Positions 1-37,075 of a stretch of 37,075 nucleotides of DNA are shown here, one piece after another. Position 1 is the stretch's first letter; each line of letters opens with the position of its first letter. The notes beneath the pieces are model-generated. The model saw only the letters and a program-made list of their open reading frames with translations. It had not been told where the DNA came from and ran no database searches. The position numbers and the translations under genes are program-made. The stretch comes from a virus, in the IMG/VR virus record IMGVR_UViG_3300047457_000538, positions 1 through 37,075 of that record; one strand, given 5' to 3'.

Positions 1-51
1 GCCCCATCCCTCGCGCTGGACGAAGTAGGCCTTGACGAGATTCGAGATCAC
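1..51 (-). CDS. Partial gene of unknown function (N-terminal 17 codons)
   Basis: A GTG codon overlaps the stop of the YqaJ-type nuclease gene in a GTGA junction and opens a frame that runs off the left edge of the window (MISNLVKAYFVQREGWG). The overlap is the same coupling seen between nearly all genes of this operon, which is the main reason to call it real. Too little remains to assign a function. It is probably the next gene of the leftward recombination operon. Reading straight on into the right end of the window does not keep frame with the truncated gene there, so the two fragments are not simply halves of one gene. Confidence 0.5.
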   Translation of the reverse strand, partial: MISNLVKAYFVQREGWG

Positions 52-659
52 AGCCGCAGCTCCTTGAGCGCCTCGACCCGCTGGTTGAGTTCGATGAGGA
101 ACCGGTAGACCTCGGCGGCGATCTCCTCGATGACCGCCTCGTCTCGCGGGACCCGGATGACGAGCAGCCGCAGGTGCTCCGGCAGGCGGTCGTCGAAGGC
201 CACGAAGTCGCACCAGTTGCGACCTGTGCATGCAAGTTGCCACTGCATCTGCAGGATGTACTTGCGGGGGATGGAGCGCGTCTCGATGTACTCCAGCATC
301 GTGGCCGTGTTCGGACACTTGATCTCGATGCAGCCGTCCTCCCCGACCAGCCCGTCCGGGGACGCCCCGGCCTCGAGCATGGGATGGCGCACGAAGTCCA
401 CCTCATCCACCAGAACGCCCGTACGAGCCTCGTAGGCGGCGCGGGCGAGGGGCTCCATCTCGATACCCCTGTCCATGGATGGGCTCTTGTAGCCCTCCGT
501 AGGCTGCCCTGTGAGGCGTTCCGTCAGGAGTTCGGCCATGTACCCGCTGCGGGAGGCCGAGACGCCCGTCTTGGTCTTGGCCATGACGTCGGCTATCCGG
601 CTGGCGGTCACGAGCCCAAGGCGCGCGGCGAACCACTCGGTGGTGCGCTGTTGCGTCAT
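48..659 (-). CDS. YqaJ/lambda-Exo-like recombination nuclease (PD-(D/E)XK)
   Basis: A 203-residue protein that should degrade one strand of double-stranded DNA ends, giving single strands for the annealing protein encoded just upstream. Visible family marks are the N-terminal RTTEWFAARLGLVTAS segment, the GIEMEP acidic motif near residue 67, the SPDGL aspartate near 102, the core E-I-K near 112-114 and the QMQWQ helix near 137-141. This is the usual YqaJ-family order of catalytic residues. The ATG at 659 was chosen because it overlaps the TAA of the ERF gene (TAATG) and begins exactly where homology normally starts; a longer frame upstream only shadows ERF. Pairing of nuclease and annealer is the classic two-component phage recombinase. 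Confidence 0.9.
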   Translation of the reverse strand: MTQQRTTEWFAARLGLVTASRIADVMAKTKTGVSASRSGYMAELLTERLTGQPTEGYKSPSMDRGIEMEPLARAAYEARTGVLVDEVDFVRHPMLEAGASPDGLVGEDGCIEIKCPNTATMLEYIETRSIPRKYILQMQWQLACTGRNWCDFVAFDDRLPEHLRLLVIRVPRDEAVIEEIAAEVYRFLIELNQRVEALKELRL

Positions 660-1204
660 TACGACAACTCCTTCTTGCGGGCCGAGAAGGCGGCGGCGGC
701 GGCGGCCCGGGCGGGCTCTGGCAAGCTCTTGAAGAGGGCGGTCAGTTCGTCCAGGGTCTTGCATTCGGCCACCCGGCGGGAGAGGTCGGGGTCGGGCTTC
801 GGCTCGGGCTTGCTCCGGGCCTGCGCCGCCTCGGCGTCGTCGTCGATTTGCGCCAAGCCAACGATGGCGGCAAGCGCGTAGCGGCGGGCGTAGGTGATGC
901 CCGACCCCTGCGCCTGCGGGCCGTCGTCCTTCGTGAGCACCGGGGTGATGGAGCGGACCCACTCGCCCGACGAATGCGCGAGGGTGGTGACGAGCACCGT
1001 GCGACCGTCGAGGATGTCGGTCGCCTGGATGACCGCGAGGCCGTTGTCCGTCAGCTGCTTGCGGCAGGCGTCCCAGCAGCTAGCGAGATCCGCGTAGCGC
1101 GATTTGAAGAAAGGGTTCGCGCTGTCCTTGAGCGCCCCGGTGATACCGGCCTGCGCTCTGGAGAGGGCGGCGGCGAGGGCGGCAATAGATTCAGACTGGT
1201 TCAT
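659..1204 (-). CDS. erf: ERF-family single-strand annealing protein
   Basis: A 181-residue single-strand DNA annealing protein that would pair complementary strands during phage recombination and genome circularisation. The ERF signature is clear: GPQAQGSGITYARRYAL at about residues 95-111, followed by an acidic D-D-D-A-E stretch at 121-125. The N-terminal PFFKSRYADL segment (31-40) is also typical. The C-terminal 55 residues are a proline/charge-rich linker and a short alanine-rich helix, as expected for the oligomerising family. Its stop overlaps the nuclease start, implying coupled translation and a joint function. The start overlaps the end of the preceding small gene by 14 bases. Confidence 0.92.
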   Translation of the reverse strand: MNQSESIAALAAALSRAQAGITGALKDSANPFFKSRYADLASCWDACRKQLTDNGLAVIQATDILDGRTVLVTTLAHSSGEWVRSITPVLTKDDGPQAQGSGITYARRYALAAIVGLAQIDDDAEAAQARSKPEPKPDPDLSRRVAECKTLDELTALFKSLPEPARAAAAAAFSARKKELS

Positions 1205-1331
1205 TGTACGGCTCCTGTGTGTACATCGAGATGGCTTGGTTGCAGGCTTCGATGCGCTCTTGCTCTTCGAGCTGCTGCATCAGTTCGTCTTGGTGGTGCC
1301 ACCAAGAATCGTCGTCATCCCACGGACTCAC
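1191..1331 (-). CDS. Small acidic hypothetical protein
   Basis: A 46-residue frame rich in D, E, Q and H (it starts MSPWDDDDSWWHHQDEL) between the small membrane protein and ERF. The GTG at 1331 overlaps the stop of the upstream gene in a GTGA junction and has a G-rich stretch just before it, so I prefer it. An ATG at 1370 would give 59 residues but would overlap the upstream gene by over 40 bases. No domain is recognised. The position suggests an accessory of the early operon, possibly a small host-interaction protein, but nothing in the sequence shows a function. Confidence 0.5.
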   Translation of the reverse strand: MSPWDDDDSWWHHQDELMQQLEEQERIEACNQAISMYTQEPYNEPV

Positions 1332-1510
1332 TCCGGCACCCCCCAACGGCGGGTGACGCGGGCGCGCCATTCGGGATCTGGAAGGCGCTGCTCGCGCTCG
1401 CGCTTCCACTCAAGCCACGACTCGATGATGGCGCCGATGGTCGAGGCCACGGCGACGGCGGCGCAGATGGCAGCCGTAACGACCAGCCAGTCGAATGCTT
1501 CGTTGCTCAT
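1328..1510 (-). CDS. Small single-span membrane protein
   Basis: A 60-residue protein with one clear hydrophobic helix (about residues 9-29, LVVTAAICAAVAVASTIGAII) followed by a charged tail rich in R, E and W. This predicts an inner-membrane anchor with a short basic cytoplasmic tail. The start ATG at 1510 has an excellent AAGGAGG ribosome site and overlaps the upstream stop in ATGA. Early phage membrane peptides of this type sometimes act in superinfection exclusion or modify host membrane functions, but there is no specific evidence here. Confidence 0.7.
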   Translation of the reverse strand: MSNEAFDWLVVTAAICAAVAVASTIGAIIESWLEWKREREQRLPDPEWRARVTRRWGVPE

Positions 1511-1692
1511 CGGGCCTCCTTGGCAATCTTGATGAAAGCCAGCATGTAATGGTTCTGGAGCCGCGCGCTCTGGACCAGCAGTTGTCTCATGCCGGCGCCG
1601 GCCCTGCGCGCCTCTTGCATTGCGTTGTCGCGGTTGGCGCGGCTGATGCCGGCAGACATGGCCGAGCGGATTTTCAGCGGGAGATGGTTCAT
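1507..1692 (-). CDS. Small basic hypothetical protein
   Basis: A 61-residue, arginine-rich and probably helical protein (MNHLPLKIRSAMSAGISRAN at the N-terminus). It is preceded by an AGGAG ribosome site and ends in an ATGA overlap with the next gene. I do not recognise the family. The charge and predicted helices would suit a small nucleic-acid- or protein-binding factor, which is inference only. It lies second in the leftward early operon, directly after the first gene from the divergent promoter. Confidence 0.65.
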   Translation of the reverse strand: MNHLPLKIRSAMSAGISRANRDNAMQEARRAGAGMRQLLVQSARLQNHYMLAFIKIAKEAR

Positions 1693-1701
1693 GTCTGGCT
1701 C

Positions 1702-1950
1702 CTAGTAGAGGCTGGGGCAGTTGGGGTCGACGAGCATGCGCGGCAGGAGCGGCATGCCGTAAAACTCGCGCTGGACCTTCCAGAACTCGGCGCGGATGAC
1801 CTCGAGCTGCTCGCGGGTGATGCGCCCGGCGAAGTAGTCGCTCTGCGCGTTCTGGAGCCGCGCCTCGGATTCGAGGGAGCGCATGGCGCGCGCGATGTTC
1901 TCTCGGTGCTTGGCCTTGCGCTCGGCCTCGTATGCTTCCCAATCTTCCAT
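1702..1950 (-). CDS. First gene of the leftward operon, helical hypothetical protein
   Basis: An 82-residue, highly charged, probably all-helical protein (MEDWEAYEAERKAKHRENIA at the N-terminus). The ATG at 1950 was chosen because an AGGAGG site lies 6 bases upstream and because an upstream extension would consume the promoter region. It is the first gene after the leftward promoter at about 2002-2030, so it should be made early. No known domain is recognised. The N-terminal half has heptad-like charged residues that could form a coiled coil. Confidence 0.7.
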   Translation of the reverse strand: MEDWEAYEAERKAKHRENIARAMRSLESEARLQNAQSDYFAGRITREQLEVIRAEFWKVQREFYGMPLLPRMLVDPNCPSLY

Positions 1951-2001
1951 TTCGATCCTCCTGTTCAGTGCAGCGATGGTGGGTCGCTGTTCACGGATGC
2001 A

Positions 2002-2030
2002 ATCATGCTCCAGGACTTTTTTCTTGTCAA
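2002..2030 (-). promoter_or_regulatory. Leftward early promoter (sigma70-like)
   Basis: On the minus strand there is a perfect -35 TTGACA (2025-2030), a 17-base spacer and a -10 CATGAT (2002-2007). Transcription would start a few bases further left and read the small-gene/ERF/nuclease operon. The -35 element lies within a TTG-T-CAA dyad, so a repressor or Cro-like protein bound there would block it. Confidence 0.65.
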
Positions 2031-2033
2031 CAC

Positions 2034-2062
2034 TTGCAAGCAAAAAAGATTACGGGCATGAT
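2034..2062 (+). promoter_or_regulatory. Rightward early promoter (candidate)
   Basis: The plus strand carries TTGCAA (2034-2039), a 17-base spacer and CATGAT (2057-2062), mirroring the leftward promoter with an identical -10 sequence. It would drive the Cro-like gene at 2082, whose ribosome site (GGAGGTG) lies at 2069-2075. An overlapping alternative -35 (TTGTCA, 2024-2029) has only a poor -10 partner. The two -35 boxes lie side by side, so one bound regulator could cover both. Confidence 0.5.
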
Positions 2063-2081
2063 GGCTGCGGAGGTGACTGAC

Positions 2082-2327
2082 ATGCAATTGAGCGATTTGG
2101 TTGAGCGGTACGGGAGCCAGTCTGCCGTCGCGCGCAGGTTCGGGGTGACCCGCGCCTATGTATCGGCGTGGGCAAAGAAGGGCGGAATCGTCCCGGAGAA
2201 GTACCGGCTGCGCGAGCTGGCGGGCGAGGTTGTCCAGGAGCTGCAGAGCGGAGAGCAGAACGCCTCGACCAGGCGGCTGATCCGGAAGGTGCAGGCTGGG
2301 CTGCGGCCTGTCCCCGCGGAGACCTGA
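2082..2327 (+). CDS. Cro/YdaS-like helix-turn-helix repressor
   Basis: An 81-residue DNA-binding protein. Residues about 11-35 form a helix-turn-helix (GSQSAVARRFGVTRAYVSAWAK, shown in part), a pattern typical of Cro and YdaS-type phage regulators. It lies immediately downstream of the divergent promoter region, where a Cro-type gene belongs. The ATG at 2082 has a strong GGAGGTG site 6 bases upstream; an ATG at 2058 would sit on the -10 element and is less likely. It probably binds the TTG(T)CAA dyads between the promoters. No partner CI repressor is visible, so the lysogeny gene may lie outside the window or be absent. Confidence 0.82.
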   Translation: MQLSDLVERYGSQSAVARRFGVTRAYVSAWAKKGGIVPEKYRLRELAGEVVQELQSGEQNASTRRLIRKVQAGLRPVPAET

Positions 2328-2334
2328 AACGATA

Positions 2335-2354
2335 AAGCCCCCTTGCGGGGGCTT
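2335..2354 (+). terminator. Hairpin after the Cro-like gene (weak terminator or attenuator)
   Basis: An 8-bp perfect stem (AAGCCCCC / GGGGGCTT) with a TTGC loop follows the regulator gene by a few bases. There is no T-run on the plus strand, so it would be an inefficient terminator rightward. On the minus strand the stem is followed by a TTTATCGTTT-like tract. It may attenuate rightward transcription or only cap the regulator mRNA. Confidence 0.45.
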
Positions 2355-2393
2355 ACCGGGCCGTCACCGCGGCCATTTGCTGGGAACAGGAGG

Positions 2394-2444
2394 ATGCCAG
2401 CGCCTGAAGGGTACGACCTCAAGGGCGCGCGGTCAACAGGATGA
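2394..2444 (+). CDS. Possible 16-residue upstream mini-ORF
   Basis: ATG at 2394 opens a 16-residue frame (MPAPEGYDLKGARSTG) whose TGA overlaps the ATG of the DUF1376 gene in ATGA. That geometry would suit translational coupling of the replication protein. Against it, the AGGAGG motif abuts the ATG with no spacer, which is unfavourable for initiation. It is recorded as a possible leader peptide only. Confidence 0.2.
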   Translation: MPAPEGYDLKGARSTG

Positions 2445-2932
2445 AATTCTACCAACGACATCTCGGCGACTACGCCCGCGACACGGCGCACCTGTCGCTG
2501 CTCGAGCACGGGGTCTATAGCGTTCTGCTTGACCGCTTGTACGCCACCGAGCGTCCCATCCCCGACGCGGATCGGTACCGCATCTGCCGCGCCACGACGC
2601 GCGCGGAGCGGGCGGCCGTCGATGCGGTTCTGCGAGAATTTTTTCAATCGTGCGACGAGGGCTGGACCAACGGTCGTGTCAACTCCGAGATTGCACGGTA
2701 CAGGGTTAAGTGCTTGAAAGCACAGGGTTCTGCTGCTGTCAGGTGGTCGTCAGACCCCATGCGAACGCATAGCGACCGCATTGCGGACGGCATGCTATCC
2801 ATGAACCATGAACCAAGAGGGCATTCCAAATCACCCTTATCTCAACCCCTTACCTCACCTGAAGGGGGTGGGCTCGTCACCGCGAAAGAGGTTTTGAAAA
2901 AACTGAACAGGAGGAAACCCAATGGGAGATGA
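2441..2932 (+). CDS. DUF1376-family phage replication-type protein
   Basis: A 163-residue protein. The N-terminal 45 residues (MKFYQRHLGDYARDTAHLSL, then a segment ending in YATERPIPD) are the hallmark of the DUF1376/YdaU family, seen at the start of phage replication proteins in lambdoid prophages. The family probably recruits replication factors, but its biochemistry is poorly known. The C-terminal half is low-complexity and charged, with an RRKPNGR end. The place right after the Cro-like gene matches the lambda O position. The site AACAGG just before the ATG is weak and close, so translation may depend on coupling. Confidence 0.78.
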   Translation: MKFYQRHLGDYARDTAHLSLLEHGVYSVLLDRLYATERPIPDADRYRICRATTRAERAAVDAVLREFFQSCDEGWTNGRVNSEIARYRVKCLKAQGSAAVRWSSDPMRTHSDRIADGMLSMNHEPRGHSKSPLSQPLTSPEGGGLVTAKEVLKKLNRRKPNGR

Positions 2933-3236
2933 ATTCCACAAGTGGCCCGCGCAGAAGCCTGCGCCGGAGCCGGCGCCCGACCGCACCAGTTGGGCGCAGA
3001 AAGCCTCGGCCGAGTTCTGGTCGAGCGTCACCGATCCGGCCGGGCGGCTGCGGTTCTACGCGGCCAGACTCGCACGTCTTGACCGCAGCCGCCTAGACGC
3101 ATTCCGCGCGGAGGTCGGCGCGGTCATTCGCGAGACAGATCCGAAGGTGGTGCTCGATGACCCGCATGTCGTCGGGATGGTGCGTGAGCTCTTCGGCGAG
3201 CGCGGCGTGATGCGGCTGCGGGAGAAGGTGCGATGA
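2922..3236 (+). CDS. Hypothetical protein in the replication module
   Basis: A 104-residue protein with a proline-rich N-terminus (residues 9-22) and a helical, R/D/E-rich body ending in VRELFGERGVMRLREKVR. A strong AGGAGG ribosome site precedes the ATG, and it overlaps the DUF1376 gene by 11 bases. It occupies the position of a helicase-loader (lambda P-like) gene, but no ATPase motif or recognised domain is visible, so that role is only positional inference. It ends in an ATGA overlap with the next gene. Confidence 0.75.
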   Translation: MGDEFHKWPAQKPAPEPAPDRTSWAQKASAEFWSSVTDPAGRLRFYAARLARLDRSRLDAFRAEVGAVIRETDPKVVLDDPHVVGMVRELFGERGVMRLREKVR

Positions 3237-3430
3237 GGCCGGGCAACAAGAGCACGGTCACGCTTGAGCAGTACCGGCGCATCCTCGAGTGGGAGCAGGC
3301 GCGGCGGGCGTTGCCGAGCGTGAAGAGGTTCGCGCGCGATCTCGGCCTGCCGCTGACCACCTTGCAGTCCGTGCTGTACAAGAAGGCGCGGAAGAATCTC
3401 AACGATCAGATGCAGGAGGAGAGGCCATGA
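3233..3430 (+). CDS. Small HTH-like protein, paralog of the gene at 4039
   Basis: A 65-residue basic protein. Residues 9-17 (TLEQYRRIL) and a predicted helix-turn-helix at about 28-52 (PSVKRFARDLGLPLTTLQSV, shown in part) resemble a small DNA-binding regulator. It shares the same architecture, and the EYRRI/EQYRRI core, with the protein encoded at 4039-4251, so the two look like diverged duplicates. It is coupled through ATGA junctions on both sides. It may regulate late gene expression or replication, but no family name is assigned. Confidence 0.7.
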   Translation: MRPGNKSTVTLEQYRRILEWEQARRALPSVKRFARDLGLPLTTLQSVLYKKARKNLNDQMQEERP

Positions 3431-3765
3431 GACGGATTATGGTTTTGGCCGCAGCGTTTGCGGCGACTGTTTCGTGGTCAAGGCAGCCTTCCATCGTTGG
3501 TGGCGTGCCTAATGAGGCAGGCGGCGAGGTGGTGTTTATGACCGATGCCTGCCACGACGATCCCGGCCGGAGGGTTGTTTACGCAAAAGATCGATATGGG
3601 AAGATTGTGGTGACTGGTTGTTGGCGCTACACCGAAGGGAAGTTCTTCGTGTTCTGGTCGGACGGCTCCGTCTACGAGTACCCGTTCGAGGCGTTGCGGA
3701 TGACGGAAGAGTTCCGGCTCTACCTAGAAGCGGCAACGGCGAAGGATGACGGGGTGGGGACATGA
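3427..3765 (+). CDS. Exported small protein with Sec-type signal peptide
   Basis: A 112-residue protein that begins MRRIMVLAAAFAATVSW, a typical short Sec signal: basic start, hydrophobic core, then polar residues. The mature part has two cysteines (C42 and C65) that could form a disulfide in the periplasm, and many aromatic residues. It lies in the middle of the early/regulatory block with ATGA overlaps to both neighbours, an unusual place for a secreted protein. An envelope-level function such as superinfection exclusion is plausible but not shown. No homologous domain is recognised. Confidence 0.7.
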   Translation: MRRIMVLAAAFAATVSWSRQPSIVGGVPNEAGGEVVFMTDACHDDPGRRVVYAKDRYGKIVVTGCWRYTEGKFFVFWSDGSVYEYPFEALRMTEEFRLYLEAATAKDDGVGT

Positions 3766-4022
3766 ATGGCGTCGAGCTCGACGACTGGGACAAGGAGTGG
3801 CTCGCCCGCCCGCACACGCCGGAGGAATGGCGGCGGGAATGCGAGAGCGCCCTGCTGCGCTGCGCGGCGTACTCCGCGCGCATCGACCGCCTCGAGGCCG
3901 AGCTCGAGCGGCTGCGCGGGCAGCGCGCCGGCTGCGCGTACCCGAGCTGCCTCGACGGCGGCGGGCGGTGTCACGCGATGTTCAAGGGCGAGTGTTCTGG
4001 ACCGAAGGAGGTGAAGCCGTGA
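3762..4022 (+). CDS. Small protein with coiled coil and C-terminal cysteine cluster
   Basis: An 86-residue protein. The middle (about 27-53, ending RIDRLEAELERLRGQR) is a short heptad-like coiled coil. The C-terminal 25 residues carry four cysteines and one histidine (C-x4-C-x6-C-H-x6-C), consistent with a small zinc-binding knob. It starts in an ATGA overlap with the exported protein. I do not recognise a family. Dimerisation through the coil and metal binding at the tail are inferences from composition. Confidence 0.7.
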   Translation: MNGVELDDWDKEWLARPHTPEEWRRECESALLRCAAYSARIDRLEAELERLRGQRAGCAYPSCLDGGGRCHAMFKGECSGPKEVKP

Positions 4023-4038
4023 GCGCAGAGGACGGCGA

Positions 4039-4251
4039 GTGAGGTCATGGATCGGGCGCCCCGCGACAATGAGCCTCGCGGAGTATCGGCGCATCGTCGA
4101 GGTCAAGGCGCTCAGACAGGCCGGGGGAAAGCATCCGACGAACCGGGAGTTGTCCGAGGAGTTGGGCATCCCGGCCTACCTCGTGCGGTCTGCCCTGCGG
4201 AATGGCATCAAGCGATACGATTGGGAGTTGAAAAATGGAAAGACCACCTGA
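4039..4251 (+). CDS. Small HTH-like protein, paralog of the gene at 3233
   Basis: A 70-residue basic protein. From residue 11 it has a SLAEYRRIVE core followed by a likely helix-turn-helix (TNRELSEELGIPAYLVRSAL). The segment aligns by eye with the product of 3233-3430. The GTG at 4039 has AGAGGA upstream; an ATG at 4069 begins exactly at MSLAEYRR and would give a 60-residue protein matching the conserved part, so the start is uncertain. Two related HTH genes in one short operon suggest a regulatory pair. Confidence 0.65.
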   Translation: MRSWIGRPATMSLAEYRRIVEVKALRQAGGKHPTNRELSEELGIPAYLVRSALRNGIKRYDWELKNGKTT

Positions 4252-4345
4252 ATTCGACTGGTTGTTTCGGCTGCTGTTTGACGCCGCTATCGCGTGCGCT
4301 GTCATCCTGCTACTCGGCGCGTTGGCGGTGGAGCTGCTGCAATGA
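4235..4345 (+). CDS. 36-residue single-span membrane peptide
   Basis: The frame starts with ATG at 4235 and reads MERPPEFDWLFRLLFDAAIA followed by a strongly hydrophobic stretch ending in ALAVELLQ. About residues 15-33 can span the membrane. It overlaps the HTH gene by 17 bases and ends in an ATGA junction with the nuclease gene, which fills an otherwise empty stretch of a tightly packed operon. No function can be assigned. Confidence 0.5.
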   Translation: MERPPEFDWLFRLLFDAAIACAVILLLGALAVELLQ

Positions 4346-4665
4346 GCGCCAGTCAGCGGCGCAAGGGGGCGTCCGGCGAGCGCGAGGCGGCGAACCTGCT
4401 GTCGGAGCAACTCGGCTGGGTGGTGCAGCGCAACATCGGGCAGGCCCGGGACGGCGGGGACGACCTGACCATCGGGCAATTCCGGGTCGAGGTGAAGCGC
4501 CGGAAGGGGCTGGCGGTTCACCAGTTCATGGACCAAGCGGTCGCTGCCTGCCGGCCTGGCGATGTGCCGATGGTGGTCATGCGCGGGGACGGTAAGGGAT
4601 GGCTCGTCATGCTCCGGCTGGAAGATGCAGTCCCCATGATCCGCGAGGCGTTGCCCGAGCGGTAG
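4342..4665 (+). CDS. Putative Holliday-junction-resolvase-like PD-(D/E)XK nuclease
   Basis: A 107-residue protein with the order of residues typical of small archaeal-type resolvases and related nucleases: KGASGEREAANLL (glutamate near 13), DGGDDLTIGQFRVEVKRRKG (aspartate near 40 and E-V-K near 49-51), then a helix with HQFMDQAV. The fold would cut branched DNA during recombination or before packaging, substituting for RusA-type enzymes. The ATG at 4342 is coupled to the membrane peptide stop. The family assignment rests on motif reading by eye, so a different member of the restriction-like fold is possible. Confidence 0.7.
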   Translation: MSASQRRKGASGEREAANLLSEQLGWVVQRNIGQARDGGDDLTIGQFRVEVKRRKGLAVHQFMDQAVAACRPGDVPMVVMRGDGKGWLVMLRLEDAVPMIREALPER

Positions 4666-4679
4666 GGCGGGGTTAGAAT
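4651..4679 (+). promoter_or_regulatory. Candidate promoter before the zinc-ribbon gene
   Basis: TTGCCC (4651-4656), a 17-base spacer and TAGAAT (4674-4679, 5 of 6 consensus) precede the ATG at 4686 by only six bases. Transcription would start at or near the start codon, giving a leaderless or almost leaderless mRNA. There is no clear ribosome site apart from a GGGG run. Read by eye only. Confidence 0.35.
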
Positions 4680-4685
4680 TGGGGC

Positions 4686-4883
4686 ATGTCCGACTCGTCG
4701 ATTCGGTTCTCTCCATGCCCTGCCTGTGGCGGGGGCGGATGGGTTGCCGACGCGAGCGGGGATTGGATGAGGTGTTTGGATTGCAACCAGCCGGCGCCAC
4801 CGAAAGCGACCGCGACGGTGTTGACATTCGCGCGCGGCGCGCGTGTACGCAAGCCGGTTGAGGAGAAACGCGATGCCGACTAA
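4686..4883 (+). CDS. Small zinc-ribbon protein
   Basis: A 65-residue protein with two cysteine pairs, CPAC at about 11-14 and CLDC at about 30-33, spaced as in a zinc ribbon. The C-terminal third is basic. Such small ribbons often act as nucleic-acid or protein adaptors; no exact function is known here. It overlaps the next gene by 11 bases and may have its own promoter just upstream. Confidence 0.65.
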   Translation: MSDSSIRFSPCPACGGGGWVADASGDWMRCLDCNQPAPPKATATVLTFARGARVRKPVEEKRDAD

Positions 4884-5028
4884 GCCGGGACTGTACGCGA
4901 ACATCTGGGCCAAGCGGCGACGGATCGAGGCCGGCAGCGGCGAGAAGATGCGCAAGCCCGGGAGCCCGGGTGCGCCGACCGCGAAGGCGTTCCGCGAGTC
5001 CGTCAAGACCGCGATGCGGAAGAAGTGA
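4873..5028 (+). CDS. Small basic protein, first of the pre-terminase cluster
   Basis: A 51-residue, strongly basic protein (MPTKPGLYANIWAKRRRIEA at the N-terminus, KTAMRKK at the end) with an AGGAG ribosome site. From memory, short proteins with KPGLYANI and GSGEKMRKPG blocks are common beside terminase genes of podoviruses and other phages, but their role is unknown. Its stop overlaps the next start in TGATG. DNA binding is suggested by charge only. Confidence 0.72.
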   Translation: MPTKPGLYANIWAKRRRIEAGSGEKMRKPGSPGAPTAKAFRESVKTAMRKK

Positions 5029-5264
5029 TGGCGAAGGCGGCGCTGCTCGGCGACAACGGCGGCGACGAAGGTGAAGACCTGTTTGCCATGCGCAATCGTG
5101 GCGGGCGAGTGAGCCTCGGTGGCGCGGTCGGCAGGGCTCCCCGCCTTGCGGCGAGGGCTGCGACTGGGGTTGCCGCGGTCAGTCTTGGCGGCCCGAGGCC
5201 GGTCACCCCGGTGTTCGGTGGCGGTGGACGGCCGGTTGAGCGTCAACCAGAGGACGTGCGATGA
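5028..5264 (+). CDS. Small glycine/arginine-rich hypothetical protein
   Basis: A 78-residue protein of low complexity, rich in G, A and R, with an acidic patch near the N-terminus (GDNGGDEGEDLF). It is linked by TGATG to the gene before and by ATGA to the gene after. That coupling on both sides is the main support, because the composition itself resembles translated GC-rich DNA. No domain is recognised. Confidence 0.5.
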   Translation: MAKAALLGDNGGDEGEDLFAMRNRGGRVSLGGAVGRAPRLAARAATGVAAVSLGGPRPVTPVFGGGGRPVERQPEDVR

Positions 5265-5557
5265 AAACTCCGGCGTGGCAGCGCAAGGCAGGACAGAACC
5301 CGAAGGGCGGGCTGAATGAGGCCGGGCGCCGATCCGCTCGAGCCGAGGGCATGAACCTCAAGGCTCCGGTGAAGTCCGGCGACAACCCGCGCCGCGCATC
5401 CTTCCTTGCCCGGATGGGGAACATGCCCGGACCCATGGTCGGAAAGGACGGCAACCCCACCCGCCTCGCGCTCGCTCTCCGAGCATGGGGTGCGAGCTCG
5501 AAGGAAGACGCCAAGGCGAAAGCCGCGGCCATCAGTAAACGCAACAAGGGGAAGTGA
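5261..5557 (+). CDS. DUF6321-like small basic protein
   Basis: A 98-residue basic protein. The blocks PAWQRKAGQNPKGGLNEAGR, KSGDNPRRASFLARMGNMPG and LRAWGASSKEDAKAKAAAIS are very characteristic and match what I recall of the DUF6321 family. Its genes are found next to packaging or virion genes in many phages, with no known function. The basic charge suits nucleic-acid contact. It starts in an ATGA overlap with the preceding gene. Confidence 0.8.
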   Translation: MKTPAWQRKAGQNPKGGLNEAGRRSARAEGMNLKAPVKSGDNPRRASFLARMGNMPGPMVGKDGNPTRLALALRAWGASSKEDAKAKAAAISKRNKGK

Positions 5558-5558
5558 C

Positions 5559-5729
5559 ATGCCGCTCAAGCAGGGCTACGGCCAGAAGACCATCAGCCGC
5601 AACATCTCGACCGAGGTCCGCGCCGGACGCCCGCAGAAGCAGGCTGTGGCCATCGCGCTCGAGACCGCCCGCCGCTCGGCCAAGAAGGCCGGGAAAGGCG
5701 CCGCCGCCCGCCGCCTGATGGCGAAGTAA
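5559..5729 (+). CDS. DUF6496-like small basic protein
   Basis: A 56-residue, lysine/arginine-rich protein: MPLKQGYGQKTISRNISTEV, then RPQKQAVAIALETARRSAKK. The pattern fits the small DUF6496-type phage family as I remember it. AAGGGGAAG upstream serves as ribosome site. Its stop overlaps the small terminase start (TAATG), so the two should be made together. A packaging-related or DNA-condensing role is an inference from charge and position. Confidence 0.78.
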   Translation: MPLKQGYGQKTISRNISTEVRAGRPQKQAVAIALETARRSAKKAGKGAAARRLMAK

Positions 5730-6130
5730 TGCCGAGAGGCAGACCCTCCATCTACTCGCAGGAACTGGCCGACCGCATCTGTGAGCGGCTGGCATCCGGC
5801 GAGTCCCTGCGCTCCATCTGCGCAGACGACGACATGCCAGACGGCAAGACAGTCCGTAACTGGTTGAGCGATAAGCCAGACTTTGTCCTGCAATACGCGC
5901 GCGCACGAGAGGACCAAGCCGAGGCTCACGCCGACCGCATCATCGAGATTGCGGACGACGAGAGCATCGACGCGCACCACAAGCGCATCATGGTGGACGC
6001 CCGCAAGTGGGTGGCCTCCAAGCTCAAGCCCAAGCGCTACGGGGACAAGCTCGACCTCGAGCACAAGGGCGAGGTGGGGCTCACGGTCAACGTGGTACGG
6101 CTGACGGATGGCGGTCGAGATTCCGGCTAA
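5729..6130 (+). CDS. terS: Terminase small subunit
   Basis: A 133-residue protein that recognises the packaging site and loads the large subunit. The N-terminal part holds a helix-turn-helix (ERLASGESLRSICADDDMPD then KTVRNWL, about 19-46), followed by a helical oligomerisation segment (REDQAEAHADRIIEIADDES). The KWVASKLKPKRYGDKLDLEH stretch is typical of this terminase small-subunit family. It overlaps the large subunit gene by 23 bases, the usual arrangement. Confidence 0.9.
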   Translation: MPRGRPSIYSQELADRICERLASGESLRSICADDDMPDGKTVRNWLSDKPDFVLQYARAREDQAEAHADRIIEIADDESIDAHHKRIMVDARKWVASKLKPKRYGDKLDLEHKGEVGLTVNVVRLTDGGRDSG

Positions 6131-7475
6131 CGGCTGGCGCCCGCGGCCCTACCAGATGGGCGCATGGGGCGCGCTGGAGGGCGGCTGCAAGCGGCTCGCC
6201 TTGGCGTGGCACCGGCGATCGGGTAAGGACGACATCAGCCTGCACTGGGCGGCTGTGTCTGCCATGACGCGGGTGGGTGGCATCTGGCACATGCTCCCGC
6301 AGGCGAACCAGTCCAGAAAGGCCATCTGGGACGCGGTGGACCCGCACACCGGGCGGCGGCGCATCGACGCTGCCTTCCCCCATGAGATACGAGAAACGAC
6401 CCGCGAACAGGACATGTTCATCCGTTTCAAGAACGGCTCGACATGGCAGGTTGTGGGCAGCGACAACTACAACAGCCTGATTGGCTCGCCGCCCATGGGG
6501 GTGGTCTTCTCCGAGTACGCCCTTGCCGACCCCAACGCATGGGCCTTCCTGCGCCCCATCCTCGCGGAGAACGGCGGGTGGGCCATCTTCATCTCGACCC
6601 CGCGCGGCCGGAACCACTTTGCCCGCCTGCTCGACTACGCCCGGAAGGACCCGGCGTGGTTCGGGCAGGTGCTGACCGTTGAGGACACCAAGGCCATCCC
6701 GTTGGAAACCATCCAGCGCGAGCGCAAGGAGCTGCGGGTCGAGCGCGGCGACAAGGAAGCCGAGGCCATCATCAGGCAGGAGTATTACTGCGACTTCGAC
6801 GCAGACATCCCGGGCAGTTACTACGGGGATGCCATCATCAGGGCCGAGCAGGGCGGTCGCGTCGGGCCGTTTCCGCACATCGTCGGCCAACCTGTCGGCA
6901 CAGCATGGGACATTGGCATCGGCGACTCGACGGTGGTTTGGTTCTACCAGCTTGTCGGCCATAAGGTGCGCATCATCAACGTGCTCGAGGGCTCCGGCGT
7001 CGGGCTTGAGTGGTACGCCAAGAAACTGCTGGCGATGGATTATGTCTACGGCGATCACATCTGGCCGCATGACGGCGCGGTGAAGGAGTGGGGGTCGGGC
7101 AAGTCCCGGCTCGAGACGGCGGCGGGCTACGGGCTCAAGCCGCGGGTGCTCGAGGCCGACTTCGTTGACGACGGCATCAACGCGGTGCGCCAGATGCTGC
7201 CGGCGGTCGAGTGGAACAAGATGCCGGACCCGTTCCCAGGCGAGAGTGCCGAGGATGCGGCCGCCCGCATGACGCGCGCGATGGATGCGATCCGGCAGTA
7301 TCGGCGCGAGTACGACGAAAAGCTCCAGCGGTTCAAGGACCGCCCGCTGCACGACTGGACCAGCCACTATGCCGACGCCTTGCGCTACCTCGCCAAGGGG
7401 CGCCGGCCGTTCCGCGGGACGGAGCGCCGGGGCCGGACAGGGGTGGCTGTAGCAGATTATTCCGTGCTCGGCTAG
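6108..7475 (+). CDS. terL: Terminase large subunit (ATPase-nuclease)
   Basis: The 455-residue packaging motor. ATPase motifs: a deviant Walker A WHRRSGKD (34-41), Walker B with catalytic glutamate GVVFSEYAL (131-139) and coupling motif ISTPRGRNHF (162-171). The nuclease domain has DIGIGDST (aspartates near 268 and 273) and the terminal HYADALRYLA (about 420-429, aspartate 423). These are the expected RNase H-like metal ligands. The size and motif style resemble BPP-1-group podoviruses rather than T7. Whether packaging is headful or site-specific cannot be told from this sequence. Confidence 0.95.
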   Translation: MAVEIPANGWRPRPYQMGAWGALEGGCKRLALAWHRRSGKDDISLHWAAVSAMTRVGGIWHMLPQANQSRKAIWDAVDPHTGRRRIDAAFPHEIRETTREQDMFIRFKNGSTWQVVGSDNYNSLIGSPPMGVVFSEYALADPNAWAFLRPILAENGGWAIFISTPRGRNHFARLLDYARKDPAWFGQVLTVEDTKAIPLETIQRERKELRVERGDKEAEAIIRQEYYCDFDADIPGSYYGDAIIRAEQGGRVGPFPHIVGQPVGTAWDIGIGDSTVVWFYQLVGHKVRIINVLEGSGVGLEWYAKKLLAMDYVYGDHIWPHDGAVKEWGSGKSRLETAAGYGLKPRVLEADFVDDGINAVRQMLPAVEWNKMPDPFPGESAEDAAARMTRAMDAIRQYRREYDEKLQRFKDRPLHDWTSHYADALRYLAKGRRPFRGTERRGRTGVAVADYSVLG

Positions 7476-7503
7476 ACTCGCGCCCATGACCGTGAGGTGA
7501 CCC

Positions 7504-7704
7504 ATGTCTGGACTGTTCAAGCCGAAGATGCCGAAAATTGAACCTCCCCCTCCGCCGCCCGAGACGGACGTGGCGAAGCAGCGGGAGATTGAGTCCACCC
7601 GTATGCGTCGGCGCCGCGGCCGCGCCTCGACCATGATGTCCACGCCGGAGACCCGCACGCAGGGCGGAGTCGGTACGACCCGGCTGCTTGGCGGCGGGAT
7701 GTAA
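7504..7704 (+). CDS. Small proline/arginine-rich structural-region protein
   Basis: A 66-residue protein with a lysine/proline start (MSGLFKPKMPKIEPPPPPPE), a run of arginines near 34-41 and a glycine-rich end. Proteins of this make-up are common between terminase and portal genes in podoviruses and are often annotated as virion-associated, but I know no function. GAGGTG serves as ribosome site, and the stop overlaps the next start (TAATG). Confidence 0.7.
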   Translation: MSGLFKPKMPKIEPPPPPPETDVAKQREIESTRMRRRRGRASTMMSTPETRTQGGVGTTRLLGGGM

Positions 7705-8432
7705 TGGCAACCAAGAAGATTTCGCAGTTCAATTCGCTGGCGCAGGTGGACCTTGCGCCTTCCGCGGATGTGCTGCCCATCGTCGATACCGGCTCGACGG
7801 AAACGAAGAAGATCACCGCGCAGGCGCTTGTCGGCGGGTCTGTTTCCGACATGTCGGCGACATGGAACAACGTCGCCACGACCTTCAACGGCGTCAAGCT
7901 CGACGTGACCGACACGGCCTCGGCCGCCGGCTCCTTCCTGCTCAACCTGTTGGTCGGCGGGGCCGCGCGGTTCCAGGTGACCAAGGCCGGCAATGTCAGC
8001 GCTGCCGGCACACTCGCGGTCACGGGTGCATCGACCCTGACCGGCGCGGTGACGGGTTCTAGTTCCATCCGGTCTGCAAGCGATTCTGCCGGCATCGGGT
8101 ACACCAACGGCGCGGGCGGCACGGTCACGCAGGCGACGAGCAAGTCAACGGGCGTCACGCTCAACAAGATTTGCGGCGAGATTGTGATGAACAACGCAAC
8201 GCTCAATCGCGAGACGGCGGTGAGCTTCACGCTGACCAACAGCGCGATTGCGGCCACCGATGCGGTGATCGTGAACATCAAGTCCGGCGCGACGGCGAAC
8301 TCCTATAACGTAGCAGTCACCGCGGTGGCGGCGGGATCGTGCCGCATTCAGCTGCACAACCTACTTGGCGGCACCGACCTGTCCGAGGCGGTCGTGCTCA
8401 CTTTCGTGGTAATCAAGGCCGTGGCGGCCTGA
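7704..8432 (+). CDS. Virion surface/fibre-like protein with KKISQ module
   Basis: A 242-residue protein. The N-terminal 45 residues (KKISQFNSL then VLPIVDTGSTETKKITAQAL) match the KKISQL attachment module of the two fibre proteins at 32569 and 35079. The middle is a beta-rich shaft (about 70-130). The C-terminal 110 residues (GGTVTQATSKSTGVTLNKIC and a beta-rich remainder) form a domain I recall from many phage decoration or fibre proteins. Its place between TerL and portal, far from the other fibres, is notable. It is probably displayed on the virion or attached to the tail complex. Confidence 0.75.
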   Translation: MATKKISQFNSLAQVDLAPSADVLPIVDTGSTETKKITAQALVGGSVSDMSATWNNVATTFNGVKLDVTDTASAAGSFLLNLLVGGAARFQVTKAGNVSAAGTLAVTGASTLTGAVTGSSSIRSASDSAGIGYTNGAGGTVTQATSKSTGVTLNKICGEIVMNNATLNRETAVSFTLTNSAIAATDAVIVNIKSGATANSYNVAVTAVAAGSCRIQLHNLLGGTDLSEAVVLTFVVIKAVAA

Positions 8433-8445
8433 TGGGGAGACAGAT

Positions 8446-8730
8446 ATGGCGACGGCTATCACACTCGTATCGAACGCTAGCGCGACTGGTTCGTGGTTCC
8501 CGTGGCCGGGCGGCCGTGGTGAGTTCCGCGTGGAAGGCACCTTCCCCGGCACGGTGAAGCTCGAGTGCAAGGGGCCGAACGGCACCGCGCAGGACGTTGG
8601 TACGGACACGACCCTGACCGCCTCTGGCGGCGGCATCTTCGAGCTCGGTGCCGGCGAGATCCGCTGCAATATCGCCACGGCGACTGCCGTTTATGCGATG
8701 GCGCTGCGCATCCCTGACGCTGGTTTCTGA
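8446..8730 (+). CDS. Small beta-rich structural protein
   Basis: A 94-residue protein without charged clusters, rich in T, G and A, with alternating hydrophobic residues that suggest a small beta-sandwich (WFPWPGGRGEFRVEGTFPG near 17-35). Similar short proteins accompany fibre/decoration genes in phages. GGGGAGAC upstream is the ribosome site. The stop overlaps the following start in TGATG. A head decoration role is possible but unproven. Confidence 0.65.
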   Translation: MATAITLVSNASATGSWFPWPGGRGEFRVEGTFPGTVKLECKGPNGTAQDVGTDTTLTASGGGIFELGAGEIRCNIATATAVYAMALRIPDAGF

Positions 8731-8879
8731 TGCGTACTTGGCCGCGCACGGCCGAGCGAACGGCTGACCGGACGCTGCGGCGGGACGGGACCGGCGATGA
8801 CCAGCCGGTCAACAACCTCGTGACCGAGGCAGGCGACAACCTGACTCTCGAGAACGGCGGCTTCCTGCTCTGGGAGTGA
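8730..8879 (+). CDS. 49-residue hypothetical protein before the portal
   Basis: The frame starts in TGATG overlap with the previous gene and ends at the GTGA before the portal. The N-terminal 20 residues are arginine-rich; the C-terminus reads NLVTEAGDNLTLENGGFLLW, a motif I recall at the ends of small phage structural proteins. Perfect packing between neighbours supports it. Function unknown. Confidence 0.6.
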   Translation: MRTWPRTAERTADRTLRRDGTGDDQPVNNLVTEAGDNLTLENGGFLLWE

Positions 8880-8881
8880 CA

Positions 8882-10549
8882 ATGGCTGACTCACGCGCAA
8901 CTGAAGTGCTGGAAGGCTACGACCGTCTGAAGGGCGCGCGTGGGACATGGGAGCAGCACTGGCAGGAGGTGGCCGAGCGGGTCTGGCCGAGCATGGCCGA
9001 GATGACCGGCTGGCGCACGCCCGGCGAGAAGCGGTCGGAGAAGATATTCGACTCGACCGCGCAGCGCGCCCTGCCGCGCTTTGCCGCCGCGATGGACTCG
9101 ATGCTGACTCCTGCGACGCAGGTCTGGCACGGCCTGCATACCGGCATCCCCGAGCTCGACGAGAACGTCCAAGTGCAGCGCTGGTGCGATGCCCTGCGCG
9201 ACATCCTGTTCCGGCAGCGCTATGCCCCGACCGCCAACTTCGCCTCGCAGGCGTTCGAGTGTTACATGAGCCTCGGGGCGTTCGGCACATCGGCGCTGTT
9301 CATTGACGAGATTCCCGGCGTGACGCTGCGCTACCGCGCCATCCCGCTGTCCGAGCTCGTGATCGACCTCGACCATACTGGGCGTGTAGATACGGTGTAT
9401 CGCTGCTTCCAGTTGACGGCGCGGCAGGCGATGCAGATTCCGGGCTGGGCCGACAAGCTCCCGCGCGGCATCAAGTCTGCGGCCGAGTCGCGCGGCAACG
9501 ACATGTTCGAATTCGTGCACTGCGTGAAGCCGAACGGCGACTACAAGCCCGGGAAGGCTGGCGCGGAGGGGATGACGTACCAAAGCCGGTATGTTTCCCG
9601 TGAGGGCAATGTGCTGCTCGCTGACTCTGGCTATCGTTCGATGCCGTATGCGGTGGGTCGGTATGTCACCGGCCCGCGTGAGATTTATGGGCGGTCCCCT
9701 GCGATGGAGGCTCTGGCCGACATCAAGTCCTTGCAGGAGATGGAAAAGACCATGCTTCGGATGGCGCACCGCATGGTCGATCCCCCGCTCATTCTGTCCG
9801 AGGAGGGGGCCATCAATGCCTTCTCGGTGCGCCCCAATGCCCTAAACTACGGCTACCTCCGCGAGGACGGTACGCCGCTGGTGCAGCCGCTGATGACCGG
9901 CGGCAACCTGCCTATCGGCATCGAGATGTCCGACCAGAAGCGCAAGGCGGTGAACGATTCGTTCCTCGTCACGCTGTTCCAAATTCTGGTCGAGAACCCG
10001 CGCGTGATGACGGCGACCGAGGTGTTGCAGCGCGCGCAGGAAAAGGGCGCGCTGCTTGGCCCGACGATGGGTCGCCAGCAGTCGGAGTTCGTCGGTCCCA
10101 TCATCGAGCGCGAGCTTGACCTGCTGTCTGCGTCCGGCGCGCTGCCGATGCCGCCTCCGCAGCTCATGGACTATGTGATGGGTGGCGGTGAGATCCTGCC
10201 GAAGTACACCGGGCCGCTTGCTCGGCTGATGCGCGCCGAGGAGGCCGCCGGCATCCTGCGCACCATCGAGGCAATCCTGCCGGTCGCGCAGGCGTCTGGC
10301 GACATGAAGGTGCTGCGCCGCATCAACGCCGACCAGGCGGTCAAGGTCATTGCTGAAGCCAACAACGTGCCGGCCAAGGCGTTGCGCACCGACGAAGAGC
10401 TGGAGGCGATGGACATGGCTGAGCAGGAGGCTGCGCAGATGCAGTCGCTGTTGGCTGCTGCTCCGCTTGCCGGTCAGGCCGCCGAGCGGTTTGCGAAGGC
10501 AGAGCAGATAGCGGCGTCCGCGCCGCGGCGTGAAGTGCTTGGGATTTAA
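8882..10549 (+). CDS. Portal (head-tail connector) protein
   Basis: A 555-residue protein of the T7 gp8-like head-tail connector family. It should form the dodecameric ring at the capsid vertex through which DNA is pumped and ejected. Family marks are the N-terminal RWxW-type helix region with GTWEQHWQEVAERVWP, the SMLTPATQVWHGL segment (about 75-87) and the later long-helix region with NPRVMTATEVLQRAQEKGAL. The C-terminus is a methionine/alanine-rich coil. The ATG at 8882 has GGGAG upstream; a GTG at 8876 would add two residues. Confidence 0.92.
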   Translation: MADSRATEVLEGYDRLKGARGTWEQHWQEVAERVWPSMAEMTGWRTPGEKRSEKIFDSTAQRALPRFAAAMDSMLTPATQVWHGLHTGIPELDENVQVQRWCDALRDILFRQRYAPTANFASQAFECYMSLGAFGTSALFIDEIPGVTLRYRAIPLSELVIDLDHTGRVDTVYRCFQLTARQAMQIPGWADKLPRGIKSAAESRGNDMFEFVHCVKPNGDYKPGKAGAEGMTYQSRYVSREGNVLLADSGYRSMPYAVGRYVTGPREIYGRSPAMEALADIKSLQEMEKTMLRMAHRMVDPPLILSEEGAINAFSVRPNALNYGYLREDGTPLVQPLMTGGNLPIGIEMSDQKRKAVNDSFLVTLFQILVENPRVMTATEVLQRAQEKGALLGPTMGRQQSEFVGPIIERELDLLSASGALPMPPPQLMDYVMGGGEILPKYTGPLARLMRAEEAAGILRTIEAILPVAQASGDMKVLRRINADQAVKVIAEANNVPAKALRTDEELEAMDMAEQEAAQMQSLLAAAPLAGQAAERFAKAEQIAASAPRREVLGI

Positions 10550-10552
10550 CCG

Positions 10553-10864
10553 ATGGCGAACGATTCAGACATCCTTGCGGTCAGACTTAACCTGCTGCAC
10601 GAGGATGTGAGCGAGATCAAGACAGCACTCGGCAAGCTGTCCGACGCCATCACGAAGCTCGCGCTCGTGGAGCAGAACCAGTTGCAGGCTGCGGAGGCTA
10701 TGGAGCGCGCGTTCACGGCAATCGAGCGCATTGAGCGTCGGGTCGAGAAGCTGGAGCAGTCCGGGTGGGAGAGCTCTCATTCGGCCAAGTGGGTCGACCG
10801 CGCCATCGTGGCGGCCATCACGGTCGGTGGCATGGCGCTGTTGCGGGCTGCCGGGATCGGCTGA
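10553..10864 (+). CDS. Coiled-coil protein with C-terminal membrane helix (holin-like)
   Basis: A 103-residue protein. Residues about 8-68 are helical and heptad-like (LNLLHEDVSEIKTALGKL, RIERRVEKLEQ). One hydrophobic helix (about 81-100, RAIVAAITVGGMALLRAAG) lies near the end. This C-terminal anchor with a coiled-coil head resembles small phage proteins found beside endolysins. It lies directly before the endolysin, so a role in lysis timing (holin, pinholin or antiholin) is plausible. The separate two-span protein at 11308 is the better holin candidate. Confidence 0.65.
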   Translation: MANDSDILAVRLNLLHEDVSEIKTALGKLSDAITKLALVEQNQLQAAEAMERAFTAIERIERRVEKLEQSGWESSHSAKWVDRAIVAAITVGGMALLRAAGIG

Positions 10865-10865
10865 C

Positions 10866-11288
10866 GTGACCAGCCGCCGGCTTGAGGACCTGCACCCGTT
10901 GATGCGTCCGATGGTCGGCGCGTTCTTGGTGTTTTGCGCAGGAGAGGGTATCGACATCCTTGTCACCTGCACATACCGCAGCGACGAGGAGCAGGCGCGG
11001 CTGTACGCGCAGGGGCGCACGAAGCCTGGGGCGAAGGTGACGAACGCGAAGCCCGGGCAGTCGATGCACAACTTCAGATTCGACGGCAAGCCCGCGAGTC
11101 TCGCTGTCGATGTGGTGCCGATGCAGCATGGCAAGCCGGTCTGGTCGGCGTCCGCTCCGGTATGGCAGCGGGTTGGCAAACTCGGCGAGGAGGCCGGGTT
11201 GGAGTGGGCCGGGCGGTGGAAGCGGTTCCGCGAGTTCCCGCACTTCCAACATCCGCAAGCGAAAGCGATTAAGTCGAGCGTCAATTAA
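10866..11288 (+). CDS. M15-family peptidase endolysin
   Basis: A 140-residue zinc peptidase that should cut peptide cross-links of peptidoglycan at lysis. Conserved elements: DLHPLMRP at 8-15, TCTYRSDEEQ at 34-43, the S-x-H motif (GQSMHNF, H68) with the paired aspartate in AVDVVP (D82) and the final PHFQ histidine (H126). These are the three zinc ligands of the VanY/phage L-alanyl-D-glutamate peptidase group. The GTG at 10866 was chosen because the DLHP segment is conserved and would be lost with the ATG at 10902. It is a single-domain enzyme without a cell-wall-binding domain. Confidence 0.9.
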   Translation: MTSRRLEDLHPLMRPMVGAFLVFCAGEGIDILVTCTYRSDEEQARLYAQGRTKPGAKVTNAKPGQSMHNFRFDGKPASLAVDVVPMQHGKPVWSASAPVWQRVGKLGEEAGLEWAGRWKRFREFPHFQHPQAKAIKSSVN

Positions 11289-11307
11289 CCAAGCGGTGAG
11301 GTGGATC

Positions 11308-11484
11308 ATGAACGGAGAGCAGATTGCGGGTATCGTCCGCGCCCTTGTGGCTGCGGTGGGTGGGTATCTGGTCGGCAAGGGTCTGGCCGATGCCGAGACG
11401 GTGGCGGCGGTGGCCGGCGCTGCGGCGACCATCGCTGCGGCGGTCTGGTCGGTGCTGTCGAAGAAGAAGCCCGAGGCGGCGTGA
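11308..11484 (+). CDS. Small two-span holin
   Basis: A 58-residue protein with two hydrophobic helices (about 7-25, AGIVRALVAAVGGYLVGKG, and 32-50, VAAVAGAAATIAAAVWSVL) and a lysine-rich tail (SKKKPEAA). Size and topology fit small holins of the Pam3-gp28 type as I remember them. It lies between the peptidase endolysin and the spanins, and its stop overlaps the Rz start in GTGA. It would permeabilise the inner membrane to release the endolysin. Confidence 0.78.
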   Translation: MNGEQIAGIVRALVAAVGGYLVGKGLADAETVAAVAGAAATIAAAVWSVLSKKKPEAA

Positions 11485-11915
11485 CGCGGGTCTATCTCGG
11501 GGTCGGCCTCGCGCTCGCGCTGGCCGGCCTCGGGTGGCTCGGGTATCGGTCGGCGTATCAGGGCGGCTACAGGGCGGCAGAGGCGGTGGTCAGGGCAGAG
11601 TGGCGCCTAGAGCGCGCGAAGGCCGCAGAGGCCGCGAGAGAGGCTCTGGCGCGTGAATACGCTCGGCATCAGGAGGTAGAGCGTGGGTTGCAAGAGATGC
11701 TGGATGTTGCTGACCGCCGCGGGCGCAATCTTGCTCGCCGGCTGCGCAACGCCCTGTCCGCCGGCCCCGGAGCCTGTCCCGCCGCCCCCGCGCCTGATGG
11801 TCCCGCCGGAGAGCCCGGCGACGTGGGAGAGGTTGGAGCGGCTCTTGCCGACCACCTCGCCGCCTGTGAGCGCGACGCTGTCCGGTTCGCGGAACTCCAG
11901 AATCTCGTGAGGTGA
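11481..11915 (+). CDS. Rz: Rz-like inner-membrane spanin
   Basis: A 144-residue i-spanin. The N-terminal helix (about 4-21, VYLGVGLALALAGLGWLG) anchors it in the inner membrane. The periplasmic part (about 35-95) is a long charged helix (AEWRLERAKAAEAAREALAR) that should pair with Rz1 to fuse the membranes at the last step of lysis. The tail after residue 95 is proline/glycine-rich in the stretch that also encodes Rz1 in another frame. The start is GTG, coupled to the holin stop. Confidence 0.82.
   Translation: MTRVYLGVGLALALAGLGWLGYRSAYQGGYRAAEAVVRAEWRLERAKAAEAAREALAREYARHQEVERGLQEMLDVADRRGRNLARRLRNALSAGPGACPAAPAPDGPAGEPGDVGEVGAALADHLAACERDAVRFAELQNLVR
11683..11910 (+). CDS. Rz1: Rz1-like outer-membrane lipoprotein spanin, nested in Rz
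   Basis: A 75-residue o-spanin in the +1 frame, lying wholly inside Rz. It has a strong AGGAGGT site before GTG 11683, a lipoprotein signal with lipobox LLAGC (residues 17-21, lipidated Cys21) and a proline-rich mature part (CPPAPEPVPPPP), all classic for Rz1. Its stop is five bases before the Rz stop. Together with Rz it shows that the host has an outer membrane. Confidence 0.88.
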   Translation: MGCKRCWMLLTAAGAILLAGCATPCPPAPEPVPPPPRLMVPPESPATWERLERLLPTTSPPVSATLSGSRNSRIS

Positions 11916-11918
11916 ACC

Positions 11919-12233
11919 ATGCCTGCCAAGAAACAGCCGAGGCCGTTTGCCATTCCGAAGCGGTTCCAGCTGATGGGGCATACCATCAGCGTCAACATCA
12001 TCCCGGTCAAGAAGTGGCCGCACGGGGATGAGGTGGTCGGGTGTTGGGATCATCAACGGCTTGCCATCGACATCCTTGCAGGTCTTCCAGAGACAATGGG
12101 TGGGCAGGTGTTCTTCCACGAACTCGCCCACGCAGTCGCCACAATGCAGTCCCATCCGCTTGCGACCGATGAGCAGTTCATCGATCAGCAGGCAAGCCTG
12201 TATCACCAGGCACACACAACAATGGTGAGCTGA
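11919..12233 (+). CDS. Small HExxH zincin-type metallopeptidase
   Basis: A 104-residue protein with HELAH at 67-71 inside a helix (QVFFHELAHAVATM) and a later acidic helix (DEQFIDQQASLYHQ, D89 possibly the third ligand). It resembles the minimal zincins of the ImmA/IrrE-SprT type seen in phages. The N-terminal half is a short beta region (HTISVNIIPVKKW). It begins right after the spanin genes and precedes the metallophosphoesterase. Its target is unknown; the size suggests a single catalytic domain without a sensor. Confidence 0.75.
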   Translation: MPAKKQPRPFAIPKRFQLMGHTISVNIIPVKKWPHGDEVVGCWDHQRLAIDILAGLPETMGGQVFFHELAHAVATMQSHPLATDEQFIDQQASLYHQAHTTMVS

Positions 12234-12243
12234 CGGGGGAGAT

Positions 12244-13353
12244 ATGCCAGGGCAGAAGGTCACAGACGAGCAGTTGATAGCGGCGCTGCGGGCAGCGAAC
12301 GGCATCCGCGCGGAAGCCGCAAGGCAACTCGGCATCAACGTCCGCGGGTTGCAGTCGCGCATCGATGTGCTCAAGTCTCGAGGGGTAGCGATCCCGGATA
12401 GTTCGTATGACCAGGCCGCGCGGTTTCGCACCGTCGGCGGTGTGGTCGAGAGCACCCCCAAAAAGCGCGAGCTCCTTGAGGTGCCTGTGTTGCCGTCCGG
12501 CAAGATTGATATTCGAGAGCTTATCAATCGCCGCAAAGCGACCTTCGCCCGCAAGGACGCCGCCGCCGAGGCGCGCAAGCTTGTCAAGGTCAAGGTCCGC
12601 GGGAATGAGCCTATCGCGGTGACGCTGCTCGGCGACCCGCACGTCGATGACGATTCGACCGACCTCGGCCAGCTCGAGCGCGACATCAACGTCATCAAGG
12701 CGACGCCTGGACTGTACGCGGCATGTATCGGCGACCTACAGAACAACTGGATCGGCCGCCTAGCCCGCCTCTACGGGGAGCAGGAGACGACCGCCGGGCA
12801 GGCGTGGCAGCTTGTTGAGTGGCTGGTTGAGGAACTGCGCGAGGACTGGCTGTTCATGGTGCAGGGCAACCACGACCACTGGTCGGGCGCGGGCGACCCG
12901 CTGCGGTGGATTCAGCGGCAGGCCGCGGTGACGCTGACGGGCGACCACACGGTGCGCATCGCGTTGCAGTTCCAAAACGGCGCCGAGGTGCGCATCGCGG
13001 CGCGGCACGACTGGCCGGGGAACTCAATGTGGAACCCGTCGCACGGGCAGTTGCGCGCGGCCAAGCTCACGCACCACGACCATGTCATCGTGAGCGGCCA
13101 CAAGCACACGGGTGGCTACCAGTTGCTGCGTATCCCGTCGACCGGGCAACTTGCGCACCTCTTGCAGCTCGGGTCGTACAAAATCCACGACGCCTACGCC
13201 GACGCGCTGGGCTTGCCGCCTTCGATGATTGCGCCTTCCTGTACGGTAATCCTCGACCCGCAGGGAAGCGAGATTGGACTGGTGCGCATTGAGCACGACA
13301 TCGAGGCTGCGGCCGATTATCTGACGTGGCTGCGCAAGAGGCGGGCTGCTTGA
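12244..13353 (+). CDS. Metallophosphoesterase with N-terminal HTH
   Basis: A 369-residue protein. Residues about 7-47 form a helix-turn-helix (IRAEAARQLGINVRGLQSRI). From about 124 a calcineurin-like fold shows all metal motifs: GDPHVD (130-135), GDLQNN (163-168), GNHD (208-211), a histidine near 255 and GHKH (285-288). It should be an active dinuclear-metal phosphatase or nuclease; the substrate is unknown. It lies between the lysis and head genes, where I recall such enzymes in related podoviruses. The fused HTH suggests DNA or RNA as substrate, which is inference. Confidence 0.85.
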   Translation: MPGQKVTDEQLIAALRAANGIRAEAARQLGINVRGLQSRIDVLKSRGVAIPDSSYDQAARFRTVGGVVESTPKKRELLEVPVLPSGKIDIRELINRRKATFARKDAAAEARKLVKVKVRGNEPIAVTLLGDPHVDDDSTDLGQLERDINVIKATPGLYAACIGDLQNNWIGRLARLYGEQETTAGQAWQLVEWLVEELREDWLFMVQGNHDHWSGAGDPLRWIQRQAAVTLTGDHTVRIALQFQNGAEVRIAARHDWPGNSMWNPSHGQLRAAKLTHHDHVIVSGHKHTGGYQLLRIPSTGQLAHLLQLGSYKIHDAYADALGLPPSMIAPSCTVILDPQGSEIGLVRIEHDIEAAADYLTWLRKRRAA

Positions 13354-13526
13354 GCGAGGCGAACTCGACCTTGCCGTGCCGCCTGTGCTGGTGGGCAGCG
13401 GACATCACGAGAGGCCAGGAGCGGGTCTGGTGCTCCCATGCGGTGCATCACGGATGGATGACTGATGCCCCGTCCTGCGATGGCAAGGCATTCAAGCCGG
13501 ACGATGACCGATGGAGGGGCAAGTGA
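13350..13526 (+). CDS. Small cysteine-containing protein
   Basis: A 58-residue protein with CRLC, a single C before SHAVHH and a C before DGKAF, so it may bind zinc. The TTG at 13350 overlaps the metallophosphoesterase stop and has a weak AGAGG site. A GTG at 13326 would add eight residues but has no site and a longer overlap. It ends in a GTGA junction with the Bbp19-like gene. Function unknown. Confidence 0.55.
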   Translation: MSEANSTLPCRLCWWAADITRGQERVWCSHAVHHGWMTDAPSCDGKAFKPDDDRWRGK

Positions 13527-13816
13527 ACGCAATGCTCGTTCGCATTCGGCAGGCGATTTATCGGAGCCGCGCGTATAAGCGGCTGTTCATGGTTGCCGGC
13601 ACCAATGACCTGTCCGAGGACGGGCAGATTGTGCTCGCGCATCTCAAGCGGTTTGCCAAGCTCGGGAAGCCGCCGGCGTCGCCCGGCGCGCAGGTGGACA
13701 TGTTTCAGGTCGGCCGCATGGTCGGCCGGCAGGAGACGGTGCAGATGATTGTCGAGGCGCTGCACCTGGACGAGAAGACCTTGACCAATCTGCAAGAGGA
13801 ACTACGAGATGAGTGA
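13523..13816 (+). CDS. Bbp19-like small head protein
   Basis: A 97-residue protein. The segment YKRLFMVAGTNDLSEDGQIV, followed by a KRFAKLG helix and a VGRMVGRQETVQMIVEALHL region, is characteristic of the Bbp19-like domain of BPP-1-group phages. GTG 13523 is favoured by a GGAGGGG site and a GTGA overlap; an ATG at 13511 would place the site inside the gene. It lies next to the scaffold, matching the order in BPP-1. Its exact role is not known to me. Confidence 0.82.
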   Translation: MNAMLVRIRQAIYRSRAYKRLFMVAGTNDLSEDGQIVLAHLKRFAKLGKPPASPGAQVDMFQVGRMVGRQETVQMIVEALHLDEKTLTNLQEELRDE

Positions 13817-14663
13817 CGAAGGGTCTGCAAGCGCAGGCAACCCGACTGCCCCGGCAGCGGCTCCTGCATGGTACGCGCCGGAGGGACTCGATCCGAACAC
13901 CGCGGGTCAGCTCGGCGAGCTGGTGAAGGCGAAGGGGTGGAAGGGGCCGGCTGACGCGCTCCTGTCCTACCAAAACCTCGAGAAGGTATTCGGCGCCGAC
14001 AAGGCCGGCCGCACCATCCTCGCGCCGAAGGGCGACGATGACGCGGACGGCTGGAGCGCGGTTTACAACCGGCTCGGGCGCCCGGAGAGCCCCGACAAGT
14101 ACGAGTTGCCGGTGCCGGAAGGGGATGACGGATCGTTCGCGCAGGCCGCCGCCCCGGTGCTGCACGAGCTCGGGCTCACCACGAAGCAGGCGCAGGGGCT
14201 TGCCGAGTGGTGGAACAAGGCGTCCGCGTCCCGCATCGAGGCCGCTGACGAGGCGTTCTCGGTCCAGTCCGAGGCCGAGTACAAGCAGTTGCAGCGTGAG
14301 TGGGGCGCGGCTGCGGCCCAGAACGAGGAGCTCGCCAAGAGGGCGGTGCTCAAGTTCGGCAAAGAGGCCGGGCTCGACGAGGCAACCTTCGACTCCCTTG
14401 AGCGGGCGATTGGCACCGCCAAGGTGATGAAACTGTTCCATGCCATCGGGGCGCAGTTCTCGGAAGCGGCGTTCGTGGCGAGCGACACCCCGACCGGCGG
14501 GGCGATGACCCCGGCCCAGGCGCGGAACAAGCAGGCCGCCATGTTCACCGACAAGGAGTTCATGAGCCGTTACCTGAACGCGGACGAGCGTATCCGGCAG
14601 GGCGCCATCGAGGAGATGATGCTGCTCACGCGGATGGCTAATCCGCAGTCGGTTGAGGAGTAG
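13809..14663 (+). CDS. Scaffolding protein
   Basis: A 284-residue, highly charged, mostly helical protein with a proline/alanine-rich N-terminus (residues 11-22), a conserved ILAPKGDDDADGWSAVYNRL block (about 70-89), a helical middle rich in E, A and K, and a flexible end. These are features of podovirus scaffolds that guide capsid assembly and leave before DNA entry. It lies directly before the major capsid gene. The predicted role is from context and composition, supported by the RPESPDKYELP motif typical of this family. Confidence 0.8.
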   Translation: MSDEGSASAGNPTAPAAAPAWYAPEGLDPNTAGQLGELVKAKGWKGPADALLSYQNLEKVFGADKAGRTILAPKGDDDADGWSAVYNRLGRPESPDKYELPVPEGDDGSFAQAAAPVLHELGLTTKQAQGLAEWWNKASASRIEAADEAFSVQSEAEYKQLQREWGAAAAQNEELAKRAVLKFGKEAGLDEATFDSLERAIGTAKVMKLFHAIGAQFSEAAFVASDTPTGGAMTPAQARNKQAAMFTDKEFMSRYLNADERIRQGAIEEMMLLTRMANPQSVEE

Positions 14664-14691
14664 TTGCAACCGCTCTACGGTCTGGTAGTAT
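14664..14691 (+). promoter_or_regulatory. Possible promoter at the start of the capsid leader
   Basis: TTGCAA (14664-14669) directly follows the scaffold stop codon, with a 16-base spacer to TAGTAT (14686-14691, 4 of 6 consensus). Transcription would begin near 14698, only about 20 bases before the hairpin at 14716. Weak by itself; it matters because of what follows. Confidence 0.3.
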
Positions 14692-14715
14692 TCGGGCGCA
14701 AGCCTTCATGTGATT

Positions 14716-14744
14716 GCCGGGAGGGGTTCTTCCCGGCTCTTTTC
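14716..14744 (+). terminator. Intrinsic terminator in the capsid leader
   Basis: The stem GCCGGGAGG / CTTCCCGGC (with one G-U pair) closes on a GGTT tetraloop (14725-14728) and is followed by TCTTTTC. This is a good rho-independent terminator placed between the scaffold and capsid genes. It would limit read-through into the capsid genes, or attenuate a transcript that starts at 14698. Confidence 0.72.
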
Positions 14745-14878
14745 TGGAGGTCGGGCAAGTCGTGAGACCCCGCTGACAGCCGGAAAGACGGTCGCGCGGC
14801 CCGCGCGGAACGGGCAAGGTTCGGCCCCGGTGACGGACAAGCCATCCGAGAACATCGTCATTTAATGTTTTCTGGAGG
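14740..14878 (+). repeat. Direct repeat of a ribosome-binding segment flanking a 117-base leader
   Basis: The 11-base string TTTTCTGGAGG occurs at 14740-14750 and again at 14868-14878. The second copy is the ribosome site of the capsid gene. The first is followed by a 4-codon frame starting GTG at 14769 that ends in TGA. The segment between holds a GC-rich hairpin (CGCGCG-GCC-CGCGCG near 14793) and no real gene. It may be an inserted or duplicated regulatory RNA. Confidence 0.55.
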
Positions 14879-14884
14879 GCTATC

Positions 14885-15772
14885 ATGGCCGACAATATCG
14901 CAAGCGTTTATGCCGTTCAGTACGGCACTAACATCTCGCTGCTTCTGCAGCAGAAGGGCTCCAAGCTGCGCCAGGCGGTGCAGACTGGTTCGTACAAGGG
15001 CAAGCAGTCGGAAGTCGTGACGCAGTACGGTGCCACCTCGGCCCGTGCGGTTTCGACCCGCTACTCGCCGATCGTCCCCGTCAACACTCCGAACAACCGT
15101 CGCTGGGTGTTTCCGGAGGATTTCGACTGGGCTGACCTGATCGACAACTTCGACAAGCTCCGTCTCCTCGCTGACCCGCAGTCTGCCTACTCGCAGAACG
15201 GTCTGTACGCGATGGGCCGCGCTATCGACGATGTCATCATCTCGGGCATCTTCGGCACCAACAAGACCGGCGAGGCCGGCGGCACGAGCACGTCGTTCGA
15301 TACCGCCAACCAGCAGGTCGCTGTGAACTACGCTGCCTCGGGCAACGTGGGCCTCACGGTCGACAAGCTGCGTGAAGCTCGCCGCATCCTGATGGAGAAC
15401 GAGGTGGACCTCGACGCGGAGCCGGTGTACTGCGCCATCTCTGCCGAGCAGCACGACGACCTCCTCGGTCAGATTCAGGTGACCAGCGAGGACTTCAGCC
15501 CCGGTATGCCGGTGCTTCAGGATGGCAAGGTGACCCGTTTCCTCGGGATCAACTTCATCCACACGGAGCGCCTGCCGACCAGCTCGAGCCACCGTCGTTG
15601 CCCGGTGTGGGTGCCTTCGGGCGTTCACCTCGGCATGTGGAACGACATCATGTCCAACGTCACGCAGCGTCGTGATCTGTCTTCGCATCCCTTCCAGGTG
15701 TACCTGATGGGGACCTTCGGTGCCACCCGCACCGAGGAGAAGAAGGTCGTCGACATCCTCTGCGCCGAGTAA
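14885..15772 (+). CDS. Major capsid protein
   Basis: A 295-residue protein that should form the icosahedral shell. The order scaffold, this gene, cement protein matches BPP-1 (Bbp18-17-16), and blocks such as RWVFPEDFDWADLIDNFDKL, AYSQNGLYAMGRAIDDVIIS and LREARRILMENEVDLDAEPV fit the capsid family of that group. In BPP-1 the capsid protein has an unusual, circularly rearranged HK97 fold (known from cryo-EM); whether this protein shares it needs a structure model. Codon use is regular and the ribosome site CTGGAGG is strong, as for a highly made protein. Confidence 0.88.
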   Translation: MADNIASVYAVQYGTNISLLLQQKGSKLRQAVQTGSYKGKQSEVVTQYGATSARAVSTRYSPIVPVNTPNNRRWVFPEDFDWADLIDNFDKLRLLADPQSAYSQNGLYAMGRAIDDVIISGIFGTNKTGEAGGTSTSFDTANQQVAVNYAASGNVGLTVDKLREARRILMENEVDLDAEPVYCAISAEQHDDLLGQIQVTSEDFSPGMPVLQDGKVTRFLGINFIHTERLPTSSSHRRCPVWVPSGVHLGMWNDIMSNVTQRRDLSSHPFQVYLMGTFGATRTEEKKVVDILCAE

Positions 15773-15786
15773 AGGGGTAAGCAATC

Positions 15787-16290
15787 ATGGCAGTTGTTGC
15801 AGTTAAGTCGACCCTCATCACCAACGCAGACGCGACCCCGGCCGTGCTCAATAGCCCCCGTGTAGACGGTGGCTTTGAGCGCCTCGAGGTTGCCACCGCG
15901 GCGATCACCAGCGGCGACAGCACGGGCTCGACGTATCGGATGTTCCGCGTTCCCTCGAACGCGGTGATGACCGATCTCCGTGTGTACTCGCCCGACATCG
16001 GCACGACCACGATCTCCGACATTGGCCTGTATCGCACGGCCAAGGACGGCGGCGCTGTGGTCGATGCGGACTTCTTTGCCTCGGCCCTGTCCCTCAAGGA
16101 CGGTGCGCTGAACGGCACGGATGTCCTGCACGAGTCGGCGGTGTTCTCGATTGCGAACAGCGGCAAGGAGCTCTGGGACGCCCTCGGTCTCACGAGCGAC
16201 CCTTCCGTGTTCTACGATGTGGCTTTCACGCTCACCGCCGACGCTGACGCGACCGGCACCGTGAAGCTCATCGGTCGTTACGCGGCGTAA
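15787..16290 (+). CDS. Capsid cement/decoration protein (Bbp16-like)
   Basis: A 167-residue beta-rich protein with few cysteines, directly after the capsid gene. Blocks such as AAITSGDSTGSTYRMFRVPS and ISDIGLYRTAKDGGAVVDAD, and the beta-rich character, fit the BPP-1 cement protein, which clamps the capsid from outside. It has its own ribosome site (AAAGGGGTAAG) and ends just before a strong terminator, so it is probably expressed with the capsid gene at similar levels. Confidence 0.82.
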   Translation: MAVVAVKSTLITNADATPAVLNSPRVDGGFERLEVATAAITSGDSTGSTYRMFRVPSNAVMTDLRVYSPDIGTTTISDIGLYRTAKDGGAVVDADFFASALSLKDGALNGTDVLHESAVFSIANSGKELWDALGLTSDPSVFYDVAFTLTADADATGTVKLIGRYAA

Positions 16291-16296
16291 GACATA

Positions 16297-16330
16297 GGGG
16301 CGGGTCGGGCAACCGGCTCGCCCCTTCTTT
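16297..16330 (+). terminator. Strong intrinsic terminator after the cement gene
   Basis: A 12-bp stem, GGGGCG-G-GTCGG paired with CCGGC-T-CGCCCC (two G-U pairs), closes on a GCAA tetraloop of the stable GNRA type and is followed by TTCTTTC. It ends the capsid/cement unit before the tail genes. The following gene has its own ribosome site (CGGGAGAC), so tail genes need partial read-through or an unseen promoter. Confidence 0.82.
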
Positions 16331-16342
16331 CGGGAGACGAAC

Positions 16343-16537
16343 ATGGCAGATCGCTATTACGGAATCGACCGCGGCGAGCAGGGCGTGCGCAACGTCACGG
16401 AAGGCGCGTCCTCTACGGCCACGACGGACGTCGAGGTGCGTGTTGACCTCGCCGCCAATATGCAGAAGATGGAAGTCTTGCTTGCCCTTGACACCATCAA
16501 GGAAGCCATTCTTCAGGACACCTGGCCGCCGGCTTAA
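16343..16537 (+). CDS. Small structural-region hypothetical protein
   Basis: A 64-residue protein (MADRYYGIDRGEQGVRNVTE at the N-terminus) with a T/V-rich middle and a helical end. Such short proteins follow capsid/cement genes in many podoviruses, so it may be a minor virion component. CGGGAGAC precedes the ATG. No domain can be named. Confidence 0.7.
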   Translation: MADRYYGIDRGEQGVRNVTEGASSTATTDVEVRVDLAANMQKMEVLLALDTIKEAILQDTWPPA

Positions 16538-16555
16538 TAGCTGCGGGAGACGCCC

Positions 16556-17158
16556 GTGGCTACTAGTGACGTCGCAATTGCCAATCTCGCGCTGACCAAG
16601 CTCGGCGATCTACGGATCACCGCGCTCACGGACAACACAAAGCCGGCGCGCGAGATCAATGCCATATACGGGATGCTGCGCGACAAGTTGCAGCGGACCT
16701 TCAATTGGCGTTTCTGCGTGAAGCGCGCAAGCCTCGCGGCCGACGTTGCGACCCCGGTGTTCGACTACTCGTACCAGTACACCCTGCCGGCGGACTGCCT
16801 GCGGGTGTTGCAGATAAACGCCTACTTCCCTGCGCCGGACCTGTCTGACCTCATCAGCAGCGGCGGGCAGGAGTACGTCATCGAAGGCGGCAAGATTCTG
16901 ACCCGCAGTTCGGGGTCGCTGAATCTGCGCTATCTGGCCCGCATTGAAGACCCGAGCAAGTTCGATTCCTCGTTCGACGATGCGTTCGCGGGCCTTCTGG
17001 CTTACAACGTCTGCGAGGCGCTCACGCAGTCCGACGCGAAGAAGAACGCCGCGCTGCGCGAGTACCGGCTGGCGCTCATGGATGCCATCCGGGCTAATGC
17101 GATTGAGAATCCACCGGAGTCGATTGCCGACACGACCTGGCTGACCGTGAGGCTCTGA
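16556..17158 (+). CDS. Tail adaptor (T7 gp11-like tail tubular protein A)
   Basis: A 200-residue protein of the tail adaptor family that joins portal and nozzle. Typical are the opening AIANLALTKLGDLRITALTD, the KPAREINAIYGMLRDKLQRT segment and FNWRFCVKRASLA. The C-terminal helix region (about 140-190) ends with PPESIADTTWL. It starts at GTG with GCGGGAGA upstream; its stop overlaps the nozzle gene in TGATG. Position and length (T7 gp11 is 196 residues) agree. Confidence 0.9.
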   Translation: MATSDVAIANLALTKLGDLRITALTDNTKPAREINAIYGMLRDKLQRTFNWRFCVKRASLAADVATPVFDYSYQYTLPADCLRVLQINAYFPAPDLSDLISSGGQEYVIEGGKILTRSSGSLNLRYLARIEDPSKFDSSFDDAFAGLLAYNVCEALTQSDAKKNAALREYRLALMDAIRANAIENPPESIADTTWLTVRL

Positions 17159-20019
17159 TGCCTAACGTCAATCCAGCCATCGTCAACTTCAACGGCGGCG
17201 AGGTGGGTCCGCTCATGGGCGGCCGCACCGACTTTGAGAAGTACGCCTCGAGCGCGCACCGGATGCGGCGGTTCATCCCGACCGCGCAGGGTCCGGCGAA
17301 GCGCTGCCCCGGCACGAAGTACGTCTTGCAGGCGCGGTACGCTGACAAGCGGGTGTGGCTGCAGCGGTTTGAGTTTGCCTTCGACCAGGCGTACATCATC
17401 GAGTTCGGCGACTACTACTGCCGGTTCTATACCGACCGCGGGGTGGTGCTGGAAGACCCCATCGACATCTCGAACATCACGCAGGCGAACCCCGGCGTTG
17501 TGACCTATGTGGGGGCCGACCCGTCGAACGGGGACTGGATGTACATCTCCGGTGTGGCGGGCATGACCGAGGTCCGTGGCCGCTATGTGACCGTGACCAA
17601 TGTCAACGCGGCCGCGAAGACCTTCGAGCTTTACGACATCGATGGCGGCGCCATCAACACGACCGGCTACGGGGCATACGCCGGAAACGGCGACCTTGAG
17701 CGGGTCTACACCATCGCCTCGCCTTACGCGGTGGACGACCTTTTCACAGCGGAGGGGACATCGGCGCTGTCCATCGCGCAGTCTGGCGATGTGCTCTACA
17801 TCGGGTGTGAGGGCTACCAGCCTCGGACGCTGACGCGATCCGGCAACACGAGCTGGGCGTTTGCGGCGTATGCGCCGAGCGACGGCCCGTTCCAGGCCGA
17901 GCCGACGACGAAGGTCAACTTTACGCTGACCGGCACGACCGGGAACGTCACGGTGACCGCCGGCTCGGCGATTTTCGACAACGACTCGGTCGGTATGCTG
18001 TTGCGGTTGCAGCCCATCAACATCACGACGACCCAATGGGAGCCCGCCAAGAGCATCAACTTCGGGGATGTCCGCAAGTCGAGCGGGAAGTTCTACTCGG
18101 CGGCCAACACGGCCACGACCGGCGCTATCCGGCCCATCCACGAGGAGGGGCAGGACTACGACGGAAACACGGGCGTGCTGTGGCAGTTCCTGCACCCCGG
18201 GTATGTGGTGCTCAAGATCACGGCGGTGACGAGCACGACGCAGGTAGATGCGGATGTGATTGGCCCGGGTGAGGCGCCGAGCGAGCTGCTGTTCTCGACC
18301 TCGTGTGCCTACCGCATCGGTGCGTGGGGCGAAGGCATGGGCGGTGCGTACCCGTACAAAACCGCGTTCTGGCGCGACCGTCTGTGGTGGGGCGGCGGAC
18401 AGAACGTCTACGCCTCGGTGGCGGGGGATTACAGCTCCCATGCGCCGGACACGATGGGAGAGATTCTCGCCGACAACGCGCTCAACCTGACGCTCGCGGT
18501 CGGCAATGTGGACAAGGTGCGCTGGATGCGCCCGGGCAACGCGCTGATTGTCGGAACGGCCGGCGCGGAGATTGCCATCCGCGAGAACGTGACGACCGCT
18601 CCGCTCGGCCCGGAGAACGTGAAGTTCGACCTGCAGTCGGCTGAAGGCTCGATGGAGCTTGAGCCTGCGCTGGTCGAGGACGCGATCCTGTTCGCGCGCG
18701 TAGGCGGGCGGCGCATCATGGAGCTGCGGTTTGACATCCAGGCTGATGCGTGGGTACCGCGCGACATGAGCGTGCTGTATCCCGAAATCACCCGCTCCGG
18801 CATCGTTGACATGGAGTACCAGAAGGAGCCGGACGACATCCTCTGGTGCGTTCTTGGGGATGGACGGCTCATCGGTCTGACCTACGACCGCGAGCAGAAC
18901 ATCTATGGCTGGCACCAGCACCCCATCGCGGGAACGGACGCGAAGGTCGAGGCGGTGCAGATTATCCCGAGTCCGGCCGGCGACATTGACGACGTCTGGC
19001 TGGTTGTGTCGCGCACCATTCAGGGCGACTTCCCTTATGAGCTCGCGCTTGAGGCCGGCGGCGAGTTGCTGACCGAGGGCGAGGATCAGCTGGTTCTTGA
19101 GCTCGACGTCAATAAGACCCAGCGGTTCATCGAGTACATCGGGCAGTCCATTGAGGAAGGCGAGGACATCCAGAGCGCCGGGTATCTGGACGCCTCGCTG
19201 GAGTTCAATCCGGTGGTTCCGGCAGACCTGTTCCTTGCTGATGGCTATGACGTGGTAGGCACCACGAATGTCCTGTTCACGGTCACGTCTTCGGTGGAGA
19301 TTGCGAGCGAGGCCGACGAGTTCATCATCACCGAAGGCGGCGACCTGATTGCGGTGAACGACCCCGTGTTCGTGGCGTCTGACGTGAACCGAGAGATTGT
19401 CCATCGGTACTACGACACAGATGCCGAGCTGTGGCGCACCGCGCGCGCTCGCATCACGGCATACATCGACCAGGAGAACGTGCGGACGACCATCATCTCC
19501 GTGTTCCCTGACGATGACATCCCGTTCAACGAGTGGCGCATGACCGCGACCTCGCTGCGCGGCATGTATCACCTCGAGGGCGAGACGGTGTCTGCGCTCT
19601 GCGACGGGCAGGAGGTGACTGGGCTTCTGGTCACCGACGGCACCGTGACGCTGCCGTTTGCCGCTTCCCGCGCGACGGTCGGGTATCCGTACACTTCGAC
19701 CTTGGCGACCCAGAGGTTGGAGGCTGGCGCGTCGATTGGCACGGCGCAAGCCAAGATCAAGCGCATCCACAAGATTGGGCTTCGGCTCTACGCGAGCCTC
19801 GGTGGCAAGGTCGGGCCGAGCCAGTCCAACCTCGACTTCATCCAGTACCGCACAACCACCGATTTGATGGACGAGGTGCCGCCGCTGCTGACCGGGGACA
19901 CCGACGTGTTCGCTTTCTCTGGCGGCTATGAGACCGACGGGCGCATCTGGGTGGTGGCGAACCAGCCGTTGCCCATGACGGTGGTGGCGCTCTACCCGGA
20001 GATGGAGACGCAGGGATGA
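17158..20019 (+). CDS. Tail nozzle (T7 gp12-like tail tubular protein B)
   Basis: A 953-residue beta-rich protein that should form the hexameric tail tip through which DNA leaves. The N-terminal block NFNGGEVGPLMGGRTDFEKY and the GWHQHPIAGTD region with surrounding beta-propeller-like repeats are characteristic. It is longer than T7 gp12 (794), with the additional residues mostly in the second half (about 600-780), which may be an inserted domain. Coupled to the adaptor gene by TGATG and to the next gene by ATGA. Confidence 0.92.
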   Translation: MPNVNPAIVNFNGGEVGPLMGGRTDFEKYASSAHRMRRFIPTAQGPAKRCPGTKYVLQARYADKRVWLQRFEFAFDQAYIIEFGDYYCRFYTDRGVVLEDPIDISNITQANPGVVTYVGADPSNGDWMYISGVAGMTEVRGRYVTVTNVNAAAKTFELYDIDGGAINTTGYGAYAGNGDLERVYTIASPYAVDDLFTAEGTSALSIAQSGDVLYIGCEGYQPRTLTRSGNTSWAFAAYAPSDGPFQAEPTTKVNFTLTGTTGNVTVTAGSAIFDNDSVGMLLRLQPINITTTQWEPAKSINFGDVRKSSGKFYSAANTATTGAIRPIHEEGQDYDGNTGVLWQFLHPGYVVLKITAVTSTTQVDADVIGPGEAPSELLFSTSCAYRIGAWGEGMGGAYPYKTAFWRDRLWWGGGQNVYASVAGDYSSHAPDTMGEILADNALNLTLAVGNVDKVRWMRPGNALIVGTAGAEIAIRENVTTAPLGPENVKFDLQSAEGSMELEPALVEDAILFARVGGRRIMELRFDIQADAWVPRDMSVLYPEITRSGIVDMEYQKEPDDILWCVLGDGRLIGLTYDREQNIYGWHQHPIAGTDAKVEAVQIIPSPAGDIDDVWLVVSRTIQGDFPYELALEAGGELLTEGEDQLVLELDVNKTQRFIEYIGQSIEEGEDIQSAGYLDASLEFNPVVPADLFLADGYDVVGTTNVLFTVTSSVEIASEADEFIITEGGDLIAVNDPVFVASDVNREIVHRYYDTDAELWRTARARITAYIDQENVRTTIISVFPDDDIPFNEWRMTATSLRGMYHLEGETVSALCDGQEVTGLLVTDGTVTLPFAASRATVGYPYTSTLATQRLEAGASIGTAQAKIKRIHKIGLRLYASLGGKVGPSQSNLDFIQYRTTTDLMDEVPPLLTGDTDVFAFSGGYETDGRIWVVANQPLPMTVVALYPEMETQG

Positions 20020-20441
20020 TTGAGGTGCATCCGTTCGTCCCTGCTGACCTCGAGGAGTTGCGCCTCCAGCCGTCGCAGGAGTTCCTGGCGGCATTCGTGG
20101 GGCGTCCCGGATATGGGCAGGAGCTGGTCGATGCCGGCCCCTGTTACACCGCCAGAAGCGGCGGCAGGATTGTCTGCTGTGCCGGGGTGGTGAACCTGTG
20201 GGAGGGGCGGGCGTCGGCGTGGGCGCTGCTGTCTGCGGATGCGGGGCGGTGCATGACCGCGCTGCACCGGGCGGTGGTGGAGTTCCTTGACGGCTGCGGG
20301 ATCGAGCGGGTGGAGGCCTATGTGGTGCCGGACTTTATGCCCGGTCACCGATGGGCGAGAATGCTCGGGTTCCAGTTTGAGGGTACCCTGCGGGCGTTTC
20401 AGCGTGGGCAGGACATGGTCATGTACGCGAGGGTGAATTGA
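20016..20441 (+). CDS. GNAT-fold protein in the T7 gp13 position
   Basis: A 141-residue protein with GNAT acyltransferase features: an N-terminal strand-helix start (MIEVHPFVPADLEELRLQPS) and a C-terminal HRWARMLGFQFEGTLRAF followed by a final MVMYARV strand. The acetyl-CoA loop is not an obvious R/Q-x-x-G-x-G/A, so catalysis is uncertain. Such proteins occupy the place of T7 internal protein A (gp13), and the fold may act structurally. It lies between nozzle and core proteins with overlaps on both sides. Confidence 0.75.
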   Translation: MIEVHPFVPADLEELRLQPSQEFLAAFVGRPGYGQELVDAGPCYTARSGGRIVCCAGVVNLWEGRASAWALLSADAGRCMTALHRAVVEFLDGCGIERVEAYVVPDFMPGHRWARMLGFQFEGTLRAFQRGQDMVMYARVN

Positions 20442-21004
20442 TGGCAGATCCAGTCACCATAGCAGCTATCGTTGCCGCTACCGCAGCGGCAGGGTCATCC
20501 CTGATGGCAACCGGGCAGCAGCGGCAGGTCGGCGCCGCGCAGGCGCGCGCGCTCGAGGTTGAGGCCGGCGTTGCTCGGCAGCAGGCGGGCCTTGAGGTTG
20601 AGGCTCTCGGCCGCGAGACGCGCCGGCAGTTCGGCGAGCTGCGGGCGGCCGGTGCGCAGGCGGGTCTGACCGATTCGGTGACCTTCGGCGATGTATACAA
20701 GCAGGCCGCCACGGCTGCGGAACTTGATGCCCTGTCGCTTGCTTATCAGGGGGAGACGAAGGCTGGTGGCCTTCTGACCGAGGCGCGCATCACCCGGGCA
20801 TCCCGTCCGTCGTGGGTTCAGGGAATCCTGCAGGCAACTAGCGCGGCGGCTGGCGGTTATGCCGGCGCTGGCGGGACATTGCCGCAACGTGGGCCAAGGC
20901 AGTCGCAGTTGACCGGGGTGCAAGTGACGGGTCGACGGGTGCCGACGACTCTCACGACGACCACGCAGCGCGGCTATCCCGGCGCCGGGTTGGCCCCGAG
21001 GTGA
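20441..21004 (+). CDS. Internal virion protein (T7 gp14-like)
   Basis: A 187-residue protein with a hydrophobic N-terminal helix (about 5-23, TIAAIVAATAAAGSSLMAT) followed by a long helical A/Q/E/R-rich stretch (to about residue 70) and a flexible T/G/R-rich end. This layout is that of the T7 gp14-type core protein, which is ejected first and forms a pore in the outer membrane. The ATG at 20441 overlaps the stop of the GNAT gene (TGATG); an in-frame TTG at 20438 is not preferred. Confidence 0.8.
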   Translation: MADPVTIAAIVAATAAAGSSLMATGQQRQVGAAQARALEVEAGVARQQAGLEVEALGRETRRQFGELRAAGAQAGLTDSVTFGDVYKQAATAAELDALSLAYQGETKAGGLLTEARITRASRPSWVQGILQATSAAAGGYAGAGGTLPQRGPRQSQLTGVQVTGRRVPTTLTTTTQRGYPGAGLAPR

Positions 21005-21007
21005 TGT

Positions 21008-22663
21008 ATGGCGAAGCTTGAGTTCTACCGCCAGCAGGTTGTCCCGCGCATCTCGACGCCGAGCGCGCGCGGGCTTGCGGCTGTCGGGACTCAAGCCGCG
21101 GAGACTGCGGAGGCCGTTGCGCGCGGGGCGCAGGCGTTTGGGCAACTTGCTGCCGATCTCGATCAGCTGCGGGTGGAGGACGCCTACAACCAGTTGCGTG
21201 ACCGCCAGACCGACCTGATGATGAACCCAGAGACCGGGTTCTCATCGAAGCGGGCCGGCGATGCTGTGGACCCCACATTCATCCAGCGGTACTCCGGCGA
21301 TTTCGACAAGGCGATTGACGAGATTGCCAACGGTCTCCCGAATGGGCGGCAGCAGGATCTGTTCCGTCGCCGCGCCGGCATGGCGAAGGCGGAATACAGC
21401 GACTCGCTGATGCGGCACGTTCTGCGCGAGACCGACCAGTACCGCGACAACGTCTACAAGGGTGCTGTCGCCACCGAGACGAACCAAGCCGCGCTCAACT
21501 GGCGCGACCCGGCGAAGATTGCCGACTCCATCGGGCGCATCGCCGCGAATACCGCGCTGTGGGCTGACCGCGCCGGTATTACTGGGGATGCGCTCATGGC
21601 GGCCCAGATGGACAACCTTGCCACCCTGCACTCGGTGGTGGTCAATGCCGCGCTCGACAATGGCGACGTGGAGTATGCGGCGAAGTACCTCGACGCCAAC
21701 AAGGCATCCATCCGCGCCGACCGACTGGTTGATCTCGAGGGCAAGGTTGCTGCGGAGACCGACCTGCGCGCATCCGCCCGCATCGCGGACGATGTCATCG
21801 CCAAGTTCAAGGGCCGCATCCCGAGCGAGACCGAGGTGCGCCAAGCGGTGCGCGAAATTGCCGGCGACAATGTGAAGGTGCGCGACGATGCGACCCAAGA
21901 GGCGCTGGCGCAGGTGCAGTCGATGCTGCGCGACCGCGAGCGGCAGCAGCAGGAGGTCATGGCTGCGGTCTACGGTCGGCTTGAGGCGAACGGCGGCAAC
22001 CTCGCCGCGCTGCCGGCCTCGCTGCGGGCGGCGATTCCCGGCGACAAGATTGGTCAGGTCCGCAACTATGCAGACAATCTGCGCGGCGGCGGCAAGATAG
22101 AGACCGACTGGGAGGTCTATTACAAACTGCGGACCAACCCGCAGCTGCTGAAGCAGACCGATTTGCTGGCGCTGCGCGGTGCGCTTGAGGACACGGAGTT
22201 CAAGGAGCTGGCGCGACTGCAGTCAGAGGCGAGCAGCGCGCCGGAGGTGGCGCAGACGGAGGTCCAGACCACGACGCAACGCATGGGGATGCGTCTTGCG
22301 GAAATCGGGGTCGATCCTAGCCCGAAGCCTGGAACTAAAGCTGCCAAGCGTGTTGCGCAGGCGTGGTCATTGCTAGATACCAACATCGCCGCTGCAGAGC
22401 GGGCGGCTGGTCGCAAGTTGACCCCGGAGCAACGGAACGCGGAAATTGACCGGCTGTTTGCTAGCGTAGAAGTTCGCGGCACCTTGTTTGGCACCGAAGA
22501 GGTAGCGCTGTTTGAGGTCAAGCCGGGGCAGGAGGTTGTTTCGGTCGTGGTACCTGAATTTGACCGCAGGCAAATCACCAATGCACTGCGCGCCGCCGGT
22601 AAGCCGGTGACCGAGCAGAACATCCAGTATTACTTCCAAAAGGCGCAGGGGCTCGTGAAGTGA
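21008..22663 (+). CDS. Internal virion core protein (T7 gp15-like)
   Basis: A 551-residue, almost entirely helical protein (N-terminal ISTPSARGLAAVGTQAAETA, long E/A/R-rich body). By position it is the counterpart of T7 gp15, part of the ejected core that builds the periplasmic conduit. It is shorter than gp15 (747 residues). I see no transglycosylase or other catalytic motif. Its stop overlaps the giant gene start in GTGA. The last 120 residues have slightly AT-richer codons. Confidence 0.78.
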   Translation: MAKLEFYRQQVVPRISTPSARGLAAVGTQAAETAEAVARGAQAFGQLAADLDQLRVEDAYNQLRDRQTDLMMNPETGFSSKRAGDAVDPTFIQRYSGDFDKAIDEIANGLPNGRQQDLFRRRAGMAKAEYSDSLMRHVLRETDQYRDNVYKGAVATETNQAALNWRDPAKIADSIGRIAANTALWADRAGITGDALMAAQMDNLATLHSVVVNAALDNGDVEYAAKYLDANKASIRADRLVDLEGKVAAETDLRASARIADDVIAKFKGRIPSETEVRQAVREIAGDNVKVRDDATQEALAQVQSMLRDRERQQQEVMAAVYGRLEANGGNLAALPASLRAAIPGDKIGQVRNYADNLRGGGKIETDWEVYYKLRTNPQLLKQTDLLALRGALEDTEFKELARLQSEASSAPEVAQTEVQTTTQRMGMRLAEIGVDPSPKPGTKAAKRVAQAWSLLDTNIAAAERAAGRKLTPEQRNAEIDRLFASVEVRGTLFGTEEVALFEVKPGQEVVSVVVPEFDRRQITNALRAAGKPVTEQNIQYYFQKAQGLVK

Positions 22664-25600
22664 CGGATTACCGCCGACTGGTGGAGGAGGAGAACCCGTA
22701 CCTCGACCTGGTGCGCCAAGGTCAGAACGAGTCGCTGCGCTCGGCGATGTACGGTGCGGCGCAGACCAACCCGGATGTCGAGGCCGATCTCCGCAAGCTC
22801 GCCGAAAAGGTCAATGTCCCGGTGGAGACCGTGCGGATTGACCGCAAGGAGATTGAGCGGCAGGCAATCCTTGGTGAGGTTGACTATGACGGGCTGATCA
22901 AGGATGCGCCTGTCACCGCGAACTTCCTCTCGGAGCAGGCCGATGTCGCGCGCGACGATGTCAGCGTGCTGACCCGCATCGACCGAACATTCCGTGCGAT
23001 TGGGCAGGGATGGAAACAGGGTTCCGTTCAAGACCGGGTGGAGCCGCTGAACTGGCGTTGGCTGTCCGGCGAGATCCTCTCGCCGTCCGAGCAGGAGGAG
23101 CGGCGCAAGCTGCTCGGCGAGATGCAGGCGCTGGGCAAGACCGTGGAGCGCGGCGACAACCCGGTTTCGTGGTTCCTCGGACAGACCGGCTACACCGGGC
23201 GCCAGTTGGTGTCCTCGGTGCGTGAAGGAGCCAAGGGCGCGATTCCCGGCGCGGTGGCCGGTGCCGGCGCGGCGGCGCTCATCGGCCAGTTGGGCCCGCA
23301 GGTGGCGCTGCCGGAGGAGCTTGTCACGGTCCCCGGCGGATTCTTCTTTGGCGGTCGCGCAGGGTTCATCACCGCCACGACGGTCTACAACTACAAGGCC
23401 GAGGCCGGGTTCGCGTTCGCCGAGTACGAGCAGATGCGGGACGAGTCCGGCCAGCTGCTCGACCCTGCGGTCGCGCGCGGAGCTGCGGCTGCGGCGGGCC
23501 TGCTGAACGCCGGCCTCGAGACGGTCGGCGACATCGCGCTCGCCAAGATGATTCCGGGGCTCGACCGGTTGGTCGGCGCGGGATCGCGTGAGGCCATCAA
23601 GACCCTGCTGGCGCGCCCGACCTTCCGCAATGCCATCGCGCAGGCGGGCAAGAAGTGGCTGACGGCAGCGAGCGTTGAGGGCGTGACCGAGTCGTTGCAG
23701 GAGCTCGGGGTCATCCTTGGGCGCGAGTTGGCGCAGGGCGTCAGCGGGCAGGAGTTCGCGCCGGAGGCGGCAGGCAGCGACCTGATGCGGGTGCTGGAGT
23801 CCGGCGCGGCGGGATTTGCCGGCGGTGCCGGCGTCGGTCTGCCGGGTGCCGCGATCTCCACGGTCAGCAACGTGCGGGAGGTCCGCAAGGCCAACCAGAC
23901 CCAGCAGTTCATGCGGGCGCTCGGCGAGGCGGCCGGCGAGTCGAAGCTCCGCGAGCGGCTGCCGCAGACGTTCCAAGACTACGTCGCCCGCATCCGCGAG
24001 CAAGGACCGGTCGAGAATGTCTTTATCCCCGCCGACCAGTTCACCCAGTACTGGCAAAGCCAGAACGTCGACCCGGAGCAGATTGCCAACGAGGTCGGCG
24101 CGACCAACTACGCCGAGGCGGTTGCCACCGGCAGCGATGTGGTCATCCCCATCGAGACCTACGCGACCCGGCTCGCCCCGACCCAGCACCACAACGGCCT
24201 GATGAAGGACGTCCGGCTGGCGCAGGGCGACCTGACCATGCGGGAGGTAGAGGCGCTTGAGGCCCGCCGCACCGAAATCGAGACCGAAATCCAGACCATG
24301 ATGGAGCAGGAGGGGGTGGAGACTGAGACCCCCGCCATCGGGCAGATCAAGCAGGACGTCCTAGGACAGCTTCTGGGGCGATTCGACAGGGCGACCGCAG
24401 ACAACTATGCCACCCTCTACTCGCGGGCTATAAACAGTCTGGCGCAGCGTGGCGGCATGGACCCGATGGAGCTGCACCGCCAGTATGGGCTGCAGGTGGT
24501 CACCCCGCTGCCGGACATCCTGCAGGCCCGGGCCGGGGTGGACACCGCGCTCGACCCCCTCATCGACCGGCTCCGCAGCGGCGACATCCCGAGCCGGCGG
24601 GAGATTTACGGCAAGTCCCTGGCCGAGTTCCTGCGTGAGCGGGGCGGGGTGCAGGATCAGGGCGGCGAGCTGTCTGCCCGCGATGCCAAGCTCTGGGACC
24701 GCGACAACCGGCGGGTCGGCGAGAAGGCGCTGGTGTCTGACAAGGGCATGTCGTTCGACGAGGCCCGCGAGCTCGCGCTCGAGGCCGGGTTCGAGGTCGG
24801 TGAGACCGAGCAGACATTCCTCGATGCCATGGACCGGGAGTTCCGTGGCGAGGGCGTGTTCATGCCCGGAAAGGAGCAGGCCAGTCTGGCCGAGCTCGCT
24901 GATGCGCTGGCGGGATTGGAGGAGTTCCTCGGGCAGCAAGGCATCGACGTCACGACCACCGACAACGCGACCATCAAGGCGCTGATCGCCAAGGCGAGCG
25001 AGGGGATGGAAGGCGCGCCTGCCATGGAGTTTGAGCAGGCTGCGGACAGGCTTTCCGCAATTCATAACTTGACTGCCGAGAATTTGATTTATGCCGACAA
25101 AATTGGCGGGCTTGCTGTGCCGTCAGTTGCCGTTGTGCCGCAGGGACAAGCCATAGAAGGGTTTGGCGAAATCACTTTGCTCGGATCAAAGCGGCTTGTC
25201 GATCCAGAGGCGGAGCCTGTTTTTAGTGCTGACGCATATTCAGCAACATTCCCGAAGCCGGAATATCGCAAGGTTAAAGCCGCGACTGCGATGGAAGTTG
25301 CAAAAAGATTCCGCGCATTTGATGAGCGATATAGCGACAGCGTTGAAGACGTCATAGTTGATTATTCGGTAAGCAAGCCAGACCCGCAGCGCATCATTGA
25401 CTTCATGCTGCGAAGCCGCTCTGCAATGGCTGCTTATCTGCAAAGCACAGGAGAATCAGTCCCGTCTCCGGTAATGCGCGCCGTTGATTTGCGCGTTCCA
25501 TTCGTAACTGATCCGCAAGTTAAGGAGTTTGTTGAGCGATCTGGGTATGCCGAGCTTCTGAACATGAGGCCGGAAGAAAGCCCTGATTTATGGGCTCAAT

Positions 25601-28600
25601 TTAGCAATATCGTTGCGGATGCGGCCTCAAGGTACGCAACAGAATCTTCCCCGGACAACCCAGATGTTGCCGCTACTCTTAGGGAGTCCATCGAAAGTCG
25701 ATTATTCCGTGATGGCGCATTGACGTATAACGGACTGGCCGCTGTTCTTACTAGTTACAGAGACGCCGAAAGAAGCGAAATCAATCGTCAAGAAACTGAG
25801 GACGCATTAACTGACGCAATTGGAGACAGAAAATCTGAATTCAAGTCGTGGATTGAATCTGAAATCATCCCGATGTTTGGCCAGCCAAGAATAAAGATTG
25901 GCGGCAAGCTGGTTCCGTACACGCTGGGTAACATCGTTGATGCGATGACTGGCGCTGTGAAGAATGTCGAAAAGACATTTACTTATGGGTCTGGGAAGGT
26001 CAGGGCCGCTCAATCAATGCGATTCCGCAATCTTGAGCAAATGCGGGAGTATGCGAAAACTTCGATTCGTTCGGAAAAAGAAGTCGCCAAATACAGGAAA
26101 GAAGCCGATAATCTTTTGGCGCAGTATCGCAGCGCGGTTATTGAGTACAGCAAGCATGGCGATACTTGGGATGCGCTTGATGAGTCAATGGAGGCAATCG
26201 CCAAAGGCGGCACAACACAAGCAGGCATACGCAAAGCGCTCTCCAAAAACTTCAAGGTTGGAAGCATTCCAGATGATGTTATTGACTTAGCCGTTCGTGC
26301 GTCAAAGTCGCTTCTTCTTGCGCCTGTCCCATATTTTGAGGCGAAGCCGCAACGAGCCGTGGCGCTTAATGAATTCAGCGGGGCTGTTGTCCCGTCTGGA
26401 ACAAGCAAGGCTGCGATAGATGTTCTTGAGAAAAGCGGCATCCAATGGACTTACTACGATCCGCAAAGTGAAGGGTCGCGCGAAGCTGCTATTGCAGATT
26501 TGCAGGGACAGCTTCCGGACACGCTTTTCCAAGCCGTCTCTCCCGAAGACAAGCGCGGCTACATCCAGTTCGGTGCCGACCGCAAGGTCCGCATCGGCCT
26601 CCTAGAGAAGGCCGACCTCTCGACCTTCATCCACGAGACCGGCCACTTCTACCTCGAAGTGCTGCTCGACATCGCCGAGCGCGCGGATGCCAGCCCGCAG
26701 ATAAAGGCCGATGCCGAGACGCTGATGAAGTGGTTCGGGGTCAAGTCCCGCGCCGAGATCGGCGTCAAACAGCACGAGGAGTTCGCCCGCGCTAATGAGG
26801 CGTACCTGATGGAGGGCAAGGCTCCGAGCGCCGAGCTGCGGACCATCTTCCAGCGGGTGCGGGCGTGGATGACGCTGGTCTACCGGACGCTGACCAACCT
26901 CAACGTGCGGATGAACGACGATGTCCGCGGCGTGTTCGACCGCATCTACGCGACCGACAAGGAGATTGAGTCGGCCAATGCCGAGCTCGATGTGCGGGAT
27001 GTGTTTGCCAGCGCGCAGGATGCCGGCATGACGGAGGCCGAGTTCGCGGCCTACAAGAAGACCGCAGAGGCTGCGGGTGAGGCTGCGAAGGAGAAGCTGC
27101 AGGGGCGGCTCATCCGCGAGTACCAGCGCGAACGCGAGAAGTGGTGGAAGGCCGAGCGCGCCAAGATGCTGGAGAAGGTCACCGAGGAGGTGGACTCCTC
27201 GCCGGCTTACCGCGCAGCCGCGATCCTGACCGAGGGCAAGCTGCCGGACGGCATCGCCGTCAAGCTCTCCCGCCAGGCGCTTGAGAACCGGTTCGGCTCG
27301 GAGTACCTGAAGCGGATGCCCCGGTTCCTGCGGAAGGTCTATACCAAGGACGGCGGCACCGACATCGACACCGCAGCCGAGATGCTGGGGTTCGAGAGCG
27401 GCGAGGCGCTGATGACGGCGCTCATCAACCTGCGTCCGCGCAAGGAGCTCATCGAGGCCGAGACCGCGAACCGCATGGCTGCGGAGTTTGGCGACATGCG
27501 GATGGACGGGACGATTGCCGACGAGGCGATGGCCGCTATCCACAATTCCGAGCGCGCCAACGTCCTGAAGGCGGAGCTCGTCGCCATCCGCCGGTTGCAG
27601 CGGCAGGTGCGCCCGGTGGTCGCTGCCCTGCGCCGTGAGGAGGCCGAGCAGCGCCGCGCCGGCATGGACATGGTCGATGCTGCCATGGCCGACCCGCAGG
27701 CGTTTGCCCGGGCCGCAGCCGGTCGCATCGGGCAGATGATGGCGCGGGACATCTCGCCCGGGAAGTACCTGCTCGCCGAGCGTCGCGCATCGAAGGCGGC
27801 GTTCGATGCGATCCGCAGGAAGGACTACAACGCGGCTGCTATCGAGAAGCAACGCGAGCTGCTGAACCACTACATGTACCTGGAGGCCCGCAAGGCGCAG
27901 CAGCAGCTTGACCGCATCTACGACTATGCGAACAAGTTCGACAAGAAGGCGACCCGCGAGCGGCTGGCGAAGGCCGGCGGCGGCTACCTCGACCAGATTG
28001 ACGCCATCCTCGAGAAGTACGAGTTCCGGCGGGTGCCGCTGAAGGTGCTTGGCCGCCGCCAGTCGCTGGTCGATTTCGCCGAGCAGCAGGCCGCGCTTGG
28101 CCTTATTGTCAACGTCCCCGACCAGCTGCTCGATGAGGCGCGGCTGGTCAACTACAAGAACGCATCGGTCGATGAGCTGCGGGCGGTCTACGACACCGTG
28201 CGGAACATCGAACATCTCGCACGGCTGAAGGACAAGCTGCTGCGGAAGGCTGCTGCGGTGGAGTTCCAAGACACCAAGGACGAGCTCATCAAGGCCGCTA
28301 CCGAGTCTGACCGGCTTGCCACTACCGGCGAGCTCCGCATTCCCAACACGGTCGGCGAGCCGCTGCTCGCGCGCGGGGCCAAGGCGTGGCGGCGGTTCGA
28401 TGCCGCCATCCTCAAGGTCGAGCAGATGGTCGAGTGGCTGGACGGCGGCAAGATTAATGGGCCGTGGGCGCGGTTCGTGTTCGACCTGGCGAACGACGCG
28501 CAGGTGAAGGAGTACGAGCTCCACGCCATGGTCACGAAGCAGATTCAAGACCTGACCGAGTCTATGCCGAAGGGCTGGGGCGATTCCCTGACAGACAAGG

Positions 28601-30375
28601 TCGATGTGCTGCTGCCCGGGATTGAATCCCCGGTAACCCGTTACACCCTTATCAGCATTGCCATGAACGTCGGCAATGACAGCAGCTACCAGCGGCTGCG
28701 GGACGGGTACGGGTGGAGCGATTCCTCCATCAACGCCGCGCTCGGCAAGTTGGCGAAGGAGGATTGGGACTACATCCAAGGCATCTGGGATGCGGTCAAT
28801 TCCCTGTGGCCGGAGATCAAGGCGCTTGAGGAGCGCACGTCCGGGGTGGCGCCGCCAAAGGTTGAGCCGCGTGTGGTACAGACCCGGTTCGGCGACTATC
28901 GCGGCGGGTACTTCCCGCTGGCCTATGACCCGAAGCTCTCGGCTGTCGGCGACAAGCAGGCCGAGGCGACCGAGTCGGTCTCGCAGTTCATGTCGAACGC
29001 CTACGGTCGCGCGCGGACCGACCGCGGCTACACCAAGCAGCGCGTCGAGAACTTGAAGGCGGCGGTGCGGCTCGACTACGAGCAGGTGCTGACCAGCCAC
29101 CTGACCAAGGTCATCAAGGACATCTCGCACCGCGAGGCCATCTTCAGCCTCAACAAGCTCCTCAAGGACGAGGAGATTAAGGAAGTGATGATTGACCGGC
29201 TGGGCGAGGCTCGCTACCGGGAGTTCACCAAGTGGATGCAGGTGCTGGTGTCCGACCGGGCCGACACCCTGCACTCCGGGAACGTGTTCTCGCGCGCGAT
29301 TATGCAGTTCCGCACCAACATGGCCATTGTGACAATGGGTTGGAAGGTCACGACCATGATGGCGCAGTTTGCCGGCATCGGCCCCGCGCTCGACACCGTC
29401 AAGCCGCGCTTCTTCACGCAGGCGCTCATCGACTACAACCGGTTCGGGCCGTGGTCTACGCACCGCGAGACCCTCGAGCAGTTCGTTTATGAGCGGTCTG
29501 GCGAGATGAAGTTCCGATCCGACAACATCGACCGGGATGTCCGCGACAACCTCCGCAAGCTCCGGGGCGAGGGCGGGCCGTTGGCCGCCATCCGCCGGTC
29601 GGCGTTCTACCTGACCGCCATGGCCGACCGACAGGTCACCATCCCGACGTGGCTCGGCGCGTACCGTCAGGCGCTCGCAGAGGGCCTTGGGGAGGAGGAC
29701 GCCATCCGGGCAGGGGACAGGGCGGTCCGGCTCTCGCAGGGCGCAGCGGGCGCTAAAGACCTTGCAGCGGTGCAGCGCGACAACGAGCTGATGAAACTGT
29801 TGACTATGTACTACACCCCGTTCTCGGTGCTGTATGCCCGGATGCGGGATGTCGGTGCGACCACCCGCCGGGTGCGCGACATGCCCCGGGCGGTCGCCCG
29901 GATGCTGGCGCTGGTCATCCTGCCGGCGGTGCTAGGCGAAATCTTGGCGGGGCGCGGCCCGGAGGAGGACGAGGACGAGACCTGGTGGGCAATCCGCAAG
30001 ATGCTGCTCTATCCGCTGGCCTCAATCCCGATTCTCAAGGAGGGCTCTGGGGTGGTCGAGGCTAGCATGATAAACTTGACCGGCGAGGGCGAGATGGCGT
30101 ATCAGCCGAGCTGGCGGTTGTCGCCGGTCGCCGGGTCGATTGAGAAGGTCGGGCGCACGTTCATGCGGACGTCGGATGTGCTGTCCGGGGATCGGGAGTT
30201 CAACGACGTCGCATGGGACATGTTTGAGAGCAGCGGTTACATTTTCGGGTTGCCGACGAGGCAGGTCAGGATTAGCGGTGAATACACCATGGATGTCCTG
30301 AATGACGAGCGGAACCCGGAATCTCCGCAGCAGTTCATGTACGAGGTACTGTACGGACCGCCGAAGGAGCAATGA
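22660..30375 (+). CDS. Giant internal virion/large polyvalent protein (T7 gp16 position)
   Basis: A 2571-residue protein, about twice T7 gp16 (1318). The N-terminus (to about 420) is helical with glycine/alanine-rich hydrophobic segments (about 186-210 and 381-405) that could enter membranes. Residues about 795-1290 are an AT-richer inserted module. HETGH at 1325-1329, in an FIHETGHFYLEVL helix, marks a zincin peptidase. The rest is long helical regions with a hydrophobic segment near 2420-2440 and a conserved gp16-type end. I see no transglycosylase motif. It is probably ejected with the DNA and forms part of the conduit; the zincin and insert may act inside the host. GTG start, coupled to gp15-like. 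Confidence 0.85.
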   Translation: MTDYRRLVEEENPYLDLVRQGQNESLRSAMYGAAQTNPDVEADLRKLAEKVNVPVETVRIDRKEIERQAILGEVDYDGLIKDAPVTANFLSEQADVARDDVSVLTRIDRTFRAIGQGWKQGSVQDRVEPLNWRWLSGEILSPSEQEERRKLLGEMQALGKTVERGDNPVSWFLGQTGYTGRQLVSSVREGAKGAIPGAVAGAGAAALIGQLGPQVALPEELVTVPGGFFFGGRAGFITATTVYNYKAEAGFAFAEYEQMRDESGQLLDPAVARGAAAAAGLLNAGLETVGDIALAKMIPGLDRLVGAGSREAIKTLLARPTFRNAIAQAGKKWLTAASVEGVTESLQELGVILGRELAQGVSGQEFAPEAAGSDLMRVLESGAAGFAGGAGVGLPGAAISTVSNVREVRKANQTQQFMRALGEAAGESKLRERLPQTFQDYVARIREQGPVENVFIPADQFTQYWQSQNVDPEQIANEVGATNYAEAVATGSDVVIPIETYATRLAPTQHHNGLMKDVRLAQGDLTMREVEALEARRTEIETEIQTMMEQEGVETETPAIGQIKQDVLGQLLGRFDRATADNYATLYSRAINSLAQRGGMDPMELHRQYGLQVVTPLPDILQARAGVDTALDPLIDRLRSGDIPSRREIYGKSLAEFLRERGGVQDQGGELSARDAKLWDRDNRRVGEKALVSDKGMSFDEARELALEAGFEVGETEQTFLDAMDREFRGEGVFMPGKEQASLAELADALAGLEEFLGQQGIDVTTTDNATIKALIAKASEGMEGAPAMEFEQAADRLSAIHNLTAENLIYADKIGGLAVPSVAVVPQGQAIEGFGEITLLGSKRLVDPEAEPVFSADAYSATFPKPEYRKVKAATAMEVAKRFRAFDERYSDSVEDVIVDYSVSKPDPQRIIDFMLRSRSAMAAYLQSTGESVPSPVMRAVDLRVPFVTDPQVKEFVERSGYAELLNMRPEESPDLWAQFSNIVADAASRYATESSPDNPDVAATLRESIESRLFRDGALTYNGLAAVLTSYRDAERSEINRQETEDALTDAIGDRKSEFKSWIESEIIPMFGQPRIKIGGKLVPYTLGNIVDAMTGAVKNVEKTFTYGSGKVRAAQSMRFRNLEQMREYAKTSIRSEKEVAKYRKEADNLLAQYRSAVIEYSKHGDTWDALDESMEAIAKGGTTQAGIRKALSKNFKVGSIPDDVIDLAVRASKSLLLAPVPYFEAKPQRAVALNEFSGAVVPSGTSKAAIDVLEKSGIQWTYYDPQSEGSREAAIADLQGQLPDTLFQAVSPEDKRGYIQFGADRKVRIGLLEKADLSTFIHETGHFYLEVLLDIAERADASPQIKADAETLMKWFGVKSRAEIGVKQHEEFARANEAYLMEGKAPSAELRTIFQRVRAWMTLVYRTLTNLNVRMNDDVRGVFDRIYATDKEIESANAELDVRDVFASAQDAGMTEAEFAAYKKTAEAAGEAAKEKLQGRLIREYQREREKWWKAERAKMLEKVTEEVDSSPAYRAAAILTEGKLPDGIAVKLSRQALENRFGSEYLKRMPRFLRKVYTKDGGTDIDTAAEMLGFESGEALMTALINLRPRKELIEAETANRMAAEFGDMRMDGTIADEAMAAIHNSERANVLKAELVAIRRLQRQVRPVVAALRREEAEQRRAGMDMVDAAMADPQAFARAAAGRIGQMMARDISPGKYLLAERRASKAAFDAIRRKDYNAAAIEKQRELLNHYMYLEARKAQQQLDRIYDYANKFDKKATRERLAKAGGGYLDQIDAILEKYEFRRVPLKVLGRRQSLVDFAEQQAALGLIVNVPDQLLDEARLVNYKNASVDELRAVYDTVRNIEHLARLKDKLLRKAAAVEFQDTKDELIKAATESDRLATTGELRIPNTVGEPLLARGAKAWRRFDAAILKVEQMVEWLDGGKINGPWARFVFDLANDAQVKEYELHAMVTKQIQDLTESMPKGWGDSLTDKVDVLLPGIESPVTRYTLISIAMNVGNDSSYQRLRDGYGWSDSSINAALGKLAKEDWDYIQGIWDAVNSLWPEIKALEERTSGVAPPKVEPRVVQTRFGDYRGGYFPLAYDPKLSAVGDKQAEATESVSQFMSNAYGRARTDRGYTKQRVENLKAAVRLDYEQVLTSHLTKVIKDISHREAIFSLNKLLKDEEIKEVMIDRLGEARYREFTKWMQVLVSDRADTLHSGNVFSRAIMQFRTNMAIVTMGWKVTTMMAQFAGIGPALDTVKPRFFTQALIDYNRFGPWSTHRETLEQFVYERSGEMKFRSDNIDRDVRDNLRKLRGEGGPLAAIRRSAFYLTAMADRQVTIPTWLGAYRQALAEGLGEEDAIRAGDRAVRLSQGAAGAKDLAAVQRDNELMKLLTMYYTPFSVLYARMRDVGATTRRVRDMPRAVARMLALVILPAVLGEILAGRGPEEDEDETWWAIRKMLLYPLASIPILKEGSGVVEASMINLTGEGEMAYQPSWRLSPVAGSIEKVGRTFMRTSDVLSGDREFNDVAWDMFESSGYIFGLPTRQVRISGEYTMDVLNDERNPESPQQFMYEVLYGPPKEQ
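25040..26540 (+). other. AT-richer inserted module within the giant virion gene
   Basis: Base composition changes sharply inside the open frame. By hand count, 24661-24720 has 45 G+C of 60, while 26041-26100 has 26 of 60, and GC-rich coding resumes near 26530. The segment codes for about 500 residues, from HNLTAENLIYADKIGGLAVP to a YFEAKPQRAV...LFQ end. From memory these edge blocks recur as a unit in large polyvalent proteins of phages and mobile elements. It is in frame and without stops, so it is a maintained domain, not debris. Confidence 0.7.
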
Positions 30376-30378
30376 CCG

Positions 30379-32556
30379 ATGACCGTTTCGTCGACTACCA
30401 CGAGAGCCAGTTACTCCGGCAACGGCACCACGACCGTGTTTGCGGTGCCGTTCTATTTCCTCGCGGCGTCAGACCTGCGGGTCATCCTGCGGACCGGCAC
30501 GACCGAGACCGTCCAGGTTCTGACCACCAACTACACCGTGACCGGGGCCGGCGACGAGAACGGCGGCTCGGTGACGATGGTTGTCGCGCCGGCCTCAGGC
30601 ACCACCCTGACCATTCTGCGGAACGCGCCGGCCACGCAGGAGACCGACCTGCTTCCGAATGACCGGCTCCCCGCCGAGTCGCTCGAGGACGCGCTCGACA
30701 AGCTCACGATGCTGGTGCAGCAGGTTGATGAGGTGGCGGACCGTTCGCTGCAGTTCCCCGCATCTGACGCTGCCGCCTCGCCGACGCTGCCGGCCTCGAG
30801 CGCCCGGGCAAGCAAGTTCCTCTCCTTCGACGCAAGCGGCCTGCCTGTGGCATCGGTCGGGGTCGACGCGACGGTGGACATCTTCACGCAGTCTGGCACC
30901 GGAGCGGTTCCGCGCTCGGTGAACGACAAGCTGCGCGAGTCTGTGAGCGTGAAGGATTTTGGCGCGGTCGGTGACGGCGCGACGGACGACACGACCGCCA
31001 TCCAAAACGCCATCAATGCAGCGGCTGGCCGGTTCGTCTATCTGCCTGCCGGTACCTACCGCGTCACCAACACGCTGTCCTACAACGTCACCAAGACCTT
31101 TGGATTCACGAGCCCGGGCATCAAGCTTGTTGGCGACGGAATGACGAAGACGTTCCTCAACCACCAGGCCGCGAACAAGCCGCTCATCGACATTGATAGC
31201 GGATCTCACAGCGGTAGTTACGAGGCGTCGATGGGCGCCGTGATTCACGAGCTCGCCATCGTCAACGACACCGCAACCGCGTCGACTGTTGGCATCCGCG
31301 TGCTCAATGCCTACGAGGTAGACATCCATCACGTTTACATCAAGGGCATGACGAGCCACGGCGTTGAGCTCAAGAATGGGCTTTACACCGATGACGGCTG
31401 GAACATGTTCAGCATGACGCAATGCTGGATCGACGCCTGCAAGGGATGGGGCATCAAGGCGGACGGGTCGTCTGGCCGCAATGAGGGTTCCTACACCTAC
31501 CTGCGAGAGGTGTTCTTCCAAAGCAACGGCACCGACGATCCGCTCGTTCCTGCCGTCCCGCCCTCCGGCGGCATGATTTGGAAGGGGCAGATTTTGACGT
31601 TGGAGTCATGCGCCTTTGCGAACGGCACCGAGAACGTCGGCCTGTTCATCAAGGGTGAATCTGGCCTCGGGCAGACAGTTGACCTGCGCAACACCACGTT
31701 CGAGAACTGCAAGCGCAGGAGCCTGCTTGTCACCGGCGTGTCGGTTTTCAATGCCATCAACTGCCAGATTTACAACAACAACGACTATGTGGCGACGGTC
31801 GGCGCGGAGTTTGATGGGGCGAGCTATGTCATCCGGCAGGTGAATATCGAGAACACGACAATCCGCGCGACAAGCAGCAACAACCCGTACACCGCGTTCA
31901 AGATTTCCGGCGCGAACTCCGACCTCCATTCGTGCCGCGTGCGGAACGTGAACTGGGAGAACTTCGACTTCACCGGCCAGACCCGGTTCAGCGGGTGGCT
32001 GTTTGATACTGTCCAGAACAGTGGCGAGCTGGCGATTCTTTCCAGCACCGAGGTGGTGTTCCGGCCGAACTCGTACATCGGCAAGGGCCGCAGCGTCCCG
32101 CTCCGGTTGCGCGGCCCGCGCGCGCAGACAACAGGCACGCCCGCTGCGTCGACCTCTGGCGAGTGGATTGAGTACCAGCTGCCGAGCACCGGGCTGACGG
32201 TGCCGCTTGCTGGGGTTTTGGCAGGCACCAGGTACTGGTGCTATCTGTACGACAACAACGGTGTGCCGACCATCGAGGTCACGAACGCTGCCTCGCAGGT
32301 GACTGACGCATCGAGCGGCTATGCCGTCAAGAGCGGGGACGCAACCCGCTACTATGTGGGCAGCATCCTTGGCGGCGGCACCGACGCAACGGTGGCGACA
32401 ACTGGGCTGGGCTGGCTGAATCCGCTTCCGATCCCTGGCTCAATCGGCGGGGCGCAGAGCTATCTGTGGTCCGACTCGACCGGAGACCTGTACATCAAGA
32501 ACGGCTCGTTGCCGGCGAACGACACCGATGGCACGGTCGTCGGTACGCAAACCTGA
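30379..32556 (+). CDS. Tailspike/tail fibre with pectate-lyase-like beta-helix
   Basis: A 725-residue receptor-binding protein. Residues 1-125 (SYSGNGTTTVFAVPFYFLAA, then LPAESLEDALDKLTMLVQQV) are the virion-attachment domain found in T7-type fibres and spikes. From about 190 the VKDFGAVGDGATDDTTAIQN segment and FVYLPAGTYRV mark a Pectate_lyase_3-type right-handed beta-helix, running to about 560; a C-terminal beta domain follows. The beta-helix often binds or cuts surface polysaccharide, so capsule or LPS is the likely target. Catalytic residues cannot be named by eye. Confidence 0.88.
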   Translation: MTVSSTTTRASYSGNGTTTVFAVPFYFLAASDLRVILRTGTTETVQVLTTNYTVTGAGDENGGSVTMVVAPASGTTLTILRNAPATQETDLLPNDRLPAESLEDALDKLTMLVQQVDEVADRSLQFPASDAAASPTLPASSARASKFLSFDASGLPVASVGVDATVDIFTQSGTGAVPRSVNDKLRESVSVKDFGAVGDGATDDTTAIQNAINAAAGRFVYLPAGTYRVTNTLSYNVTKTFGFTSPGIKLVGDGMTKTFLNHQAANKPLIDIDSGSHSGSYEASMGAVIHELAIVNDTATASTVGIRVLNAYEVDIHHVYIKGMTSHGVELKNGLYTDDGWNMFSMTQCWIDACKGWGIKADGSSGRNEGSYTYLREVFFQSNGTDDPLVPAVPPSGGMIWKGQILTLESCAFANGTENVGLFIKGESGLGQTVDLRNTTFENCKRRSLLVTGVSVFNAINCQIYNNNDYVATVGAEFDGASYVIRQVNIENTTIRATSSNNPYTAFKISGANSDLHSCRVRNVNWENFDFTGQTRFSGWLFDTVQNSGELAILSSTEVVFRPNSYIGKGRSVPLRLRGPRAQTTGTPAASTSGEWIEYQLPSTGLTVPLAGVLAGTRYWCYLYDNNGVPTIEVTNAASQVTDASSGYAVKSGDATRYYVGSILGGGTDATVATTGLGWLNPLPIPGSIGGAQSYLWSDSTGDLYIKNGSLPANDTDGTVVGTQT

Positions 32557-32568
32557 GAGGGATGAGGC

Positions 32569-33036
32569 ATGGCTGACAAGAAAATTTCCCAGTTGACCAG
32601 TGCGAGCACGCCGCTTGCTGGGACTGAAGTTCTGCCTATTTTGCAGAGCGGCAGCACGATGAGTGTGTCGGCGGAGAACATCACGGCCGGTCGCGCAGTT
32701 TCTGCCGCGAGCATGACGGTCAGCTCCGGCAATGTTGCATTCAGCAGCACCGGTCAGCGCATCACGGGCGACATGAGCAGCGCGACGATTGCCAATCGCC
32801 TTGCGTTCCAAACATCTACGGCAAACAGCAACAGCAGCGTCACCGCAATCCCGAATGGCACCGCTGTCGGCGCATCGTTTTCTGTCATCAACAACTCTAC
32901 CCCGACCAACGCATCGCTGGGCGGTGTGACAATCAACTCAACCGAAGTCCGTTTTCAATCTGCCATCACCGGCACCGGCACGTACCTGCCGATGACGTTC
33001 TATACGAACGGAGCCGAGCGTGCTCGCTTCAGTTCG
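32569..33036 (+). repeat. Dispersed direct repeat shared by two fibre genes
   Basis: The first roughly 465 bases of the gene at 32569 are repeated at 35079-35540 with substitutions. Many stretches are identical, for example the 20 bases ending CAGCATGACGGTCAG-type sequence near 32710 and CGGCACGTACCTGCCGATG near 32976 and 35489. The copies are in the same orientation about 2.5 kb apart and could recombine, deleting the gene at 33442. Confidence 0.75.
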
Positions 33037-33438
33037 GCCGGCGGTTTCTCTGTCGGCACCACGACCGACCCCGGCGCTGGCAAACTTACCGCGGCGAACG
33101 GCATCGTCTCTACCCGTGTTAATCCGCGCGTCTCAAGCACGACCTCAACCGCGTCCATCACGCCGGACATCAGCGCGTTCGACCAGTATTGCGTTACAGC
33201 CCAGGCAGCTACGCTTGCAATTAATGCCCCGACCGGCACTCCTGTTGATGGCAACAAGCTGACCTTCCGCATTCTTGATGACGGCACGAGCCGTACATTG
33301 AACTGGGACGCCACATTCACCGCCATCGGCGTGACCATCCCGACCTCTACGACCATCAACAAGACGACCTATGTTGGCTGCGTTTACAACGCATCGGCTA
33401 CGCGTTGGGATGTGGTTGCCGTGACGACGCAGGCTTGA
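32569..33438 (+). CDS. Accessory fibre protein, KKISQ module with tip A
   Basis: A 289-residue protein. Residues 1-155 (MADKKISQLTSASTPLAGTE and a beta shaft ending near FYTNGAERARFSSAG) are closely similar to the start of the protein at 35079. The C-terminal 100 residues (VNPRVSSTTSTASITPDISA then a KTTYVGCVYN block) form a separate beta domain I recall at the ends of many phage tail proteins. It is probably a secondary fibre or spike-associated binder. GAGAGGGATGAGG upstream is the ribosome site. Confidence 0.78.
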   Translation: MADKKISQLTSASTPLAGTEVLPILQSGSTMSVSAENITAGRAVSAASMTVSSGNVAFSSTGQRITGDMSSATIANRLAFQTSTANSNSSVTAIPNGTAVGASFSVINNSTPTNASLGGVTINSTEVRFQSAITGTGTYLPMTFYTNGAERARFSSAGGFSVGTTTDPGAGKLTAANGIVSTRVNPRVSSTTSTASITPDISAFDQYCVTAQAATLAINAPTGTPVDGNKLTFRILDDGTSRTLNWDATFTAIGVTIPTSTTINKTTYVGCVYNASATRWDVVAVTTQA

Positions 33439-33441
33439 TGT

Positions 33442-35064
33442 ATGGCTGATCGTTATTGGGTCGGCGGTTCTGGTACTTGGAACACGACCAGCACCACAAA
33501 CTGGTCCACCTCTTCTGGTGGGTCAAGTGGGGCTTCGGTTCCGACCACTTCTGACAATGTGATCTTCGACCAGAACTCCACTTACACCGTCACTCTGACC
33601 GGTGCTTTGTCGTGCGCGAACCTTACGGTTTCTCAGGGTACGGTGACGTTTGCGCAAGGAACCGCCCCCACGCTTACTGTCGCGGGGACCGCATTCAACA
33701 TAAAGTCCGGCACCGTTTGGAACAGCACCGGTACGGTGACATTTACGTCTACCGGGTCTGTCACCATCACGACGAACTCGGTCACGCTTAGCTGCGGATT
33801 TACGCTCAACGGGGCTGGTGGGACGTTCACGCTCGCTGGCAATCTTACGCTTGGCACGACCAGAACTTTCACGCTTACCGCAGGCGCGTTGGTGCTGTCT
33901 AACAATGTTCTGACTGCTGGCATCTTTAGCAGCAGCAACTCTAATACGCGGTCAATAGATTTTGGCAGTTCTGGCAAGATTGTACTGAACGACAGTAGTG
34001 GGACAACCCTCTCCATCCTGTCGATGGCGACTTCCACGAATTTCAGTTACGCAGGGACTTCGCTCATTGAGCTAAATGCGTCCAATGCGAGCGCCACAAA
34101 AGACATCAAGCACGGCGGTACCGAAAGCAGCGCGATGAATGTCAGCTGTCTGTCGTCCGTGGCGGTCACCTACAATCTGGACGGGGTCGTCAAAGACCTA
34201 GTTTTGAACGGCACCAATCAATCGCTCGCCATTACTGCGGGTTCGGTGATCTATGGAAGCCTGACCAATGTCGGAGGCACGACGGCTTTTGCATCCGGCG
34301 GCGGAGTTCTAACCTTCGGTGCCACTAGCGGCACGAAAACAATAAACTCGGGCGGCGCTACGGTAAATTTCCCGCTGACGATAAATGGCTCTGGCGGTAC
34401 GTTTCAGCTGGCTGCCAACCTCTCGATGATTTCAACGCGTGCGTTTACGCACACCAACGGCACGCTCGATCTAAATGGCAAGATACTGACTGTAGGCACG
34501 CAATACGTTACGGCTAGTGGCACCAAGAACCTGACGTTCAACGGTGGCACCGTGGTCTGCCCTGCTGCCACAACCACCGCCTGGAACAACGCCCAACCGA
34601 CCAACTTCACGACAACGGCTGGCACTGGCACCGGCAAGATCAGCATGACGGCCGCGACCGCCAAGACCTTTGTCGGCGGGGGTTCTATATACAATTGCAC
34701 CCTGTCCAACGACGGGGCCGGTGCGCTCACCGTCAGCGGCAGCAACACCTTCACGACGATTGCCAACGGAGTGCAGCCGACTACGTTTACGTTTACCTCT
34801 GGCACGACGCAGACGGTCACAAATTGGAGCGTGAACGGGGCGGCCGGTAACCTTGTTACGATTGGCGCGACGACGACATCGGCGGCTACATTGTCCAAGT
34901 CTAGTGGGACGGTCAGCTCCGACTATCTAAGCCTCTCATACAGCACCGCGACAGGCGGGGCTTCGTGGTATGCCGGGGCTAACAGCACCGACAGCGGAAA
35001 CAACACAGGATGGATTTTTGCTGCGGCTCCAAGTTCTTCTGCTAAATTCATGCTGCTTTTGTAG
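33442..35064 (+). CDS. Beta-repeat adhesin-like fibre protein
   Basis: A 540-residue, T/S/G/N-rich protein beginning MADRYWVGGSGTWNTTSTTN. It consists of repeated beta-strand turns; NGAGGTFTLAGNLTLGTTRT (about 122-142) and NGSGGTFQLAANLSMISTRA (about 313-333) are related internal repeats, suggesting a beta-solenoid that has grown by duplication. Codons are less GC-rich than in the core genes. It lies between the two KKISQ fibre genes. The role is presumed surface binding; no enzyme motif is seen. Confidence 0.75.
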   Translation: MADRYWVGGSGTWNTTSTTNWSTSSGGSSGASVPTTSDNVIFDQNSTYTVTLTGALSCANLTVSQGTVTFAQGTAPTLTVAGTAFNIKSGTVWNSTGTVTFTSTGSVTITTNSVTLSCGFTLNGAGGTFTLAGNLTLGTTRTFTLTAGALVLSNNVLTAGIFSSSNSNTRSIDFGSSGKIVLNDSSGTTLSILSMATSTNFSYAGTSLIELNASNASATKDIKHGGTESSAMNVSCLSSVAVTYNLDGVVKDLVLNGTNQSLAITAGSVIYGSLTNVGGTTAFASGGGVLTFGATSGTKTINSGGATVNFPLTINGSGGTFQLAANLSMISTRAFTHTNGTLDLNGKILTVGTQYVTASGTKNLTFNGGTVVCPAATTTAWNNAQPTNFTTTAGTGTGKISMTAATAKTFVGGGSIYNCTLSNDGAGALTVSGSNTFTTIANGVQPTTFTFTSGTTQTVTNWSVNGAAGNLVTIGATTTSAATLSKSSGTVSSDYLSLSYSTATGGASWYAGANSTDSGNNTGWIFAAAPSSSAKFMLLL

Positions 35065-35078
35065 AGGAGTGATTAGAC

Positions 35079-35744
35079 ATGGCTGACAAGAAGATTTCCC
35101 AGTTGAGCAGCGCGAGTACGCCGCTCGCCGGCACAGAGATTCTGCCCATCGTGCAGAGCGGCAGCACGGTGAGCGTGTCTGCGGCCAATGTCACCGCTGG
35201 TCGAGCCGTCTCCGCTGCGAGCATGACGGTCAGTTCTGGCAACCTGACGTTCAGCAGCACCGGGCATCGCGTCAGCGCTGACATGAGCAATGCGACGGTT
35301 GCCAATCGCCTGTTCTTCCAGACCTCTACTGCCAACAGCAACTCCACGCTGGGTGTGCTGCCGAATGGCACGGCGACGGGCGCGGCGGTCAGCTGCATCA
35401 ACAACAGCGATCCGACAAACGCATCATTCATCGGCCTTGTCAGCACAACCACCGCGCATCGCGTTCAGTCCGCAATCACAGGCACCGGCACGTACCTGCC
35501 GATGGCGTTTTTTACTAGCGGTACCGAAAGGGCGAGAATCGACACTAGCGGAAACGTGGTTGCCGGTGGATCTGTTGCGCTTTCCACCACCGCGACGGAT
35601 GGGTTCCTGTACGTCCCGACCTGCGCCGGCACGCCGACCGGCACGCCGACTGCTATCACCGGCATGGCACCGATTGTCGTGAACACTACGAACAACAAGC
35701 TGTACTTCTACAGCGGCGGTTCGTGGCGGGATGCCGGGCCGTAA
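35079..35744 (+). CDS. Accessory fibre protein, KKISQ module with tip B
   Basis: A 221-residue paralog of the protein at 32569: residues 1-155 align along their length (MADKKISQLSSASTPLAGTE, FQTSTANSNS, ITGTGTYLPMAFFTSGTERA). The tip differs: TTATDGFLYVPTCAGTPTGT followed by VNTTNNKLYFYSGGSWRDAG, a C-terminal domain common in tail fibres of other phages. It therefore has the same base and shaft but another binding end. It is the last late gene and stops one base before the minus-strand HNH gene. Confidence 0.78.
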   Translation: MADKKISQLSSASTPLAGTEILPIVQSGSTVSVSAANVTAGRAVSAASMTVSSGNLTFSSTGHRVSADMSNATVANRLFFQTSTANSNSTLGVLPNGTATGAAVSCINNSDPTNASFIGLVSTTTAHRVQSAITGTGTYLPMAFFTSGTERARIDTSGNVVAGGSVALSTTATDGFLYVPTCAGTPTGTPTAITGMAPIVVNTTNNKLYFYSGGSWRDAGP

Positions 35745-35745
35745 G

Positions 35746-36030
35746 TTAGACGAGACCCTCCGATCTCAACTGGGCTATCGTCCGAGCCATGCCCTCGAGG
35801 TGGCATAGCCGGACGTAGTCCCGGTCGAGGTCGGTATGTGCTCTGCGGTCGACGGTGTCGTGACAGCTCGAGCACGCCCAGGCTCCAAGCAGATCGTCAG
35901 CCTTGACGGACATCCCGCTGATGCCGGCCATTCGGATATGCGCGAGCACGACCGTTTCGGAATTGTGCGAGCACACTCCCGGGATGCGCACCATGCAGCC
36001 ACGGCCGCGGGCCTGCTTGCGCAGGTTCAT
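35746..36030 (-). CDS. YbcO-like HNH nuclease (DUF1364)
   Basis: A 94-residue protein with the YbcO/DUF1364 pattern: NLRKQARGRGCMVRIPGVCS, VLAHIRMAGISG, and WACSSCHDTVDRR with two Cys pairs and the DNA-cutting histidines. In E. coli the related YbcO lies in the lambdoid nin region. It should be a zinc-containing endonuclease acting in phage recombination. It is the last gene of the leftward operon and starts in an ATGA overlap with the HTH gene. Confidence 0.88.
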   Translation of the reverse strand: MNLRKQARGRGCMVRIPGVCSHNSETVVLAHIRMAGISGMSVKADDLLGAWACSSCHDTVDRRAHTDLDRDYVRLCHLEGMARTIAQLRSEGLV

Positions 36031-36236
36031 ACAAGCTCGAGTTGCCCAACGAGGCGATAGCGGGCGTACCGCTTACCGTTGCGCTCCTCGGTGATGGTCT
36101 GGACGTCGAGCCCATCGGCGCGCAGGTCGGCAACCCGGGCGGCAAGCCGTAGGCAGCCGTACTGGTCGAGGGCTTCGAGCGGGGTGATGTCGCGGCCCGA
36201 TACGAGGTGGGCGCGAATCTGTTCGGTCTGCGTCAC
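36027..36236 (-). CDS. Small winged-helix-like protein
   Basis: A 69-residue protein (MTQTEQIRAHLVSGRDITPL, then a YGCLRLAARVADLRADG helix and a short beta wing RNGKRYARYRLV). This layout is that of the small helix-turn-helix proteins common in nin-type phage regions. The GTG at 36236 overlaps the NinB stop (GTGA) and has GGAGA upstream; a longer upstream start would be inside NinB. A DNA-binding role is inferred. Confidence 0.75.
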   Translation of the reverse strand: MTQTEQIRAHLVSGRDITPLEALDQYGCLRLAARVADLRADGLDVQTITEERNGKRYARYRLVGQLELV

Positions 36237-36646
36237 GGTGTGTCTCCGTATGATGGTTCGGGAATCACGATGCCGAGCTCGGCGGCGCGGCGGGCGAGGA
36301 ACTCGAGGTAGTCGGTGAAGTCCTGCTTGTTGAGGCGGGACGAGCGGCGCAAGGGTTTGTGGATGGTCTTCCCGCCTAGCGTGAGCGTCTCCCATCCTGC
36401 CCATTCTCCGAGCATGAACTCGTGAAGCTCGTCCTTCCCCCATCCTGCGAGCGCCTCCCCGGCACCCTCGATGAATGATGGGTAGACGACCCCAAACAGG
36501 AACGCGTTCTGCGCCAGAGACCGCCGCGGCCGGAACTCCTCGAGCGTGACCTTCCAGCTCTTGCTGGCATCAAGCCACCGCACCATGACCGAGACCGCTT
36601 GCGCGATCTGGTCAGGGGTGGTGCCTCTTGGGAAGACGCGGTTCAT
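36233..36646 (-). CDS. ninB: NinB-family recombination protein
   Basis: A 137-residue protein matching the NinB (Orf) family: RSLAQNAFLFGVVYPSFIEG, ELHEFMLGEWAGWETLTLGG and SSRLNKQDFTDYLEFLARRA. In lambda, NinB binds single-stranded DNA and can replace host RecFOR in loading recombination proteins, so it fits with the ERF and YqaJ genes. Its start overlaps the stop of the upstream gene (TGATG). Confidence 0.9.
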   Translation of the reverse strand: MNRVFPRGTTPDQIAQAVSVMVRWLDASKSWKVTLEEFRPRRSLAQNAFLFGVVYPSFIEGAGEALAGWGKDELHEFMLGEWAGWETLTLGGKTIHKPLRRSSRLNKQDFTDYLEFLARRAAELGIVIPEPSYGDTP

Positions 36647-36942
36647 CAGAACGGCGCGTCATCAAGGTTGTCGAACGCCTTGTCCCAGTTTTCCTCGGTC
36701 AGGGCGGGCTTGCCCTGCGGGGCCGGCCGCGGCTCGGCGAGCCCGTCCTTGGGTTTCACCCGCAGCGACAAGAACTTTGAGCCGGGGTTCTTGGCATTCG
36801 GCCCTGCGGTCCTTATCCAGCCGTCTAGCCAATACTCGACCCCGTTGATGTTGATCTGGCCGCGATAGTCGGCGTGGATGTCCATCTCCTTGCGCTCGTT
36901 GCGCCTGAGTGTGCCGGTGTTGGTGTTGTCGAACTGCTTCAC
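36646..36942 (-). CDS. Small hypothetical protein, possibly OB-fold DNA-binding
   Basis: A 98-residue protein with a beta-rich first half (DNTNTGTLRRNERKE, DYRGQININGVEYWLDGWIR) and a proline-rich, acidic C-terminus ending in FDNLDDAPF. The acidic, phenylalanine-containing tail resembles those of single-strand DNA-binding proteins, which recruit partners, but the fold is not proved. Starts at GTG with AAGGAG upstream. Its neighbours are recombination genes. Confidence 0.7.
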   Translation of the reverse strand: MKQFDNTNTGTLRRNERKEMDIHADYRGQININGVEYWLDGWIRTAGPNAKNPGSKFLSLRVKPKDGLAEPRPAPQGKPALTEENWDKAFDNLDDAPF

Positions 36943-37075
36943 TGTTTGTTCTCCTTGACGATGGGACGGGCAACGAGACGGTGCCGCTCGTTGTCGTGGT
37001 TGAAGGCCTCGGCTGCATCGAGTGCGGCCTGCGCCTGGTTGATGTCGAAGTAGGGGTTTGGCGGGTGGCCGGCGT
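36939..37075 (-). CDS. Partial gene of unknown function (C-terminal 45 codons)
   Basis: A frame entering from the right edge encodes the C-terminal part of a protein, starting AGHPPNPYFDINQAQAALDA and ending in IVKENKQ. Its TGA overlaps the GTG start of the next gene (GTGA). It continues outside the window; the helical charged end is not diagnostic. Confidence 0.55.
   Translation of the reverse strand, partial: AGHPPNPYFDINQAQAALDAAEAFNHDNERHRLVARPIVKENKQ

What the first reader, a model, noticed from the sequence alone, without database searches (positions are those of the whole stretch)
25040..26540. A foreign-looking 500-residue module sits inside the giant ejected protein
Seen: base composition falls from about 75% to about 43% G+C (hand-counted 60-base samples at 24661 and 26041) within one uninterrupted frame and returns to GC-rich near 26530. 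The encoded block starts HNLTAENLIYADKIGGLAVP and ends with an EAKPQRAV...LFQ unit. Known to me: blocks of this kind occur in large polyvalent proteins of phages and conjugative elements, where domains are exchanged as cassettes. Inference: the phage acquired this module horizontally and carries it in a virion protein that enters the cell with the DNA, so it may act on the host or against its defences.
Basis: partly seen in the sequence, partly recalled or inferred. Interest (0 to 1): 0.8.

Follow-up and report, generated by a model that had tools for sequence, protein, structure and literature searches.

The report
Swappable effector cassette in phage protein
A giant, probably injected protein of this short-tailed virus of bacteria has one docking slot where related viruses carry completely different effector modules; each module is framed by a short sequence tag that seems matched to a protein-cutting enzyme in the same protein, and the module here looks like an ADP-ribosylating enzyme rather than the RNA-cutting enzyme its family name claims.

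Summary
Confirmed and extended. Inside the 2,571-aa ORF (22660-30375), codons 25039-26532 fall from 68%/65% to 50% G+C (third position 0.87 to 0.48) with no frame break. Close relatives (77-97% identical flanks) carry unrelated sequences in exactly this place. Over about 115 loci the slot between a conserved left domain and a zincin metallopeptidase (HETGH, aa 1325) is empty (14 Pseudomonas-type loci) or holds about 60 different contents: ADP-ribosyltransferases, acetyltransferases, RadC, GGDEF, zeta toxin, PBECR domains. DNA homology stops at a [FLY]xQ motif on both sides (here FEQ, LFQ), which frames 55/60 right and 26/26 left borders. In other giant proteins the border spelling (LFQ, FS, FMP) agrees on both sides of a module, and LFQ goes with this zincin clade (26/32 versus 0/14). 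I infer polyprotein-like release by the in-cis zincin; cleavage is untested. The 496-aa module folds as one unit (pLDDT 96); Pfam's PBECR5 'nuclease' covers about its first quarter. Its best structural neighbours are three ADP-ribosyltransferase-superfamily enzymes (CteC, Tpt1, DarT), so I read it as an ART-fold effector, against the published RNase label; sequence profiles do not confirm this. Virion location and injection are inferred from gene order.

The parts
22660..30375 (+). Giant polyvalent protein (2,571 aa, GTG start), homolog of BPP-1 Bbp10 / phage AF gp16 region protein
   Evidence: phrog_9880 E=0; tblastn to BPP-1, AF, HU1, UFJF_PfDIW6, Carin1
22747..23016 (+). LPD22 (large polyvalent protein associated domain 22), aa 30-119
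   Evidence: Pfam 7e-16
24565..24987 (+). Conserved left anchor domain of the slot, aa 636-776
   Evidence: HMM over relatives; ends IKALIAKASEGM
25030..25038 (+). Left border motif FEQ (aa 791-793); DNA homology to relatives with other payloads ends here
25039..26532 (+). Exchangeable cassette: low-G+C effector module (aa 794-1291)
   Evidence: G+C/GC3; absent or replaced in relatives
25045..25278 (+). N-terminal half of the beta core (module residues 1-78), with invariant H802, S822, D858; start of the Pfam PBECR5 match (aa 797-934)
   Evidence: Pfam 3e-21; invariant columns of A3; AF2 model
25279..26319 (+). Mostly helical insertion of about 350 aa inside the core (module residues 79-425)
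   Evidence: AF2 model secondary structure
26320..26532 (+). C-terminal half of the beta core with invariant Y1225-F1226-E1227 (YFEAKPQRAV), not covered by the Pfam PBECR5 match
26524..26532 (+). Right border motif LFQ (aa 1289-1291)
26548..27219 (+). Zincin metallopeptidase domain, HETGH at 26632-26646 (aa 1325-1329), conserved QHExFARxxE downstream
   Evidence: alignment A1; motif
20438..21004 (+). Internal virion protein (T7 gp14-like), upstream context
   Evidence: phrog_418 1e-10
21008..22663 (+). Structural lysozyme/endolysin-like virion protein, upstream context
   Evidence: phrog_10475 3.5e-58

Best explanation
The segment is one occupant of a hypervariable payload slot in a polyvalent internal-virion-type protein of BPP-1/AF-like podoviruses. 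Payloads are acquired horizontally as units that end in a [FLY]xQ motif. Shown from sequence: the slot, its exact borders, its occupants, the framing motif, and the co-occurrence of LFQ-type framing with one zincin clade. Inferred: the protein is ejected into the cell with the DNA; the zincin directly behind the slot cuts at FEQ and LFQ and frees the 496-aa payload, like a polyprotein; this payload is an ADP-ribosyltransferase-fold enzyme (H802, S822, D858, E1227 as likely NAD-site residues, large helical insertion for substrate choice) that modifies a host macromolecule or defence component early in infection.
For: Slot and exchange: near relatives with 77-97% identical flanks have no slot similarity to the window; 64 clusters of slot content incl. 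empty ones; Pfam tally of 53 slot contents: ART 18, GNAT 7, LPD3 6, PBECR5 5, PBECR3 4, zeta toxin 2, GGDEF 1, RadC 1, ddrB-ParB 1. L036 carries alone a unit that is the middle unit of the three-unit slot of L002, cut at FYQ/FFQ joints. Motif: 55/60 right borders against 12.8+-3.0 in shuffles (max 23 of 1000), 26/26 left against 9.3+-2.1 (max 16); rate 41 and 36 per 1000 aa against 7 inside slots; pairwise DNA identity drops at the Q codon on both sides. Border spelling agrees left/right of the PBECR5 module: Q/Q 32, S/S 6, M/M 4, mixed 0. LFQ spelling with this zincin clade 26/32, FS/FM spelling 0/14, p=1.6e-7; 11 of these 14 carry some other HExxH against 2% of shuffled proteins; repeated with ART payloads: 10/13 against 0/15. 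On the module tree spelling changed at least 6-7 times and the zincin went the same way in about 4.4 of 5 independent pairs, never the other way. ART fold: two confident models (pLDDT 95.9 and 94.9); the top structural matches, and the only high ones spanning both halves of the beta core, are CteC with NAD+ (Z 6.2, 157 aligned), Tpt1 (Z 7.0, 98 aligned), DarT with ADP-ribose (Z 6.9, 133 aligned).
Against: No cleavage, virion proteomics or enzyme assay exists here. Z of 6-7 alone is within what unrelated models reach (notes) and Foldseek E-values are not significant. Profile-profile comparison with DarT, KptA and ART-PolyVal is not significant. The spelling/zincin link rests on few independent changes (sign test p 0.06-0.25) and part of it may be common descent. 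The regex used for borders was chosen after looking at the data.
Confidence: 0.6

Rival explanations
1. The module is a BECR-fold RNase (PBECR5 as published): H802 and a Ser/Thr are the active site, it cuts host or phage RNA, perhaps crRNA.
For: Pfam PF18814 match 3e-21; family defined and predicted as RNase by Iyer et al. 2017, PMC5512222. An invariant His and Ser exist.
Against: In both models the invariant His is in the first strand, not in an N-terminal helix as the BECR definition says; the most conserved block (YFE..K..R) lies 400 residues further on, outside the Pfam match, and completes the sheet; no BECR structure came up, though that absence is inconclusive.
Confidence: 0.25
2. The [FLY]xQ borders are recombination seams or generic inter-domain linkers, not protease sites; the zincin is just another effector.
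For: DNA homology ends exactly at the motif; seam-like behaviour would follow from exchange by short homology; Iyer et al. note some zincin polyvalent proteins (N4 vRNAP) are packaged uncut.
Against: Left and right borders share the amino-acid motif but not the same DNA (TTTGxGCA[AG] against TTTTTCCAA); the spelling follows the carrier protein and its zincin clade, which seams or linkers do not explain.
Confidence: 0.3
3. The payload acts in particle assembly or DNA ejection (a structural spacer) and not on the host.
For: Carrier lies among virion genes.
Against: The slot can be empty (14 loci) and its occupants are enzyme families of conflict systems.
Confidence: 0.05
4. Assembly chimera or contamination explains the low-G+C block.
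For: Only one record carries this exact DNA (no blastn match in phages).
Against: Borders coincide to the codon with those of independent contigs carrying other payloads, frame is kept, and homologs of the module sit in the same slot in Carin1, Ab9, L040 and L089.
Confidence: 0.02

Closest known systems
Polyvalent proteins of phages and conjugative elements (Iyer et al. 2017, PMC5512222)
   Same: Very large multidomain protein in a virion gene neighbourhood, with zincin, LPD and PBECR/ART/GNAT/RadC domains; mosaic exchange of domains; the authors proposed autoproteolysis by the zincin
   Different: Here a single defined slot with codon-exact borders, an empty state, and a border motif whose spelling tracks the zincin clade; that paper's text contains no LFQ motif
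PBECR5 (PF18814), predicted phage RNase
   Same: The module's N-terminal part matches the model well over its cut-off
   Different: Conserved unit is 496 aa, not about 140; C-terminal invariant Glu block; predicted fold nearer to ADP-ribosyltransferases
CteC mono-ADP-ribosyltransferase (PMC10810742)
   Same: Split beta core with a helical insertion before the strand carrying the catalytic Glu; order R65-S97-D134-E220 resembles H802-S822-D858-E1227; range 59-273 aligns to module 1-489
   Different: No detectable sequence similarity, His for Arg, insertion about 350 aa instead of about 40; hosts and targets unrelated
DarT (DNA ADP-ribosyltransferase toxin) and KptA/Tpt1
   Same: Best structural neighbours of the compact homolog L216
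   Different: No Pfam match, profile comparison not significant
Bordetella phage BPP-1 Bbp10
   Same: Orthologous carrier, with a PBECR1 domain in the same slot framed by FDQ and FYQ
   Different: Different payload, lacks the B part of the left anchor

Membership tests
Polyvalent proteins (Iyer 2017) | Several disparate domains in one very large polypeptide | tested here: met
   2,571 aa with LPD22, the PBECR5 module and a zincin
Polyvalent proteins (Iyer 2017) | Encoded among virion genes | tested here: met
   Neighbours: internal virion protein, structural lysozyme, tail proteins, head protein
Polyvalent proteins (Iyer 2017) | Delivered into the host with the DNA | not testable with these tools
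   Inferred only
PBECR5 (PF18814) | Match over the curated Pfam cut-off | tested here: met
   76.7 bits, cut-off 25
BECR-fold RNase | Conserved His in an N-terminal helix followed by 4-5 strands (PMC5512222) | tested here: not met
   In two confident models the invariant His is in a strand that precedes the first helix, and the sheet is completed 400 residues later; models only
BECR-fold RNase | RNA cleavage | not testable with these tools
   No assay
ADP-ribosyltransferase superfamily | ART fold | tested here: inconclusive
   CteC Z 6.2, Tpt1 Z 7.0, DarT Z 6.9 are the top and only core-spanning matches, but Z under 8
ADP-ribosyltransferase superfamily | Catalytic Glu and an Arg/His in strand 1 (R-S-E or H-Y-E) | tested here: inconclusive
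   Invariant H7, S27, D63, E432 of the module are in the right order; geometry not measured
DarT (PF14487) | Pfam match | tested here: not met
   No match in the record at E 0.001
KptA/Tpt1 (PF01885) | Pfam match | tested here: not met
   No match in the record
Zincin metallopeptidase | HExxH and a downstream conserved Glu | tested here: met
   HETGH at aa 1325 and invariant QHE..AR..E in A1; which Glu binds zinc not shown

The most novel reading that the evidence does not exclude
Polyvalent phage proteins are true polyproteins with a readable border code: each zincin clade recognises its own short border motif ([FLY]xQ for the clade here, FS or FMP types for others), payloads are loaded into a fixed slot as 'module + border' units, and the phage-encoded zincin frees them in the host cell. 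In addition the PBECR5 'RNases' are a new branch of ADP-ribosyltransferase-fold effectors with a giant helical insertion.
Probability: 0.4. Interest if true: 0.9.

Novelty: new variant of a known kind. Interest (0 to 1): 0.72.

Why it matters
If right, thousands of unannotated giant phage and plasmid proteins could be cut into their effectors by rule, giving a direct way to mine injected anti-host and anti-defence enzymes; the long-standing guess that zincins process polyvalent proteins becomes testable with a named site; and a Pfam family now called a nuclease would have to be tested as an ADP-ribosyltransferase.

Tried and rejected
The search for related loci with the module alone found nothing near in IMG/VR or GTDB; only the four-member alignment reached relatives. 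No solved structure by sequence. Foldseek alone gave no significant PDB match; serine racemase and cystathionine synthase fragments match only about 45 C-terminal residues and were set aside, and the helical hits (sigma factors, channels) cover only the insertion. NCBIfam and PADLOC gave nothing over cut-off. A first DarT/KptA comparison used badly extracted ORFs and was redone; both were not significant, and even the DarT/ART-PolyVal control failed, so the test has little power. blastn of the cassette and of the 15-37 kb region in phage records: no match. Papers: nothing on PBECR5 by name, nothing joining polyvalent proteins and LFQ, no proteomics for Carin1; the library lacks most subscription papers. 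BPP-1 mass spectrometry named only the two capsid proteins.
Full report
What is there. The window is a short-tailed phage record (terminase, portal-type adaptor, protease, major head, tail tube genes). After an internal virion protein (20438-21004, phrog_418) and a structural lysozyme (21008-22663) lies a 2,571-codon ORF, 22660-30375. It belongs to phrog_9880 and is the counterpart of Bbp10 of Bordetella phage BPP-1 and of the giant proteins of Pseudomonas phages AF, HU1 and UFJF_PfDIW6.

The observation. G+C drops to about 0.50 between 25040 and 26530 with the frame intact; third-position G+C is 0.48 against 0.87-0.88 on both sides. Other large genes of the window are at 0.78-0.87, apart from 33442-35064 at 0.66. 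The block is foreign in codon use.

Close relatives. Twelve IMG/VR loci match the protein at up to 97%. Aligned to the window, homology breaks at 25009-25031 and resumes at 26525-26548 in all loci that span it, and what lies between is different: about 450 aa in L001/L005, about 1,350 aa in L002/L003/L004/L011, about 135 aa at 39% G+C in L006, about 145 aa (acetyltransferase-like) in L012. With L030-L039 this makes seven unrelated contents on flanks of 76-97% identity; blastp finds no similarity between the window's slot and any of theirs. In the phages UFJF_PfDIW6 and HU1 the slot is empty: VRFDQTEDGARGFIQFG. Carin1, Ab9, L040 and L089 hold the same module as the window.

Extent. Using the zincin domain behind the slot as anchor (A1) I fetched 112 more loci. 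Slot lengths run from 15 to about 1,370 aa and fall in 64 clusters, 14 loci sharing the empty state (a few of the 64 are imperfectly delimited). Pfam on 53 slot contents: ART-PolyVal 18, GNAT 7, LPD3 6, PBECR5 5, PBECR3 4, DUF7178 4, LPD23 3, zeta toxin 2, and single GGDEF, RadC, ddrB-ParB, MuF_C, PBECR1, PBECR2. The module is also a stand-alone gene in Vibrio chromids.

The border motif. On the left DNA similarity between differing relatives ends at TTTGxGCA[AG] (F-x-Q), on the right it starts at TTTTTCCAA or similar (F-F-Q/L-F-Q). Over representatives, [FLY]xQ lies within 25 aa before the zincin in 55 of 60 (shuffles 12.8, max 23 of 1000) and just after the left anchor in 26 of 26 (9.3, max 16); inside slots it is five times rarer, and there the strict form sits mostly at joints between units. 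The pattern was chosen after seeing examples, so I looked for independent support. Around the PBECR5 module in other giant proteins (fetched by the module) the spelling is LFQ, FS or FMP, and left and right always agree (32, 6, 4; none mixed). LFQ proteins carry this zincin clade in 26 of 32, the others in 0 of 14; four of the six exceptions run off the contig, and 11 of the 14 carry a different HExxH (2% expected). A second set fetched by ART domains gives 10 of 13 against 0 of 15, or 8 of 11 against 0 of 14 after removing three contigs shared with the first set. On a tree of the modules the spelling changes at least 6-7 times; in five independent pairs the zincin followed in about 4.4 and never went the other way (too few for significance alone). 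I read this as a protease-site code. It is an inference; Iyer et al. had proposed zincin autoproteolysis without a site (PMC5512222).

The module. 51 homologs align end to end; invariant are H7, G22, S27, G41, D63, P70, Y430, F431, E432, P450 (module numbering; add 795 for the protein). AlphaFold2 gives one confident fold, pLDDT 95.9, pTM 0.85: strands 3-9, 28-32, 43-47 pair with strands 431-433, 444-450, 467-471 across a 350-aa helical insertion. The Pfam PBECR5 match (aa 797-934) stops before the second half. The best match by VIA-align is CteC with NAD+, Z 6.2 over 157 residues, module 1-489 to chain 59-273. For the compact homolog L216 (392 aa, pLDDT 94.9, pTM 0.90) the first two are Tpt1 (Z 7.0) and DarT with ADP-ribose (Z 6.9, 133 residues). 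Each Z is modest, but three different members of one superfamily lead both lists and are the only high hits that bridge both halves of the sheet. CteC has its insertion in the corresponding place and residues R65, S97, D134, E220 in the same order (PMC10810742). Sequence profiles are silent, and Pfam DarT and KptA do not match. So ART fold is likely, ADP-ribosylation possible, target unknown.

Mechanism. Most likely: made late, packed as an internal protein, ejected with the DNA, cut by the zincin at FEQ and LFQ, payload active on the host. Shown: slot, borders, occupants, motif statistics, predicted fold. Inferred: packaging, ejection, cleavage, activity, target.

Noticed in passing
window 32557-32832 and 35067-35342 (also 32954-33017 / 35464-35527): A 276-nt direct repeat, 80% identical, starts two neighbouring genes (ORFs 32569-33438 and 35079-35744) behind the tail-spike-like gene; in L006 the relative's homology jumps from the first copy to the second, so the 2.5 kb between looks deletable or exchangeable.
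   Followed up: partly
window 1-1320 and 36973-37075; L001 13249-14690: In relatives the right end of the window is followed directly by its left end, so the record is probably a nearly whole, circularly permuted genome.
   Followed up: no
L006:12350-12744: A cassette of about 135 aa at 39% G+C (GC3 0.29) without any convincing family match; L038 carries a relative in the same slot.
   Followed up: no
L101 slot (8360-10033) and two further slots: Payloads include a GGDEF domain (2.6e-16) and zeta-toxin domains (3e-19), unusual cargo for an internal virion protein.
   Followed up: no
L023:7992-9629: Vibrio parahaemolyticus chromid carries the PBECR5 module as a free 545-aa gene next to ndk.
   Followed up: partly
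L145, L158, L165, L173, L175, L186, L190, L192, L208: Giant proteins whose module borders are spelled FSRR, FSLK, FSPK, YSV or FMP instead of LFQ, most with other HExxH proteins in the same chain.
   Followed up: partly
window 33442-35064: A 540-aa ORF without PHROG match and with clearly lower G+C (0.559; GC3 0.66) than its neighbours, between the two repeat copies.
   Followed up: no
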